From: Pedobacter sandarakinus
GTDB lineage: Bacteria; Bacteroidota; Bacteroidia; Sphingobacteriales; Sphingobacteriaceae
Direction of reading: 5' to 3'
Length of the DNA stretch: 64,000 nucleotides
Assembly (NCBI RefSeq): GCF_026240095.1
Contig: NZ_JAPIVG010000004.1
Location: forward strand, 310,001 to 374,000
Shown: positions 1-64,000 of the stretch, one piece after another
How positions within the stretch are numbered: position 1 is the stretch's first letter
Layout: each line of letters begins with the position of its first letter
The notes under the pieces: model-generated
What the model saw: only the letters and a program-made list of their open reading frames with translations
Told to the model about the DNA's origin: nothing
Database searches by the model: none
Program-made: the position numbers and the translations under genes

Positions 1-1595
1 TTTACTTTGTCGCCGGGCAACAAATCGCCATAGTAAGTATTAATTCCTAGCTTACTGGCCACCTCAGCAACAACCGCCGTTTTATCTCCACTTAACATTA
101 CTAATTTATTTAAGCCTAGATTGCGGAGCTGCCCAACCGCTACAAGTGCATCGTCTTTTATTTCATCAGCAATTAAGACATGGCCTGCGTATTGCCCGTT
201 GATGGCTAGAAGAACTATACCCTCATGAATATTGGCAATTTCAGGTTTGTAATTCACCTGAAATTTATCTAACAACTTAATATTTCCTGCAAGTACAGTT
301 TTACCATCGACTACGCCACTTAGTCCCATCCCAGGAATCTCCAAAACATCGGTTACCTGAAGTGGCACTTGTTTACCCGCATTAGCCGAGATTGCTTTAG
401 CAATTGGGTGGGTAGATTTCGCTTCTATTGCCGCCAGGTAACTTATAAATTCTTCCCTGTTAATAGATGTTTCTACTTGCTGAACTTTAAAAACGCCTTT
501 TGTTAAGGTGCCGGTTTTATCCATTACGACGGAATTTACTTTGGCTACAACATCCAAAAAATTAGCTCCTTTAAACAAAATCCCATGTGCCGACGATGCA
601 CCGATACCTCCAAAATACCCCAGTGGAATGGAAATTACCAGCGCACATGGACAGGAAATCACAAGAAAAACTAAAGCCCTGTATAGCCAGGTTTGGAAAT
701 GGTAATTGCTACCTAAAATAAGCATTGGTACGCTTACCAAGGCCAGAGCCAAAAAGAAAACAATTGGGGTATAAATTTTCGCAAAACGCCTGATGAATAG
801 TTCTGTTTTGGCTTTGCGGGTGCTGGCATTTTGTACCATCTCTAAAATACGAGAAATTGTACTATCGGCAAATGCTTTATCAACCACCATTTCTACAACC
901 TGTTTTAGGTTGAGCATGCCCGCTAAAATGATTTCTCCTTTGCTAATGGTGCGGGGTTTACTTTCACCTGTTATCGCAGCGGTATCAAAACTGCTCGCAC
1001 CACTAATTAATGAACCATCTAAGGGTACTTTTTCACCAACTTTAACCTGTATTGTTTCGCCTGGCTTTACATCCTGTGCATTTACCGTAACGTATTCATT
1101 GCCGCGTAATACGTGGGCTACGTTCGTCCTTACATCTAATAAAGCGGTAATATTATTTTTAGCCCGGTTTACGGCTGCCAGCTGAAAAAGCTCGCCAATA
1201 GTGTAAAATAACATTACGGTAACCCCTTCTGGGTACTCGCCGATGGCAAAAGCTCCGATGGTAGCAATAGACATTAAGGAGAATTCGGTGAAAAAGTCTT
1301 TTGCTTTAAATGTTTCCCAAACTTCTTTCAAAACGGGCACCCCAACTGGCAAATAAGCCACAAAATACCAATAAGGGCGAATGACTTTAAATGCTGGCCA
1401 TTTCAAAAGATAATCAAATGCAATGCCTATTAGTAACATTGCCAAGGTTACTAATGCAGGTGCATATGTTTTAAAAGCACCGGGGTCGCCGCCATGGTTA
1501 TGCTCGTCGCCACTATCATGGTTATGGTGCTCGTATTGGTGTTCGTTATGTTTGTGCTGACAGCAACTGTCTGCGGTATTATGGTTATGGCTCAT
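1..1595 (-). CDS. Heavy-metal translocating P-type ATPase (Zn/Cd type), C-terminus cut by window edge
   Basis: This inner-membrane pump uses ATP to export soft divalent metals. About 531 residues are visible from the ATG at 1595. The first 37 residues hold ten histidines and a Cys pair (C11-C12), and there is no ferredoxin-like HMA domain. Then follow membrane segments, the actuator TGES at 209-212, the metal-binding CPC at 315-317, the phosphorylation motif DKTGT with D359, and the HP motif at 396-397 that marks P1B ATPases. The C-terminal GDGVND hinge lies beyond the window, so the gene is incomplete only because of the cut. CPC plus HP favours Zn/Cd/Pb or Cu. The His-rich tail and missing HMA lean towards Zn/Cd, which is an inference. 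Confidence 0.93.
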   Translation of the reverse strand, partial: MSHNHNTADSCCQHKHNEHQYEHHNHDSGDEHNHGGDPGAFKTYAPALVTLAMLLIGIAFDYLLKWPAFKVIRPYWYFVAYLPVGVPVLKEVWETFKAKDFFTEFSLMSIATIGAFAIGEYPEGVTVMLFYTIGELFQLAAVNRAKNNITALLDVRTNVAHVLRGNEYVTVNAQDVKPGETIQVKVGEKVPLDGSLISGASSFDTAAITGESKPRTISKGEIILAGMLNLKQVVEMVVDKAFADSTISRILEMVQNASTRKAKTELFIRRFAKIYTPIVFFLALALVSVPMLILGSNYHFQTWLYRALVFLVISCPCALVISIPLGYFGGIGASSAHGILFKGANFLDVVAKVNSVVMDKTGTLTKGVFKVQQVETSINREEFISYLAAIEAKSTHPIAKAISANAGKQVPLQVTDVLEIPGMGLSGVVDGKTVLAGNIKLLDKFQVNYKPEIANIHEGIVLLAINGQYAGHVLIADEIKDDALVAVGQLRNLGLNKLVMLSGDKTAVVAEVASKLGINTYYGDLLPGDKV

Positions 1596-1636
1596 TGTTT
1601 TAATATTCAATGCTAACAATTTATGCTTTTTGTCGT

Positions 1637-1844
1637 ATGAGAACGCCAGGGACAACCGTTGTTAATAAACCCGGCAGCAACGAAAATACTTTTTTTCCAC
1701 CGCTTATTGAGTTAAAATACACGCCACAAAGATTACCTGGTTCCGAAAATCGATACGCAAGCTTGGGTTGAAAAAAAGATTGTAGTGAATGACGGGGCAG
1801 CTTACTCCTATGAAAATCGTGCCGTTCATTTCCAAATCCTGTAA
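1637..1844 (+). pseudogene. Possible decayed gene fragment in a 530-nt gap
   Basis: The gap between the metal ATPase and the M13 peptidase has no full gene. It contains two overlapping open stretches in different frames. One is an ATG-started 44-codon stretch from 1637. The other is a 37-codon stretch from 1731 ending at the stop at 1842-1844, with protein-like composition (PKIDTQAWVEKK...). The frame switch in the middle suggests a frameshifted remnant of a short gene. I do not recognise the family, and chance open reading is possible. The rest of 1596-2127 is AT-rich with no clear structure apart from the small ORF at 1968. Confidence 0.25.
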
Positions 1845-1967
1845 ATTAAAAACTACTTACCAATTAATTAGTGTCATCATTAAGAATCTTTATTAATAAC
1901 AAAAAAATCTGACTACACACAATAAATGATGTTAAAAAATGTTAATAGTGTATAAAGTTCTAAAAAC

Positions 1968-2054
1968 ATGAAATCCCTTAAATTCCATTTCTCGCCAGCT
2001 GAATTTTTAAGAAGATTTGGCCTCACCAGAATTTACTACTGGTTTAATAAGTAA
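1968..2054 (+). CDS. Candidate 28-residue basic small protein
   Basis: An ATG-started frame of 28 codons precedes the M13 peptidase gene. The peptide starts MKSLKFHFSPAEFLRRFG and ends IYYWFNK. It is basic and aromatic-rich, with no signal peptide. It could be a real microprotein or leader peptide of the downstream gene (start 73 nt away), or chance. I see no homology I can name. Confidence 0.25.
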   Translation: MKSLKFHFSPAEFLRRFGLTRIYYWFNK

Positions 2055-2127
2055 TATTTCTAATATATTGTTTCAAAATTGATTGTTATTTCATAAATTT
2101 CGGCTTAATACTAACTTATTTAAGCGA

Positions 2128-4161
2128 ATGAAATACCAAAATTTGAAAAGATATTTTGCTGCATTGGGCATTATTGCGGCAAGCTTTTCCGCAAATGCAC
2201 AGTCGAAAAAATTTATCGACCCGGCTAACATGGATTTATCTGTTAAGCCAGGTGACGATTTCTACACATATGCAAGTGGAACATGGATTAAAAATAATCC
2301 GGTACCTGCTAAAGAAACACGCTGGGGATCGTTCAACGAACTTCGCGATTTTAACATCAATGCTGTAAAATCTTTAGTGGAAGATGCGGCGGCCGACAAG
2401 AATGCACCTGCAGGATCGGTTAAAAGACGGGTAGGCGATTTTTTTGCCGCAGCAATGGATACGGTTACCATCGAAAAATTGGGCTATACGCCGATTAAAG
2501 CCGATCTAGAAAAAATCAATCAAATTAAAACCATTCAGGACGTGTTAAACCAAGTTGCTTACATGCGTGTAAACGGCCTTGGCGGACCCATGTTTGGCGT
2601 TGGTGTAGGACAGGATCGCAAAAATGGTAACAAATATATGGTCAACATTGGTCAGGGCGGTACTACGTTGCCAGATCGCGATTATTACCTAAAAGACGAT
2701 ACCAGAAGTGTTAAAATTCGTGAGGCATATGATACCTACATGACTACACTTTTCACTTTAACAGGTAGCAGCCCGGAGGTAGCAAAACAAAAAGCAGCAA
2801 CGGTTTTTAAGATTGAGAAGCAATTTGCCGAAGCACAAATGAGTCGCCTGGAAATGCGTGACCCTTATGCAACTTACAACAAGCTTACTGTTGCCGAATT
2901 GAGCCAAAAAACACCCGACATTAATTGGGCTACCTACTTACCTAAATTTAATATTAAAGGTCAGGATACGGTATTGGTATCATCGCCAAAATTTATGGCA
3001 AGTTTAGATAACATGTTAAAATCTGTTTCAGTGGCCGATTGGAAGACTTACCTGGAATGGAATATTTTAAAGGGATCTGCATCTAGCTTAAGTTCTCCTT
3101 TTGTAAAAGCAAGCTTTGCTTTCCAACAGGCGCAAACCGGACAAAAAGTACAAACACCACGCTGGCAGCGCATGTCATCATTAACAGATGGCACCATCGG
3201 CGAATTGCTTGGCCAACTTTATGTAGCTAAATATTTTAAACCAGAAGCTAAAGCCCGCATGGATGAAATGATTGCCAACCTACGTAAAGCTTTTGAAATT
3301 AGAATTAATGGCTTAGAATGGATGAGTGCCGAAACTAAGAAAAAGGCATTAGAAAAACTAGCTGCATTCAGACCAAAAGTAGGCTATACTACAAAATGGG
3401 AAACATACACAGGCCTAGACATTAAGAGAGATACTTATTTCCAAAACTTGCGTAACGCCAGCAAATGGGGGTATAACGAGAATGTTAGTCGCCTGGGCAA
3501 ACCGGTAGATCGTAACCGTTTTGGCATGACACCACCAACGGTAAATGCATCTTACAGCCCAACAATGAATGAAATCACTTTCCCTGCCGGAATTTTGCAA
3601 TTCCCTTTCTTCGATCCAAATGCAGATGATGCTGTAAATTATGGTGGCATTGGCGCTGTAATCGGACATGAAATGAGTCATGGTTTTGATGACAGCGGTA
3701 GCCAATACGATGCTTCTGGAAATTTGAAAAACTGGTGGACAGCCGACGACCGTAAAAAGTTTGAGGAAAGAACAAAAGCGCTTGGCGAACAATTTGATAG
3801 TTATACCGTGTTAGATACCGTACATGTAATTGGTAAACTAACCATGGGTGAGAACATTGGCGATTTAGGTGGCCTGAATGCTGCATATACCGCGTTTAAA
3901 ATGACTAAACAAGGGAAAAGCAATGAAAAGATTGATGGTTTTACGCCAGATCAACGTTTCTTCTTAGCTTGGGCACAAGTTTGGAGAGGAAATATTTTAC
4001 CAGAAAGCGCAGCACAATTAATTAAAACTGACCCACACTCGCCAGGACCATACCGTACAATTGGTGCACCTGTAAATATGGATGCATGGTACACTGCATT
4101 TGATGTAAAACCTGGAGACAAGTTGTATAAAAAACCAGAAGATAGAATTAGAATGTGGTAA
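2128..4161 (+). CDS. M13 family zinc metallopeptidase (neprilysin/PepO-like)
   Basis: Exported endopeptidase of the M13 (neprilysin) family that cleaves small peptides in the periplasm or at the surface. The ATG at 2128 gives 677 residues; an upstream TTG in frame (2083) would put extra residues before the signal peptide, so the ATG is preferred. A signal peptide ends near SANAQ. The M13 N-terminal domain starts with the typical PGDDFYTYASGTW block. The zinc site is HEMSH (H514, E515, H518) followed by ENIGDLGG, whose E575 is the third ligand. The family CxxW ending is replaced by the terminal RIRMW. The gene is monocistronic, with a strong terminator after it. Confidence 0.96.
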   Translation: MKYQNLKRYFAALGIIAASFSANAQSKKFIDPANMDLSVKPGDDFYTYASGTWIKNNPVPAKETRWGSFNELRDFNINAVKSLVEDAAADKNAPAGSVKRRVGDFFAAAMDTVTIEKLGYTPIKADLEKINQIKTIQDVLNQVAYMRVNGLGGPMFGVGVGQDRKNGNKYMVNIGQGGTTLPDRDYYLKDDTRSVKIREAYDTYMTTLFTLTGSSPEVAKQKAATVFKIEKQFAEAQMSRLEMRDPYATYNKLTVAELSQKTPDINWATYLPKFNIKGQDTVLVSSPKFMASLDNMLKSVSVADWKTYLEWNILKGSASSLSSPFVKASFAFQQAQTGQKVQTPRWQRMSSLTDGTIGELLGQLYVAKYFKPEAKARMDEMIANLRKAFEIRINGLEWMSAETKKKALEKLAAFRPKVGYTTKWETYTGLDIKRDTYFQNLRNASKWGYNENVSRLGKPVDRNRFGMTPPTVNASYSPTMNEITFPAGILQFPFFDPNADDAVNYGGIGAVIGHEMSHGFDDSGSQYDASGNLKNWWTADDRKKFEERTKALGEQFDSYTVLDTVHVIGKLTMGENIGDLGGLNAAYTAFKMTKQGKSNEKIDGFTPDQRFFLAWAQVWRGNILPESAAQLIKTDPHSPGPYRTIGAPVNMDAWYTAFDVKPGDKLYKKPEDRIRMW

Positions 4162-4255
4162 ATTTAACTGCAGGACTGAAAACTATAGACTACATCCCAT
4201 TACGTTAACTTAAGTTTTTCATCCCAGAGAGGAATATCAAACCTATATTGAAGAG

Positions 4256-4286
4256 CGTCCTGAAAAATTTCAGGACGTTTTTTTTA
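4256..4286 (+). terminator. Rho-independent terminator of the M13 peptidase gene
   Basis: An 8-bp GC-containing stem (CGTCCTGA with TCAGGACG) around a short A/T loop is followed directly by a run of eight T residues. Confidence 0.88.
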
Positions 4287-4329
4287 TTCAACAAAAACGA
4301 TAGCGCAAGTAACTTGTTGATTATCGTAC

Positions 4330-4337
4330 TATATTTG
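4330..4337 (+). promoter_or_regulatory. Candidate Bacteroidota -7 box (TATATTTG) for the DUF2625 gene
   Basis: This is an exact TAnnTTTG match 24 nt before the ATG at 4361. No TTTG sits at the usual -33 spacing, so only the -7 half is supported. Confidence 0.4.
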
Positions 4338-4360
4338 ATAAACAAGAAATACAATTCCCG

Positions 4361-5137
4361 ATGAACGGCACTATAAAAATCTGTTTAATTTTTGCTTTCA
4401 GCTCGTTAGCTTCATTGTGTATGGCTCAGAATACCTTAATCAGCTTAGACAAGCTAATCAACAAAACTGACCCAGCCTGGCCATTGGTGCAAAAATGGAT
4501 AGATGTAGCTAAAAACAAGGTAGAGGTTTTACCTGTAGATACTACAAAGGCCAATGAGGTGTTGTATAACGCACAGATGACAACCTATGCAACTTTGGGC
4601 GCTGTGATTTACAATACTGGTGGCATAATGGTAGATAATGGATGGATCAGGATTTTAGGTTCGGGAAGCAACCGCCTAACCAGGAATATTGCCGATTGGA
4701 ATAAGGGCAAGACCCTTGCCAACTATGGAGATAATGTTCCTTATCTTTTAATTGCTGACGATGCCGTTGGCGGTTTTTTTGCCATCAATTATGGCGGCTT
4801 GGGTCCTGATGTTAAAAACGTTTACTATTTAGAACCCAATTCGCTAACCTGGCAACCACTAGGTGCTGGGTATGGAGAATTCTTAATCTTTTGCTTTGAT
4901 AGTGATTTAGATAAGTTTTATAAGGGCTTACGATGGAGCAGTTGGAATCAGTTTATTGCCAACTTAGATGGCACTAAAACTTACAGCTTCCGCCCCTATT
5001 TATGGGAGGAGGGTACAGACATTGAAAAATGTAGCAGAAAGCTGATAGGAATAGAAGAGATGTATCGTTTTAACATTATGAAATCTAAAGAATTAAATGC
5101 CGAGAAAGGGATAAAAAAAGATGATAGTAAACAGTAA
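4361..5137 (+). CDS. DUF2625 family exported protein
   Basis: This is a 258-residue protein with a signal peptide ending at CMAQ, so it is exported. The body matches the DUF2625 pattern: an N-terminal DPAWPLVQKWI block, then a glycine-rich stretch GGIMVDNGWIRILGSG around residues 85-105, and later GGFFAINYGG and the LTWQPLGAGYGEFL segment. The family has no established function. The gene is alone on its strand and converges on the YjbR gene with only two bases between the stop codons. Confidence 0.85.
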   Translation: MNGTIKICLIFAFSSLASLCMAQNTLISLDKLINKTDPAWPLVQKWIDVAKNKVEVLPVDTTKANEVLYNAQMTTYATLGAVIYNTGGIMVDNGWIRILGSGSNRLTRNIADWNKGKTLANYGDNVPYLLIADDAVGGFFAINYGGLGPDVKNVYYLEPNSLTWQPLGAGYGEFLIFCFDSDLDKFYKGLRWSSWNQFIANLDGTKTYSFRPYLWEEGTDIEKCSRKLIGIEEMYRFNIMKSKELNAEKGIKKDDSKQ

Positions 5138-5139
5138 TA

Positions 5140-5496
5140 TTAGGCGCTGCCGTTAAGGCCTACATAAAGAGCTTGTATTTTTTTAGGCAACTTGGCCAAT
5201 ACCAATGCTCTTGAAGTGGCAACTCTTTCTTTCAGTTCTTTAGTATATAACACTTCCAGGTTTTCGACCTGAATCCATTGCCTTTTTGCCAGATGGTATG
5301 CCTGAGCGATTCCATCTCTTGCTGTGAGGGTATCAAATTCATTAGGATCACATTTAATAGAAAACTTGTTCCCATTGTCTATAGCAATGATCAGGTAAAT
5401 CTTTTCCTCGATCATAAAGCAGAGGTGCCCCCACTTCATTCCTTCGGTGGTTCCAGGTAAGCTTAAACAGTAATCTCTAAATGATTCGATGTCCAT
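5140..5496 (-). CDS. MmcQ/YjbR family protein
   Basis: This 118-residue protein covers the whole MmcQ/YjbR (CyaY-like fold) domain. It opens with the family signature SLPGTTEGMKWGH, then a two-strand block (CFMIEEKIYLIIAI) and a C-terminal helix ending LPKKIQAL. YjbR from E. coli has a structure resembling double-wing DNA-binding motifs, but the cellular role of the family is not settled. It is transcribed divergently from mnmD and convergently with the DUF2625 gene. Confidence 0.9.
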   Translation of the reverse strand: MDIESFRDYCLSLPGTTEGMKWGHLCFMIEEKIYLIIAIDNGNKFSIKCDPNEFDTLTARDGIAQAYHLAKRQWIQVENLEVLYTKELKERVATSRALVLAKLPKKIQALYVGLNGSA

Positions 5497-5506
5497 TATG
5501 GCTAAA

Positions 5507-5539
5507 TTTGGGGAAAAAATTGAAATTTCACTATGTTTG
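5507..5539 (+). promoter_or_regulatory. Bacteroidota-type promoter for mnmD
   Basis: TTTG at 5507-5510 and TATGTTTG at 5532-5539 are separated by 21 nt, matching the -33/-7 layout of the Bacteroidota primary sigma factor. Predicted transcription start is about 5546, giving a leader of about 58 nt before the ATG at 5604. Confidence 0.6.
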
Positions 5540-5603
5540 CAGCTTTACACAAAAATAAGATTTCTGAACAAATTAATGAATTCTTAACCGCCAATTCTCG
5601 ACT

Positions 5604-6272
5604 ATGAATGTTATTACCGCTACCGCCGATGGATCAAATACGCTCTACAATGAAACTATTGGTGAGCATTACCACAGCAAACATGGCGCACTACAAGAAA
5701 GCAAACATGTTTTTATTGATGCTGGATTAAAATTTAAGTTGGAAGCAGAAAAGCAGATTTCGATTTTAGAAGTTGGTTTCGGTACTGGATTAAACTTTAT
5801 TTTGAGTTTTGAATATGCTACAGAACAAAACATACATTTAGATTACACCAGCATTGAGGCGTTTCCGCTTACGCTTGATGTAATTGAGCAAACGGGTTAC
5901 GAGCAATATGTTCCATCAAAGATTTGGGATGGATTTATAGCTAACTATAAAGAAAGTCTGAAAACTCCACAAAATCCGTCGCCCTTGTGCAAATTAGAAA
6001 TTGCACACACCACGCTGGCTGCTTTTAACAGCGAACAGAAATTTGATGTAATTTACTATGATGCCTTTTCTGTACAACACCAGCCAGAAATGTGGACTGA
6101 TGAAATAATTGCACATGCCTGCAGCTTTTTAAAACCGGGAGGGATTTTCGTAACCTATGCCATTACCGGAAACCTAAAACGTGCCGTTAAAGCCTGCGGA
6201 TTTCAGATAGAAAAACTTCCAGGTGCCCCAGGGAAAAGAGAGATGCTAAGGGCAACAAAGGAGGTTTTTTAA
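5604..6272 (+). CDS. mnmD: tRNA (5-methylaminomethyl-2-thiouridine)(34)-methyltransferase MnmD
   Basis: This enzyme uses S-adenosylmethionine to make the last methylation of mnm5s2U at wobble position 34 of tRNAs. The 222 residues correspond to the free-standing methyltransferase domain found in many bacteria, not the E. coli MnmC fusion with an FAD oxidase domain. The SAM-binding motif EVGFGTGLNF is at about 57-66 and the acidic motif YYDAFSVQHQPEMW lies near 150-165. It stands alone between the YjbR gene and an aldo/keto reductase gene, and has its own promoter. Confidence 0.92.
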   Translation: MNVITATADGSNTLYNETIGEHYHSKHGALQESKHVFIDAGLKFKLEAEKQISILEVGFGTGLNFILSFEYATEQNIHLDYTSIEAFPLTLDVIEQTGYEQYVPSKIWDGFIANYKESLKTPQNPSPLCKLEIAHTTLAAFNSEQKFDVIYYDAFSVQHQPEMWTDEIIAHACSFLKPGGIFVTYAITGNLKRAVKACGFQIEKLPGAPGKREMLRATKEVF

Positions 6273-6531
6273 TGCCGATTGGCTATATGATCTTGGCCTG
6301 TAAACCTGAACCACCAGCACGAAAAGAGGTACCTAAACCTGGGTGAAGCGGCACCCTTTAAATTTTCAACGCAGTTGTATAAATTTAAAGGTACAGCGTA
6401 ACACAGGGACGAACGCTTAAATGAAGTGGTGCAAGTGCTTTCCAAAAAAAAATTATGCTATGTAGCGCTTAACCTGAATAATACCAAACTGCAACGTTAA
6501 TAATTTGTTAGGGTATAATAAGATTTTGACC
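6273..6531 (+). other. Intergenic region with protein-like fragments, possible gene relic
   Basis: No intact gene is present. Short open stretches occur in more than one frame; the clearest is about 30 codons ending at the stop near 6500 with composition typical of protein (DERLNEVVQVLSKKKL...). This is compatible with a decayed gene between mnmD and the reductase, but I cannot name a parent and chance is not excluded. Confidence 0.2.
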
Positions 6532-7479
6532 ATGGAAAAAAGAATTTTAGGTAAAACGGACCTGGCTACAGCACCAATTGTTTTTGGTGGCAACGTATTT
6601 GGTTGGACAATTGATGAATCGAAATCGTTTGAGATTCTGGATGAATTTATTGAACGGGGATTTAATTTTATAGATACTGCAGATGTATATTCGCGTTGGG
6701 TACCTGGAAACGAAGGTGGCGAATCGGAAACAATTATTGGTAACTGGTTGAAAAAGCACAACAAACGCCACGATGTGATTTTAGCCACCAAGGTGGGTTC
6801 TGACATGGGCAGCGGAAAATCGTTAAAGAAAGACTACATCATCAATGAAGTTGAACACTCGTTATCGCGTTTGAAAACGGACTACATTGATTTGTATTTT
6901 TCTCATTTTGATGATGAAAGTACCGAAATTGAAGAAACGCTGAGTGCGTATGAAATGCTAATTAAAGACGGAAAGGTCCGCTGGCTTGGAGCCTCTAACT
7001 TTTCAGCATCGCGTCTAAAAGAATCGTTGCAATTTTCTGCTGATCATAATTTGCCTCGGTATGAAGTGTACCAACCTGGATACAATTTGTATGACAGGGC
7101 TGAATTTGAGCAAGGCTATGAAAAAATTTGTGTCGACAATGGCTTAGGCGTAGTAACTTATTTCTCGCTGGCTAGCGGTTTTCTTTCTGGAAAGTACAGA
7201 AACGAAGCGGATCTTGACAAAAGCAAACGTGGCGCAGGCGTAAAAAAATATTTGGATGAACGAGGTTTGAACATCTTAAATGCTTTAGACCAGGTTTCAG
7301 AAAAATACCAGGTAACGCCCGCAGCAGTTGCATTGGGATGGCTAATTCACCGTCCATCGGTTACTGCTCCAATTGCAAGCGTAACCGATACGAAACAGCT
7401 TGCATCTTTTATGGAAGCAGCAAACTTACAACTAACTGCAGCAGACTTAACAATGCTCGACAAAGCAAGCAAGTATTAG
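6532..7479 (+). CDS. Aldo/keto reductase
   Basis: NADPH-dependent cytoplasmic oxidoreductase of the aldo/keto reductase superfamily, 315 residues from the ATG at 6532 (an upstream in-frame TTG at 6505 is less likely). The catalytic tetrad is visible: D and Y in FIDTADVYSRW, K in ATKVGSD, and H in FSHFDD. The C-terminal part carries the cofactor segment ending in IASVTDTKQL. The sequence resembles the YajO/PdxI-like and Tas-like branches, but the substrate cannot be read. A terminator follows at 7501. Confidence 0.93.
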   Translation: MEKRILGKTDLATAPIVFGGNVFGWTIDESKSFEILDEFIERGFNFIDTADVYSRWVPGNEGGESETIIGNWLKKHNKRHDVILATKVGSDMGSGKSLKKDYIINEVEHSLSRLKTDYIDLYFSHFDDESTEIEETLSAYEMLIKDGKVRWLGASNFSASRLKESLQFSADHNLPRYEVYQPGYNLYDRAEFEQGYEKICVDNGLGVVTYFSLASGFLSGKYRNEADLDKSKRGAGVKKYLDERGLNILNALDQVSEKYQVTPAAVALGWLIHRPSVTAPIASVTDTKQLASFMEAANLQLTAADLTMLDKASKY

Positions 7480-7500
7480 AAATATTATTTTAAATTTAAA

Positions 7501-7534
7501 TGCCCGATTATCCAAACAATTAATCGGGCATTTT
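7501..7534 (+). terminator. Terminator after the aldo/keto reductase gene
   Basis: A 10-bp perfect stem (TGCCCGATTA with TAATCGGGCA) with a 10-nt loop is followed by TTTT. Confidence 0.85.
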
Positions 7535-7559
7535 GTATTAAAATGGATTCTAAATAACC

Positions 7560-8669
7560 ATGAAAGAAAAACTGACTTTCCTACCTAAACTTGCGCTGAT
7601 TCTGTTCTGCCTGATTAGCTTAACATACATTGCAATTTTAGGTCACACCTTGCTGGCGCCGTTATTATTTTCTTTTTTAATGGCTATATTATTGCTGCCC
7701 GTGAGTAATTTTCTAGAGCAAAGATTTAAGTTTAAAAGAAGCTTTTCTACTATCGTATCGGTAGTGTTAATGATTGGCGTAATTAGTGGAGTTATTTATT
7801 TTTTTGGCAACCAGCTAAGTGATTTATGGGCCGATTGGCCATTGCTGAAGGCGAAAGCCAATGTATCTTACCATGAATTGCAACATTGGATATCTGAAAC
7901 ATTTCATGTAAACACGCAAAAGCAGCTGGCCTACCTTAACGATAGTACCGAGAAAGCATTAGCTACCAGCGCTGCCATCGTAGCTACTACCTTGGCAACC
8001 CTCTCTTCTACCTTATTATTCTTAGCCTTTACCTTGCTTTTTACCTTCTTCATCTTAAATTATCGTCGCATTTTATTCACTTTTTTAACGTCGGTATTTA
8101 AGGAAGAACATAAAGAAAAAGTAACGGAGATAGTTACGCAAATTCAATACATTATTAAGAGATATATTATCGGCTTGTTTCTGCAAATGTTTATTGTTTC
8201 GGTAATGATGATTGCTATTTTGAGCATATTAGGGATAAAATATGCAATCCTGCTCGGTTTGGTTGCGGGTATCTTCAATGTTATTCCCTATCTCGGAATC
8301 TTTTTTGCATTATTAGTGAGTTGCCTTATTACCTTCGCCACCGCTGGTGCTGGTAAGGTGTTACTGGTGCTGGTTGTTTATATTGTAGTGCATGCCATTG
8401 ATGGTAATATTTTAATGCCTCTCGTAGTGGGCTCTAAAGTGAAAATTAATGCTTTATTTGCGTTCTTAGGTATCGTAGTTGGCGAAATGATCTGGGGCAT
8501 TTCGGGTATGTTTTTGTGTATCCCATACCTTGCAATTTTAAAGATTATTTTCGATCGGGTAGATCATTTAAACCCCTGGGGGCTTTTAATGGGTGAAGAA
8601 CCCAAGCCCGAAAAGAAAAAGCGTGTTTACCAGATAACCAAAAAAATTAAACTAGAAGAACGCGATTAG
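7560..8669 (+). CDS. AI-2E family transporter (PerM-like membrane protein)
   Basis: This 369-residue integral membrane protein of the AI-2 exporter superfamily has the usual layout: two or three N-terminal membrane segments, a soluble stretch around 85-140, then a cluster of long hydrophobic segments with the conserved GLVAGIFNVIPYLG block near residues 235-250. The last 25 residues are a charged cytoplasmic tail. Family members export small molecules or act as Na+/H+ antiporters, so the substrate here is unknown. The next gene starts 17 nt downstream, suggesting one transcript through mazG. Confidence 0.9.
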   Translation: MKEKLTFLPKLALILFCLISLTYIAILGHTLLAPLLFSFLMAILLLPVSNFLEQRFKFKRSFSTIVSVVLMIGVISGVIYFFGNQLSDLWADWPLLKAKANVSYHELQHWISETFHVNTQKQLAYLNDSTEKALATSAAIVATTLATLSSTLLFLAFTLLFTFFILNYRRILFTFLTSVFKEEHKEKVTEIVTQIQYIIKRYIIGLFLQMFIVSVMMIAILSILGIKYAILLGLVAGIFNVIPYLGIFFALLVSCLITFATAGAGKVLLVLVVYIVVHAIDGNILMPLVVGSKVKINALFAFLGIVVGEMIWGISGMFLCIPYLAILKIIFDRVDHLNPWGLLMGEEPKPEKKKRVYQITKKIKLEERD

Positions 8670-8686
8670 CGCAAACAAATGTTGCA

Positions 8687-9136
8687 ATGAAGCCATTATT
8701 TGTTTTACTGATTGTTTATATCCTGGTTACAGCCTTCAACGGTCATACCCCTTTTGATAAGGGTGATGTTTTTGCCGGCAACTTGGCTATGAGCATAATG
8801 TTACTTTTTACGGCTGTAGGCCACTTTAAATATAAAACTGCGATGGCCGCTATGATACCGTTTTTCATTCCCAAAAAAGTGGAAATTGTTTTGATAACAG
8901 GTGTGCTTGAAATACTTTTTGCTATAGGCTTATGTATAGCAAGTACAAGGGTTTTCACCGGCATTGCGCTTATTATTTTCTTGATATTGATATTGCCTGC
9001 TAACATTTACGCCGCAAAAAATCGCATCAGCTACGAAGATCTATACAAAACAGGCCCAGGATTGAAATATTTATGGTTTAGAATTCCTTTTCAATTTTTC
9101 TTAATCGCCTGGGTTTGGTACTTTAGCGTTCGATAA
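8687..9136 (+). CDS. DoxX-like four-helix membrane protein
   Basis: 149 residues with four hydrophobic segments, the third next to EILFAIGLCIA, as in DoxX/DoxD-like proteins. The central FIPKKVEIVLITGVLEI block is typical of the DoxX-like branch common in Bacteroidota. Function is unknown; DoxX relatives take part in redox or thiosulfate metabolism. It lies between the AI-2E transporter gene and mazG with short gaps (17 and 10 nt), so co-transcription is likely. Confidence 0.75.
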   Translation: MKPLFVLLIVYILVTAFNGHTPFDKGDVFAGNLAMSIMLLFTAVGHFKYKTAMAAMIPFFIPKKVEIVLITGVLEILFAIGLCIASTRVFTGIALIIFLILILPANIYAAKNRISYEDLYKTGPGLKYLWFRIPFQFFLIAWVWYFSVR

Positions 9137-9146
9137 CTAAAACACC

Positions 9147-9953
9147 ATGCCAAACCATCCAATTCCAGCTACTGCACAGCATCCGGCCGATGCATTTAAT
9201 CGTCTGCTTACCGTTTTAGATACGCTGCGTACAGAATGTCCCTGGGATAAAAAACAAACCATGGAAACGCTGCGCCATTTAACGATTGAAGAGACATATG
9301 AGCTGAGCGACGCCATATTAGATGGAGATTTAGATGAAATTAAGAAAGAGTTGGGCGACGTGATGATGCATTTGGTCTTTTACTCGAAGATTGCGTCAGA
9401 AACCAATCATTTTGATATTGTAGATGTATTAAATGGCGTATGTGATAAGCTGGTGAACAGGCACCCACATATTTATGGTGATGTTGAAGTAGAAAATGAA
9501 GAGGATGTTAAACGAAACTGGGAGCAAATTAAATTAAAGGAAGGCAACAAATCGGTATTGGCTGGGGTACCGAGCTCTTTGCCAGCGCTTGTTAAGGCTG
9601 CAAGAATTCAGGAGAAAGCCCGAGGTGTGGGTTTTGATTGGGAAAACAAGAACCAGGTTTGGGAGAAAGTAGAAGAGGAACTACAAGAATTTAAAGCAGA
9701 ATTTAACGTGGCAGAGCAAACAGCAATAGATGTGGAAAAAGCTGAGGCTGAGTTTGGCGACGTATTGTTTTCGCTAATTAATTATGCCCGCTTCATCAAC
9801 ATCAACCCAGAAAATGCACTAGAGAAAACGAATAAGAAATTTATCAAGCGCTTCCAGTACCTTGAAAATAAAGCTAAAGATAATGGAAAAGCACTTGCGG
9901 AGATGACCCTCGCCGAGATGGATATCTATTGGAACGAAGCGAAGAAATTGTAA
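9147..9953 (+). CDS. mazG: Nucleoside triphosphate pyrophosphohydrolase MazG
   Basis: This 268-residue cytoplasmic enzyme hydrolyses (d)NTPs to monophosphates and pyrophosphate, cleaning the nucleotide pool and possibly lowering (p)ppGpp. Two tandem MazG domains are visible. The first carries CPWDKKQT, the E-x-x-E pair in EETYELSDAI and the E-x-x-D of KKELGDVMMHL. The second has EEELQEFKAE and EAEFGDVLFSLINYAR. This is the standard full-length form. The gene ends 10 nt before an unknown gene. Confidence 0.94.
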   Translation: MPNHPIPATAQHPADAFNRLLTVLDTLRTECPWDKKQTMETLRHLTIEETYELSDAILDGDLDEIKKELGDVMMHLVFYSKIASETNHFDIVDVLNGVCDKLVNRHPHIYGDVEVENEEDVKRNWEQIKLKEGNKSVLAGVPSSLPALVKAARIQEKARGVGFDWENKNQVWEKVEEELQEFKAEFNVAEQTAIDVEKAEAEFGDVLFSLINYARFININPENALEKTNKKFIKRFQYLENKAKDNGKALAEMTLAEMDIYWNEAKKL

Positions 9954-9963
9954 ATTAAAGCCT

Positions 9964-10362
9964 GTGGATTTAGCAAATACAAGCCCTGATAACCTCATCA
10001 ACATCGTTACATTCAATGTAATGGCCACGCAAACCGTCGATGGAGGTGTTTTACCTTGGATTAATATTGGTAGGGCAAATGAGGAAATTCTAAATTTAAT
10101 TGATGCCGATGAGCTAGTTATTTCTGAACATGAAATCACGATATCGGTAGATTACCCATTGTCTAAACCAACTGCCTTCAACTTATTTTCATCTATAGGC
10201 TTCTCGAGAAAATTGCTTCTAGTAGAAATAAGAGAACAGTTTCTTGCTTTTGCTAACGCTGATGGAGAAAATTTTGATATTGCTGCCTTAGATTTAGTGG
10301 CACTAGATGTTTATAAAAACAGTTCTGGCAAAATTGAAGTGGTACTAGATATCGATGCATAA
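9964..10362 (+). CDS. Hypothetical protein downstream of mazG
   Basis: I do not recognise this protein. The frame is 132 codons from a GTG at 9964; an internal ATG at 10021 would give 113 residues. There is no signal peptide or membrane segment, and the protein is acidic with alternating hydrophobic stretches that suggest a small alpha/beta fold. It lies 10 nt after mazG on the same strand and converges on the YchJ-like gene, so it is probably the last gene of the AI-2E/DoxX/mazG transcript. Confidence 0.65.
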   Translation: MDLANTSPDNLINIVTFNVMATQTVDGGVLPWINIGRANEEILNLIDADELVISEHEITISVDYPLSKPTAFNLFSSIGFSRKLLLVEIREQFLAFANADGENFDIAALDLVALDVYKNSSGKIEVVLDIDA

Positions 10363-10380
10363 TACTTGATCTTAAGTATT
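10361..10380. terminator. Weak hairpin between convergent genes
   Basis: A 7-bp A/T-rich stem (AATACTT with AAGTATT) overlaps the stop of the gene on the plus strand and is followed by TTTT. It may serve as a weak terminator for that gene. Confidence 0.35.
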
Positions 10381-10388
10381 TTAAGCAA

Positions 10389-10760
10389 TTAGTAGAACAC
10401 ACCATCAACATAATACCACTTTCCGTTTTCTAGTTTGAAATTAGATTTCTCATGGAGCACTTCAGTTTGCAGGGATTTGTTTAAGTAAAAAGCCTTAAAC
10501 TCAACTTGGTTATGGCTTGCGGCAACAATCTCTAACTTTAGCCACTTTGTATTCCTGGCACTTTGTAGATAAGCATCTTTACTGTTTTCTTTTCTCTTGC
10601 TTAGATGCGTGGTTTCGTATAGGTAATCTGCCTTAGCCAATACGAATGCCGAATATCGAGACCGCATTAATCCTTCTGCTGTTGGAGCAAAGGTTAATTT
10701 TAAATGATAGGGCTCGCAGCAAGCTGCATAGATGAAATTACTTCCACAAGGACAATTCAT
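10389..10760 (-). CDS. YchJ family protein with SEC-C zinc motif
   Basis: This 123-residue protein begins with a SEC-C-type zinc motif (CPCGS...CC at residues 4-16). It continues with the YchJ middle domain of NTF2-like fold, with the signature LMRSRYSAFVLAKADYLYETTH at about 31-52 and the terminal GKWYYVDG. The biological role of the family is not known. The gene is single and is divergent from truA. Confidence 0.92.
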   Translation of the reverse strand: MNCPCGSNFIYAACCEPYHLKLTFAPTAEGLMRSRYSAFVLAKADYLYETTHLSKRKENSKDAYLQSARNTKWLKLEIVAASHNQVEFKAFYLNKSLQTEVLHEKSNFKLENGKWYYVDGVFY

Positions 10761-10836
10761 ATCGATTTATTGAGAGGTAAAATTAGGAATAAATATCCTT
10801 CCTCCTAAAATTTACGTAAAATTGCATTTAACGATA

Positions 10837-11640
10837 ATGAGATATTTTTTTCACATCGCCTACCAGGGGCAACACTACAACGGATGGCAAAAACAACCAG
10901 GTGCCATTAGCGTACAAGGTGTTATTGAGGAGGCGCTTATCAAAATTTTAAAGGCACCAATAGCCATTAACGGCTGTGGCAGAACCGATGCCCAGGTGCA
11001 TGCCAGTCAGTATTTTTTTCATGTAGATCTACCACAAGAATTCGATTTCGATTTGGTATACCGATTGAACAAGACCTTACCTCAAAACATTGCCATTTTC
11101 GACATCATCAGAATGGAAGGCCTGCCGCATGCTCGTTTCGATGCTGTACAGCGACAGTACGATTATTTCATCCATACCTACAAAGATCCTTTCTTAGCAA
11201 ACCAGAGTTCTTTTTATTTAGAACCTTCGCTAGATCTACTTGCTATGAAAAAAGCGGTTAATCTGTTGCCCTTGTACAAGGATTATCGGGCTTTTTGCAC
11301 CCAACCTAACAAATATGAACATACTATTTGCAATGTGATGGAAGCAGATTTATTCGTGAATGAAGCCGGGAACAGAATTCGCTTTCACATTGCAAGCAAC
11401 CGATTTCTGAGTAAAATGATCAGAATTTTGATGGGAAAACTGCTCAAAATTGGCAAGAAAGAGATGAGCGTAGAGGAGTTCGAACATATGCTCACTAGCC
11501 TGGAAACGCCTAAAATCCTGGATCCAGCGCACCCAACGGGTTTGTATTTAAGTAAGGTAACCTACCCTTACCTTAACCTACCACCGAAAACTGAATTTTT
11601 AACTGCAATGGAAGGAACAGAATGGTTAAGCGTTTTTTAA
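10837..11640 (+). CDS. truA: tRNA pseudouridine(38-40) synthase TruA
   Basis: This enzyme isomerises uridines 38, 39 and 40 in the anticodon arm of tRNAs. The ATG at 10837 gives 267 residues, starting MRYFFHIAYQGQHYNGWQ as in the family; the upstream TTG at 10822 is not needed. The catalytic aspartate is D51 in CGRTDAQVHA. The second family block is NRFLSKMIRILMG near residues 187-200. It is followed by a 645-nt gap and is probably monocistronic. Confidence 0.95.
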   Translation: MRYFFHIAYQGQHYNGWQKQPGAISVQGVIEEALIKILKAPIAINGCGRTDAQVHASQYFFHVDLPQEFDFDLVYRLNKTLPQNIAIFDIIRMEGLPHARFDAVQRQYDYFIHTYKDPFLANQSSFYLEPSLDLLAMKKAVNLLPLYKDYRAFCTQPNKYEHTICNVMEADLFVNEAGNRIRFHIASNRFLSKMIRILMGKLLKIGKKEMSVEEFEHMLTSLETPKILDPAHPTGLYLSKVTYPYLNLPPKTEFLTAMEGTEWLSVF

Positions 11641-11937
11641 CTAAACACTAATCTCTACTTTTTGACGAAAGCAATTTTAACCAGGGGTTTGTTCGGAGAT
11701 AGTTTGTTAGTAGTTTAGTAGCTTGTATTTCTCCATTAGCAATTCACTTTCTCTTTTGCCAATAGCTGCTGTCTTAAATGTGTAACAATATAGATTATCA
11801 CAAAAACTAATGCTGTTGAACTTTAAAACTGTGAGAGGTTAAAACCTAAAAATAACGTCCTAACACGCTATTAGATCATAAAGTTCAAGGTCGATGTAAG
11901 GAGGCTAGTTAAGAAAAGTATCTCGCTGATATTTCTC

Positions 11938-12163
11938 CTTCAATGAACTTATACCAATATATGGTTTAAGAAAACATGAATGCTCTTCTAATTACCATAT
12001 AAGGCATGCAAGAAAATACAACATCGCCGCTTCAATAAACTTATATCTCTTTATGGTTAGAAAAACAATAGATTCTATGCTAAATTACCATATAAAGCAT
12101 TTAAGAAAATAACATCGCTGCTTCAATGAACTGATATTACCGCTGTGGTTAAAGAAATTGTGG
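11938..12163. repeat. Degenerate ~91-nt tandem repeat in the truA-gyrB gap
   Basis: Units begin with CTTCAATRAACT at 11938, 12030 and 12121 (periods 92 and 91 nt). Units 1 and 2 also share ATGGTT, ATTACCATATAA, a GCATN(C/T)AAGAAAATA segment and ACATCGCYG. The third copy is cut after about 40 nt, and a weak partial copy precedes the first. In unit 1, ATATGGT and ACCATAT could pair into a hairpin. There is no conserved reading frame. The remaining parts of 11641-12285 show nothing I can name apart from the gyrB terminator. Confidence 0.7.
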
Positions 12164-12213
12164 GAAGATTGCCAAGATCAATGGAGATTGGCTTCAGTAT
12201 GCCGACTTTTGAG

Positions 12214-12248
12214 ATAAAAAAATCCTCCAAGAATAAACTTGAAGGATT
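12214..12248 (-). terminator. Terminator of gyrB
   Basis: Read on the minus strand, an 11-bp stem with one mismatch (AATCCTTCAAG with CTTGGAGGATT) around a 6-nt loop is followed by a T tract. Confidence 0.85.
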
Positions 12249-12285
12249 CTATTTTCGCATTGTGCTTCAGTCTTTCAGCTAAAGG

Positions 12286-14328
<2,043 letters not shown>

Positions 14329-14364
14329 TTAGCTTATAACATGCCTCCATAAGTGTTTAAAATG

Positions 14365-14664
14365 AGATTTGGAAAGCAAAACCTCCACACCGTAGCATCG
14401 TTACTCCCGCTTTACATTCCAAGGGCCAAGAAGAATGGCCGCTTTCCATTTCAATCGGGTTTAAGTGGCTAAAAACCTGCTACTATTCACTACAAAATTC
14501 CTATCTCACACGGTTTAGCAGCCGAAGGTATTTTGTGCGTTATGCCTGTAACCGCCAATACTAGCACGGACCCTGCAACCTAAACCTGATAAAAGCGAAC
14601 ACGAAGTAAAGCGTTTAGCAGGGCCAATGCAACATCAGCACCACAAGCTTTGCTTTCCAAATCT
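14365..14664. repeat. 300-bp intergenic element bounded by a 16-bp perfect inverted repeat
   Basis: AGATTTGGAAAGCAAA at 14365-14380 is exactly reversed at 14649-14664, enclosing 300 bp without an ORF. Inside, CCCGCTTTACATTCC and GCTTTCCATTTCAATCGGG flank a small GGCC...GGCC hairpin. The same arrangement (CTTTCC arm, hairpin, CAATC arm) is seen at 60420-60475, and the GGAAAGCA edge recurs near 60392. This resembles a dispersed repetitive intergenic element of Sphingobacteriaceae or a non-autonomous mobile element. There is no clear target-site duplication. It fills most of the gap between gyrB and cydB. Confidence 0.6.
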
Positions 14665-14706
14665 TTTAAGTCGATTCGAAAAAAAACTTCGAAGAACACC
14701 AAGAAC

Positions 14707-15711
14707 CTATTCTTCTTTTTTCTGAAATTTATAAAAAAGATAGCCCAAAAAGGGAAGAATTAAAACACTGCCCAATATTAGGGCCATGCCTAAAGTAAAA
14801 ATTGTCCTTTCTGGTCCTATGGTTTCATATAGGGAAATGGCATCGCCATTTTTTAATCGGATAAAGCTTGGGAAGTGTGCGTAACTGATGGCTACCAAAA
14901 TCATAGTAACCTGAAAACCAGCCAACACCCTAATAATTTTTGTTTTACCCTTAACAAGTAAGTACCAAAGTAATACGAGCGATAGGCTTGCTAAAATAAT
15001 GGCCGTTAAGCCTACTGCGTTTTCGAAGAGCCAGTTAGGGAGCGGGATGCCGTCTACCTGCGCAGCTATAAACACCATGGCACCAAAAACCACCGCTGCA
15101 ATGTTCATATATTCTGCTTTTTTAATAAAACGCTGTTTATCGTTCAGGTTATCGGTTTCACCAATAAGGTAAATAGCAGCAAGGAAGCCGCATAAAGCTA
15201 CCGTGAACAAGCCTACTGCGATAGAAAACCAATTTAGCCAACTATAGATATATGCCGAAGCAAAATCTTTAGCTTGTGTATCAATGTGACCCGAGATGAC
15301 ACTGCCTGCAATAATACCCAGAAACAAGGGGGTTATGAAACTCGAATACCTGAAAATGCGGTTGTACAACCATTGCATGTCGTCTTTAATTGCATCGTAA
15401 TGCCTAAAAACAAATGCTGTGCCACGGGCAATAATGCCAATGAGCATAATAAGCAAGGGAATATGTAAATAAACCGACATGGTAGTGTATATATGTGGAA
15501 AACCCACAAAAAGAATTACTATGGCAATAATTAGCCACATGTGGTTGGCCTCCCAAACCGGACCAATGGCCTGGTACATGGTTTTGCGGGTTCTGCTCCT
15601 ATTTTTACTAGAGGTAAACAACTCGATGATGCCAGCGCCAAAATCTGCCCCACCAAGCAAGAAATAAAGCAAAATTCCTAAACATAAAAAAGCAATCACT
15701 ACGTAGTCCAT
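14707..15711 (-). CDS. cydB: Cytochrome bd oxidase subunit II
   Basis: Second subunit of the quinol-oxidising bd-type terminal oxidase in the inner membrane. The 334 residues form about eight or nine membrane segments. The N-terminus LGGADFGAGI and the VWEANHMWLI block near residues 50-62 are diagnostic of CydB. It lies 52 nt downstream of cydA on the same strand, so the two are co-transcribed. bd oxidases have high oxygen affinity and serve under microaerobic or nitrosative stress conditions. Confidence 0.95.
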   Translation of the reverse strand: MDYVVIAFLCLGILLYFLLGGADFGAGIIELFTSSKNRSRTRKTMYQAIGPVWEANHMWLIIAIVILFVGFPHIYTTMSVYLHIPLLIMLIGIIARGTAFVFRHYDAIKDDMQWLYNRIFRYSSFITPLFLGIIAGSVISGHIDTQAKDFASAYIYSWLNWFSIAVGLFTVALCGFLAAIYLIGETDNLNDKQRFIKKAEYMNIAAVVFGAMVFIAAQVDGIPLPNWLFENAVGLTAIILASLSLVLLWYLLVKGKTKIIRVLAGFQVTMILVAISYAHFPSFIRLKNGDAISLYETIGPERTIFTLGMALILGSVLILPFLGYLFYKFQKKEE

Positions 15712-15763
15712 AATTATATTTTAATGTTTTAATAGATTTCAGTTGCTGTAGCTAACTAAATAA

Positions 15764-17080
15764 TTAAGCATTGATTTTATCGTACACCTCAGGAACCATC
15801 TTAATTTGGCGATAAAGCAAAAAGGTAACAATGATACTTAGCGATACATAGATGGCTGAAAAAATATAGAACGAATATGCAATGCCAGGCATCGGCGTAA
15901 TGGCATCTTTAGTACGCATGATGCCGTAAATAATCCAGGGTTGGCGGCCTACCTCTGTAACTACCCACCCAGCTTCTAGCGCTATGTAGCCTAAAGGAAT
16001 TGCAAAGACAAACAACTTCAGTAGCCACCGTTTTTGCAAGAGTGGCTTTTTCGTAAGTAAATTGAAAAAATAAAGCAATGCGATGAAGAGCAATAACGTT
16101 CCAATCGCTACCATAATTTGAAAGGCGTAATGTGTAATGGCTACAGGTGGGCGTTCATTTTTAGGAATCTGATCGAGACCTTTTACCTCTGCCTGAAAAT
16201 CGCCATGGGCAAGAAAACTTAATGCTCCGGGCACTTTAATGGCTCCACTTATGGTTTCCGTTTTCTCATTCACGATGCCCCCAATTAACAAAGGAGCGGG
16301 TTTCTCTGTCTTGTATAAGGCCTCCATTGCAGCTAGCTTCGCCGGTTGGCGTTTGGCCACATCTTTAGCAGAAATATCGCCACTAAGTGGTTGCAGCAAT
16401 GCACCAATACATGCAAACACAGCTGCAATCTTAAATGCACGTAAATGGAAGGTTTTGTTCTTGTTTTTTAAAATCATTAGCGCATGCACGCCGGCAACAG
16501 CGAAACCCGTAGCGGTAAAAGCAGCCAGGCACATGTGCAAGGCCTGCGAAAACCAAGCTTTATTGAACATTGCCTGAATTGGATCTATATTCAGGTATTG
16601 CCCATCAACAAAATCGAACCCAGCGGGACTATTCATCCAGGCATTTGCGGCAACCACCAAAATACCAGATGCCAGGCCGCTTACGCCAACAACCATACCT
16701 GTAAACCAATGAAACCACTTGTTCAATTTATTCCATCCATACAGAAAAAAGCCCAACGCAATGGCTTCTATAAAGAATGCTGTACCCTCCAGGGAAAAAG
16801 GCATACCAAAAATAGGTCCTGCATGTTCCATAAACCTAGGCCAAAGCAGACCAAGTTCAAAGGAAAGCATGGTGCCAGAAACCGCACCTGTTGCAAAGAA
16901 AATGGCAACGCCTTTACTCCATGCTTTAGTAAGATTTTTATAGACCTCATCATTCGTTTTTAACCATTTGTAATGAGAAACCGCCATAAAAAATGGCATA
17001 ACCATACCGATGCAGGAAAATATAATGTGAAAGCCTAAGGATAAGGCCATTTGAGAGCGGGCCGCTAAAAAATCATCCAT
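15764..17080 (-). CDS. cydA: Cytochrome bd oxidase subunit I
   Basis: Haem-bearing subunit of the bd-type quinol oxidase. The ATG at 17080 gives 438 residues beginning MDDFLAARSQMALSLGFHI, with the family haem-ligand histidine in GFHI. The in-frame ATG at 17122 would add residues before the conserved start. The quinol-site signature GRQPW follows VTEV late in the sequence. The Q-loop is short, the form usual outside the enterobacterial long-loop group. A TATATTTG box lies just upstream. I see no CydX or CydCD in the window. Confidence 0.95.
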   Translation of the reverse strand: MDDFLAARSQMALSLGFHIIFSCIGMVMPFFMAVSHYKWLKTNDEVYKNLTKAWSKGVAIFFATGAVSGTMLSFELGLLWPRFMEHAGPIFGMPFSLEGTAFFIEAIALGFFLYGWNKLNKWFHWFTGMVVGVSGLASGILVVAANAWMNSPAGFDFVDGQYLNIDPIQAMFNKAWFSQALHMCLAAFTATGFAVAGVHALMILKNKNKTFHLRAFKIAAVFACIGALLQPLSGDISAKDVAKRQPAKLAAMEALYKTEKPAPLLIGGIVNEKTETISGAIKVPGALSFLAHGDFQAEVKGLDQIPKNERPPVAITHYAFQIMVAIGTLLLFIALLYFFNLLTKKPLLQKRWLLKLFVFAIPLGYIALEAGWVVTEVGRQPWIIYGIMRTKDAITPMPGIAYSFYIFSAIYVSLSIIVTFLLYRQIKMVPEVYDKINA

Positions 17081-17103
17081 AGTGAATTGGATTTGGTGTA
17101 TCG

Positions 17104-17111
17104 CAAATATA
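17104..17111 (-). promoter_or_regulatory. -7 box (TATATTTG) of cydAB
   Basis: An exact TAnnTTTG on the minus strand sits 23 nt before the preferred cydA ATG at 17080. If it is the promoter, transcription starts near 17097, inside the longer ORF, which also argues for the 17080 start. Confidence 0.5.
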
Positions 17112-17257
17112 ACCGATACCAACTTAGATGTAGCCGATTTAAGCCGCTAGTTTAGCATTATTTAAAATATAGAATGTTTTTAAATTAATAATAAATTTGC
17201 ATAAAATATGAATCAGTATCTTAAGAAAATCTACCCGTTTAGAGCGCCCTGAAACTG

Positions 17258-18157
17258 TTACATTCCCTTTAATTCTTCATAAGCAGCAGTTAAACTGCGT
17301 TGAATCCCATCCCCTTTCCATTCTGGTGCATTAGGAATGGTTGCGATTTTTAAAATGTCTTCTTTAGACTTGCCAGACTTAATCTCTTTACCTACTGTAC
17401 TAAGCAACTGCTCCAGGTAGTTTTGGAAAGCCTTTACGTCTGCTTTGGTTCCCGTTATTTTTTCTGGATCTAAAGCATGTCCCCAGATAAACATTGTATC
17501 CTGATCAAACTGAGTATGAATTTTATCTAATGCAGTGATCCAGTTGCCAATGTGGGCGCCGTTCTCACGATCTATGAATGGGAAGCGACGATTGAAAACC
17601 AAATCGCCCACGTGTACAATATTGGCGTTTTCAAAATGATAAATGGCATCGCCATTGGTGTGACCAGAACCATAGTAATAGGCGCTAATTTTTTCTTCGC
17701 CCACAGGTGCTTTCCATCCCGTACCAAAAGTAGTGTCTGGTAGCAGCTGTTTCTCTAAACTGTTGGCCTTCTCGGCGCCCTTTTTTTGGTTAACCAGTGC
17801 GTTTTGATGCGCTACCACATTACCTACCAAACCCTTAAATGCGATGTTTCCGGCAGTATGGTCGCCATGGTGATGGGTGTTTAGCAAATATTTAAAAGGT
17901 TTATCACCCAGCTTCTGCAATTCTGCAATAACATGTGGTGCCGTATTAGGAAACTGAGCATCTACCACTACAAAACCATTTGCGGCATTAAGCCACGCTA
18001 TTGTGCCACCCTGTTCAGTAAAAACTCCAACATTATTACGCAAAGGCTTAAAGTTGTAATTACTTTGACTAAAATCCTTTGCAAACAAATTGGTTTTAGA
18101 TAATGAGAGCATGGCCATTGCCAAAGCTGAATTTTTAATAAAGTTTCTTCTTTCCAT
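17258..18157 (-). CDS. Exported metallo-beta-lactamase-fold hydrolase with Tat-like signal
   Basis: 299 residues from the ATG at 18157. The N-terminus MERRNFIKNSALAMAML carries a twin-arginine motif and a hydrophobic stretch, so Tat export is likely. The MBL-fold metal site is NTHHHGDHTAGN near residues 95-106, with later GSGHTNGD, HVGDLVFN and WGHALD. No family-specific motif tells whether it is a beta-lactamase, a glyoxalase II-like enzyme or a quinoprotein-relay hydrolase; exported MBL proteins of this size are often of unknown substrate. A hairpin of the preceding small gene lies immediately upstream. Confidence 0.85.
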   Translation of the reverse strand: MERRNFIKNSALAMAMLSLSKTNLFAKDFSQSNYNFKPLRNNVGVFTEQGGTIAWLNAANGFVVVDAQFPNTAPHVIAELQKLGDKPFKYLLNTHHHGDHTAGNIAFKGLVGNVVAHQNALVNQKKGAEKANSLEKQLLPDTTFGTGWKAPVGEEKISAYYYGSGHTNGDAIYHFENANIVHVGDLVFNRRFPFIDRENGAHIGNWITALDKIHTQFDQDTMFIWGHALDPEKITGTKADVKAFQNYLEQLLSTVGKEIKSGKSKEDILKIATIPNAPEWKGDGIQRSLTAAYEELKGM

Positions 18158-18169
18158 TTGATAAAACCT

Positions 18170-18196
18170 AAAAAGCCACAACATCTGTTGTGGCTT
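18170..18196 (-). terminator. Terminator between the first small gene and the MBL gene
   Basis: On the minus strand AAGCCACAAC pairs with GTTGTGGCTT around a 4-nt loop, followed by TTTTT at its low-coordinate side. It lies about 12 nt from the MBL start codon, so it may also attenuate read-through into that gene. Confidence 0.8.
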
Positions 18197-18228
18197 AAAT
18201 TTATAACTTTTAACTGAAATAGCTACAA

Positions 18229-18432
18229 TTAAATTCCAGATCCAGGGGTTGTTCCCGGCTCGTGTCCGGGTCCGAATGAATTGTTTTTGCGGTCTTTATC
18301 TTTGTTAAATAAGTTTGTAGCAACCTTCGATGATTTATTTTCATCTAACTTTCTATCATCCTTAACATCTTCAGCTGTCTTATTCAGTAAATCGTTCTCA
18401 ACAACTTTACCTTTTTCTTTATTTGTTTCCAT
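18229..18432 (-). CDS. Small protein with NSFGxxHExGxxPG tail, copy 1
   Basis: 67 residues from the ATG at 18432 (METNKEKGK...). The first 50 residues are highly charged and probably disordered. The tail reads NNSFGPGHEPGTTPGSGI. It aligns without gaps to the 67-residue protein encoded at 18567-18770, sharing the METN start, FNK at 42-44 and the tail NSFG..HE.G..PG. There is no signal peptide, membrane segment or cysteine in this copy. Function unknown; it has its own terminator, so it is probably expressed alone. Confidence 0.7.
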   Translation of the reverse strand: METNKEKGKVVENDLLNKTAEDVKDDRKLDENKSSKVATNLFNKDKDRKNNSFGPGHEPGTTPGSGI

Positions 18433-18508
18433 AATGTATATCAATTGATGTATAATATGAACAAGTGAAAAATGATATTGTTTTCCCGGATCGATTTGGA
18501 ATAGCTAT

Positions 18509-18536
18509 AAAAAAGGGCAAGCTGAACCAGCTACCC
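18509..18536 (-). terminator. Terminator between the two small paralogous genes
   Basis: On the minus strand, GGG and AGCTG pair with CAGCT and CCC around a GTT loop, followed by six T residues. It separates the two small genes into different transcripts. Confidence 0.75.
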
Positions 18537-18566
18537 AGAAGATATTCCCCGTCTAGAACCAATCTC

Positions 18567-18770
18567 TTAAAACATAGCCCCAGGTAATTTACCTAGCTCG
18601 TGGATGCAACCAAATGAATTAAAACGCCTCTTGTGGATCTTATTGAAATGATGGGATGATTCAAAAGAGAATGGATCTAAAATAAATTTGTAGATGTGTT
18701 TTCGCGATAGCGGTGTTTCATCAGCGTTTGATAGATTTTTTTGAGGTTGGTTTTCGGGATTGGTTTCCAT
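18567..18770 (-). CDS. Small protein with NSFGxxHExGxxPG tail, copy 2
   Basis: 67 residues from the ATG at 18770 (METNPENQP...), the same length as its neighbour at 18229-18432. The middle is basic and aromatic (HIYKFILDPFSFESSHHFNK), unlike the acidic middle of copy 1. The tail NSFGCIHELGKLPGAMF keeps the shared NSFG..HE.G..PG residues. There is no signal peptide. Gapless alignment and adjacency indicate a tandem duplication with divergent middle regions. Function unknown. Confidence 0.65.
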   Translation of the reverse strand: METNPENQPQKNLSNADETPLSRKHIYKFILDPFSFESSHHFNKIHKRRFNSFGCIHELGKLPGAMF

Positions 18771-18912
18771 AGCACAAAATTTATTGAGGTTTAATAATAA
18801 ACATGGCTTAACCTTAAAATGGGAAGTATTGATAAGGCTTTAAGGAAGATCGGCATTCGCAAATTAATTGCTTTCTTATTAAATATACAGCTTTATTTCG
18901 AATTTCCAAAAC

Positions 18913-18939
18913 AAAAAAAAGACAGGCATTAGGCCTGTC
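18913..18939 (-). terminator. Terminator of the cysteine desulfurase gene
   Basis: On the minus strand, GACAGGC pairs with GCCTGTC around a 5-nt loop and is followed by eight T residues. Confidence 0.9.
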
Positions 18940-18986
18940 TCTCATCATTTCAATCTTAGTTTTACAGTAAAGAAAAAAGATCTTTC

Positions 18987-20135
18987 CTATGCCAAAGCAT
19001 TTTGTTTTACAACCATTTTCACTTTATCGATCACGTAATCAAGCTCTTCTTTAGTGGTAAATTTACTAAACGAAAAGCGTACTGAAGGGCGATTAGGGTC
19101 GGCATTAATGCCGTTTAGAACGTGTGACCCAATGTTAGAGCCCGAAGAGCATGCACTGCCACCAGAGGCACAGATACCATTAATATCAAGATTAAATAAT
19201 AGCATGTCTGCCATTTCCATCTCTGGGAAGGATACATTAAGCACGGTATACAAACTCTTGTCGGCATCCGTTTCGCCATTAAAACAGATACCAGGTATTT
19301 CAGCTACTAACTGGCTTTTTAAGTAATCTTTAAGCCCCTGAATATAAGTCTGATGCGCATCCATTTCTGCATAAGCAATTTCCAATGCCTTTGCTAAACC
19401 TACAATGCCATAAACATTTTCGGTTCCTCCACGCATATTACGTTCCTGTGCGCCACCATAAATCATCGGTGGTATTTTCACATTACTATTTACAAACAGG
19501 AAACCTACACCTTTCGGACCATGAAGCTTATGAGCAGCACACACTAAAAAATGCGCTTTTAAAGCACGTACATTATGTGCATAATGCCCCATGGTTTGCA
19601 CCGTATCTGCATGATAGATGGCATTATATTTCTCACAGATGTCGCCTACTTTAATCATATCGGTTAAAGTGCCTAACTCATTATTAGCATGCATTAACGA
19701 AACAAATGTGCGTTCGTTATTGGCCAATAGCTCTTCCAAATGAGCATAGTCTACATTCCCTTTCTCATCAATATTTACGAAACTAAGTTTATCAATTTCG
19801 CCGTTCTTCAACATCATGTTAAGGGTGTGTTCTACCGCATGATGCTCTATTTTAGAAGTGATGGCGTGTTTAATGCCATAAGCAGCAATACCGCAGCGGA
19901 TAGCAGTATTATCGGCCTCAGTTCCGCCAGAGGTAAAAAATATTTCTGATGGTGAAGCTCCCAGAAGGTTTGCAACACTTTTACGTGCCTTTTCAACAAG
20001 GGTCCTCACCTCTCGTCCGAGCGCATGTATTGCCGATGGATTACCAAAATAGTTCTCCATCACGTTCGTCATCTCTGCAATTACTGCCTTATCTAGCGGC
20101 GTAGTAGCTGCATTATCTAAATAAACCCTCTTCAT
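18987..20135 (-). CDS. Cysteine desulfurase (NifS/IscS type)
   Basis: PLP-dependent enzyme that takes sulfur from cysteine for iron-sulfur clusters and thio-modified tRNA. The ATG at 20135 gives 382 residues starting MKRVYLDNAATTPLD, the family N-terminus. The PLP lysine lies in CAAHKLHGPKG, and the catalytic cysteine lies in SGGSACSSGS, the NifS/IscS-type (group I) motif. No scaffold gene (iscU) is adjacent. It follows glmM on the same strand with an 87-nt gap, so the two may share a transcript. Confidence 0.93.
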   Translation of the reverse strand: MKRVYLDNAATTPLDKAVIAEMTNVMENYFGNPSAIHALGREVRTLVEKARKSVANLLGASPSEIFFTSGGTEADNTAIRCGIAAYGIKHAITSKIEHHAVEHTLNMMLKNGEIDKLSFVNIDEKGNVDYAHLEELLANNERTFVSLMHANNELGTLTDMIKVGDICEKYNAIYHADTVQTMGHYAHNVRALKAHFLVCAAHKLHGPKGVGFLFVNSNVKIPPMIYGGAQERNMRGGTENVYGIVGLAKALEIAYAEMDAHQTYIQGLKDYLKSQLVAEIPGICFNGETDADKSLYTVLNVSFPEMEMADMLLFNLDINGICASGGSACSSGSNIGSHVLNGINADPNRPSVRFSFSKFTTKEELDYVIDKVKMVVKQNALA

Positions 20136-20222
20136 CTCTATTAAATAAGTTAGTTGTATGGCACCAAGGCCCGCATTTGCTTTTATTATTGAATGGCGAT
20201 AAGCCATTAGCCTAAGACTAAT

Positions 20223-21608
20223 TTACAAATGCAATATTTCTTTTATATCTGTAATAATTTTATTGGCCAAATTCTCGGCAATTGTTTCATTTTCAGCTTC
20301 GCTGTAAATCCGAATAATTGGTTCGGTGTTAGATCTACGTAGGTGTACCCAAGTTTTATCAAACTCAATTTTTAAACCGTCTATTGTACTGTAAGGTTGG
20401 TTTTTATATTTCTCCTCAACCTGTTTAAGCAAATGGTCTATATCCATTTCGGGTGTAAGGGTTATTTTATTTTTAGAAATATGGTATTGTGGATAGCTGC
20501 TGCGTAATACTGAAATCGACTTACCGAACTTCGCCAGGTGAGTTAAAAATAGGGCAATTCCAACTAAGGCATCTCTACCAAAGTGCGATTCAGGATAAAT
20601 GACACCGCCATTTCCTTCGCCACCAATAATAGCATTTGTTGCTTTCATCTTATTCACCACATTCACTTCTCCAACTGCAGATGCATGATATTCGTTCCCT
20701 GATTTTTCGGTTACATCTCGCAATGCTCTGGTAGATGAAAGGTTAGAAACTGTGTTGCCTGGTGTATTTTTCAAGACATAGTCGGCAACGGCAACCAATG
20801 TGTATTCTTCGCCGAACATGCTACCATCTTCATTCACGAAGCATAATCGATCTACATCTGGGTCTACAACAATACCCAAATCGGCATTTTGTTTTTGTAC
20901 TTCTTTAGAAATTTCTGTTAAATTTTCTGGCAGCGGTTCTGGGTTATGTGGGAAATGCCCATTGGGTTCGCAGTATAATTCTGTAATTCGGTTTACCCCT
21001 AACGCCTTTAACAAGGCCGGGATAAAAATTCCACCGCTAGAGTTGACACAATCAATAACAACTTTAAAATCGGCTTTTTTTATGGCTTCAACGTCAACAA
21101 GGGGAAGTGCTAAAACAGCATCGATGTGTTTTTGGAGGTAAGTTTCATTTTTTACTACTTTTCCTAAATGGTCTACATCTGCAAACTCAAATGCAGCAGC
21201 TTCAGCCAAGTCCAATACTGCTTTACCATTCTCATCACTAATAAATTCACCATTTGCATTGAGCAACTTAAGCGCATTCCATTGCTTTGGGTTATGGCTG
21301 GCAGTTAAAATAATACCGCCCCCAGCCTGCTCTGCGGGTACCGCAATTTCAACAGTTGGCGTAGTAGACAAGCCCAAATCAATTACTTCCATGCCTAAAC
21401 CTTGCAGGGTTCCAACAACCAAATTATTCACCATTTCGCCAGAAATTCTCGCATCTCTGCCTAAAACAATTCTTTTATTGCCTGTTTCTTGAATTACCCA
21501 GCTCCCGAAAGCAGCAGTAAATTTCACAATATCAAGTGGGGTTAAGCCGTTTCCTGCCTGGCCGCCTATGGTTCCTCTTATTCCTGAAATAGATTTAATT
21601 AAAGTCAC
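20223..21608 (-). CDS. glmM: Phosphoglucosamine mutase
   Basis: Converts glucosamine-6-phosphate to glucosamine-1-phosphate for peptidoglycan and lipopolysaccharide precursors. The 461 residues begin at a GTG (21608). The four phosphohexomutase motifs are visible: the phosphoserine loop TASHNP with S104, the metal loop DPDVDR at 249-254, the sugar loop GGEGNGG, and the phosphate loop RRSNTEPIIR near the C-terminus. Bacteroidota members can be closer to archaeal-type mutases, so a phosphomannomutase activity is possible; GlmM is the usual assignment. Confidence 0.88.
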   Translation of the reverse strand: MTLIKSISGIRGTIGGQAGNGLTPLDIVKFTAAFGSWVIQETGNKRIVLGRDARISGEMVNNLVVGTLQGLGMEVIDLGLSTTPTVEIAVPAEQAGGGIILTASHNPKQWNALKLLNANGEFISDENGKAVLDLAEAAAFEFADVDHLGKVVKNETYLQKHIDAVLALPLVDVEAIKKADFKVVIDCVNSSGGIFIPALLKALGVNRITELYCEPNGHFPHNPEPLPENLTEISKEVQKQNADLGIVVDPDVDRLCFVNEDGSMFGEEYTLVAVADYVLKNTPGNTVSNLSSTRALRDVTEKSGNEYHASAVGEVNVVNKMKATNAIIGGEGNGGVIYPESHFGRDALVGIALFLTHLAKFGKSISVLRSSYPQYHISKNKITLTPEMDIDHLLKQVEEKYKNQPYSTIDGLKIEFDKTWVHLRRSNTEPIIRIYSEAENETIAENLANKIITDIKEILHL

Positions 21609-21774
21609 TTTGTGCGTTTTAATTTACGTTCCAAAAATAAGAAAAAAAACAAGATGGCAGGCACTTTGACCACATTGTCCAAGTTTATTTACACTATTTT
21701 TATATCTATTTATACGATGTATTTTATAGGAATTGGACAGGATAAATGTATTCCAAAGTATTTATTTTTTGTTT

Positions 21775-21905
21775 TGAAAAGCAATGGCAGCGCTACGGTT
21801 TGCCTTCAGTCCCGCCCTCGTTTCAAAGCCTCGTTTCGTTCCTCACCTGCGGGTTTTTCACTAAGTCGGGTTTAAAACCATCAGGCCGCTACAAAAGTTT
21901 AAGCT
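21775..21905. repeat. Dispersed intergenic element, GGCAGCGCTACGG/CCCGC type
   Basis: The 430-nt gap upstream of glmM has no credible gene. Its middle holds a GC-richer block starting GAAAAGCAATGGCAGCGC, with CCCGCC and a later CGGGTTT and the stretch TCAAAGCCTCGTTTCG. This composition contrasts with the AT-rich surroundings and resembles the elements at 14365-14664 and 60392-60490. Such blocks are widespread intergenic repeats in Sphingobacteriaceae (recalled knowledge, not searched). The open frame across it (21612-21875) is not coding. Confidence 0.4.
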
Positions 21906-22003
21906 CCCTTACTTAATGTTTACCCACCATCGTCAATAAAATCTAGTTATGCAATTATGTTGCATAAACCCAATTTAACACTTCGCAAGCAAATGTAAAA
22001 CCT

Positions 22004-22011
22004 TATATTTG
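22004..22011 (+). promoter_or_regulatory. -7 box (TATATTTG) for the methyltransferase/PAP2/ZIP operon
   Basis: This exact TAnnTTTG match lies 28 nt before the ATG at 22040. A weak TTCG lies 18 nt upstream in place of TTTG. Confidence 0.5.
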
Positions 22012-22039
22012 CAGCTTTATATTCCAAACGGCTTTTTAC

Positions 22040-22771
22040 ATGCAACGCAAATGGTTTCAATATTGGTTTAATTCACCATATTATCATATTCTATATCAAC
22101 AAAGAAATGATGCCGAGGCCGAATTTTTTATTGATAACTTAAGCAAGTTTCTAATACCAGCGCCTGGCGCAAAAATCCTGGATATCGCTTGCGGAAAAGG
22201 CCGACACTCCATCTACCTCAACAAAAAGGGATTTAACGTAACGGGTATAGATTTATCGGCACAGAGTATTAAGTATGCTAAACAATTCGAAAATGAGCAC
22301 TTACATTTTTTGGAGCACGATATGCGTAAGTTGTTTTACATCAATTATTTTGATGTTGCTGTAAACTTATTTACAAGTTTTGGTTATTTCGATACAGAAA
22401 AAGACCATGTGAATGCCCTTAAAACCTTCAGGAAATGCCTAAAGACAGATGGCACCTTGGTTTTAGATTATTTCAATACCGAGAAAATTATCAGAAATCT
22501 AAATTCATGCGAGGTGAAATCGCTCGATGGAATCGATTTCAATATCACAAAGCGTGTTATTGAAGGTAAAATTATCAAGAAAATTTCTTTCAACGATAAA
22601 GGCAATACCTATAATTTCGAAGAACGTGTGCAGGCGTTCAGTTTGTCAGACTTTGAACGCATGCTTAGTAAAGCAGGACTCACCATCAAACACACCTTTG
22701 GCAACTATAGCCTAGAAGATTTCGATGAATGTACCTCTGATCGGCTAATTTTAATTTGTAAAAAAGGATGA
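22040..22771 (+). CDS. Class I SAM-dependent methyltransferase
   Basis: 243-residue Rossmann-fold methyltransferase. Motif I is ILDIACGKGRHS at about 47-58, followed by GFNVTGIDLSAQSI with the ribose-binding acidic residue, and the acidic motif II region in NYFDVAVNLFTSFGYF. The substrate is not evident; the closest named group is the broad methyltransferase 11/25 type. Its stop overlaps the start of the PAP2 gene by four bases (ATGA), so the two are translationally coupled. Confidence 0.88.
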   Translation: MQRKWFQYWFNSPYYHILYQQRNDAEAEFFIDNLSKFLIPAPGAKILDIACGKGRHSIYLNKKGFNVTGIDLSAQSIKYAKQFENEHLHFLEHDMRKLFYINYFDVAVNLFTSFGYFDTEKDHVNALKTFRKCLKTDGTLVLDYFNTEKIIRNLNSCEVKSLDGIDFNITKRVIEGKIIKKISFNDKGNTYNFEERVQAFSLSDFERMLSKAGLTIKHTFGNYSLEDFDECTSDRLILICKKG

Positions 22772-23331
22772 TAGAAGGCATACAGCAGTTTGATGTAAAT
22801 CTTTTCTTTAAGATACATCGAGGGCTATCTAATGGCTTTTTCGACTGGCTAATGCCTTTGCTTCGCAACCGCTTTTTCTGGTCGCCACTTTACCTTTTTA
22901 TTGTTGTTTTTTGCATTAGACATTATAAAAAACAGGGCTTATATATCATAGCCACTATATTATTCACTTTCGCTGTGGGCGATACCGTTGCATCTAAATT
23001 AATCAAACCATTTGTAGCCCGTGTAAGACCATGCAACGATTTCAGTTTAAGTAGTCAAATTATACACCGGGTACCCTGTGGGAGTGGCTTAAGCTTTCCT
23101 TCGTCGCACGCCACCAATCACTTCGCAATTGCAGTCTTTTTAATTTGCATATTTTATCCTAAATGGAAACCTATTCTTCCTTTGGGAATTTTTTGGGCTT
23201 TTATCATCAGCTTTGCTCAAGTGTATGTAGGGGTTCACTATCCTTTAGATGTAACTGCGGGAGCCTTATTAGGTACAGTTATAGGAATCTTGTGTTCGCA
23301 GTTTTTTAAAAAATTACAACCTGATTTTTAA
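22768..23331 (+). CDS. PAP2 family membrane phosphatase
   Basis: 187-residue membrane protein with the three phosphatase motifs of the PAP2 superfamily: KPFVARVRP, SFPSSHATNH and the last motif in YVGVHYPLDV. Five to six hydrophobic segments place the active site on the periplasmic face. Likely substrates are undecaprenyl pyrophosphate, phosphatidylglycerophosphate or lipid A phosphates; the sequence does not decide. It is the second gene of a three-gene operon, with a 3-nt gap to the ZIP gene. Confidence 0.9.
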   Translation: MIEGIQQFDVNLFFKIHRGLSNGFFDWLMPLLRNRFFWSPLYLFIVVFCIRHYKKQGLYIIATILFTFAVGDTVASKLIKPFVARVRPCNDFSLSSQIIHRVPCGSGLSFPSSHATNHFAIAVFLICIFYPKWKPILPLGIFWAFIISFAQVYVGVHYPLDVTAGALLGTVIGILCSQFFKKLQPDF

Positions 23332-23334
23332 GCT

Positions 23335-24051
23335 ATGGAAATCTGGAAACTTTGTGTACTCTTTTTCTGTGCCTTCCTCGGCGGAACAGCAATTTTCTTA
23401 GTTAAAAGCGATAAATCGAAACTTTTAAAGCTCATCCTATCATTTAGTGGGGCTTATTTGTTTGCCATAACTGTTTTACACCTGATTCCCGATGCCTTTA
23501 GCGGACCAGATAAAAGCGAAATTGGAATTTTTATTCTCATAGGGTTTTTACTACAGGTTTTTCTGGAACAGTTTTCCGAAGGCGTAGAACACGGACACAT
23601 TCACAAACATCACGATGGTCATGTTTTTCCATTTGGCATCATGATTAGTTTATGCTTGCATGCATTTTTAGAAGGAATGCCTTTAGCGAAAGAGCAGCAC
23701 AACGAGCTTATTTTCGGTATATCTCTGCATCATATTCCCGCAGCATTTGCGCTAGGAAGTATTTTAATGCAAAATCATTTTAAAAGAAGCAGTATCATAA
23801 TTTACCTTCTGATTTTCGCCATTATGGCCCCTTTAGGTTTTTGGGTAAGCATGGGTTTAAGTAATGGAAGTATTGGTGGCGTAGAGGCTTACTTTAATAA
23901 AATAATGGGTGTAGTAATTGGAATTTTCCTACATATTTCTACAACTATTTTGTTCGAATCGAGTGCCGACCATAAAATAAACATCCGCAAAATGATCGCC
24001 GTATTGCTCGGAATTGGCGTCGCCTTAATTGGTTTCTTCGCAGGCCACTAG
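23335..24051 (+). CDS. ZIP family divalent metal transporter
   Basis: 238-residue membrane protein of the ZIP family, which brings zinc or other divalent metals into the cytoplasm. The metal-binding helices carry LCLHAFLEGMP (transmembrane 4) and SLHHIPAAFALGS (transmembrane 5). A histidine-rich cytoplasmic loop (EHGHIHKHHDGH, near residue 85) is typical. It is the last gene of the methyltransferase/PAP2/ZIP operon. The window start encodes a metal exporter, but nothing links their regulation. Confidence 0.9.
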   Translation: MEIWKLCVLFFCAFLGGTAIFLVKSDKSKLLKLILSFSGAYLFAITVLHLIPDAFSGPDKSEIGIFILIGFLLQVFLEQFSEGVEHGHIHKHHDGHVFPFGIMISLCLHAFLEGMPLAKEQHNELIFGISLHHIPAAFALGSILMQNHFKRSSIIIYLLIFAIMAPLGFWVSMGLSNGSIGGVEAYFNKIMGVVIGIFLHISTTILFESSADHKINIRKMIAVLLGIGVALIGFFAGH

Positions 24052-24233
24052 TTGAGCGCTAATAATTAAAGCTTGCTAAAACTTGGCCGTGAGTATTTTA
24101 TTTTGGGATGGAATAAATTGTGAAAGAGCCAATTGCTGATGCGAGTTAAAGTCATAACGAAATCTTTTCAAACTCATTTCTAGAAATAGCTAGCAAATTA
24201 AAGGGTAAGACTTGCAGACCTCACGGGAGCGAT

Positions 24234-24455
24234 ATGAGATTGCATATCCCAAAAAATTCGTTGTTTAATACCCAGACATCTAGACTTATTGTAACAACTG
24301 AGTTGCTAGAAAAAGATATGCGCATGAAAGCCTGCGTTAATCATCAAAATTTTATCGCATTTAAAGAAAATTATTATCGGGAAAATAAGTTCAATCTTTA
24401 TCGAGATATCTCCATTCTCCTTGAGTGTATCGTGATTAATTGCGAATCAATTTAA
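24234..24455 (+). CDS. Doubtful hypothetical protein in a long gap
   Basis: A 73-codon frame from an ATG preceded by GGGAG. The product (MRLHIPKNSLF...LYRDISILLECIVINCESI) has protein-like composition but no recognisable motif. The 536-nt gap 24052-24587 otherwise shows only AT-rich sequence and two CCATGG-containing stretches (24520-24570) that could pair. It may be a real short gene, a relic or chance. Confidence 0.25.
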   Translation: MRLHIPKNSLFNTQTSRLIVTTELLEKDMRMKACVNHQNFIAFKENYYRENKFNLYRDISILLECIVINCESI

Positions 24456-24587
24456 GTTGATTCATTTTCTATCAATAGAAAACAACTGGAAATTAATTTC
24501 TTTCAATGATTTAAACGAAATTTAAATTCCATGGTTTTTAGAGTCTCGCTTGATGAGATGTACCATGGGGTTAAGGTTCAATCTTAA

Positions 24588-24731
24588 TCATTTCTTTTCT
24601 TTCTTCTTACCATAACCCCAGGGGCAATGTTTGCATTTATTTTTACAACAATAGCCACGTTTTAAATGGTAGTTGGTTGTAAACACCATGTATCCGTCTT
24701 CGTTGATATAAAAATCTTCACCTTCTTTCAT
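24588..24731 (-). CDS. DUF5522 family cysteine-rich small protein
   Basis: A 47-residue protein with the family layout: an acidic start (MKEGEDFYINEDGYMVFT), then YHLKRGYCC and KCKHCPWGYGK. The four cysteines (C28, C29, C33, C36) and H35 suggest a small metal site. I recall this pattern as DUF5522, a family of unknown function seen in Bacteroidota; it has not been checked by search. It ends in a lysine-rich tail and lies upstream of no obvious partner, 79 nt from the start side of no other gene. Confidence 0.75.
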   Translation of the reverse strand: MKEGEDFYINEDGYMVFTTNYHLKRGYCCKNKCKHCPWGYGKKKEKK

Positions 24732-24809
24732 TATTAAATTATGTTACACGAACACCTAAGTTATTGCGAAACCCGACCCAGTTTAGATGGAGTTAAATGA
24801 TAAACCTTT

Positions 24810-25751
24810 CTAATTGAGAATTTTAACCTCTATCTGACCACTTAAATGGGCTTTGAGCTGCTTTCCATCACCATGGAGTGTCCAAATCTGTTTAGGCTTA
24901 ACCTTTGCAATGGTTTCCAAGATGGCATCCCAATCTGCGTGATCGGAAATATAAAGCGAAATACCGTTCTGCTGTTGTAAATTTTTCCATCCAGAGGCAA
25001 ACGCCCGCACCACATTTATGGCTTTATGGTAACTATGAAAAACCATGGGCGGTACAATGTATACCTGGTGCTGTTGTTGGTTTTTCATTGTTTTCCGGTC
25101 GTACATTTTGTAATTTCCGAGGGTTATGCCAAAGTTTTCATAGATTTTAACAAAAGGCATAATGCTGTGGTGAACCATCACATTTTTGGATGGACAATGC
25201 TGGCTTAGTAACTGAATAATTCGCTGACTTTTACCTAAAGCATAAGCGCCCAGCATAATGTTTGCATCGGTATCGTTCAATTTCAAAATCTCGCCGACCG
25301 GAGATGGATGCTTGGTTTCGGGATTGGCAAATGTACTTTCTGTAATCAGCACATCTGCTGGAACAAACTCGAAAGGCTCGCAGGTGAGATCTGGCTCAAT
25401 TTTATAGTCGCCGGTATAAAGATAGCTGACTCCATCATACTCCATTAAAACCTGTGCCGAACCCAAAATATGACCAGCAGAGAAAAACGTAATGGTTACA
25501 TCTTTAATTTTAAAAGATTCGGAATAGGTTTTTAAGTGAAAATCAACAGCCGCAAATTTGCGGTAACGATGTTGCATAAAGCTTGCAGTTGGAGCTGTGC
25601 AATACACATTCTGACTTCCGCCGATAGCATGATCGCCGTGGGCGTGCGAAACAACGGCATCTCTTACGGGTTGTTGAGGATCGAGGTAAAAATCTCCGTA
25701 AGCACAATACAATCCAAGGCTTGTAACCGTAATGAAGTTATCTAAAATCAT
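24810..25751 (-). CDS. MBL-fold exonuclease of the DNA-ligase-associated type
   Basis: 313-residue metallo-beta-lactamase/beta-CASP-like nuclease. Metal motifs are VSHAHGDHAIGG near 33-44, SAGHILGSAQ, and the GDYKIEPDLTCEPFE block; later come YALGKSQR, SDHADW and LHGDG. These match the family of exonucleases usually encoded beside an ATP-dependent DNA ligase and a Lhr-type helicase in repair islands. No ligase or helicase is in this window, so the neighbourhood is atypical. It is last in the reverse-strand run after coaE. Confidence 0.85.
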   Translation of the reverse strand: MILDNFITVTSLGLYCAYGDFYLDPQQPVRDAVVSHAHGDHAIGGSQNVYCTAPTASFMQHRYRKFAAVDFHLKTYSESFKIKDVTITFFSAGHILGSAQVLMEYDGVSYLYTGDYKIEPDLTCEPFEFVPADVLITESTFANPETKHPSPVGEILKLNDTDANIMLGAYALGKSQRIIQLLSQHCPSKNVMVHHSIMPFVKIYENFGITLGNYKMYDRKTMKNQQQHQVYIVPPMVFHSYHKAINVVRAFASGWKNLQQQNGISLYISDHADWDAILETIAKVKPKQIWTLHGDGKQLKAHLSGQIEVKILN

Positions 25752-25817
25752 TTACCAAGCTTTGCAAATGTGAACAGGGGTTGGGCATGTTTCAAAGGGT
25801 TTTAAGGCAGGCATATG

Positions 25818-26426
25818 TTAGGCTATTTTTGTTTTAGCTATTTTTAAGAAATGTTGATGGAGTACCATAACTTGATCAATAATAGCATGTGCTTCATCAT
25901 TGAGTAATAAGTGATCGGCCATTTTTTCCTTTTCATCATCACTAAGCTGTTTATCCATTCGGGCAGCCACATCTTGCGCCGATATTCCGTCACGATTCAT
26001 GACACGATCTAGCTTTAGCGCTAAAGGAGACTTAACTAAAATACTTGTATCGCAGAGTTTGTACGATCCACTCTCGAAGAGTAAAGCTGCTTCTTTAAGG
26101 GTGTAAGGCACTTTCGAGTCTACCTGTTGCTCCCAGGTTGTGTAGGCCCTAAAAACAGCTGGATGCACCAGCGCATTAAGTTTAGCCAATTCATCTTCGT
26201 TATTAAATACAATTTTAGCGATGTGTTTATTGTTTAGTCTTCCGTCGCTTAGATAGCTATCTTTTCCAAAAGCAGATTTAATTCCATCAATCAACAAATC
26301 ATCTCGAACCATTATTAATTTCGCTTCAGTATCAGCATAAAAAACAGGGATTCCCAAAACTTGAAAAACCTTGCAAACAGTTGTTTTTCCACTGCCAATA
26401 CCGCCTGTAATACCTACTTTGTACAT
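25818..26426 (-). CDS. coaE: Dephospho-CoA kinase
   Basis: Catalyses the last step of coenzyme A synthesis, phosphorylating the 3'-hydroxyl of dephospho-CoA. The 202 residues start with the P-loop GITGGIGSGKTT at 5-16, followed by YADTEAK as in the family and the LID region RMDKQLSDDEK. Its start overlaps the stop of the YbbR-like gene by one base, which couples them. The order nusB, DUF1573, yajC, ybbR, coaE is a conserved Bacteroidota arrangement. Confidence 0.94.
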   Translation of the reverse strand: MYKVGITGGIGSGKTTVCKVFQVLGIPVFYADTEAKLIMVRDDLLIDGIKSAFGKDSYLSDGRLNNKHIAKIVFNNEDELAKLNALVHPAVFRAYTTWEQQVDSKVPYTLKEAALLFESGSYKLCDTSILVKSPLALKLDRVMNRDGISAQDVAARMDKQLSDDEKEKMADHLLLNDEAHAIIDQVMVLHQHFLKIAKTKIA

Positions 26427-27373
26427 TATTTTTCTATCACAAAATCTACTTTTGAAGGACTTATCTTTACGAGCTTACAGTAGTATGGAAACTGGGTAAG
26501 CTTTACCGTAAGCTGTTTATGATTTAAAACGACCCACTCATTCGCATCAACAACTGCATCAATAAAGTTCTCATTCACTACGTTATAATTGCTTAACGCC
26601 ACCAAAAAGGTAATTTTTATTTTTTTCGGATAGAGCTTGATGCTGTTATAATTTTTATTGTTGATGATTTTTAAAGGCACATCGATAGTTTTCTCTGTAA
26701 ATTCATCAACGGGTAGCTTAACTTCAACCGAAGATGGGTAAATGCTTACATTTTTATGAATACTGTGCTGCAATCCTATCCTAATGGTGCTGCTTGATTG
26801 AATCTTATCTAAAATGAGGGTATCTGTTGGCCAGGATGTTATTTTTGCTAACTCTTCTGAAGGCCCTGCCACCTTAATACTTTTTGGGGTGAGTAAAATA
26901 TCACTGGATATACCATATTGACTTACAAAATCTAACCGGGAAACGAGCTTTACTGGCACTTTTTTAACCGTTCGCTTCGTAAAATCGAAATATAGTGTAT
27001 CTGGTTTAACAGAAATGACCTTTTGGGTACTTTCTAATTGCCGATTAACATTGTAGAGCTGATCTGAAAAAGTTACGAAATCTTTGGTATTGAGCTGACT
27101 AAGGTTAACGGAGATAGATGGCGGGCTGATCCTTAAACGAGAAAAAAGCAACTGCCACCCGGTTCCTTCAACTTGTAGATCTACCGTATCTGACTGTAAT
27201 GGATAGAACGCCCTTTTTGTTGGGGTATTTTTAAAAACCAATACTGTTTTGGCCGTGTAGATGTATTTATTGTTTAGTGCCATAAATAGCCATGCCGCTA
27301 TTGCAAGAAACAAACAGGCCAAAAGCGTAAAAACTCTTCTTTTTTCGATCTTGGTGAGTCTGATAAATGGCAT
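26426..27373 (-). CDS. YbbR-like domain protein (CdaR-related)
   Basis: 315 residues with one N-terminal membrane anchor (FTLLACLFLAIAAWLFMAL, about 15-33) and a large extracytoplasmic part containing YbbR-like repeats; the second-repeat pattern is seen in LLTPKSIKVAGPSEELAKI. In Firmicutes such proteins regulate the diadenylate cyclase CdaA. No cyclase is in this window, so only the domain is supported here. The gene overlaps coaE by one base. Confidence 0.85.
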   Translation of the reverse strand: MPFIRLTKIEKRRVFTLLACLFLAIAAWLFMALNNKYIYTAKTVLVFKNTPTKRAFYPLQSDTVDLQVEGTGWQLLFSRLRISPPSISVNLSQLNTKDFVTFSDQLYNVNRQLESTQKVISVKPDTLYFDFTKRTVKKVPVKLVSRLDFVSQYGISSDILLTPKSIKVAGPSEELAKITSWPTDTLILDKIQSSSTIRIGLQHSIHKNVSIYPSSVEVKLPVDEFTEKTIDVPLKIINNKNYNSIKLYPKKIKITFLVALSNYNVVNENFIDAVVDANEWVVLNHKQLTVKLTQFPYYCKLVKISPSKVDFVIEK

Positions 27374-27467
27374 ATAATTGAAATTAGCTTAGGGCAGAGA
27401 CCTATTTAATTGATAACAACACGACCAAATGTAGCAAAAGTAAATAGCTGCTCAAAGAAGTAAAAAG

Positions 27468-27495
27468 AAAAGGTCGCCTATCTCAAGCGACCTTT
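27468..27495 (-). terminator. Terminator after yajC
   Basis: On the minus strand, AAAGGTCGC pairs with GCGACCTTT around a 9-10-nt loop, followed by a T-rich tract. It lies between yajC and the YbbR gene, so these may be separate transcripts despite the conserved order. Confidence 0.8.
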
Positions 27496-27517
27496 AATAA
27501 CTTAACCCGAAATACCG

Positions 27518-27841
27518 TTATGCTTTTGCCGGAGCAGTTGCAGCTTTGGTTGCATCCAAAGATACAGCAGATTTATCGAAACGGATTTTAACGCCACCTT
27601 CTACTTCAATTAAGAAAGTTGCATCATTCATATCTGCAATACGGCCATGAATGCCCGCTGTTGTGATAATTTTATCACCTTTTTTTAGCTCGGCAACTAA
27701 CTTTTTATGCTCTTTAGCTTTTTTAACCTGCGGGCGAATCATGAAGAAGTAGAAAACTACCATGATTAACACCATGGGAACTACGGTACTTAGCATATTA
27801 CTACCACCTGCTGCAGCTTGTAAAATTACTGTTGATATCAT
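27518..27841 (-). CDS. yajC: Sec translocase accessory subunit YajC
   Basis: Small membrane protein that associates with SecDF and the SecYEG translocon. The ATG at 27841 gives 107 residues: one membrane helix (MLSTVVPMVLIMVVFYFFMIRPQ, about 16-38) then a basic stretch and the YajC block LKKGDKIITTAGIHGRI. The C-terminus is alanine-rich. It lies 54 nt after the DUF1573 gene in the nusB cluster. Confidence 0.94.
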   Translation of the reverse strand: MISTVILQAAAGGSNMLSTVVPMVLIMVVFYFFMIRPQVKKAKEHKKLVAELKKGDKIITTAGIHGRIADMNDATFLIEVEGGVKIRFDKSAVSLDATKAATAPAKA

Positions 27842-27895
27842 TTTATATTTATTTGTTTGTATTATAATTAACAACCTTCCTGTTGTCTTTCTTTT

Positions 27896-28339
27896 TTATT
27901 CTTTAGTTAGTACTTCACCCACCAAATGAACAGTAGTAGTTGCAGGATTGGCATTTGAGGTAACCGTTACAACTTTATCTTGCATACCCATTTTCCCGGT
28001 ACTGTTAAAAACCACCTTTATCTTTCCATCTTTACCGGGTAAAATAGGTTCGCCAGGTATTTGAGGTACGGTGCAGCCGCATGTGGCCGTAGCATTTGAA
28101 ATAATTAGCGGGCTTTTACCTGTGTTTTTAAAATTAAATTCGTGCGTAACCATTTCGCCTTGCTCCAACTTGCCAAAATCGAAAACTTCGCGTTCGAAAA
28201 CAATTATTGGTGCATTTGCAGGTGCAATAGCCGATTTATTACTGCTATCACTAGTGGTTGCATCTGTAGTAGAATTGTTTGCATTTCGGCAGGCCATAAA
28301 AGAAATAGCGACCACTGCAAGGATAAAAACTTTTCTCAT
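27896..28339 (-). CDS. DUF1573 lipoprotein
   Basis: 147-residue lipoprotein: signal sequence with lipobox SFMAC (Cys17), a Ser/Thr-rich linker, then a DUF1573 domain of immunoglobulin-like fold with the signature FDFGKLEQGE...HEFNFKNTGKSPLII and ATCGCTVP. DUF1573 is very common in Bacteroidota; its role is unknown. It begins one base after the nusB stop codon. Confidence 0.9.
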   Translation of the reverse strand: MRKVFILAVVAISFMACRNANNSTTDATTSDSSNKSAIAPANAPIIVFEREVFDFGKLEQGEMVTHEFNFKNTGKSPLIISNATATCGCTVPQIPGEPILPGKDGKIKVVFNSTGKMGMQDKVVTVTSNANPATTTVHLVGEVLTKE

Positions 28340-28340
28340 T

Positions 28341-29291
28341 TTAATCTTCGATTAATCCACGACCAATTTTTTTGATGGTATTATTTTTCTTTAGGTCGCC
28401 TAAAATTTTGTCCAAAATACCGTTTATAAATGAATTACTTTTCGGTGTACTGTAATCTTTTGATAATTCCAGGTATTCGTTAATGGTTACTTTTACCGGA
28501 ATAGACGGGAAATTAAGCAATTCGCAAATGGCCATTTTCATTAAAATAGTATCCATTAGCGCAATACGTTCCGATTCCCAGTTTTTTGTACGTTCAGCAA
28601 TCATCTCCTGGTATTTTGCATCATTCTGTAAGGTATGCACAAATAAATCCTGTACAAATTTGCTATCCTCAATCCAATCGGCGCTAATTTCTGTAAGCTT
28701 ATTTTTAAAAGGATCTTCAGAAGTGAAATTTTTAAGGGTTTTAGCAACCATGCCTTTCATCACCTCATGGTCTACTTGCCAGTTGATAAATTTCTCCTCA
28801 AAAACCTGCAATATGGCCTGGTTTTTAAGAATGATTTTACGGAAAATGTATTTGATGATGTTTTTTGATGACTCTAAGCTCTCATTTGGATCTGCAAGAT
28901 ATTCTGCATAGTCTGGAGATGCCTTAAGGGAATTAAAAACAGTTTTACGGATTTCTGGATCGAAACCCCAATCTACCTTGTATTTTTTAACCGCAGATAC
29001 GTACTCTGGATTTTTCTGCAACATTACACTAAACCTGTTATTTAACAGCTTCATGTTCGGATTAATGTCGTCGGCTGTTTTAATGTGCTTATTCGCACGT
29101 TCAGCAGCGTCGTTAGCTGTAAATTCGGTAACTTCTACCATTAACGATAACATCCAAATGTACATTTCGTACACGCTATCAATGCTTTGCATTAAAGTTT
29201 TAAGATCACCTTTAATGTCTTTTTTGTCTGCCATGTGCCAAGCAAAAATGTTTTGCAAAGCTTTAATTCTTAAGTGCCTTCTGTTTAACAT
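28341..29291 (-). CDS. nusB: Transcription antitermination factor NusB (long Bacteroidota form)
   Basis: NusB binds boxA RNA with NusE and promotes antitermination in rRNA operons. The E. coli protein has about 139 residues; this one has 316. The first 15 residues (MLNRRHLRIKALQNIF) match the NusB start, and the last 130 carry the canonical C-terminal part (ALMDTILMKMAICELL, VTINEYLELSKDYSTPKS, FINGILDKI). The middle is an additional helical insertion usual in Bacteroidota. Confidence 0.9.
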   Translation of the reverse strand: MLNRRHLRIKALQNIFAWHMADKKDIKGDLKTLMQSIDSVYEMYIWMLSLMVEVTEFTANDAAERANKHIKTADDINPNMKLLNNRFSVMLQKNPEYVSAVKKYKVDWGFDPEIRKTVFNSLKASPDYAEYLADPNESLESSKNIIKYIFRKIILKNQAILQVFEEKFINWQVDHEVMKGMVAKTLKNFTSEDPFKNKLTEISADWIEDSKFVQDLFVHTLQNDAKYQEMIAERTKNWESERIALMDTILMKMAICELLNFPSIPVKVTINEYLELSKDYSTPKSNSFINGILDKILGDLKKNNTIKKIGRGLIED

Positions 29292-29338
29292 GAATGTAAG
29301 AACGAGTGTGGTTTATGCAACCTATTTAATAATAATGA

Positions 29339-30427
29339 TTAATATGACGATTTAATTTTTTTTATGTCTGCTATTCTTTTTTCCGCAATGCGATTAGCCG
29401 CTATATTAGTTGATATTTTTTCAGATTTACTCAATTTAATCACGCTGCGAGTAGCATCGTAAATGTTTTCTGTAAGTTGTACTGTTCGCTTTTTACCAAA
29501 ACCTGTAAGTTCAGAATAACAAGCAATTAAACCACCTGCGTTAATCAAATAATCTGGCGCAAACAGCATTCCTTTTTTAAGAAGTAACTCACTATCTGAA
29601 ACCTCATCTTTAAGCTGATTGTTTGCAGATCCTGCAATAATTGCAAACTTCATTTTCTCTATCGTTTTGGCGTTCACCGTTGCGCCCATAGCACAGGGAG
29701 CATACACATCGGCATCAACCCCAAATATTTTATCAGCCTCGATGGGTTTAGCTTTATATTTGCGGGCAACATATGTTAATTGCTCTTGGTTAATGTCGCT
29801 TATCAACACCTCGGCATTTTCTTTGCGCAGTAAAGCAACCAGGTGTTCTCCAACATTACCAATTCCTTGTACAACAATCGTTCTGCCCGCCAACATATCT
29901 GTGCCAAAAACTTCTTTAACACTGGCCTTTATGCCTAAATAAACACCTTGTGCAGTAAACGGAGCGGGATTACCTGCTCCACCTAAGGACTCTGGAACAC
30001 CAGTAACATAATTAGTCTCCATGCGGATGTACTCCATGTCTTTGGTGTTGGTACCCATTTCTTCGGCAGTTATAAATTCACCATTAAGGTTCTTTATAAA
30101 ACGGCCATAACTGCGCATTAACGTTTCTGTTTTATCTTTTCTGGAGTCGCCGATGATAACACCTTTACCCCCACCCAGATTTAAACCTGTAATGGCAGCT
30201 TTGTAAGTCATTCCACGCGATAAACGTAAAGCATCTTCCAAGGCCTCTCCTTCTGTAGCGTAGCTCCACATGCGTGTTCCGCCAAGGGCTGGCCCCAAAG
30301 TGGTATCATGAATGGCTATTATTGCCTTTAAACCTGTATCTGGATCATTGCAAAAAACCAGTTTTTTATGCCCATAAGCACTTAGCTGGTCTAAAATTGA
30401 TAAATCTGACGGAGAATTTAATGGCAT
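29339..30427 (-). CDS. Leucine dehydrogenase (Glu/Leu/Phe/Val dehydrogenase family)
   Basis: NAD-dependent oxidative deamination of branched-chain amino acids. The ATG at 30427 gives 362 residues starting MPLNSPSDLS. The substrate domain has GPALGGTRMW and the active-site lysine in GGGKGVI. The NAD-binding domain has the GIGNVGEHL fingerprint, and the C-terminal part has ANNQL and YLINAGGLI. Length and motifs fit leucine dehydrogenase rather than the hexameric glutamate enzyme. It precedes nusB by 47 nt and is divergent from the ABC transporter gene. Confidence 0.9.
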   Translation of the reverse strand: MPLNSPSDLSILDQLSAYGHKKLVFCNDPDTGLKAIIAIHDTTLGPALGGTRMWSYATEGEALEDALRLSRGMTYKAAITGLNLGGGKGVIIGDSRKDKTETLMRSYGRFIKNLNGEFITAEEMGTNTKDMEYIRMETNYVTGVPESLGGAGNPAPFTAQGVYLGIKASVKEVFGTDMLAGRTIVVQGIGNVGEHLVALLRKENAEVLISDINQEQLTYVARKYKAKPIEADKIFGVDADVYAPCAMGATVNAKTIEKMKFAIIAGSANNQLKDEVSDSELLLKKGMLFAPDYLINAGGLIACYSELTGFGKKRTVQLTENIYDATRSVIKLSKSEKISTNIAANRIAEKRIADIKKIKSSY

Positions 30428-30675
30428 ATTTAACGTTCGGATTTCCTGTTGCAAAATTAAAATAAAAAACCATTAAAACACGTTTTTCCATCAACTATAA
30501 AAAAATAGCCCTGAATTATACACGGGGTAGGTAAGTAGCGGCTACAAGCACTCAAAACTTCCTCATTATTAAAGTTTACAGCTCAGAATGGAGGTTGCCA
30601 AAACCTGCTGTGTCAAACCTTATTAAAAGCTGGCTTCGTTAAGTGAAATATACCTGCTAAAAGAACAAATTTGCA

Positions 30676-30683
30676 TAAGTTTG
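30676..30683 (+). promoter_or_regulatory. -7 box (TAAGTTTG) just before the ABC transporter start
   Basis: This exact TAnnTTTG match ends seven bases before the ATG at 30690. If used, the transcript would start at or beside the ATG, i.e. be leaderless. No good -33 TTTG at the usual spacing is seen. Confidence 0.4.
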
Positions 30684-30689
30684 TATTTC

Positions 30690-32480
30690 ATGAAACATTT
30701 AAAGCGATTAAATAAATACTTCCTTAAATATAAATGGTGGATTATTCCGGGAAGCATTTTTGTTGTGATTACAAATATCTTTGGCGTGGTACCTGCACAG
30801 GTAATTGGCTATGCAGTAGACCTCATCACTGAAAATGTTCAAATCTATAACCTCTTCAATGGTTTCGATCGGCAAGAAATTATTTACAGCATCTTTAGCA
30901 GCAACCTGCTATATTTTGGTTTGCTGGTAATCTCGCTATATATCATGCGGGGGTTGTTTCTCTTCTTTATGCGCCAAACCATCATTCTCATGTCTAGGCA
31001 TATTGAATTCGACATGAAAAATGAAATCTACCAGCATTATCAGGAGCTTAGCTTAGGGTTTTACAGGCGAAATAATACCGGCGATTTAATGAACCGAGCT
31101 ACCGAGGATGTTAATCGGGTACGGATGTACGTTGGACCAGCAATTATGTATACCATCAATACTTTTGTTTTATCGGTACTAATTATCTGGTCGATGTTTG
31201 ATGTTAATTCTAAACTGGCCATTTACTGTCTTCTTCCTTTACCGTTTCTGGTGATAATCATCTATTATGTAAACACATTAATCTTCAAGAAAAGCGGAAA
31301 AATCCAGGAGAGACTATCTACCCTTTCCAGTTTTGTGCAGGAGCGTTTTTCGGGCATTCGCATCATCAAGTCTTACGTAAGGGAAGATTATACACGAAAT
31401 TTGTTTGAGGTGCAAAGCAACAACTACAAAAGGGACTCGATGAGCTTAGTTAAAGTTTCGGCGCTTTTTTATCCCACCATGTTGTTGCTAATCGGCCTAA
31501 GCACCATTTTAACCATCTACGTTGGCGGCATGCAAGTAATGAATGGCAGCATCACCGCAGGAAACATTGCTGAATTTATCATATACATCAACCAACTTAC
31601 GTTCCCTGTTACCATGCTAGGCTGGGTAACTTCGCTAATACAGCGGGCAGCTGCATCGCAAAAAAGGATAAACGAATTTTTAGATATTCCATCTGATATT
31701 CAATCAACCAACCCAGAGGAGAAAACCATTGAAGGTAATATTGACTTCAAAAATGTGAGTTTCACCTATCCGGATACTGGAATTGTGGCGTTGAAAAATG
31801 TGAATTTCAGCATTAAGCAGGGTGAGTTTGTGGCAATTATTGGCAAAACAGGTTCGGGAAAATCTACGCTGGCAAACCTGCTTATGCGCATGTACGATGT
31901 AGAAAAAGGCGATGTAAGTATAGATGGGGTGTCTATTAAATCGCTAAACTTAAAAAATTACCGCAGCCAAATAGGCTTTGTTCCACAAGAGGTATTTCTT
32001 TTTTCTGATTCCATTAGAAACAACATTGCTTTTGGTTTAGATGAAGTGACCGATAAGGAGGTTTACGATGCAGCAAAAGCCGCTTCGGTTTATCAGAACA
32101 TTTTAGATTTCGATAATAAATTTGAAACCATGCTTGGAGAAAGAGGAATTACGCTGTCTGGAGGCCAAAAACAACGCGTATCTATTGCAAGGGCATTAAT
32201 TAAATCGCCTAAAATATTAATATTTGATGATTGTCTTTCTGCTGTAGATACCAAAACAGAAGAAGAAATTCTACAAAACCTAGGTAAATTGATGGATGGG
32301 AAAACCAGCATTTTAATTGCACATCGAATATCTACCATAAAAAATGCAGATAAAATTCTGGTGCTTGATGATGGGAAAATTATTGAACAAGGCACACATA
32401 ACGAGCTTCTTAGCCTTAATGGAAGTTATACCGAACTTTACAACAATCAACTTTTGGAGGAAGAAAGCAAATCGATATAA
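30690..32480 (+). CDS. ABC exporter half-transporter (membrane plus ATPase domains)
   Basis: 596 residues from the ATG at 30690. Six membrane helices occupy about 1-310 and the nucleotide-binding domain about 340-575. Walker A is GKTGSGKST at 385-393, the signature is LSGGQKQR at 489-496, and Walker B is ILIFDDCLSAVD; the H-loop is IAHR. The fused layout and the exporter-type fold fit a homodimeric lipid or drug exporter (MsbA/YheI-like). No substrate can be assigned. The gene is probably single. Confidence 0.93.
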   Translation: MKHLKRLNKYFLKYKWWIIPGSIFVVITNIFGVVPAQVIGYAVDLITENVQIYNLFNGFDRQEIIYSIFSSNLLYFGLLVISLYIMRGLFLFFMRQTIILMSRHIEFDMKNEIYQHYQELSLGFYRRNNTGDLMNRATEDVNRVRMYVGPAIMYTINTFVLSVLIIWSMFDVNSKLAIYCLLPLPFLVIIIYYVNTLIFKKSGKIQERLSTLSSFVQERFSGIRIIKSYVREDYTRNLFEVQSNNYKRDSMSLVKVSALFYPTMLLLIGLSTILTIYVGGMQVMNGSITAGNIAEFIIYINQLTFPVTMLGWVTSLIQRAAASQKRINEFLDIPSDIQSTNPEEKTIEGNIDFKNVSFTYPDTGIVALKNVNFSIKQGEFVAIIGKTGSGKSTLANLLMRMYDVEKGDVSIDGVSIKSLNLKNYRSQIGFVPQEVFLFSDSIRNNIAFGLDEVTDKEVYDAAKAASVYQNILDFDNKFETMLGERGITLSGGQKQRVSIARALIKSPKILIFDDCLSAVDTKTEEEILQNLGKLMDGKTSILIAHRISTIKNADKILVLDDGKIIEQGTHNELLSLNGSYTELYNNQLLEEESKSI

Positions 32481-32498
32481 ATTGTATCAAAATTGTAT

Positions 32499-32528
32499 TT
32501 TGTACTTTAAATATTTGCTTTATATTTA
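32499..32528 (+). promoter_or_regulatory. Promoter of the DUF3276 gene
   Basis: TTTG at 32499-32502 and TATATTTA at 32521-32528 (one mismatch to TAnnTTTG) are spaced by 18 nt, 31 nt before the ATG at 32559. Confidence 0.5.
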
Positions 32529-32558
32529 CCGAAACCAAAAACCACATCAATACCAACC

Positions 32559-32882
32559 ATGGGAGAATTCGACAACAAGGAAAGAGAAGAAGTTTTTTCA
32601 AAGAAAGTAAGAGCAGGTAAGAGAACTTATTTCTTCGACGTGAAGGCTACTAGATCGGGTGATTATTATTTAACAGTTACCGAGAGCAAGAAAAGATTAG
32701 AGGACGGCGTATTCGTAAAGCACAAAATATTTCTTTACAAAGAGGATTTTGAAAAATTTACTGAAGGCTTAAACGAAACTGTCGACTATATTAAATCTCA
32801 TCAGGATGTAGTAGAAAAGCGCTACGAATACTCTGAAAATGGCGAGCACAATACAAGAGCTACTGACGATTTTTCATTCTAA
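32559..32882 (+). CDS. DUF3276 (PUR-alpha-like) nucleic-acid-binding protein
   Basis: 107 residues. The DUF3276 family in Bacteroidota adopts the PUR repeat fold, related to eukaryotic Pur-alpha and spirochaete BpuR, that binds single-stranded DNA or RNA. The core signature is VFSKKVRAGKRTYFFDVKATRSGDYYLTVTES, followed by KHKIFLYKEDFEKFTEGL. The C-terminal tail is acidic and probably disordered. The gene has its own promoter and a strong terminator, so it is monocistronic. Confidence 0.9.
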   Translation: MGEFDNKEREEVFSKKVRAGKRTYFFDVKATRSGDYYLTVTESKKRLEDGVFVKHKIFLYKEDFEKFTEGLNETVDYIKSHQDVVEKRYEYSENGEHNTRATDDFSF

Positions 32883-32905
32883 TTGATTAGAATTTTGATA
32901 TAAAA

Positions 32906-32938
32906 AAATGCCTTCGCTCTCGCAGAGGCATTTTTTTT
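32906..32938 (+). terminator. Terminator of the DUF3276 gene
   Basis: An 8-9-bp stem (AAATGCCT with AGGCATTT) around a 10-nt loop ends in a run of eight T residues. Confidence 0.9.
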
Positions 32939-32979
32939 ATGATGATATTTTTTTTATGATTTGAGTTTATAAGTGGTTT

Positions 32980-33441
32980 CTAAGCTGCTGCAATACCCGC
33001 CCCAACCAACAATACCAATAGAAAATAAGCTACAATAATCGTAATCGTTACTATTCCCCAGAATTTGAATAGCGATTTAACATTTTGTACAGCAGTATTT
33101 AAGCTCTCTTGATCGCCAAACAATACGCCCTGTTTACCCTTAGCGGCTATTTTTATTAATAACATACTAGGATAAAAGTAGAACAACGCAAGTACAAGAT
33201 AAATGACGGTAATAATGCTTGAGCCTCCTTGCCCTAAAGCACCAAATTGTTTTGAAACCGCCGGATTATTAGCAATTAACGAAGGGATACTAAATGAAAT
33301 GAGTACAAGCAAAGCAGCGAAAACAAAGCCAACCACTGCTAAAAATTTCGCCCACTTGGTAATATCGTAAATATAACTACGCATTTCTTCCGTTACTACC
33401 AACTTAACTGGTTGGGGTACTTCTTGCTCAAAATCTTCCAT
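32980..33441 (-). CDS. DUF5362-like four-helix membrane protein
   Basis: 153 residues with a charged N-terminus (VTEEMRSYIYDITKWAKFLAVVG) and four hydrophobic segments, the second pair around VIYLVLALFYFYPSMLLIKIAAK. The pattern matches what I recall as DUF5362, a Bacteroidota membrane family of unknown function. It is convergent with the DUF3276 gene and shares a short gap with it. Confidence 0.7.
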   Translation of the reverse strand: MEDFEQEVPQPVKLVVTEEMRSYIYDITKWAKFLAVVGFVFAALLVLISFSIPSLIANNPAVSKQFGALGQGGSSIITVIYLVLALFYFYPSMLLIKIAAKGKQGVLFGDQESLNTAVQNVKSLFKFWGIVTITIIVAYFLLVLLVGAGIAAA

Positions 33442-33545
33442 ATCCTAAAAACTAAATTTCGATAAACTTAGACAAAATATCACTTTGCCGCAAATTACCT
33501 GCTTTATTTAAACATTTTAAAAGCTTATCTTTGCCGCCTAAAAAA

Positions 33546-33597
33546 GGTGGAAGGTGGAAGGTGGAAGGTGGAAGGTGGAAGGTGGAAGGTGGAAGGT
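33546..33597. repeat. Seven-nucleotide tandem repeat (GGTGGAA)7 before ychF
   Basis: Seven perfect copies of GGTGGAA plus GGT occupy 52 nt, followed by a shorter duplication CGTAAAT-CGTAAAT. The tract lies between the divergent DUF5362 and ychF genes, 34 nt before the ychF ATG at 33631, and so probably in the ychF promoter or leader. Perfect short repeats of this kind change length by slippage. Confidence 0.95.
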
Positions 33598-33630
33598 CGT
33601 AAATCGTAAATAAATTATAATATAATATAA

Positions 33631-34731
33631 ATGGCATTACAATGTGGTATTGTTGGCTTACCGAATGTGGGTAAATCGACACTTTTTAATTGTTTATCTA
33701 ACGCAAAGGCGCAAGCAGCAAACTTCCCTTTCTGTACAATAGAACCAAATGTTGGCGTTATCACTGTACCAGATGAACGGTTAACAAAGCTTGCTGAGCT
33801 AGTAAAACCAAACAAAGTTCAGCCCAATACAATTGAGATTGTAGATATTGCAGGTTTGGTTAAAGGCGCATCGAAAGGTGAAGGTTTAGGAAACCAGTTT
33901 CTAGGGAACATTCGTGCCACGAATGCCATCATACATGTTTTGCGTTGTTTTGATGACGGAAATGTTATCCACGTGGATGGTTCTGTAGATCCTATCCGCG
34001 ACCGCGAAATTATTGACACTGAATTACAACTCAAAGACTTAGATACCGTTGATAAACGCATTCAGAAAGTCGAAAAAATGGCTAAAACCGGAGGAGATAA
34101 GGACGCAAAACGCACTTACGAAATTCTTTCAGTGGTTAAATCCCATCTAGAAAGCGGAAAATCTATCCGTACTGCGCCTTTGGCCCAAGACGACTTCGAT
34201 TTTATTGAGGATTTAGGTTTGTTAACGCAGAAGCCAGTAATGTATGTTTGTAATGTTGATGAGGCATCTGTTGTTACAGGAAATAAATATGTAGACCTGG
34301 TTAAAGCCAATGTTGCAGATGAAAATGCAGAAGTGTTGGTGATTTCAGCTAAAATAGAATCTGAAATTGCTGAGTTGGAAAGCTATGAAGAGCGCCAGGA
34401 ATTCTTAGCCGACTTAGGCTTGGATGAATCTGGAGTAAATAAATTGATCCGTGCAGCATATAGATTGTTAAACCTTTACACCTATTTCACTGCTGGAGTA
34501 CAAGAGGTTAGGGCCTGGACCATAACTAAAGGCTTTACGGCGCCTCAGGCTGCCGGTGTAATTCATACCGATTTCGAAAAAGGTTTTATCCGTGCAGAGG
34601 TAATTAAATACAACGATTTTGTAACCCTTGGCTCTGAAAATGCTTGTAAGGATGCAGGTAAGCTTGGCGTTGAAGGCAAAACTTATGTTGTAGAAGATGG
34701 AGATATTATGCACTTCCGGTTTAACGTATAA
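33631..34731 (+). CDS. ychF: Redox-regulated ATPase YchF (Obg/OLA1 family)
   Basis: Universally conserved P-loop ATPase of 366 residues that binds ribosomes and modulates stress responses. The G1 motif is GLPNVGKST at 8-16, followed by [12 protein letters not shown], the G3 motif [10 protein letters not shown], and the nucleotide-specificity NVDE in place of NKxD, which explains its ATP preference. A C-terminal TGS domain with [13 protein letters not shown] ends the protein. A tandem heptamer repeat precedes it. Confidence 0.95.
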
Positions 34732-34747
34732 CTACAGATAATCCAAC

Positions 34748-34788
34748 AAAACATTAAAAGCCGCTGATTAAGCGGCTTTTAATGTTTT
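34748..34788. terminator. Long bidirectional terminator between ychF and the HAD gene
   Basis: A perfect 18-bp stem (34748-34765 with 34771-34788) around a 5-nt loop has four to five T residues on each outer side. It lies between the convergent ychF and HAD phosphatase genes and can stop transcription from both. Confidence 0.92.
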
Positions 34789-34848
34789 ACATGTTCATGT
34801 TTTAATATATGATCTAGTCTCCTTTAAGGAAGTCTTTTTTCTACACCA

Positions 34849-35460
34849 TTAAATTGCTAAACCAAAGCTAGCCAATTGCGCTTTAGTATCTTCATAAGAG
34901 GTGTGATGGATCCCTTTTAATCCCAATCTTTCTGCAACCTGTACAAAAAGCATCCTATCATCGATATATAAACTCGTTTCTACATCGCTTTGCGAGATGT
35001 CTATCGCCACTTTAAAAATATCGGCATCAGGCTTCCTGAAGTGAACAAAACTAGAGGAAACAAAAAAATCGACAAATTCATTGAGTTTGAAAGTGTTGAT
35101 TCGGTATTGATTTAACTCTCTACCCTCATTACTAATTACGGCAACTTTAAGGTTGTATTTCTTTTTCAAATCGCAAATAAGTGAAATCATATCGTTATAT
35201 GGCAAAGACTTTTCGAACATGAAAGCCTTAAAATCATCGTAACTAAACGAACGTTCTTCAAAGAAAACAATCCGTTCCAAATACTCATCTAAAGTTAATT
35301 TACCGACTTCATAAGTATCGAAAGTTAAATGATGTCGTTCTTCTAAATCAACAGAATCTAAATTAAAAAGCACCGCAGCCTCTCCCCTCGCCTGCCTATC
35401 CCATCCGTTTGTAAGTAATACGCCTCCAATGTCTGTGAAAAGTGTGGTAATCTTTTGCAT
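34849..35460 (-). CDS. HAD superfamily phosphatase (subfamily IA)
   Basis: 203 residues with the HAD motifs: motif I TDIGGVL near residues 9-15, motif II VISNEGR, motif III lysine in FRKPDADIF and motif IV IDDR. The helical cap after motif I (residues 20-90) marks subfamily IA. The nucleophile motif reads D-x-G rather than D-x-D, as in the epoxide hydrolase N-terminal-like phosphatases. Substrate unknown. It lies 9 nt downstream of mgtE. Confidence 0.86.
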   Translation of the reverse strand: MQKITTLFTDIGGVLLTNGWDRQARGEAAVLFNLDSVDLEERHHLTFDTYEVGKLTLDEYLERIVFFEERSFSYDDFKAFMFEKSLPYNDMISLICDLKKKYNLKVAVISNEGRELNQYRINTFKLNEFVDFFVSSSFVHFRKPDADIFKVAIDISQSDVETSLYIDDRMLFVQVAERLGLKGIHHTSYEDTKAQLASFGLAI

Positions 35461-35469
35461 AACCTTATT

Positions 35470-36846
35470 TTAAAGTAAAACGCCTTTTAAGAATAATACA
35501 GCAAAGCTGAAATAAATAATTAAACCGGTAACATCTACAAGTGTAGCCACGAAAGGTGCTGATGATGTAGCTGGATCGGCCCCTAATCTTTTTAACAAAA
35601 TTGGAAGCATAGATCCACTTAAAGAGCCCCACAATACCACAAAAATTAGTGACACGCTTATGGTTGCTGCAATTAAAACCCAATGTTCTCCATAAACCTG
35701 CGGGGCAGCCAGGTGCCATACAAAAATACGCAGGAACCCAATTATGCCCAGGCAAAGGCCGAGAAGAAAGCCCGAAGTAATTTCCCGGTTCATTACCCTC
35801 CACCAATCTTTTATTGTTACTTCGCCAAGCGCCATAGCCTGGATAATAAGTGTTGATGCCTGTGAACCACTATTGCCTCCGCAAGAGATAATTAGCGGAA
35901 TAAACAATGCCAAAACCGTTGCTTTATGAATCTGCCCTTCGAAAAAACCCATTGCTGTAGCGGTTAGCATTTCGCCAAGCATTAAAATTGCTAGCCAACC
36001 TACGCGTTTTTTTACTAAATTAAAGATTGAGGTATCCAGGTAAGGCTCATCCAGCGCTTCGGTACCTCCAATTTTGTGCATGTCTTCGGTATATTCTTCA
36101 TTTGCAATCCAAAGAATATCATCAACAGTTACAATCCCCAGCAGTACGTTATTTTCATCAACTACAGGTAAGGCTACCCGATTATTCATCCTGAAAATGC
36201 TGATGGCATCTTCTTGTGGGTCGTTGGCCTTCAAAGCGATAAATCTTTTATCAGTAAGCTCGCCAATTATGGCCTCCGGATCGGCAAGTAAAACTTCCCT
36301 AATTCTGATATCATCTAATAAAACTCCATCCTTATTGATGACGTAGACCACATCAATAGTTTCGGAATTTTTGCCATAACGCCTAATATGAGCCAAAACC
36401 CGGGTTACTGACCATTCTGGTTTTACAGCAATGTAATCGGGCGTCATTAAACGTCCAATACTGTATTCGTTATAACCAAGTAAAGCAAGCGACTCCTTCC
36501 GCTCTTCAGGAGGCAATAAGGTAATCATCTTCTTTACCACATCGCCTTTTAATTCACTAAAAAGCGCTGTCCGGTCGTCGGGAGGTAAGTCTTTTATAAT
36601 TTGATTGAGCTTGTTGCCGGTTAGTTTCTTGATGATCCGCTCCTGGGTAGGGAAATCCAGAATGCGGAAAACATTTACGGCCCGGTTTAAAGATATGGTT
36701 TCGATAAACTTGGCTGCATGTTGTGGAAACTCATCAATGAGTTCTTCTACATCCGAGATGTTCAGCTCATCGAGATAACGCTTAAGTGCCTTATCGTTTT
36801 CCTTCTCGAGCAATTCCTGAACCTCTTCTACAACCATTTCTTCCAT
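35470..36846 (-). CDS. mgtE: Magnesium transporter MgtE
   Basis: 458-residue magnesium channel. The N-terminal superhelical domain (PPDDRTALFSEL region, about 20-125) is followed by paired CBS domains (about 130-250) and a plug helix. A C-terminal channel domain of five helices carries the GGNSGSQAS motif near 325-335 and the pore aspartate in VDVTGLIIYF. Cytoplasmic Mg2+ binding closes the channel in known members. The HAD gene starts 9 nt after its stop, so the two are likely co-transcribed. Confidence 0.95.
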   Translation of the reverse strand: MEEMVVEEVQELLEKENDKALKRYLDELNISDVEELIDEFPQHAAKFIETISLNRAVNVFRILDFPTQERIIKKLTGNKLNQIIKDLPPDDRTALFSELKGDVVKKMITLLPPEERKESLALLGYNEYSIGRLMTPDYIAVKPEWSVTRVLAHIRRYGKNSETIDVVYVINKDGVLLDDIRIREVLLADPEAIIGELTDKRFIALKANDPQEDAISIFRMNNRVALPVVDENNVLLGIVTVDDILWIANEEYTEDMHKIGGTEALDEPYLDTSIFNLVKKRVGWLAILMLGEMLTATAMGFFEGQIHKATVLALFIPLIISCGGNSGSQASTLIIQAMALGEVTIKDWWRVMNREITSGFLLGLCLGIIGFLRIFVWHLAAPQVYGEHWVLIAATISVSLIFVVLWGSLSGSMLPILLKRLGADPATSSAPFVATLVDVTGLIIYFSFAVLFLKGVLL

Positions 36847-36991
36847 AAACCTTTATTTTAAATCCTTACATGCCTAAACCTTTATTGCGGTTGGCAAAGG
36901 TGCATTTTTATTTCTAAAAAAGCCAATGTTGACGTTAAGGAGAAGTTATTTTTTAATAAACTGCCAATGTAAAGCGATACAATTCCGAACA

Positions 36992-37075
36992 ATGAATCCT
37001 CATGAATTCAATGTCCTGAAGATTGACCAGACGATTATTCCGTTAAAGCATAAAACACTGTTTAGCATTTACTAA
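36992..37075 (+). other. 27-codon open frame in the gap before tRNA-Arg
   Basis: The 333-nt gap from mgtE to the tRNA holds one short frame (MNPHEFNVLKIDQTIIPLKH...FSIY) with protein-like composition and no homology I recognise. It may be a truncated gene remnant or chance. Nothing else in 36847-37162 stands out. Confidence 0.2.
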
Positions 37076-37162
37076 ATGTTATGCTTTCTGGTTTCCTTTC
37101 ACTTCGCCAGTTAACCATGCAAAAATTAAATTGGATTTAGAAAAAACTAAGTTTTCATTTTC

Positions 37163-37170
37163 TATATTTG
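37163..37170 (+). promoter_or_regulatory. -7 box (TATATTTG) of the tRNA-Arg gene
   Basis: This exact TAnnTTTG lies 10 nt before the tRNA, placing the transcription start within a few bases of the mature 5' end. A -33 element is not clear. Confidence 0.55.
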
Positions 37171-37179
37171 CAGCCGCAA

Positions 37180-37251
37180 GCTCCCGTAGTTCAATGGATA
37201 GAATTATGGTTTCCGGTACCATCGATATGAGTTCGAATCTCGTCGGGAGCA
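37180..37251 (+). tRNA. tRNA-Arg (anticodon CCG)
   Basis: The 7-bp acceptor stem GCTCCCG/CGGGAGC is perfect. The anticodon arm has stem ATGGT/ACCAT and loop TTCCGGT, giving anticodon CCG (codon CGG). The T-arm has loop TTCGAAT closed by ATGAG/CTCGT. The D-arm is GTTC...GAAT. The discriminator base is A, and CCA is not encoded. Confidence 0.93.
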
Positions 37252-37256
37252 CTATA

Positions 37257-37295
37257 CGAGACAAACCAGTTTTTAAGCTGTTTGTCTCGTTTTTT
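37257..37295 (+). terminator. Terminator of tRNA-Arg
   Basis: A perfect 10-bp stem (CGAGACAAAC with GTTTGTCTCG) with a 13-nt loop is followed by six T residues. Confidence 0.92.
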
Positions 37296-37375
37296 GTTAA
37301 AAAACAAATAGAATATAATTTGATCAAGGTCTCGGGTAGAGGGCTAACTTGGGCTGGTTGAGCTTCATTAGAGAT

Positions 37376-37401
37376 AAAAAGCAATATTCCGAACATTGCT
37401 T
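37376..37401 (-). terminator. Terminator of the polysaccharide locus operon
   Basis: On the minus strand AAGCAAT pairs with ATTGCTT around a 9-nt loop, followed by TTT. It lies 20 nt after the stop of the last gene of the operon. Confidence 0.7.
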
Positions 37402-37421
37402 AATGTTTCATTGTTGCCCAA

Positions 37422-38999
37422 CTAATCTCTACCTGATGGTTTTGCAACGGCGTGAGCTAATTGGTTTCGCATTTGTGCTACCCGCTCTGGCATTTCCGTT
37501 GCAAGGTTATGCAATTCGGAGGGATCATTATTAAGATTATACAGTTGGTCTGTTTGAGTTAAGCCTGTTTCGATAGCTTTATTATTAAGCCAAGGTGGCG
37601 GCACCTTACTTACAGGAGCAATATACTTCCATTCTGCAATCCTAATTGCTAATGTAAATGATTCTTGTATCATAGACTGCCTCCCAATCTTGGTGTCTCC
37701 CATGAACGCACTTAAAAGATCTTGGCTATCTAAGGCAACTTCTTTAGAGGCGAAGCTTGACCCTACAAGTTTTGCAAGAGAAGCGAAGAGGTCTACCTGG
37801 TTAATTACTGCACTGCTGTGTCCATTTTTAATCCTCAAAGGCCATCGGGTTATCGTTGGCATCCTACTTCCACCTTCGTAAGCACTATACTTCCCTCCCC
37901 TGTATATCCCAGCTGGAGTATGGTTTCCTACTAAACTAGCTGCGCCATCCTCATACCCATCATCGAGTACCGGGCCATTGTCACTTGTAAATATAACTAG
38001 CGTATTCCTATCCAACCCTTTGATACTTAAGGCGTGCATTATTTCCCCAACCATCCAATCCATCTCCACAATTGCGTCGCCACGTGGGCCCATTTTGGTG
38101 GCGCCCACAAATTTTGCATTTGGAGATCTGGGCACATGAATACTAGGCAATGCGTAGTACAGAAAAAAAGGCTGATTCTTACTGGAAGTAATAAATGCTT
38201 GAGCTTGTTTGGACAGTACATTTGCAAAATCCTCATCTTTCCAATATGCCTGATGCCCTCCACTCATATAGCCGATTCTACTGATGCCGTTTACTATTGT
38301 TCCGCTGTGCTGCGCATCGGCTTTCATTTTAAGTAAACCTGGATTTTCCGTTCCTGTTGGGTCGGAGCCAATTCTTTTATTATAGTCGACCAGGATCGGG
38401 TCTGACTGATCTAATTTTGCAACCTGATGATTTTCAACAAAAACTGTGGGTACCCGATCTGCCGTAGCAGGAATGATGAAACTGTAGTCGAAACCAATTT
38501 CGAGGGGGCCGGGTTTAATTTCACTATTCCAGTTTATCTTTCCATCTCCAAGACCCAGGTGCCATTTCCCAACCACGCCTGTTCTATAACCAGCAGCTTT
38601 GAGCATGCTTGCAATAGTTGGCTGATTTTTTGGAATGATGAGTGGTGCATCCCCAGGAAGAATGGCCGCGTTATTTCTAAAAGCATAATTCCCCGTGAGG
38701 AGCGAATATCTTGATGGCGTACAGGTTGAGGCGCTGGAATATGCATTGGTAAACAGTAGTCCTTCACTCGCCAATTTATCAATATTGGGTGTTTTCACAC
38801 CTTTGGCTCCATAGCACCCTAGATCCCCGTAACCCAAATCATCCACATAAATGAGTAAGATGTTTGGTTTTCTTGTTGTCTCTTCATCCCGGTGCACGCA
38901 AGAAACAACCAGTCCTAAAATACATGCTGAAACAAAAGTTAGACCTAATTGGGATTGCACTAAATTAATAACCTTATTCAATAAAAAAGAATGTTTCAT
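37422..38999 (-). CDS. Sulfatase (family S1), lipoprotein, last gene of the locus
   Basis: 525 residues from the ATG at 38999. The signal sequence carries a lipobox (VVSC), so it is probably a surface or periplasmic lipoprotein. The sulfatase fold begins with NILLIYVDDLGYGDLGCYG (metal aspartates). The formylglycine motif is CTPSR with Cys93, which needs maturation by a formylglycine-generating enzyme, absent from this window. GKWHLG, SDNGP and the ending LYNLNNDPSELHNLA complete the S1 pattern. It removes sulfate esters from sugars; the substrate is unknown. Confidence 0.93.
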   Translation of the reverse strand: MKHSFLLNKVINLVQSQLGLTFVSACILGLVVSCVHRDEETTRKPNILLIYVDDLGYGDLGCYGAKGVKTPNIDKLASEGLLFTNAYSSASTCTPSRYSLLTGNYAFRNNAAILPGDAPLIIPKNQPTIASMLKAAGYRTGVVGKWHLGLGDGKINWNSEIKPGPLEIGFDYSFIIPATADRVPTVFVENHQVAKLDQSDPILVDYNKRIGSDPTGTENPGLLKMKADAQHSGTIVNGISRIGYMSGGHQAYWKDEDFANVLSKQAQAFITSSKNQPFFLYYALPSIHVPRSPNAKFVGATKMGPRGDAIVEMDWMVGEIMHALSIKGLDRNTLVIFTSDNGPVLDDGYEDGAASLVGNHTPAGIYRGGKYSAYEGGSRMPTITRWPLRIKNGHSSAVINQVDLFASLAKLVGSSFASKEVALDSQDLLSAFMGDTKIGRQSMIQESFTLAIRIAEWKYIAPVSKVPPPWLNNKAIETGLTQTDQLYNLNNDPSELHNLATEMPERVAQMRNQLAHAVAKPSGRD

Positions 39000-39050
39000 C
39001 CTCATGAGCATATAAATTTATAGATGGTTAGATGACTTACCTAGAACCAA

Positions 39051-40220
39051 TTATTGGCTCGTCGACAGGCTAAATTTACCTAATAAATCAATAAAATCTG
39101 GGTAAGACAAGGGGTTTCTATAATATTCCTGTTTATCATTAAACCCAAAAGTTTTTTGCAAGAAAAGTGGGTTTAAAAACCATGAGGCTGATGTTACTTT
39201 TACATCTTTCTCGTATCCCTGTTGGAAGAGCGGATATGTTGCCCATTTAACATGATAGATTTGATAGTATCGATAAAATGTATTGAGGTAGTGCGGTACG
39301 TACCAATCCTGCGAGCTAAACATCTCTAACCATTGCTTGTAGGGTACTTTTCCATTATTCGCCAGGGCCAGCCATTCGTAAACTTTAAGGTCTGCAGGCA
39401 AATTGTTTTGCCTAATAAATGTCATTCCTTGCTTAGAGGAAGCGATAAGATCGCCGAAATGTTTGTTGTATAACCTGAACATGGAAAATTCTGGAACAAC
39501 AATGGGTTTGCTGGGCATTAATTTCCTTACAAAACTTAATGCCTGATCAATCTGAAGTGTATCTGCAATATGCAAATGCACCGCAAGTCCTTTAATGTCA
39601 GCATTTTCCTGTGCCAGTTTGATCAACCCTAACACCCCGGGTTTCTCCTGTTGGGCTTTCTCAAAAAGGGCAGGCAAGGAACCGGCATAAAAATCAGGCA
39701 TTTTTAGTTGTTGATGACCTTGATAATATGCCCTTACATGCTGTAGCAACCGATTGGTAAAAATAACTAGTGGCACATTGCCATTGCTATTAAATTGCAG
39801 GTCAGACTCCATTGTTTCAAGGTTTGGTTCGTTACCCAATTTAAAAGTTTTAATGTAAGGCGCTACCCGGTCCAAAATCTCATCCACTACGGTAAAGTAT
39901 TCCTTCTCTTGAGCGGAATCTGGTAAGGGCATTAACTGTTTTCGGGCTTTGAAGTCCCACCTAAAACCAAAAGCAATTTCATAGCCCATTTTACCCGCAT
40001 CTATAACTTTTTGCAATGCGGTGTCCGTTTTTGGGTGGAGTTTGCCTTCGACATAATCCAAAATACGTGGCGTAGTCCTAATGAGTTTAACATTAAGTTT
40101 TTTTACGTAGTTCAGGTCGATGTTCTCGGGATTGTGGTTAAAATTTAAGCCCAGTTGTTGCGCACTAACCTTCGAAAGAAACAAGGTTGTAAGTAACAAT
40201 ACTATCACTACTTTCTTCAT
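39051..40220 (-). CDS. Exported TIM-barrel protein, candidate new clan-A-like glycoside hydrolase (paralogue A)
   Basis: 389 residues with a signal peptide ending SKVSAQ. I cannot assign a named family. Motifs typical of retaining clan GH-A barrels are visible: LGNEPNLE with E131 as likely acid/base, and VVPEFSMF with E244 as likely nucleophile. It is homologous over its length to the protein at 47136-48359 (GFRWDF/NLKFDF, GNEP, VHLH/DIHSH, EFS). The start overlaps the GH43 stop by four bases, so the two are coupled. It may cleave the locus glycan. Confidence 0.75.
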   Translation of the reverse strand: MKKVVIVLLLTTLFLSKVSAQQLGLNFNHNPENIDLNYVKKLNVKLIRTTPRILDYVEGKLHPKTDTALQKVIDAGKMGYEIAFGFRWDFKARKQLMPLPDSAQEKEYFTVVDEILDRVAPYIKTFKLGNEPNLETMESDLQFNSNGNVPLVIFTNRLLQHVRAYYQGHQQLKMPDFYAGSLPALFEKAQQEKPGVLGLIKLAQENADIKGLAVHLHIADTLQIDQALSFVRKLMPSKPIVVPEFSMFRLYNKHFGDLIASSKQGMTFIRQNNLPADLKVYEWLALANNGKVPYKQWLEMFSSQDWYVPHYLNTFYRYYQIYHVKWATYPLFQQGYEKDVKVTSASWFLNPLFLQKTFGFNDKQEYYRNPLSYPDFIDLLGKFSLSTSQ

Positions 40221-41395
40221 TTGATCGATTTTAGGTCGCCGTAAAAGATCCTGGCTCGTTCTGCATCAGGCATTAGCTTATTATTAACCCATTTCATCGG
40301 CACTACTGCCGGCCTGCATGTTACGTCAAATTTGGTTCCCATAATCCCCCTTGGATTGAAAAATGTGGTCGACCACCAATTATTTCTTGCATCCTTAAAT
40401 AAGTTATTATGTCCACCTTCCAGAATTGCCGGATATCGCGGTCCGTATGGGCCGTATATATTTGTAGATTCTGCCACAACAACATCGTAGCTATATAACG
40501 CTTTATCTTTTTTCTCATCTCGGAGATAAGTAAACGTTCCATCTGGTTTTTTTATCGACCAAACAGTCTGCAGAAGTTGGTATTTTCCGTTGTATTTATC
40601 TAGCCAAACCCCCTCTATATAAGGTTCGGTTTCGTAGGGTGTTTCCCTAAAATTTCGAAATGGCTCTGCAATGTTGCTAAGGTCTGCATTCATTTTTGCA
40701 ATGTAGTGGTTATGCCCTACCAAATAAACCTCGCCTGTGGTGTCTTCAAAAATTCCCAGATCTATGTTTGGAAAAATCGCTTTATCCTGGTTGCCTTTAA
40801 TATTTCGGTATGGCCCTTCGGGTTTTCCCGACACGCTTTCGAGTACGAAAGACCCATTTGCACCATTTAGACAGGCCGCAAGTAACCATTTTTTCTGACT
40901 TTTGATGTAATGAAGTTCTGGTGCCCAAACCGCCCTATAAATTGAATCCAATGGATCTCCATTTAATGATTTTGATCCGGGTTTAATTGGTTTTCCTTTC
41001 TTTTGCCACGGGGCGGCATCCTTATCGAAGGTCCAGATTGCACCCAAAGCTTCCCATGATTTCATATCTTTAGATCGCCAGAGATACAACCCATCGTTGT
41101 AGTCCCAACAGTGGATCTGACCAGGAAAAATGCGCCCTGGTGAAGCCGTGGTTCCCGTTAAGTAGAAGTAGTTATCTGGACCTTTTGTTACGTAGGTATC
41201 CCGCATCCAAATGTCCAATATGGGTTTAACAGACGATGGCATTTTAAGCGTACTGTTTCCAACTGGTGCAACCGGATTGCTAAAGGCTGGTTTTGATGGT
41301 CTTTCTTTAATTGTTTGGGCGTGCAAAAAAAAATGTTGCCCCAAAAGCAGCAGTAGCACTTTGGCTACTCTACTGCAAAATACATTTACCGACAT
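40217..41395 (-). CDS. Glycoside hydrolase family 43
   Basis: 392-residue five-bladed propeller glycosidase with an export signal ending FLHAQ. The general base is D66 in IWMRDTYV. The WAPELHYI motif is diagnostic of GH43. LGIFEDTTGEVYLVGHN carries the pKa-modulating aspartate, and YIEGVWLDKYNGKYQLL the acid glutamate. GH43 enzymes remove arabinose, xylose or galactose units by inversion. The subfamily is not readable by eye. The gene is coupled to the next one by an ATGA overlap. Confidence 0.92.
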   Translation of the reverse strand: MSVNVFCSRVAKVLLLLLGQHFFLHAQTIKERPSKPAFSNPVAPVGNSTLKMPSSVKPILDIWMRDTYVTKGPDNYFYLTGTTASPGRIFPGQIHCWDYNDGLYLWRSKDMKSWEALGAIWTFDKDAAPWQKKGKPIKPGSKSLNGDPLDSIYRAVWAPELHYIKSQKKWLLAACLNGANGSFVLESVSGKPEGPYRNIKGNQDKAIFPNIDLGIFEDTTGEVYLVGHNHYIAKMNADLSNIAEPFRNFRETPYETEPYIEGVWLDKYNGKYQLLQTVWSIKKPDGTFTYLRDEKKDKALYSYDVVVAESTNIYGPYGPRYPAILEGGHNNLFKDARNNWWSTTFFNPRGIMGTKFDVTCRPAVVPMKWVNNKLMPDAERARIFYGDLKSIK

Positions 41396-41408
41396 CTAAT
41401 CTCTGTTT

Positions 41409-42473
41409 CTATTTATTTTTTACTTCATTTATTCTTTTTATAGTTTCGACTTCTGATGCACTAAATGGCGTTCCATCTTTCCTTAAGATATCATGAAACC
41501 AAAGTTCTGGCTCTCTACCATCTGGCATTGGTGTATCCCAAGCGTAAATGGTATTGGTTTTACCTGAAACAAATCCCCAGTTTATAGCACCAATTTTTTC
41601 TTCTTTTAAGAGGGGCATAATGTTCGAAAAAAGACTGCCATTTCTCCTCGCCATATACTCCGAGCAGATGATTGGTCTGTCATACTTTTTCAGTGCTGCT
41701 ATCTCGTTTTTATGGTTATCAGTGTAGGCATAGTTATGATAGGTAATGATATCAGAATTTTCTAGCTGAAACTGATTGAGTACTTTAAATTTTTCTCCAT
41801 GGTTCCAGATGGCAGAAGTTATTGGCTGCTGGGTATCAATTTGTTTCGCCCATTGAAATACTGCCTTTAAAAGTGGAAGACTTTTATCGAAATTTTTGTT
41901 ATTCCCTGGTTCGTTATATAAATCCCATGCTAAAATGCGATTGTCATTTTTAAAGGTTTCCATGACATCTTTTACATAGCTCTCCAAAACATTCAATAAC
42001 TCGGGTTCGCTATAAAGCTTTGTTCCCGGATCTCTTACCCAGCCACTATTATGGACACCTGGTTTTGGTTCAGGCTGATTTCCTGCTGCATAGCTATCAT
42101 TCCAGCAATCGTCGAAAAATACAAAAATGGTTTTTATTCCATGTTTTTGAGAAATGGATAGGTATTGATCTAACCTTTTCTTGAAACCCGCTTTGTCTGT
42201 AGTCCATAACAGGTGGTGCAGATAGACTCTCATGGTATTAAATCCAAGGTTGGAGGCCCATCCCAATTCTCTATCGATGGTTTGTGGATCAAAAGTTGCC
42301 GATTGAAACATCTCCAATTGGTTAATTGCGGTACTAGGCTGAAAATTACAGCCCCTTGGCCAAGCTTGTTTCTTATACCATTCATTGGCCTTTGCGGCAG
42401 ACCATTTCTGATTTTGTCCATTTACAGAAGCTGCTAGGAATAACATCAAAACAATCAGGATATTTCTTTTCAT
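41409..42473 (-). CDS. GH5-like clan-A glycoside hydrolase
   Basis: 354 residues with a signal peptide ending ASVNGQ. The TIM barrel has the retaining-clan acid/base E188 in WDLYNEPGN and the nucleophile E272 in IICSEYMARR. The RVYLHHLLW block and HNYAY match GH5-like cellulase-fold proteins often annotated as 1,4-beta-xylanase in Bacteroidota. The exact family (GH5 or a related clan-A group) needs a profile search. It lies between SusD and GH43 with short gaps. Confidence 0.85.
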   Translation of the reverse strand: MKRNILIVLMLFLAASVNGQNQKWSAAKANEWYKKQAWPRGCNFQPSTAINQLEMFQSATFDPQTIDRELGWASNLGFNTMRVYLHHLLWTTDKAGFKKRLDQYLSISQKHGIKTIFVFFDDCWNDSYAAGNQPEPKPGVHNSGWVRDPGTKLYSEPELLNVLESYVKDVMETFKNDNRILAWDLYNEPGNNKNFDKSLPLLKAVFQWAKQIDTQQPITSAIWNHGEKFKVLNQFQLENSDIITYHNYAYTDNHKNEIAALKKYDRPIICSEYMARRNGSLFSNIMPLLKEEKIGAINWGFVSGKTNTIYAWDTPMPDGREPELWFHDILRKDGTPFSASEVETIKRINEVKNK

Positions 42474-42533
42474 ATTTTATGGATTTTAGATTAAAAATTG
42501 GGAATGGCAGATACCATTCCCATTGTGAGCATA

Positions 42534-44021
42534 TTAATAACCCGGGTTTTGAACGATCAAATTATTGGCTTGTATTTCAGATTGTGGAATGGGGAACAAT
42601 AGCTTATTGTTGGTCGCTAAATTTGCACTGATGCCCCTTGAGATTGCTGCAGACAAGAATGTTCCCTGCCTGATTAAATCTTCACGGCGCTTACCCTCAC
42701 TAATGAATTCCCATCCACGCTCTCTAAATATGGCATCTCTAAAAGCATCTTTGGTTGGGGCATCTGTTAAGGTAAGGTTATTAATACCGGCTCTAGCCCG
42801 CACTTGGTTTATCAACGAAAAACATTCCGTGCTTGGCACTGCCGAAAGCTCATTAAGTGCCTCAGCCCTGGCCATTAAAATATCGGCATACCTAAGCAAT
42901 GGCACATCGTTCCCACTGTTATTTCCAATGGTTGCGTTATCAAAATATTTGAAACTTCGGGCATTGTCTCCTGTAAGGATATTGATGGTAGCGTTGCTTG
43001 AGTTAATGTAGCTGGTACAAATTAATGAACGTCTCCTATCGTTGGCTGCCATGCTGTTTACAAACGCTGTACGTAAACGATACTGGGTGGCGAAGTTAGA
43101 CATGGTAGCCTGGTAAATAAATTCGGGAACTTGTGGTGTGCTCTTAAAAGCCGGAGGAAGTGCACCTGCCATAAACCAATTGCCGAAATCAACCTCATTT
43201 CTACAAGGAAGTACCAACATCATTTCCTTATTATTAATGCCTTCATTTTCTACCTTAAACAGATCTTTAAACTGCAACTGAGTTGTAGAATAGTAGTTAA
43301 AATCGATAACCGCTTTTGCTGCATCTGCTGCCTTTTGCCACTGTTTGGTGTTTAGAAAGAACTTTGCAAGTATACCATTTGCATTTCCTTTATTAAACCT
43401 ACCGTAAGCTTCCTCCCTTCCGGGGTCTGGAAGATCTGCAATCGATTGAGAGATTTCCCCTTCGATAAAAGCTTTCATCTCATCATCAGTTGCCCTTGCT
43501 AAATTAGCATCCTGTGAAGTGCTTGTTCTTAATGGAACTGGCCCAAACCAGTTGTAAAGTATTGCGTAAGCATGGGCCCTAAGCACTCTTGCCTCTGCCC
43601 TGAACAGGCGCTTCCTGGCATCTGAAGTGTTAACGTTATCAATATTTTCAATTACCCCGTTGGCATCTCTAATACACCTGTAGTTTGGTGCCCAAACATC
43701 GGCCTGAAAGGTAAGCAAATCAGTATTCCATGTAAAATTGATAATTGGAAGCAATTGTGCATTCTCGGCACCTCCAGAATTGAAGGCCATATCTGTACAA
43801 ACCTCTGAATCGTTAATTACAAACCTGGAATTCTGCTGTGTTTGTTGCTCGGCATATGCAGAAAAGAGCAGCGAGCGGATGCCGTTTTCTGAAGTGAGTA
43901 CATTGCTGGGTGCAAATTCTGAATTCGGAGACACCTCCAGCATCTTTTTACAAGAGGTCTGTAACATAAGCAGACCAATCAGGCACATATATATCGAAAT
44001 ATTTTTCATGTTATTTTTCAT
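42534..44021 (-). CDS. SusD/RagB family outer-membrane lipoprotein
   Basis: 495-residue glycan-binding partner of SusC. The lipobox LQTSCKK gives lipidation and surface exposure. The TPR-like N-terminal part includes the SusD pattern EARVLRAHAYAILYNWFGPVPL near residues 140-165. The C-terminal part ends with the family block REDLIRQGTF and LLFPIPQSEIQANN. Its start lies five bases after the SusC stop. Together they form a lid-and-barrel importer. Confidence 0.95.
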   Translation of the reverse strand: MKNNMKNISIYMCLIGLLMLQTSCKKMLEVSPNSEFAPSNVLTSENGIRSLLFSAYAEQQTQQNSRFVINDSEVCTDMAFNSGGAENAQLLPIINFTWNTDLLTFQADVWAPNYRCIRDANGVIENIDNVNTSDARKRLFRAEARVLRAHAYAILYNWFGPVPLRTSTSQDANLARATDDEMKAFIEGEISQSIADLPDPGREEAYGRFNKGNANGILAKFFLNTKQWQKAADAAKAVIDFNYYSTTQLQFKDLFKVENEGINNKEMMLVLPCRNEVDFGNWFMAGALPPAFKSTPQVPEFIYQATMSNFATQYRLRTAFVNSMAANDRRRSLICTSYINSSNATINILTGDNARSFKYFDNATIGNNSGNDVPLLRYADILMARAEALNELSAVPSTECFSLINQVRARAGINNLTLTDAPTKDAFRDAIFRERGWEFISEGKRREDLIRQGTFLSAAISRGISANLATNNKLLFPIPQSEIQANNLIVQNPGY

Positions 44022-44026
44022 TTTAA

Positions 44027-47000
44027 TTAAAGCTGAAGATTAATACCACAGGTGAAGGTTCGGGTTAAAGGATAGGAATTGTAGTCTACCCTTAAAATAT
44101 CATCACCAATAGCATTCACCGCCGGATCGGCGCCTTTGTAATTTGTAATCGTGTACAAGTTTTGTCCGTTTACAAAGATTACCGCATTGCTGATAAATTT
44201 ATTCTTCGGAAGCGGCAGCTTATAGGATAGTCTTACCGCCTGGAGCCTTAAATATGAAGCATCTTCCACAGTTTTGTTATTTACCTGCCTTTGCCCCTGC
44301 ACGTCGCCTGGAATAAAAGATGGGAATTCATTGCTTGGATTAGTGGCAGTCCATCTATTCAGGTAGAGATCAGCCAACTTATTTCTTCTAAAATCTACAG
44401 GATAATAAGAATCTACCAAACTACTATTAAGCATTTTGGCGCCATGAGAGCCTTCTAAGAAAACTGCCAGCGATAGTTCTTTGTAACTCACATTAGTATT
44501 AAATCCATAATAAAAATCTGGAAGTGAGTTGCCTAAAATTACGCGATCTTGAGGATTGATGAGTCTGTTTCCATCGATGTCTCTGTATTTAAAATCCCCA
44601 GGCCTAACACCAGGCTGAGCAGTAGAAAAATCATCACCAGTTTGCCAAACACCATCTATAATGTATCCATAAAATGAACCCATCGATTCGCCTGGCCTTA
44701 GAATGCTATACTCTCCGATACTACCGGGGCCGGTACCTATAAACTGGGTTACCCTACCAAGACTAAGGATTTTATTTTTTAGCGTGGTGAGGTTGAATCC
44801 GGCATCCCACTTTACCTTATCTCCATTCAATATTGTTCCATTCAGTGAAAATTCCATACCAGAATTCTTCATGCTTCCTACATTCTCTGTTCTTGCTCCA
44901 AAGCCAGTACTTAATGGTTGAGGAACACTATATAGTAAATTAGATGTTTTTCGCTGATAGTATTCTACTGTTCCGGAAATTCTTGATTTAAAAAAGGCAA
45001 AATCTAATCCAAAATCGAGCTGACGTGCTGATTCCCATTGCAACGCAGGATTTGGACTACGTGAAGGGGCAAGGGAGCTTGCTCTTTGACCATTGAACAC
45101 GGCATCTCTTCCTCCAGCGTAGGTAGTGAAATACAGGTAATTAACGTTAGGCTGATTGCCGATGGCACCATAGCTGGCCCTAAGTTTTAAATCATCGATA
45201 AAGGTTGCGGCCTTAAGGAAGTTTTCTTCTTTTACTTTCCAAGCCAACGCTGCAGAAGGAAAGAAGCCAAACCTATTCTCTGGCCCAAACCTGGCAGAAC
45301 CATCTGCTCTGAAAGATGCGGTAAAAAGGTATTTGCCCATGAAAGAATAATTAACCCGTCCAAGGTAAGACAATAGTATATTTTCCTGAACACCGTTAGA
45401 TACGCCATTGAGGGTAGAGACTCCTGATCCTAATGCATAGTAGGTAAGGTCGGGAAGGGCAAAAGACCTGGCGTTGGCGACCAAAGAACTAGAGGTGTAC
45501 CGTTCATATGTAGCTCCGCCGACAGCAGAAATGCGGTGGTGTCCGAATTCTTCGTTATAATTAAGTGTGCCCTCGAAAAGGTAATATCCACGCTTTCCGT
45601 CCCTTACATCAGCATAGCCTCCATAAGATGCGCCAGTTAAGGTCGACGGATCAATCCAGAATGATCTCATGGTATTGTTGAAATCAGCGCCCAATTTACC
45701 TTTGATGGAAAACGTTGGTGCAATAAAATATTCTCCATAGATATTTCCAAAAGTACGGTAGGTATCTCCTATAGAATACTGCCCATTTATTACAGCCAAT
45801 GGATTATCCATCGGTGCCATAAGTGGCGAGCGGTAATAACTGCCATCTGGATTATATGCTGGTGAAGTAGGATCGTAATTTTGGGCCATATACAAAGCGC
45901 TGGCATTATCATTTAACCCCGTTCCGTTAGCATTATAATTATCCCTGTTGTAAGATGTGGTAAGGCTTAGCCCGACATTGTATTTCGATGCTATTCCGTT
46001 TTCGATATTTACCTTGGCATTGTAGCGCTTAGTGGCTGAATTGAGCATAATACCATCTTGACCAAAATACCCTGCCGAGATGTAAAACTTGGTGTTGTTA
46101 CCACCGCCGCTGAAAGAAATATCATGCGACTGTATCGGGGCATTTCGCAATAGTAAGCCTTGCCAGTCGGTATTGTAATTTGTTCCGGTAACAAGCGGAT
46201 AATTTGCGGTGTTTAGGTTATTTTCGTTTATAATACCATTGATTGTTCTGGTGTATTCCTCGCCGTTCATAAAGCGCTGGGTATTGGCAACCCTTTGTTG
46301 TCCGTAGCTGCCATTATAAGATACATTGATCTTGCCCTCCTTGCCTTTTTTTGTTGTGATTAAAACCACACCATTGGCACCCCTTGAACCATAGATTGCT
46401 GTAGCAGATGCATCTTTAAGAATCTCGATGGATGCAATGTCTGATGGATTGAGTGCATTGAGCGGAGATCTGTTGTTTGGGTTGCTGGTTGCGCCACCTG
46501 TACTGGCCGCACCAATTGCAGCCGCATCATTGATCGGCATTCCACCCACTACATAAAGAGGCGCATTGTTGCCCGTAATTGAAGTTATACCACGTATCTG
46601 CACACTCATAGCGGCGCCAGGTTCTCCACTTTTTTGGTAGATCTGCACACCAGGGGTACGACCCTGCAGTGATTGCTGGAGGTTTATGTTGGCACCCTTG
46701 GTAAGATCTTCAGCTTTTATTGAAGCCACAGAACCTGTAAGATCGCTTTTCCTTACTGTTCCATACCCAATAACTACGACTTCATTCAAAGTCTTATCTT
46801 CCGATTCGAGCACTACATTCACCTGCGTTCGGCCATTAACGTCTACTTCTTTCGTTGCATAGCCCAAGAAGCTGAATATAAGCGTCTCGTTGGTACCGTT
46901 TAGGCCGATCGTATAATTTCCTTTATTATCAGAAACCGCACCTCCGGCCGAATTTTTTACCTTCACACTTACCCCAGGCAATCCTCCCCCACTTCGATCG

Positions 47001-47116
47001 GTAATTTTGCCACTAACTGCTGTCTTTTGCGCATAGAGCCCAAAGGATAAGACAATCAGGAAAAACATGAGCAGAAACTTGAGACTGCTAATGAATTGCG
47101 TATTGATTTTGTTCAT
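44027..47116 (-). CDS. SusC/RagA family TonB-linked outer-membrane transporter
   Basis: 1029 residues from the ATG at 47116; the longer frame from 47164 adds a stretch before the signal peptide. After the signal (SFGLYAQ) comes a CarboxypepD_reg domain (VSGKITDRSGGGLPGVSVKVKN), the SusC-typical VVIGYGTVRKSDLTGSV, the plug domain with GANGVVLITTKKG, then the 22-strand barrel. It imports oligosaccharides with SusD, powered by TonB-ExbBD (not in this window). Confidence 0.96.
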   Translation of the reverse strand: MNKINTQFISSLKFLLMFFLIVLSFGLYAQKTAVSGKITDRSGGGLPGVSVKVKNSAGGAVSDNKGNYTIGLNGTNETLIFSFLGYATKEVDVNGRTQVNVVLESEDKTLNEVVVIGYGTVRKSDLTGSVASIKAEDLTKGANINLQQSLQGRTPGVQIYQKSGEPGAAMSVQIRGITSITGNNAPLYVVGGMPINDAAAIGAASTGGATSNPNNRSPLNALNPSDIASIEILKDASATAIYGSRGANGVVLITTKKGKEGKINVSYNGSYGQQRVANTQRFMNGEEYTRTINGIINENNLNTANYPLVTGTNYNTDWQGLLLRNAPIQSHDISFSGGGNNTKFYISAGYFGQDGIMLNSATKRYNAKVNIENGIASKYNVGLSLTTSYNRDNYNANGTGLNDNASALYMAQNYDPTSPAYNPDGSYYRSPLMAPMDNPLAVINGQYSIGDTYRTFGNIYGEYFIAPTFSIKGKLGADFNNTMRSFWIDPSTLTGASYGGYADVRDGKRGYYLFEGTLNYNEEFGHHRISAVGGATYERYTSSSLVANARSFALPDLTYYALGSGVSTLNGVSNGVQENILLSYLGRVNYSFMGKYLFTASFRADGSARFGPENRFGFFPSAALAWKVKEENFLKAATFIDDLKLRASYGAIGNQPNVNYLYFTTYAGGRDAVFNGQRASSLAPSRSPNPALQWESARQLDFGLDFAFFKSRISGTVEYYQRKTSNLLYSVPQPLSTGFGARTENVGSMKNSGMEFSLNGTILNGDKVKWDAGFNLTTLKNKILSLGRVTQFIGTGPGSIGEYSILRPGESMGSFYGYIIDGVWQTGDDFSTAQPGVRPGDFKYRDIDGNRLINPQDRVILGNSLPDFYYGFNTNVSYKELSLAVFLEGSHGAKMLNSSLVDSYYPVDFRRNKLADLYLNRWTATNPSNEFPSFIPGDVQGQRQVNNKTVEDASYLRLQAVRLSYKLPLPKNKFISNAVIFVNGQNLYTITNYKGADPAVNAIGDDILRVDYNSYPLTRTFTCGINLQL

Positions 47117-47135
47117 ATTATATATATTTATTTGG

Positions 47136-48359
47136 TTAGTTACAAGGATTTTCATCAACAGCAATCTTTAGAAAGAGATCTAAAAAGCTGTAGGATTTTT
47201 GGCTTCGTCCATTCAGCATTTCAACCGATCTATTCATAAAAAGCCCATTCAATACCCACGGATCTGTTGTTGCGGTGAAGTCGGTATTTAATGGATAGGA
47301 CTGCCTGAGGGCATAAAATGAAAGGTAAACGTTTCCGGCATTTTTCAGGATGTTATAGGCGGCACACAAATAGTTCTTCCTGCTTTCTATATAAGGTGAA
47401 TTTCTACAGAAGGCATACCATTCCTCCGCTGGTCGAGGATTTTTAAGCGCATAATCAATATACTGGAAATTGGTAGTAACATTAGCGGGAGGTGTAAAAA
47501 TTCGGTCTGTAGCACTTGCATTTGCTGCTGTGATGAATGCAGAAGAAATTGCTGCATTGTTATTACTTTTCCAGTAAGGCATAAGTGAAAATTCTGTTAC
47601 CAGGATTTTCTGATTATCTCTGATCTTGCTTTTGGCGAAATTTATTGCTGATGTTAAAAGCTCAACCGCAGCATGGTGACTGTGGATGTCTACCCCAGCA
47701 AGGTATGGAGTAGCCTTAACAAAAGCCAAAAGATTATTATGTCCGGGATCGTTTTGCCTGTTTGCCTCATCCAACCTATCCAAGGCGCCTAAAAACATTG
47801 GCTTTTTGATGTTATTTAGAGTGAAATAATTATTTGCCCTCTCACAAGCGGCACGATAAAAACTGTTTAATGGTTCATTCCAACTCGCCTGATCTGCCTC
47901 AATAAAAGGTTCGTTACCAACAACTAAGACATCAGTGTTTGCCATTACTTTAGCAAGCAATGGCTGGATAAAATTTAAGTAATTGTTCCATTCAGTGCTA
48001 TTAACTGCGGGAAAACCATTCTGCTTGAAGTCAAATTTTAGATTTAGTACTGTTTTGTATCCTTTGGATTTTAATAAATTATAAGCAGCAATTTTAGGAT
48101 CGATATTTAAAGATCCGGCTTTATACACATCAATAACCTCAACGAAACACCTTACCCATTTGGTCTTGCTATCGGCTAAGTCATTGTAATCGGTTACATC
48201 AACCTGTTCATTTAGGTTAATTCCCATTTTATAACTGTAATCAATGGGCTGTTGTGGCAGATCCGGTTCCTTAATCGTGATTAGGGCATTTTTGTCCTTA
48301 CAGGAGAGTCCAAACATCAGGATTACCAATAAAGGAAATAAGTTTAGTAACTTGATCAT
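47136..48359 (-). CDS. TIM-barrel lipoprotein, candidate new clan-A-like glycoside hydrolase (paralogue B)
   Basis: 407 residues with lipobox FGLSC. It is a full-length homologue of the protein at 39051-40220: MGINLN near the start, NLKFDFK, VVGNEPFIE with E150, DIHSHH, and LVTEFSLM with E256. The spacing of the two glutamates (106 residues here, 113 in paralogue A) is similar. It could be a surface glycosidase or a glycan-binding protein derived from one. It lies directly upstream of SusC, where surface glycan-binding lipoproteins often occur. Confidence 0.75.
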   Translation of the reverse strand: MIKLLNLFPLLVILMFGLSCKDKNALITIKEPDLPQQPIDYSYKMGINLNEQVDVTDYNDLADSKTKWVRCFVEVIDVYKAGSLNIDPKIAAYNLLKSKGYKTVLNLKFDFKQNGFPAVNSTEWNNYLNFIQPLLAKVMANTDVLVVGNEPFIEADQASWNEPLNSFYRAACERANNYFTLNNIKKPMFLGALDRLDEANRQNDPGHNNLLAFVKATPYLAGVDIHSHHAAVELLTSAINFAKSKIRDNQKILVTEFSLMPYWKSNNNAAISSAFITAANASATDRIFTPPANVTTNFQYIDYALKNPRPAEEWYAFCRNSPYIESRKNYLCAAYNILKNAGNVYLSFYALRQSYPLNTDFTATTDPWVLNGLFMNRSVEMLNGRSQKSYSFLDLFLKIAVDENPCN

Positions 48360-48371
48360 AATATATAGTGG

Positions 48372-50081
48372 TTAGTTGTCATGGTTATTTTTCACTGCTT
48401 GTGGCTTAGGGAATACCTTGTATTCTTCTGCCAAATTGGTCCATGCCGCTGTCATCTGGCGGACTTTTTCAGGATATTCGGCAGATAGGTTATGGATTTC
48501 TGACCTGTCTGTATGCAAATCATAAAGCTCCCATTGTTCTTTAGCTGTTGTTCTGACAATTTTCCAATCACCAACCCTTAGCGCCGCTGCGCCATTGTGC
48601 TCCCAAAAGAGCGTTCTATCTGAAGCCTTGGTTGCAGTGCCCTCAAAAACTGGGAAAAGGCTTTTCCCTGGGTTTTTGATTATTGTATTGCCTTCAAAAG
48701 TAGATGGGTATTTCGCCCCAGACACCTGTAAGCAGGTTGCCATAAGGTCGATAACATGGGCAGGTGCATTGCTGATTTGCCCAGCCTTTATCTCTTCGGG
48801 CCAATAAGCAATGAATGGTGTTGCAATACCCCCTTCGTGTTCCTTAGACTTCCAATACCTAAATGGCGTACATGATACGTTTGCCCACTCCTGACCTATA
48901 CCCGCATGCGTAGTCTGGGGCCCAGGAAGAACCTTTTTATCGACAGGAAAAACAATATTCTCTCCAGATCTTGTTGTTCCAGACCTATCGTAACCGGGGC
49001 CGAAAACTTCCGGGCGCTCTGGACTCGCACCATTATCAGAAAGAAACATTATGAGGGTATTATCCAGCTCCCCATTAGCTCTTAATTGCTTGATCAGCTT
49101 ACCTACATTCTGATCTAAGCAGTCTACCATTGCTGCGTGAACAGCCATGGCTCTTGAGTCCCAGTTTTTGTCTGGGTTGCTTGCCCAATCTTTTTCCGGA
49201 TACATGAACTGCGAAAGCCCCTCCGTTTTAGGATCAAGCAATCCCATTTTTATCATTCTTTTATAGCGCTGTTCTCTAGTATATTGCCATCCCTTTTTAT
49301 AAGTATTTTCATACTTCTTTATATCAGATTCTAGCGCTTGCAAAGGCCAGTGGGGTGCTGTAAATGCCACGTAAAGGAAAAATGGATTGGCCTTGTTAGA
49401 GAAACCATTGATGTAATTAGCTGTTGAGTCTCCAATAACATTGGTGTAATAGAAGTTTTTGGGCACTTCTTTTACTGGCTTGCTGCCGTTAACAAGTGAA
49501 AACGGATCAAAGTAATCTACGACACCCCAGATATTTCCATAGAATTTATCGAAGCCCTTGTGTGTAGGATAAGAAAGCGTATCAGCAAAATCCTTGTCCT
49601 GGATTTTATGGTCGAGCCAAAGCAGTTGCTGTTGCTTATCGGGGAAAGCATTGGTTTCTGAAACATGCCATTTGCCAACCATACCGGTTTGGTAACCATC
49701 TTGTTTAAGCACCTGTGCAATGGTTACTGCATTGGCAGATAAGCTCCCCGTGTACCCTGGCTGGTTTTGATTCGTTGTCATATTGCCGATACCCGCCTGA
49801 TGAGGATACAGGCCAGTTAGTAATGATGCCCTGGTAGGGCAGCAGCGGCTGGCGTTATAGAAACTTGTCATTTTGATACCGCCTTTTGCCAACCAATCCA
49901 GATTTGGAGTACTGATTTCTCCACCGTAACAACCCAAGTCGCTATACCCAAGGTCATCTGCCAAGATGATGATGATATTTGGCTTTTTTACTTTTGATGG
50001 ATTTTTCTGAGCGAAGACAGTCGTGGTAATAAATAAGGGTACTAAAAAAAATGTCGCTTGTTTGAGTTGTGAAATTCTCAT
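48372..50081 (-). CDS. Arylsulfatase-like sulfatase (family S1), first gene of the locus
   Basis: 569 residues with a signal peptide ending TTVFAQ and no lipobox. The formylglycine motif is CCPTR at 80-84, with C80 the modified residue; the metal aspartates lie in IIILADDLGYSDLGCYGG. Other S1 blocks are GKWHVS, HWPLQA and SDNGAS. The long middle and the motif type resemble arylsulfatases of the S1_4-like branch and differ from the sulfatase at the other end. It starts the reverse operon, 166 nt from the sensor gene. Confidence 0.93.
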   Translation of the reverse strand: MRISQLKQATFFLVPLFITTTVFAQKNPSKVKKPNIIIILADDLGYSDLGCYGGEISTPNLDWLAKGGIKMTSFYNASRCCPTRASLLTGLYPHQAGIGNMTTNQNQPGYTGSLSANAVTIAQVLKQDGYQTGMVGKWHVSETNAFPDKQQQLLWLDHKIQDKDFADTLSYPTHKGFDKFYGNIWGVVDYFDPFSLVNGSKPVKEVPKNFYYTNVIGDSTANYINGFSNKANPFFLYVAFTAPHWPLQALESDIKKYENTYKKGWQYTREQRYKRMIKMGLLDPKTEGLSQFMYPEKDWASNPDKNWDSRAMAVHAAMVDCLDQNVGKLIKQLRANGELDNTLIMFLSDNGASPERPEVFGPGYDRSGTTRSGENIVFPVDKKVLPGPQTTHAGIGQEWANVSCTPFRYWKSKEHEGGIATPFIAYWPEEIKAGQISNAPAHVIDLMATCLQVSGAKYPSTFEGNTIIKNPGKSLFPVFEGTATKASDRTLFWEHNGAAALRVGDWKIVRTTAKEQWELYDLHTDRSEIHNLSAEYPEKVRQMTAAWTNLAEEYKVFPKPQAVKNNHDN

Positions 50082-50247
50082 AAGATATTCATATTTGGTT
50101 GAGCAATATTAAATCAATCCCACATTTCTCATTAGCACCTACGTTTAATTAATAGGGATTTTTGTTCAAAACACGCCTTTCAGTGTAAGCTTAACCACGA
50201 ATGCGATTTTTATTTAACAAATTAGCTAACCAAATAACTTTCGATTG

Positions 50248-53200
50248 ATGAGAATACCATATATCCTTCTTCTCTTTATTATCTTGATTCCTGGGTACGT
50301 AGTTGCTCAAGACATCAGGTTTAGGAAGATTACATCTAACCAAGGACTTTCACATAATACGGTATATGCTATTGCGCAAGATAAAAGCGGAATGATGTGG
50401 TTTGCAACCCGGGAAGGATTAAATCGATATGATAGTTACAATATTAAAACCTATTATGTAAAAGATTCGAGACCAGGTGGCTCTGCCAATAGGATTAGCG
50501 CTCTTCTCAGCCTGGATGGATCCATCTATGCAGGTACAGATGATGGACTTTACTATTATGATGTTAAGACTGATGAACTCCAGAAATCTGTGGTGTTGCC
50601 CTCATCACAATCTGTATTGTGCCTAGCATCGCAGGGGAAGTCGATATTTGTAGGAACAACAGATGGGTTGTACGCAATTAACCGAGGGCATGCAAAGCGA
50701 ATAAGTAAGAAAGGAGCCGCTGTAACAGCGATGTGTCCGATTGGAAAAGGACAGTTTCTTTTAGCGATAAATGAGGCAATTGAGATTATTGATTCCGAGG
50801 GGAACACCATCAAAACCTTTGGGGAATCTACCCTCGAAAGGATGGCTGGGGCCGCTGTGTTTAATATTACAAAAGATTTTGAAGGTAAGATTTGGTTAGC
50901 AACCAATAGGGGATTATTTAACTTCAACCAGGAAAGCGAAACTTTAACGAAAATTTATTTTGCTGGCTCTTCCTCTCCTGAAAGCAGCACTGTAAGGTCT
51001 GTTGCAAGAGATGGAAAAGATCATCTTTTTATTGGCACAGAAGAAGGACTTTTTGTTTACAACTTAAAGTCGGGTGAAGTAAAAAATTATCAACAATCTT
51101 TTGGCTTCAATCCCAAGAAACTTAACGATAATGCCATCTATTCTACCTTTGTTGCTAATGATGGTTCAGTTTGGATTGGCACGTACTTCGGGGGAATAAA
51201 TTATATTCCTTCAGAATCGAACGGATTTACAAGTGTGATGCCATCTGATAATGCAAGCAGCCTAAATGGCAAAGCCATCAGCCAAATGATGGAGGATAAA
51301 CAAGGGCGAATTTGGATTGGAAGTGAAGATGGAGGCATTGCTATTTTAAATAAGACGAGAGATAAATTTACGCCAATTAACAAAGATACACGCCCGTTTC
51401 ATTTAACCACGAACAATGTGCATGCCATACACGATGATGGGTATGGAAATATTTGGGTGGGCACATTTTTAGGGGGGCTTCATCAATTTAATACTAAAGC
51501 GAATACGACTACCATCTATCGCACAAGTAAAAATAGTTTAAATGCGCTCTCTAATGATCAGGTATATTCCATTTACAGAGATCGCAAAGGCAAGTTGTGG
51601 ATCGGAACCCAAAATGGATTAAACCTTTTTAATTATAGCAACAAAAAATTCAGCTTGTTTAAACCAGGCATTCTGGGCAACAAGTTCATTTACGATATTA
51701 TCGAAGATTCTGTTGGCAACCTTTGGTTTTGTACACGTCAAAACGGCATCTTCAGGTACGACCCAAGTAACGATAAATTGATTAATTATCGGGCTAATGG
51801 CCCAAATCCTGTGTTATTAAGCAACCAGGTAATAAGTGTTTACATCGACAGCAGAAAGAATATGTGGTTTGGAACATTAGATGGTGGCGTAAGTTATTAT
51901 AATCCAACAAAAAATATCTTCAAAAACCTGACGATAAAAAATGGGCTGGCTAATAACAATGTATATGGAATTTTAGAAGATAGTGATGGGAATATGTGGT
52001 TAACCACAAATCGCGGAATTTCGAAACTCGACATCAAGACAAAAAAATTCATTAATTATGATAGTAAGGTTGGCTTGCCATCAAACCAGTTCAACTTTAG
52101 GTCATATTTAAAAGATAGCAAAGGTCTGTTGTACTTTGGTAGTATTAATGGGTTGTGCATCTTCGACCCATCTGCTATTGGGAGAGCGCAAACTCAATTT
52201 CCTCTGGTTTTTACCGATTTCCAACTATTTAATAAGAGTATTGCACCTTCTACTTCATCAGTGTTGAGTAAACAAATAGATGCTGTTGATAAAATTTCTC
52301 TCGATTATGACCAAAACGTATTCACCATCAGCTATGCTGCCATTAATTATACCAATCCAGGAAGCACAAATTATAAGTATTTTTTGAAGGGTTTCGAAAG
52401 TAAATGGAATAATGTCGGCAATAAAATCAGTGTTACTTATACCAACCTTTCCCCAGGCGATTATGAATTCCATGTTAGGGCAATAGATGGCTCTGGCCGA
52501 CTATCTAGTGCGGAACGAACGTTGAAAATAACTGTTGCTCCTCCATTTTACCTCACCAAAGTCGCATATCTATTTTATTTTGTTTTGATCATTTTAATAA
52601 TATTGATATATACCCGCTTTGTTAAATTTCTCCAGCATAAAAAGTTAGAGGTAAAGCTCGAACGGATAGAGAAGGAAAAAATAAAAGAACTTACGCAACA
52701 CAGGCTAAACTTTTTCACTTTCATATCGCACGAATTTAAAACGCCATTAACCCTAATCCTCGCCTCTATCGATAAATTTTTGGATGGAAAAAGTTTGGAG
52801 TTTAAAAAGAGCAGTGAGTTAGTAAATATTAAAAGCAATGCTTCTATCTTGTTTAAGCTGATACAGCAGCTAATGGAATTTAGGAAAATTGAAACCGACC
52901 ATGATGCGATCAATTTATCGAGCGCAGATTTGGTTAAGTTCGTTGGTAATTGCGTATCAAACTTCGACACCATTACGCTAAAAAAAGGCATTTCGCTAGC
53001 ATTTAAATCGTCACAACCAAACCTGCAATGTTTTTTTGATCAGGATAAAACAGAAAAAATATTATATAATTTGCTATCAAATGCGGTAAAAAATACAACA
53101 GATGGCAGTATCGAAGTGGTGTTGGATATTTTGGATCGAAACAATGATCAGAAGGCAATAAACATTATGATAAAAGATACGGGAAATGGTATGTCGCCAG

Positions 53201-54249
53201 ACGACCTTGAAAATATTTTTAATCCCTTCTTTAAATCGCCCAAACATAAAGTAAACCAACAAGATAGCGGTTTAGGACTGGCCTTGGTTAATAGTCTGGT
53301 GAAGTATTTAGATGGAGAAATTAAGATAGAGAGCCAGCTAAAGGTGGGCACCATCGTGAGGTTGAGCATTCCGGTCTCCATACATCTAGAAGAAATTGGC
53401 GATCACAGATTGCACAAGCTAAAAATTGACACCTATGCGGCGAGAACTCAAATAGATACAACTCAACCGCCATTGATAAATGCCAAAAACAGGTTCAAGC
53501 TACTTATAGTTGAGGATAATAGGGAGTTGCTCACTTTCCTGTCTAACCATTTCTCTAGAGCATATGAAGTAATAACTGCAACTAACGGAGATATTGCATT
53601 GAGAAAAATAGGCAAGACCCCTCCAGATGTTATTGTTAGTGATGTTAAAATGCCAAAAATGGATGGCATTGAGCTATGTAGAAAACTAAAAACAAATAAG
53701 CAATACAACTACATCCCTTTCATACTGCTATCTGATAGCAATGGGGAAGCAACCAGGCTAGATGGACTCGATGTTGGGGCCGACGCGTACATTGCCAAGC
53801 CCTTTAATCTTAAAGAATTTGAGTTATTAATCTCAAATATGATTAATTCCAGGGTTAAACTGCGAGAGCATGTCATCGGTTCTGCAACACTCATTTCTAA
53901 TAATTTACCAAGCAACAACAAGGATCAGGAATTTCTCTCAAACATCAGCCGGGTGCTGGAAAAAGGCTTCGGCAATCCAACATTAAGTGTCGAAGACATT
54001 GCTGCCGAATTGAACACCAGCCGAACATCATTGCACCTGAACCTAAAGAGAGTTATGGACAAGAATGCGTCTGAACTTTTGAATGAATATCGACTGAAAA
54101 AAGCTGCAATTATGCTTGGAAATAACATGCCGATAAACGAAGTTGCCTTTTATTGCGGTTACGCTGATCCCAATTATTTTAGCCGTGTATTCAAGAAGTT
54201 CTACGGAGATACACCGCAAAACTTTAAGAGAAAAATCCATACCGAATAA
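50248..54249 (+). CDS. Hybrid two-component system sensor-regulator (HTCS)
   Basis: 1333 residues from the ATG at 50248 (TTG 50245 also in frame). A signal peptide (ending VVAQ) leads a periplasmic sensor of two-component propeller repeats (NTVYAIAQDKSGMMWFATREGL and similar), a Y_Y_Y domain (about 670-770), one membrane helix, then histidine kinase with FISHEFKTPL and H828, an HATPase domain, a receiver with D1132 in VIVSDVKMPKMDG, and a C-terminal AraC-type HTH. Known HTCSs bind an oligosaccharide and activate the adjacent locus, here divergent. Confidence 0.96.
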   Translation: MRIPYILLLFIILIPGYVVAQDIRFRKITSNQGLSHNTVYAIAQDKSGMMWFATREGLNRYDSYNIKTYYVKDSRPGGSANRISALLSLDGSIYAGTDDGLYYYDVKTDELQKSVVLPSSQSVLCLASQGKSIFVGTTDGLYAINRGHAKRISKKGAAVTAMCPIGKGQFLLAINEAIEIIDSEGNTIKTFGESTLERMAGAAVFNITKDFEGKIWLATNRGLFNFNQESETLTKIYFAGSSSPESSTVRSVARDGKDHLFIGTEEGLFVYNLKSGEVKNYQQSFGFNPKKLNDNAIYSTFVANDGSVWIGTYFGGINYIPSESNGFTSVMPSDNASSLNGKAISQMMEDKQGRIWIGSEDGGIAILNKTRDKFTPINKDTRPFHLTTNNVHAIHDDGYGNIWVGTFLGGLHQFNTKANTTTIYRTSKNSLNALSNDQVYSIYRDRKGKLWIGTQNGLNLFNYSNKKFSLFKPGILGNKFIYDIIEDSVGNLWFCTRQNGIFRYDPSNDKLINYRANGPNPVLLSNQVISVYIDSRKNMWFGTLDGGVSYYNPTKNIFKNLTIKNGLANNNVYGILEDSDGNMWLTTNRGISKLDIKTKKFINYDSKVGLPSNQFNFRSYLKDSKGLLYFGSINGLCIFDPSAIGRAQTQFPLVFTDFQLFNKSIAPSTSSVLSKQIDAVDKISLDYDQNVFTISYAAINYTNPGSTNYKYFLKGFESKWNNVGNKISVTYTNLSPGDYEFHVRAIDGSGRLSSAERTLKITVAPPFYLTKVAYLFYFVLIILIILIYTRFVKFLQHKKLEVKLERIEKEKIKELTQHRLNFFTFISHEFKTPLTLILASIDKFLDGKSLEFKKSSELVNIKSNASILFKLIQQLMEFRKIETDHDAINLSSADLVKFVGNCVSNFDTITLKKGISLAFKSSQPNLQCFFDQDKTEKILYNLLSNAVKNTTDGSIEVVLDILDRNNDQKAINIMIKDTGNGMSPDDLENIFNPFFKSPKHKVNQQDSGLGLALVNSLVKYLDGEIKIESQLKVGTIVRLSIPVSIHLEEIGDHRLHKLKIDTYAARTQIDTTQPPLINAKNRFKLLIVEDNRELLTFLSNHFSRAYEVITATNGDIALRKIGKTPPDVIVSDVKMPKMDGIELCRKLKTNKQYNYIPFILLSDSNGEATRLDGLDVGADAYIAKPFNLKEFELLISNMINSRVKLREHVIGSATLISNNLPSNNKDQEFLSNISRVLEKGFGNPTLSVEDIAAELNTSRTSLHLNLKRVMDKNASELLNEYRLKKAAIMLGNNMPINEVAFYCGYADPNYFSRVFKKFYGDTPQNFKRKIHTE

Positions 54250-54366
54250 GGCTATCTGTATTTGGTGAAAACCTAAAATGGTTGAAGGCCGAGTAAAAAC
54301 GCTGCGAATTGTGGTCTCACATTCAACCGTGGTCTTACATCCTGCTCGATGTTGGCTCCGTGTACT

Positions 54367-54403
54367 TAAAAAAAAGAAAACCGCAAACCTAAAAGGAATG
54401 CGG
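54367..54403 (-). terminator. Terminator of tatA
   Basis: On the minus strand CCGCA (with inner CCT) pairs with AGG and TGCGG, followed by TTTTCTTTTTTTT. Confidence 0.7.
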
Positions 54404-54467
54404 CCTCATTTATTAAATTCTAACCTAATTTTCTCTCAATAAGCAGTAGTAGAAAGTCTAAAGCGAC

Positions 54468-54659
54468 TTAAACTACTTTTTCTTCAGCTTTCACTGGTAC
54501 TGGTTCGCCTTCCTGGCCCTGTTTAAATTCTTTAATTCCTTTTCCTAAACCTTTCATTAATTCAGGAATTTTCTTTCCGCCAAACAATAATAGTATGGCA
54601 ATGGCAAGAATAATCATTTCTGGGCCGCCTAATAATGCAGCAATAGTTACGTCTTTCAT
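54468..54659 (-). CDS. tatA: Twin-arginine translocase subunit TatA/TatE
   Basis: 63 residues. One N-terminal membrane helix (about 9-27) leads into the conserved FGGKKIPELMKGLGKGIKEFKQG amphipathic helix, then an acidic and proline-rich tail. It forms the protein-conducting assembly of the Tat pathway with TatC, which is not in the window. A possible client is the RRNFIK-signal protein encoded at 17258-18157. Confidence 0.94.
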   Translation of the reverse strand: MKDVTIAALLGGPEMIILAIAILLLFGGKKIPELMKGLGKGIKEFKQGQEGEPVPVKAEEKVV

Positions 54660-54829
54660 AGGTAAATCGTTTCGTTAAAATCATATACGCTAAAAGTTTA
54701 ACCTTGGTTTTCGAAATCCTACATTATTATACAATTTGTTTTGCCTTGAAAACAATCTTTCCCTAAAGGAATTGGCCACGCATATAAGTTATACCCAAAA
54801 GAATCGTTATAGCTGTAATCAGATTTTTG

Positions 54830-54837
54830 TATGTTTG
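54830..54837 (+). promoter_or_regulatory. -7 box (TATGTTTG) of the OmpA-like gene
   Basis: This exact TAnnTTTG match lies 38 nt before the ATG at 54875. No clear -33 TTTG is seen. Confidence 0.5.
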
Positions 54838-54874
54838 AAGCGAACACACAATTAACCATAAATCAATTTTAAAC

Positions 54875-55408
54875 ATGAACATCGTTAAAAAACTTCTTTT
54901 ACCCACCTTTATCGTACTGTGCTCACTCTCTATTTATTCTTGCAAAACCAAGAAAATGGTTGCAAAACCTGCACCCGCACCAGTATCAAAACCAGCACCG
55001 CCGGTTGAAGAAAAGAAACCTGCACCAGTGCCAGAAGAAGCACCAGAAAAACCTGCTCCGGTAGAGAAGCCAAACTTCAACCTGGATAATATTCAGTTTG
55101 AATTCAATTCATTCGTGCTGAAAACCTCGTCTTTTTCAATTTTGGATAAAGCGGTTACAGAAATGAAAAAGGCACCCACTACGAAATTTGAGTTACACGG
55201 ACATTCTTCTGCTGAAGGCTCACCAGAGCATAATATGTCTCTATCTGTCGATCGTGCAAATGCCGTGAAATCGTATTTTGTAAATGCTGGGTTCAATGCT
55301 TCGAACTTCACAATCATCGGTCATGGCGAGAAAGAACCCATCAGCACAAACAATAACGAAGAAGGAAGAATCTTAAACAGGAGGACTGAAATAAAAGTTC
55401 AGCAATAG
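54875..55408 (+). CDS. OmpA family lipoprotein
   Basis: 177 residues with lipobox IYSCK. A proline/alanine/lysine-rich linker (about 25-68) spans towards the cell wall, followed by an OmpA-like peptidoglycan-binding domain with FELHGHSSAEGSPEHNMSLSVDRANAVKSY and ending GRILNRRTEIKV. The domain binds diaminopimelate of peptidoglycan and anchors the outer membrane. Most alike are Pal-type proteins, but no tol genes are adjacent, so the Pal name is not used. Confidence 0.92.
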   Translation: MNIVKKLLLPTFIVLCSLSIYSCKTKKMVAKPAPAPVSKPAPPVEEKKPAPVPEEAPEKPAPVEKPNFNLDNIQFEFNSFVLKTSSFSILDKAVTEMKKAPTTKFELHGHSSAEGSPEHNMSLSVDRANAVKSYFVNAGFNASNFTIIGHGEKEPISTNNNEEGRILNRRTEIKVQQ

Positions 55409-55426
55409 TTTAATTTGCCAAAATTA

Positions 55427-55484
55427 AAAAACATACGGCGAAAACCCGGTAATTGGGAAAACAAAACGCTGTATGTTTTTTTTT
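55427..55484 (+). terminator. Terminator of the OmpA-like gene
   Basis: A 14-bp stem with one G-U pair (55427-55440 with 55468-55481), enclosing a small CCC...GGG hairpin, is followed by T residues. Confidence 0.85.
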
Positions 55485-55504
55485 GATACAACCATGCCAG
55501 GTAT

Positions 55505-55597
55505 ATGAGTGTGAATTTAAGTGAATTGCTTCTTATCCTCGCAAGCACTGTTTTTGCAGCACCATCTCAGATATCAATCAATCATTTTACAAGCTGA
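55505..55597 (+). CDS. Doubtful 30-residue frame with signal-like hydrophobic core
   Basis: An ATG frame whose product (MSVNLSELLLILASTVFAAPSQ...) resembles a signal peptide with an alanine-rich cleavage site, followed by only about ten residues. It sits in the 256-nt gap before the M28 gene and may be a relic or chance. Confidence 0.15.
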   Translation: MSVNLSELLLILASTVFAAPSQISINHFTS

Positions 55598-55646
55598 TTT
55601 ACCATTTAGTCGTCAGATTCATCAACCAATCGATATATTAGCTAAA

Positions 55647-55654
55647 TAATTTTG
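55647..55654 (+). promoter_or_regulatory. -7 box (TAATTTTG) of the M28 peptidase gene
   Basis: This exact TAnnTTTG match ends 10 bases before the ATG at 55665, predicting a leader of only a few bases. Confidence 0.45.
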
Positions 55655-55664
55655 CTTGTTATAG

Positions 55665-57014
55665 ATGAAAAAAACTTACGCCTTATTAATATGCTCGGCT
55701 TTGACTTTTGGAAGCCAGGCCCAAACTACTGTTAACCGCCATCAGGAAATCGACCTTATGGTCAAGGCAGTAAATCAAGATTCCCTCAAATCTTATATCT
55801 CAAAAATGGTAGCTTTTGGTACGCGAAACACTTTAAGCGATATCAAAAGTAAAACTAAAGGTATTGGAGCAGCCAGAACTTGGGTAGTAAGTAAATTTAC
55901 CCAGTTTGCAAAACAAAGCGATGGACGCCTATCGGCATTTTTGGATACCACAACCTTTAAACCCGATGGCAGGCGTGTTGATCAACCTACTTTGTTGGGC
56001 AACGCTGTAGCTATTTTAAAAGGTACCGACCCCAATGATAAGCGAGTATATGTAGTAAGCGGACATCTCGATAGCAGGGTAACCGATGTAATGAATAGGA
56101 CAAGCGACGCACCAGGCGCCAATGATGATGGTAGTGGCGTGGCAGGTGTTATAGAGGCAGCAAGAATTATGAGCAAATACAAATTTGGTGCTACTATCAT
56201 TTTTGTTGCAGTTAGTGGTGAAGAACAATCTCTATTGGGCTCCGGTTTCATGGCTGGCAAAGCAAAAAAAGAAGGTTGGAACATCGATGCCATGCTAAAC
56301 AATGATATGATTGGCAGCAACAACAGCAGCGAAACCCAGATTATAGACAATACCAGATTGCGGGTGTTTAGCGAAGGTTTGCCGAGTTACGAACTGGAAA
56401 AAAATGCAAAAAATATCAGGCAGTTTGGACTGGAAAACGATGGAAGAAGCAGGCAATTGGCACGCTACGTTAAAGAGGTTGGCGAACGCTATGTAGACCA
56501 GTTGGAAGTTAAACTGATCTACAGGAACGATCGCTTTTTACGCGGTGGCGATCATACTCCATTCGTCGAAAACGGTTTCACTGCAGTTAGAATCACTGAA
56601 ATGAACGAAAATTTCGATCATCAGCATCAAGATCTTAGAACCGAAAACGGCATTAGATATGGAGATTTGCAAGAGTTCATGGATTTCGAATATTTAAGAA
56701 AAAACACAGCTGTAAATATTGCTGTATTGGCCAATTTGGCTAAAGGACCTGCTTCGCCAACAGAAGTAAAAATAGATGTAAAAAATTTAAGTAACGCTAG
56801 CTTCTTGTATTGGAAAGCACCCTTAAATGGCAAGGCTAAAGGTTATTATGTTTTAATGAGGGAAACAAGTAGCCCCGTTTGGGAAAAAAAATTCTACACA
56901 ACAGCAACCGAATTAAAAATTCCTTATAGTAAAGACAATTATCTATTTGCTGTTCAAAGTGTTGGTGCAGAAGACAATGAAAGCTTACCGATAGTGCCTG
57001 GAATAGGGAGATAA
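55665..57014 (+). CDS. M28 family zinc aminopeptidase
   Basis: 449-residue exported peptidase (signal peptide ending FGSQAQ). The two-zinc site of family M28 is visible: H in SGHLDSR, D in PGANDDGSGVAG, the E-E pair in VSGEEQSLLGS, D in NNDMIGSN and H in GGDHTPFVE. It probably trims peptides in the periplasm. The C-terminal 90 residues resemble a fibronectin-like module (NASFLYWKAPLNGKAKGYYVLMRET). It lies 21 nt before the TspO start, so co-transcription is likely. Confidence 0.92.
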   Translation: MKKTYALLICSALTFGSQAQTTVNRHQEIDLMVKAVNQDSLKSYISKMVAFGTRNTLSDIKSKTKGIGAARTWVVSKFTQFAKQSDGRLSAFLDTTTFKPDGRRVDQPTLLGNAVAILKGTDPNDKRVYVVSGHLDSRVTDVMNRTSDAPGANDDGSGVAGVIEAARIMSKYKFGATIIFVAVSGEEQSLLGSGFMAGKAKKEGWNIDAMLNNDMIGSNNSSETQIIDNTRLRVFSEGLPSYELEKNAKNIRQFGLENDGRSRQLARYVKEVGERYVDQLEVKLIYRNDRFLRGGDHTPFVENGFTAVRITEMNENFDHQHQDLRTENGIRYGDLQEFMDFEYLRKNTAVNIAVLANLAKGPASPTEVKIDVKNLSNASFLYWKAPLNGKAKGYYVLMRETSSPVWEKKFYTTATELKIPYSKDNYLFAVQSVGAEDNESLPIVPGIGR

Positions 57015-57035
57015 TTGAAAAGTTATAATAACGCT

Positions 57036-57509
57036 ATGAAATTTAGGCCACTGGCATTAATTGTAAATATTTTACTCACTTTAAGCATTGGTGCTGCAGG
57101 GGGGTGGGCTACTTCTACCTCAGTAAAAACATGGTATAAAGATTTAAATAAGCCGGGCTTCAATCCGCCAGATTGGTTGTTTGGCCCGGTGTGGACAACA
57201 CTCTACATTTTAATAGGTATAGCGGCCTACCTGGTTTGGACAAAACGAGACACCATTACCCATTTCCCCAGAACGGTAGCTATATACCTTATTCAATTAA
57301 TTCTGAATTTGGCTTGGTCTTTCATTTTTTTCTATCTGCATGAAATTGATTTTGCGCTGGCAGAAATGCTGATTATGCTGGCAGTGATTATTGTAAACGC
57401 GGCAATGTTTTATAAGGTAGATAAAGTAGCAGGATTATTGTTCATTCCATATATTTTATGGGTGAGTTTTGCATCCATTTTAACATATAACATACTCACT
57501 TTGAATTAA
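57036..57509 (+). CDS. TspO/MBR family protein
   Basis: 157 residues from the ATG at 57036 (a TTG at 57015 is in frame). Five membrane helices carry the family residues GWATSTSVKTWYKDLNKPGFNPPDWLFGPVWTTLYILIGIAAYLVW. TspO proteins bind porphyrins and cholesterol-like ligands and act in stress or tetrapyrrole homeostasis. It lies between the M28 peptidase and the patatin genes, with 34 nt to the latter. Confidence 0.93.
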   Translation: MKFRPLALIVNILLTLSIGAAGGWATSTSVKTWYKDLNKPGFNPPDWLFGPVWTTLYILIGIAAYLVWTKRDTITHFPRTVAIYLIQLILNLAWSFIFFYLHEIDFALAEMLIMLAVIIVNAAMFYKVDKVAGLLFIPYILWVSFASILTYNILTLN

Positions 57510-57543
57510 TTTTAAAATAAAAGCTTATTTTAGAAGAGTGGTA

Positions 57544-59856
57544 ATGCTTCAAAAATATTTGCTGATACTTTTCGTCTTTTGCTGCGTACAAGTTAGTGCG
57601 CAAAAGGTTGGATTGGTTTTTAGTGGGGGAGGCGCCAAAGGCTTAGCCCATATTGGTACATTAAAAGCGCTTGAAGAGAATCATATCCCTATCGATTACA
57701 TTACCGGAACTTCTATGGGAGGGATTGTTGGCGCCATGTATGCCGCAGGCTACGCTCCCACCGAGATCGAAAAAATAGCAACCAGCAGCGATTTTCAAAA
57801 TTGGGTAAATGGCCGCTACACCAGCGATTATACCTACTATTTTCAGAAAAATGCGCCAAATGCATCAATGTTGGCTGCAAAAGTTGCAGTAGATACTGGT
57901 TTTCATTTTAGTTTCAGGTCTAACCTCATCAACGATATTCCTTTAAACTTCGCATTCCTCGAGCTTTTTTCGCAGGCCTCGGCCGTATCAAAAGACAACT
58001 TCAATAACCTTTTTGTACCCTACCGCTGTATGGTGGCAGATGTTTTATCGCAAAAAAGCATTACGGTAAGCAAAGGCAGCCTGGCAGAAGCCGTTCGGGC
58101 AACAATGACAGTACCCATCATCTACCGACCTATAAAACTCGATGGCCAATACGTATTCGATGGCGGTCTATACAACAACTTCCCGGCAGATGTAATGGAA
58201 AGGGAGTTCCGTCCAGACTATATGATTGGCGCAAATGTTTCGTCTAAAATTTATAACGAGTACCCTAAGAGTACCGACGACCGCCTCATGAATCGCTTTT
58301 TGGTGTACATGTTTCTTTCCAAATCAGACTCTACCATGTTGGGGAAGAACGGGGTTTACATTCAACCAGATGTGAAAGATTATAGCGTTACCAATTTTGC
58401 CCCTGTCGAAGATTTGATAAAAAAAGGCTATGAGGCAACCATGGCAGATATGCCAAGAATTAAAGAACTAATCAAGCGAAGGGTAAGTACCGAAGAGCTA
58501 GCCAAGAAAAGAGCGGCATTTAACGCCAAAAAACCAGATTTAAATTTCAGCACCGTCACCGTTTCGGGCGTTAACGAGCAACAGAAAAAATATGTAGAGC
58601 GCCTCTTTAAAAGCGATAAACCTTCATTTAACCTGGAAGATATTAAAAGAGGGTATTACAAACTCGTAGCCGATCAAACCTTCGAAACTGTATATCCCAA
58701 AATTTCTTACCAGCCGCTTACAGACAGTTACACATTCGAAGTGGTGGCGCAACCTAAAAAAAGCATTAAGCTCGAGCTTGGTGGCAATATTTCTACCAGG
58801 CCTGTCAGTAATGTTTTCCTCGGTGCAGAATACAATTACCTCAACAGAAAAGCATATACATTTGGTACAAGCTTCTATTCCGGTCGGTTCTACGAATCGG
58901 TGCAAATAAATGGCCGCATAGATTATCCTACAAAACTTCCACTGTTTTTAGCAGGAGAACTCACCTATAATCATTGGAATTTCTACAACACCAGCCAAAT
59001 CTTTATTGAAAACCCACGCCCAATTTACATCGAACAATCTGATCGGAAAATAGATTTAATGATGGGTGTTCCATTAAACTATAACACTAAAATTGTTATG
59101 CATGCCACCTTTATCAATAATAACGATCGGTATAGCCCAAATAACACCTTTGCCGTTGGCGATCTGCTTGACCAAACCATATTCAATGGCTTTCGAGGAT
59201 CATTAAATCTCGAAAAGAACTCATTAAATCGCAAGCAATATGCTAGCAAAGGGCAGAGTTTTTCATTAAGTTTCAATTATACCACTGGCAGAGAGAATTA
59301 TAACCCGGGCAATATTTTTCGAAATAACCCTGGTTTCACAAGGGTTCCTGCTGCCAGTCGGTTGCAGCATTGGGGTAGTATTAAATTAACCCAGGAGAAT
59401 TATTTTCTGCACCTCCGCAAATATACCCTAGGCTACATCGTCGAAGGTGTTTTCTCTAATCAGCCCCTATTTTATAACTATTATTCAACCCTCTTAGTTG
59501 CGCCGGCATTTTATCCGCTTCAAGATAGCCGTTCGCTATTTTTAGATAAATTCAGGGCAACAACTTATGCTGCGGGAGGCATCAAAAATATCTATAACGT
59601 GAAAAAAAATCTCGACTTCAGGCTAGAAGGCTATTTATTCCTTCCCCATAAAGAATTCGAACTAAATAATTTCCAAGATGTTAGCTATGCGAAAGCAATC
59701 TCAAAAATCCGCTACGCAGCAACCGCGGGCTTGGTTTACCATAGCCCACTCGGCCCCGTTAGCTTAAGTTATAATTTATATAACGATGCAGTAAAAAGAA
59801 ATGGTGTATTATTGCACATCGGTTATTTAATTTACAATAAACGTTCAATCGAATGA
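57544..59856 (+). CDS. Patatin-like phospholipase with C-terminal outer-membrane barrel
   Basis: 770 residues from the ATG at 57544. A signal peptide (VQVSAQ) leads a patatin domain with the oxyanion loop GGGAKG, the nucleophile S57 in GTSMGG, and D206 in DGGLYNN, the Ser-Asp dyad. A POTRA-like linker (about 325-400) is followed by a BamA/Omp85-type beta barrel. This type V-like fusion (PlpD-like) secretes or displays the lipase at the outer membrane. Its stop overlaps the next gene by four bases. Confidence 0.92.
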   Translation: MLQKYLLILFVFCCVQVSAQKVGLVFSGGGAKGLAHIGTLKALEENHIPIDYITGTSMGGIVGAMYAAGYAPTEIEKIATSSDFQNWVNGRYTSDYTYYFQKNAPNASMLAAKVAVDTGFHFSFRSNLINDIPLNFAFLELFSQASAVSKDNFNNLFVPYRCMVADVLSQKSITVSKGSLAEAVRATMTVPIIYRPIKLDGQYVFDGGLYNNFPADVMEREFRPDYMIGANVSSKIYNEYPKSTDDRLMNRFLVYMFLSKSDSTMLGKNGVYIQPDVKDYSVTNFAPVEDLIKKGYEATMADMPRIKELIKRRVSTEELAKKRAAFNAKKPDLNFSTVTVSGVNEQQKKYVERLFKSDKPSFNLEDIKRGYYKLVADQTFETVYPKISYQPLTDSYTFEVVAQPKKSIKLELGGNISTRPVSNVFLGAEYNYLNRKAYTFGTSFYSGRFYESVQINGRIDYPTKLPLFLAGELTYNHWNFYNTSQIFIENPRPIYIEQSDRKIDLMMGVPLNYNTKIVMHATFINNNDRYSPNNTFAVGDLLDQTIFNGFRGSLNLEKNSLNRKQYASKGQSFSLSFNYTTGRENYNPGNIFRNNPGFTRVPAASRLQHWGSIKLTQENYFLHLRKYTLGYIVEGVFSNQPLFYNYYSTLLVAPAFYPLQDSRSLFLDKFRATTYAAGGIKNIYNVKKNLDFRLEGYLFLPHKEFELNNFQDVSYAKAISKIRYAATAGLVYHSPLGPVSLSYNLYNDAVKRNGVLLHIGYLIYNKRSIE

Positions 59857-60383
59857 AACGAATCTTCCTATTACTTACATGTTGTTTAATTAGTTTAATA
59901 GGTTATGCTCAAAATGCAGCCATAAACAATTTTCTAGTCAAAGAAAACCTCTTAAAAAATAATAAACTTGCCATAATTGCCGCAGATTCGCTAAATGTTC
60001 CAAACGAAAACATTAATGGCAGCTACACTTTTAGCGTTAGTGGCTTTACCCAAGTACTTAAGTTTAACGATGGAATAGCGGTATTGCCCCTACCCATTGC
60101 CAAATCAACATTCGTCTACATCAAACACCAAAACGATTTCGGCACGCATAGCAAACTAGTTTACGTGTATAAAAAAGAAAGCGATTTAAACCCATACACC
60201 ATCAACAGTTTGTGGTTATTTATCATTCCAATTGTTTTAGTCATACTGGCCTTCGCATTCAGGAAACTAATCATTTTCATTGTTATAGCTTTCTTAATTT
60301 TTGTTTACTTCAATCACAGTGCCGGCCTAAATATCTCCACTTTTTTCGAGAGCATTTTCGATGCCTTGAGAAATCTCGTCTGA
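59853..60383 (+). CDS. Hypothetical exported membrane protein coupled to the patatin gene
   Basis: 176 residues that I do not recognise. A signal peptide (ending IGYAQ) leads a soluble extracytoplasmic part of about 100 residues, then two adjacent hydrophobic segments near 123-155 and a short C-terminal stretch. The start overlaps the patatin stop (ATGA), so it is translated with it and may assist its assembly or activity (inference). Confidence 0.7.
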   Translation: MKRIFLLLTCCLISLIGYAQNAAINNFLVKENLLKNNKLAIIAADSLNVPNENINGSYTFSVSGFTQVLKFNDGIAVLPLPIAKSTFVYIKHQNDFGTHSKLVYVYKKESDLNPYTINSLWLFIIPIVLVILAFAFRKLIIFIVIAFLIFVYFNHSAGLNISTFFESIFDALRNLV

Positions 60384-60391
60384 TTTTTTTG

Positions 60392-60490
60392 GAAAGCAAT
60401 CAACTACAAAACTTAATGTACCTCTGGCTTTCCGCTGTATGCCCGATGAAAAATCGGGCGATGCCGCTGCAATCCAGTTTAAATACACCT
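60392..60490. repeat. Dispersed intergenic element with GCCCGAT...ATCGGGC hairpin
   Basis: Between the membrane protein gene and the Ppx gene, a GGAAAGCA-containing edge precedes CTGGCTTTCCGCTG, the 7-bp hairpin GCCCGAT/ATCGGGC, then GCCGCTGCAATCCAG. The outer CTGG/CCAG can pair. The arm-hairpin-arm order matches the middle of the 14365-14664 element. Confidence 0.55.
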
Positions 60491-60534
60491 GTCTCTACAA
60501 CTATGTAGGGTAAAATTGCAAAAAGCCTAAAAAT

Positions 60535-61449
60535 ATGCGCATTGCCATTATCGACCTCGGCACCAATACTTTTCACCTGTTAATAGCCGAAATTGCAAAT
60601 AAAAACTTCGAAGTACTATATAAAACTAATGTCCCGGTAAAGTTAGGAGAAGGAAGGTTAAACGATAATATTATCATTCCTGAAGCAATGCAACGCGGAA
60701 TAGAATGTCTTAAAACTTTTAACCAAACCATTTTATCTTATAAGGTAGATCAGGTAAAGGCGACAGCTACCTCGGCTGTACGAAGCGCCAAAAACGGTAA
60801 CGTCTTTGTATCGGCAGCGAAGGCTGAAGCAAATATTGAAATTAAAGTAATAAGTGGCGATGATGAAGCAAGCCTCATTTACGAAGGTGTAAAGCTAAGC
60901 GGAAGCATTTCAGAAACATCATTGATCATGGATATCGGAGGTGGAAGTGTAGAATTCATTCTATGTGACAGTGCAAATTTAATTTGGAAAAAGAGCTATA
61001 ACATTGGCGCAGCTCGGCTGATGCAACGATTTTTTCATTCTGATCCGATATCAGATTACGATAAGCAAGCCATTCTCGCCCATTTACAAGGCGAATTGCA
61101 AGATCTATTTGAGGTATGCGAAGTCCAGCAACCTACGGCACTTATCGGTTCGGCGGGTGCATTCGAAACCTTTGCCCAACTTGTTACATCAACTAAAAAC
61201 CAAACTATAAATATTGGTGAAGTGAAATCATACGTTTTTAATTTCGATGATTACATCGACATGTCCATCAAAATCATCAATGCTACGCATCAACAACGGG
61301 TAGAAATGCCAGGCATCATTCCGCTTCGGGTAGATCTTATCGTAATCGCGGCCCTCATCACAAACTATATCCTGGGCAGATTGAAAATAAATCGCCTTAA
61401 ATTATCAACATACGATTTAAAAATGGGGGTTTTGGCAATTTCCTTCTAA
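60535..61449 (+). CDS. Ppx/GppA family phosphatase
   Basis: 304 residues of the sugar kinase/Hsp70/actin-fold Ppx/GppA family. The first phosphate motif is IDLGTNTFHLLIAE at 6-19; the second is MDIGGGSVEFIL; the catalytic glutamate is expected near residues 115-120 (ISGDDEASLIYEG). Such enzymes degrade polyphosphate from the end or hydrolyse pppGpp. This is the short form lacking the C-terminal HD-like domain. Confidence 0.9.
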   Translation: MRIAIIDLGTNTFHLLIAEIANKNFEVLYKTNVPVKLGEGRLNDNIIIPEAMQRGIECLKTFNQTILSYKVDQVKATATSAVRSAKNGNVFVSAAKAEANIEIKVISGDDEASLIYEGVKLSGSISETSLIMDIGGGSVEFILCDSANLIWKKSYNIGAARLMQRFFHSDPISDYDKQAILAHLQGELQDLFEVCEVQQPTALIGSAGAFETFAQLVTSTKNQTINIGEVKSYVFNFDDYIDMSIKIINATHQQRVEMPGIIPLRVDLIVIAALITNYILGRLKINRLKLSTYDLKMGVLAISF

Positions 61450-61454
61450 ACACC

Positions 61455-62120
61455 CTACCTTGGCGTGAAGGCAATCTTACCCATAATCATTGGTTCATCT
61501 TTCAACCGCAATTCTGCCTGTTTTTCATGCTTAAGATCGATAATCGTGCTAGCCGAATAGCGTAGGCTTTTTACCTTTAAAATTTTTCCTTGCAGATCAG
61601 CTGCCTTTTTTAAATAGATGGTATAGCAACCATTTCCATCTGTAGTAGCAGCGTATTTGGTGTTTTCAACAATCACTAAAATCCCAGGAACTGTTGTTCC
61701 ATTACTATCCAGCACCATTCCTGTCAGTTTCGTTACGCTTTTAGGGTTATTATCAACAATGTTTCTATTAATCGTATCTACAAAAACTGTTTCTGGTTTA
61801 AGTTTGGCAGCCTGCGCATCCTGGGTAAAAAGGCTAGCCCCTATGGCTAAAACGCCAAGGTATTTCATCCAATTCTTATTAGCGGGTTTAACAATGAGGT
61901 AATAGTTAAGTTGGTTTAGTTGCATTTCCGTCAGCCGTCCACACACTGAAGAACCCGAACTGGCTAGAACTGAAATAATTTCGGCATTTGTATATCCAGT
62001 AAAGTCAATTACATTCTTGCTGCATGCCGTACAAAAATTAAAATTATCTTTGGTTTCCATCTCATCCCAATTTTGCATGCAGGGTTCTTCGATGCGTACG
62101 TTGATAGGCGAATCTTTCAT
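61455..62120 (-). CDS. Membrane protein with four-cysteine N-terminus and periplasmic CarboxypepD-like domain
   Basis: 221 residues from the ATG at 62120 (an upstream ATG at 62165 is in frame). Residues 1-65 carry C14, C30, C33 and C60 in the pattern EEPCxxxW...FCTACSKNVIDF...SVCGRL, suggesting a metal or redox site, without a signal peptide. One hydrophobic segment (about 84-99, ending DAQA) follows. The rest resembles a CarboxypepD_reg-like beta-sandwich (TGMVLDSNGTTVPGILV...). The N-terminal region would lie in the cytoplasm if the segment is a membrane anchor. Function unknown. Confidence 0.75.
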   Translation of the reverse strand: MKDSPINVRIEEPCMQNWDEMETKDNFNFCTACSKNVIDFTGYTNAEIISVLASSGSSVCGRLTEMQLNQLNYYLIVKPANKNWMKYLGVLAIGASLFTQDAQAAKLKPETVFVDTINRNIVDNNPKSVTKLTGMVLDSNGTTVPGILVIVENTKYAATTDGNGCYTIYLKKAADLQGKILKVKSLRYSASTIIDLKHEKQAELRLKDEPMIMGKIAFTPR

Positions 62121-62257
62121 CAGTGTGTATTTTCTAACATGATGAAACTTCCTTACAAATTCCATAAAAGCTGCAATCGTAGCCCCTGCTTTGCCCGTTT
62201 GGATTATGATAACCTGTACCGCATTGGTAGTTTAAGCAACTTTATAGAAATGCTATC

Positions 62258-62821
62258 CTAAGCAAAACTTAGCAATTCCTGATATAATTTTTCAGTTGGC
62301 AGGCCCATCACATTGGTATAAGACCCTTCAATTCTTTGTACCACCGCAAGACCCCACCAATCCTGTACGCCATAACTACCTGCCTTGTCAAATGGTTTGT
62401 AATTATCGATATAGAAATCAATCTCGGTTGCCGAAACCGTTTTGCAGTATACAATCGTCTTATCGTAGAACGATTTTATTTGATTACCGCTAACGATTGT
62501 TACACCCGTATAAACCTCATGTTTGTTACCCGAAAGTTTACCTAGCATGCGTTGTGCATCCGCTCGATCGATGGGTTTTCCTAAAATCTCACCATTCAAG
62601 GCTACGATAGTATCAGCGGTAATTACAATCTCATTATCTGATGTGAAAGCCTTTGCTTTCTTTTCGGAAATAAATACGGCAATTTCTGCCGGACTTAAAC
62701 CCTCCGGATAACTTTCGTCTACGTCTTTAAGTTCTACTTTAAAATTTAAGCCCATAAGGGATAATAATTCTTGCCTACGGGGCGACTTTGAAGCAAGTAC
62801 AATTGATAAGTGTTTTAGCAT
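62258..62821 (-). CDS. maf: Maf family nucleotide pyrophosphatase
   Basis: 187-residue cytoplasmic house-cleaning enzyme that hydrolyses non-canonical or excess dTTP/UTP-type nucleotides. Motifs: ASKSPRRQELLS at 10-21, VDESYPEG, the catalytic aspartate in ITADTIVALNGEILGKP, and DKAGSYGVQDWWGLAVV. The gene lies near kdsC, as in other Bacteroidota, with the Spy-like gene between. Confidence 0.93.
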   Translation of the reverse strand: MLKHLSIVLASKSPRRQELLSLMGLNFKVELKDVDESYPEGLSPAEIAVFISEKKAKAFTSDNEIVITADTIVALNGEILGKPIDRADAQRMLGKLSGNKHEVYTGVTIVSGNQIKSFYDKTIVYCKTVSATEIDFYIDNYKPFDKAGSYGVQDWWGLAVVQRIEGSYTNVMGLPTEKLYQELLSFA

Positions 62822-62845
62822 AAGGTTTTGTAAACTGCTAAAATA

Positions 62846-62873
62846 ACAAAAGCGGCTTAAAAGCCGCTTTTGT
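62846..62873 (-). terminator. Terminator of the Spy-like gene
   Basis: A perfect 13-bp stem (62846-62858 with 62861-62873) with a 2-nt loop is GC-rich in the middle and followed by T-rich sequence on the minus strand. Confidence 0.82.
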
Positions 62874-62892
62874 ATGTTAAAATATGGTTTAA

Positions 62893-63294
62893 CTAGTTGT
62901 TTCCACCACCTTGGCGCTCTTGCATACGTTTTTGCATTTCTGCACGCTGCTCATCTTGCCAGGTTTTATACATTTTTTTCTGATCTTCTGTTAATAGCGC
63001 ACTAATTTTAGTCTCACCATCTGTACGAAATTTTTGCATTTTTTCTCTCATTGCATCCCTGTCGCCACCTTGGTTCTCTTCACGCATCTTTTTCATGGCA
63101 TCAGCCTGTTCAGTAAAAACTGCTGTTAGTTTGGTCTTTTGGTCGTCGCTAAGCTTTAATTTTTCATCCATTTGCTTAACCCTATCCTCAGGTTTCATCA
63201 TCATGCCACCTCTACCTGGTCCGCCACCTTGCTGCGCATTTGCAAAAGTTACCACCGAGAATAACAGTGCACAAATCATCATTAATTTTTTCAT
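62893..63294 (-). CDS. Spy/CpxP-like periplasmic LTxxQ protein
   Basis: 133 residues with a signal peptide (TFANAQ) and a Gly/Met-rich spacer (QQGGGPGRGGMMM). The remainder is charged helical with the LTxxQ-like repeats KLSDDQKTKL and LLTEDQKKMY, as in Spy and CpxP, which act as small periplasmic chaperones or stress sensors. The C-terminus is Arg/Gln/Gly-rich. Homology to Spy is distant; a zinc-resistance-type protein is also possible. Confidence 0.7.
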   Translation of the reverse strand: MKKLMMICALLFSVVTFANAQQGGGPGRGGMMMKPEDRVKQMDEKLKLSDDQKTKLTAVFTEQADAMKKMREENQGGDRDAMREKMQKFRTDGETKISALLTEDQKKMYKTWQDEQRAEMQKRMQERQGGGNN

Positions 63295-63399
63295 GTCTTT
63301 TTGTTTTGAAATTTAGACTTATTGGAGTGCGGCACAAGGGCAAAGTTTAATCCAAAAATGTAACTTCGCTGTTGCAAAAAGAAAATATTTTTGTTGTGT

Positions 63400-63927
63400 T
63401 TATTTTCCAGAATCGGAAGCATTAGGTTGGGCATCCATCCACTTATGTTGAATTTTCATCACCTTCTCCATAATGTCTCTAACAGCACCTTTGCCACCGC
63501 CATAAGGAGATACGAACTGAGAAATTGCTTTGATTTCCTCTACTGCATCAGCCGGGCAGGTTGGTAAACCGACAAGCTTCATCACATTTAAATCCGGAAT
63601 ATCATCGCCCATATAAAGCACCCCCTCAGCAGAGATTTGCTTATCCAGCAAATACTGATTGAATATTTCAACCTTATCACCAGCACCTAAAAAAACATCT
63701 TGAACGCCAAGATTTTCAAAGCGTTTACCCATGGCTACACCATCTCCTCCAGAAATGATGCAAACATTATAATGATGTTTAACGGCCAATTGCAATGCGT
63801 AGCCATCTTTGATATTGAAAGTCCGCAATGATTGCCCGCTATCTGTTACCTGAACAGTTCCATCTGTAAGAACCCCATCTACATCAAAAATAAAAGTGGT
63901 AATGCCTTTAAGCTTTTGAAAAAACAT
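63400..63927 (-). CDS. kdsC: 3-deoxy-D-manno-octulosonate 8-phosphate phosphatase KdsC (HAD family)
   Basis: Removes phosphate from Kdo-8-phosphate in the lipopolysaccharide inner-core pathway. The ATG at 63927 gives 175 residues, beginning near the HAD motif I FIFDVDGVLTDG. Other features are the NIKDGYALQLAVK block, ISGGDG as motif II, and MGDDIPDLNVM as motif IV. The absence of a cap domain fits the tetrameric HAD-IIIA KdsC type. The reading frame stays open to 63999, so an upstream start within the window edge is possible but not needed. Confidence 0.9.
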   Translation of the reverse strand: MFFQKLKGITTFIFDVDGVLTDGTVQVTDSGQSLRTFNIKDGYALQLAVKHHYNVCIISGGDGVAMGKRFENLGVQDVFLGAGDKVEIFNQYLLDKQISAEGVLYMGDDIPDLNVMKLVGLPTCPADAVEEIKAISQFVSPYGGGKGAVRDIMEKVMKIQHKWMDAQPNASDSGK

Positions 63928-64000
63928 ATGTAGCAGGTTAAACAGGTAATATTTATTGGTTATGGCTAATTGTTCTATTAGTCTTGGTTGTCTCTCCACT

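Follow-up and report, generated by a model that had tools for sequence, protein, structure and literature searches.

Two paralogous putative clan GH-A glycoside hydrolases in a sulfatase-containing polysaccharide utilization locus of Pedobacter sandarakinus

The question raised by this locus is whether two of the proteins that it encodes, here called GHX1 and GHX2, constitute a glycoside hydrolase family of their own, and on which glycan such a family might act. Hydrolases of clan GH-A are familiar constituents of polysaccharide utilization loci; the GHX sequence family and its two-paralogue arrangement appear to be undescribed in Pfam, NCBIfam, the PDB sequences and the literature that were searched, the literature searches having returned no description of a locus of this type. 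We consider it about three times as probable as not (~0.75) that GHX1 and GHX2 belong to a single undescribed, retaining clan GH-A family, as its two anciently diverged paralogous subfamilies, and are encoded in a locus for a sulfated galactose-containing glycan.

The window, i.e. the whole stretch of 64,000 nucleotides that was analysed, contains in gene order an S1_4-type sulfatase, GHX2, SusC, SusD, a GH5-like protein, a GH43 protein, GHX1 and an S1_15-type sulfatase, with a hybrid two-component regulator encoded divergently from the locus (Table 1). The SusC/SusD pair, the adjacent carbohydrate-active enzymes and the regulator together make this a polysaccharide utilization locus of the Bacteroidota type.

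Table 1. Features of the locus and their positions in the window
Feature	Position	Strand	Description
S1_15-type sulfatase	37422..39011	(-)	CTPSR motif; nearest solved relative S1_15A (9BAS)
GHX1	39051..40220	(-)	389 aa; putative glycoside hydrolase of clan GH-A, secreted (SPI-type); E131 predicted as acid/base and E244 as nucleophile, with N130, R48, H215 and H217 in support
GH43 protein	40217..41395	(-)	PF04616, 58.9 bits; best PDB match E=6.6e-4
GH5/GH2-like clan-A protein	41409..42473	(-)	In part of the loci
SusD-like lipoprotein	42534..44021	(-)	PF07980, PF14322
SusC-like TonB-dependent transporter	44027..47164	(-)	ORF and orthologues; listed start codon uncertain, overlaps the end of GHX2
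GHX2	47136..48359	(-)	407 aa; putative glycoside hydrolase of clan GH-A, lipoprotein (C20); E150 predicted as acid/base and E256 as nucleophile, with N149, R70, H226 and H228 in support
S1_4-type sulfatase	48372..50081	(-)	CCPTR motif; nearest solved relative 7ALL
Hybrid two-component regulator	50245..54249	(+)	Reg_prop, Y_Y_Y, HisKA, receiver, AraC

A first-pass annotation had proposed that GHX1 and GHX2 are homologous along their length, and both open reading frames are indeed found at the positions it gave, on the minus strand. The homology proved to be far beyond chance by three methods. BLASTP aligned the two proteins over 353 columns with 23% identity (73.6 bits, E=1e-18), and identity stays at ~22-25% across almost their entire length. 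The Smith-Waterman score was 200, against 36.5 +/- 4.8 in 500 shuffles (z=34), and comparison of the two orthologue alignments with hhalign gave a probability of 99.5% (E=4e-23, 325 columns), which rose to 99.8-99.9% with more sequences. The motifs that had been named align as claimed, namely xGxNxN, GNEP (E131/E150), HxH (H215, H217/H226, H228) and EFS (E244/E256). Furthermore, of 43 columns that show no variation inside either subfamily, the two subfamilies agree in 25, while shuffling gave an expectation of 3.2 and a maximum of 14 in 10,000 shuffles. These 25 residues, both glutamates among them, are invariant in all 26 GHX proteins (15 loci).

The same annotation had found that neither protein fits a family it could name, and our searches bear this out, there being no strong match to an existing glycoside hydrolase family in Pfam, NCBIfam or the PDB sequences. 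No relevant Pfam model was matched at E<=10 by GHX1, GHX2 or any of 16 members, and neither of the two matched an NCBIfam model. A profile of the 16 members found no PDB sequence at E<=10, and single-sequence PDB searches with GHX1 and GHX2 returned chance-level matches or none. In particular, the GH5 profile PF00150 matched 0 of the 16 members at E<=10, and the GHX proteins showed no match to GH39 (PF01229), GH53 (PF07745) or GH128 (PF11790).

Alternatively, GHX1 and GHX2 might belong remotely to a clan GH-A family that already exists (GH5 in a divergent form, or a recent family outside Pfam and NCBIfam, would be likeliest), a reading that a predicted clan-A fold (see below) and some weak profile similarity would favour. 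For calibration, alignments of GH5, GH39, GH53 and GH128 were built from related genomes, and all pairs were compared using hhalign in local mode. The GHX group reached 63-67% against GH5 (E ~5e-5) over strands b2-b5, with GHX2 alone at 16%, and 50% against GH39 in a 76-column piece in the b7 region; the values were 1-26% against GH53 and at most 19% against GH128. The GH5 profile, on the other hand, scored GH39 at 95.6% and GH53 at 98.4%, both of which are established as separate families. Since GH5 scores these two higher, the GHX group is more distant from GH5 than they are. This ordering, the lack of any PF00150 or other glycoside hydrolase match in the 16 members, and the failure of the profile to find a PDB sequence, a search whose reach at the sequence level extends to families with solved structures, make membership in an existing family unlikely, though a recent one with neither a Pfam model nor a solved structure could include them, and we favour a separate GHX family. 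Weak as they are, the alignments keep the active sites in register, E131 falling on the acid/base glutamate of the GH5 NEP motif and E244 on the nucleophile glutamate of the GH39 TEW motif. The GH5-like protein of the locus itself was considered as a close third paralogue and rejected, the profile-profile probability being ~1%.

AlphaFold models of both proteins are (beta/alpha)8 barrels as in clan GH-A. They were computed from shallow alignments, with 16 sequences for GHX1 (pLDDT 89.4, pTM 0.87) and 15 for GHX2 (pLDDT 79.3, pTM 0.77), the latter model being poor in its C-terminal part, mainly past residue 340 and including the surroundings of strand 8. As assigned by DSSP, E131 of the GHX1 model lies just past b4 (123-127) and E244 within b7 (240-246); correspondingly, E150 of the GHX2 model lies just past b4 (144-147) and E256 within b7 (251-258). 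The predicted structures thus have the clan's Asn-Glu after strand 4 (N130-E131/N149-E150) and its glutamate on strand 7, besides an invariant strand-2 Arg and, on strand 6, the two histidines of HxH. The earlier suggestion that the two glutamates occupy the acid/base and nucleophile positions of clan-A enzymes is upheld by both models and by the profile register, and in each model the two are predicted on the strands that line the clan-A pocket. GH5 and other families of the clan (GH1, GH10, GH39) share the barrel, the Asn-Glu after strand 4, the strand-7 Glu and the strand-2 Arg. Strand 6 of GH5 carries HxY, whereas that of the GHX proteins has HxH.

Searches with the models gave clan-A structural matches with Z of 18-21 overall. 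The best match of GHX1 was the GH164 beta-mannosidase Bs164 (6T7G; Z 21.2, rmsd 3.5, 278 aligned residues, 12% identity), followed by GH5_18 and GH1 at ~20, a lead of less than one Z unit that amounts to a tie; GHX2 matched GH1 and GH10 best (Z ~19). As the Z values are near-tied, with the best rows within 1-2 units, we name no family from these neighbours (GH164, GH5_18, GH1, GH10). Bs164 has no sequence match to the GHX proteins and is an enzyme of ~650 aa, unlike GHX1 and GHX2 with their ~390-410 aa.

Relatives amounted to 26 proteins (15 GHX1 and 11 GHX2) in 15 distinct loci, eight loci coming from the genome scan. In the window's family, the Sphingobacteriaceae, 9 of 400 genomes were positive, its own genome included, as were 6 of 346 in that of Arachidicoccus; a further 394 genomes sampled from the phylum yielded no GHX relatives, and 59 other genomes of the window's genus no GHX2. 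A distribution this rare and patchy points to horizontal transfer or to losses on several occasions. In the tree, GHX1 and GHX2 are divided by a single long branch with full support (100/100), which implies a split older than the spread of the locus.

GHX1 adjoins a GH43 gene in 15/15 loci, and GHX2, where seen (11/15), lies directly upstream of susC. It was missing from that place in L006, L056, L057 and L007; the last is cut by a contig end, and absence there comes from a genome-wide search. GHX2 is therefore not indispensable. The signal sequences agree with what had been proposed, in that GHX2 has a lipobox cysteine (C20, LSC-KDKN) and GHX1 an ordinary signal peptide (VSA-QQ) as well as a 4-base overlap with the GH43 gene. 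An N-terminal cysteine consistent with a lipobox occurs in all 11 GHX2 proteins, and GHX2 may for this reason be placed at the cell surface; GHX1 would then work in the periplasm, a division that is read from the signal sequences. Non-catalytic binding proteins are common beside susC/susD. It could accordingly be asked whether GHX2, a lipoprotein adjoining these genes and unseen in four loci, is an enzyme-derived surface glycan-binding protein, with GHX1 as the enzyme. Both glutamates, the preceding Asn, the strand-2 Arg and both His are invariant in 11/11 GHX2, however, when their loss would otherwise be expected, and we regard a purely binding role as improbable.

As to the substrate, the protein at 37422-39011 is an S1_15-type sulfatase by its full-length similarity to characterised S1_15 enzymes and its C/S-x-P-S-R motif. 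It scored 636.9 bits against S1_15A (9BAS) and 517-524 bits against 6S20 and 7OZE. S1_15A is reported to act in the lambda-carrageenan pathway as a galactose-6-sulfate 6-O-sulfohydrolase (PMC12549532). The nearest solved relative of the S1_4-type protein is 7ALL, which is BT4683, a 3S-Gal sulfatase (PMC10154620, PMC10154612); the sulfate position is less certain here, because the 6S-Gal enzyme BT3487 also falls in S1_4. With 6-sulfo- and 3-sulfo-galactose as the targets of the nearest solved sulfatases, the most probable class of substrate is a sulfated galactan, and the locus probably digests a sulfated, galactose-containing polysaccharide. Aldose epimerase genes, present in L003 and in fused form in L056, were counted with this evidence. 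The identity of the sugar is not settled by the GH43 and GH5-like genes.

Both S1_15 and S1_4 include members acting on other galacto-configured substrates (GalNAc), and the enzymes of these subfamilies in Bacteroides thetaiotaomicron act on mucin and chondroitin sulfates (PMC10154612), so that the locus might target a GalNAc-containing or host-type glycan (mucin, chondroitin-like) instead. We think this doubtful, though the most credible of the alternatives weighed here, given that the nearest solved S1_15 enzyme is the galactose-6-sulfate one and that nothing mucin- or chondroitin-specific was seen, the conserved genes being only the sulfatases, GH43, GH5-like, GHX1 and GHX2. The mucin sulfatases BT4683 (S1_4) and BT1624 (S1_15) of B. 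thetaiotaomicron belong to the same subfamilies as those of the present locus, but their glycoside hydrolase partners differ. Similarly, the lambda-carrageenan pathway of Pseudoalteromonas comprises GH150, GH110, S1_15A/B and S1_8 (PMC12549532). The present locus shares with it an S1_15 sulfatase nearest to the G6S-specific S1_15A, whereas no GH150, GH110 or S1_8 partner was found, and GHX1/GHX2, GH43, GH5-like and S1_4 proteins stand in their place.

With a sulfated galactose-containing glycan as the preferred substrate, the following pathway may be proposed. The lipoprotein GHX2 would probably make the first cut at the cell surface beside SusC/SusD, which would take up the pieces, and the secreted GHX1, working in the periplasm with the GH43 protein, the GH5-like protein and the S1_15 6-sulfatase, would finish them, the sulfatases of the locus taking part; endo and exo roles of the two are guesses. 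By analogy with the clan, hydrolysis would follow a retaining double displacement in which E131/E150 serve as acid/base and E244/E256 as nucleophile; clan membership implies that the configuration is retained by way of a covalent intermediate. On balance we lean slightly towards the whole of this picture, in which a new family with surface and periplasmic subfamilies depolymerises a sulfated galactose-rich polysaccharide on which Sphingobacteriaceae and Chitinophagaceae draw. If true, a glycoside hydrolase family would be added whose two paralogues act one after the other in the same pathway, and a complete, conserved locus for such a glycan would be marked out. Several of the carriers are, by name, soil or compost isolates, where this substrate is not obvious, and the 8-9 genes of the locus would lend themselves to direct tests in the search for the polysaccharide.

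Gene fusions in L056 are direct signs of functional coupling. A single ORF of 905 aa (7980-10697, minus strand) joins GHX1 to the S1_15 sulfatase, and the adjoining ORF (5813-7936) joins the GH5-like protein to an aldose 1-epimerase. In L003 (11249-16339), GHX1 is separated from the S1_15 sulfatase by an extra sulfatase, an aldose epimerase, a second GH43 and a sulfatase-modifying-factor-type protein. No gene accompanies GHX1 more constantly than that of the GH43 protein, which is nonetheless distant from every solved GH43 structure. The GH5/GH2-like protein (41409-42473) likewise has no close solved structure (best PDB E=5.8e-5), and L005 (14454-15467) and L008 (14144-15259) encode a protein that is 25% identical to it and is without a Pfam match.
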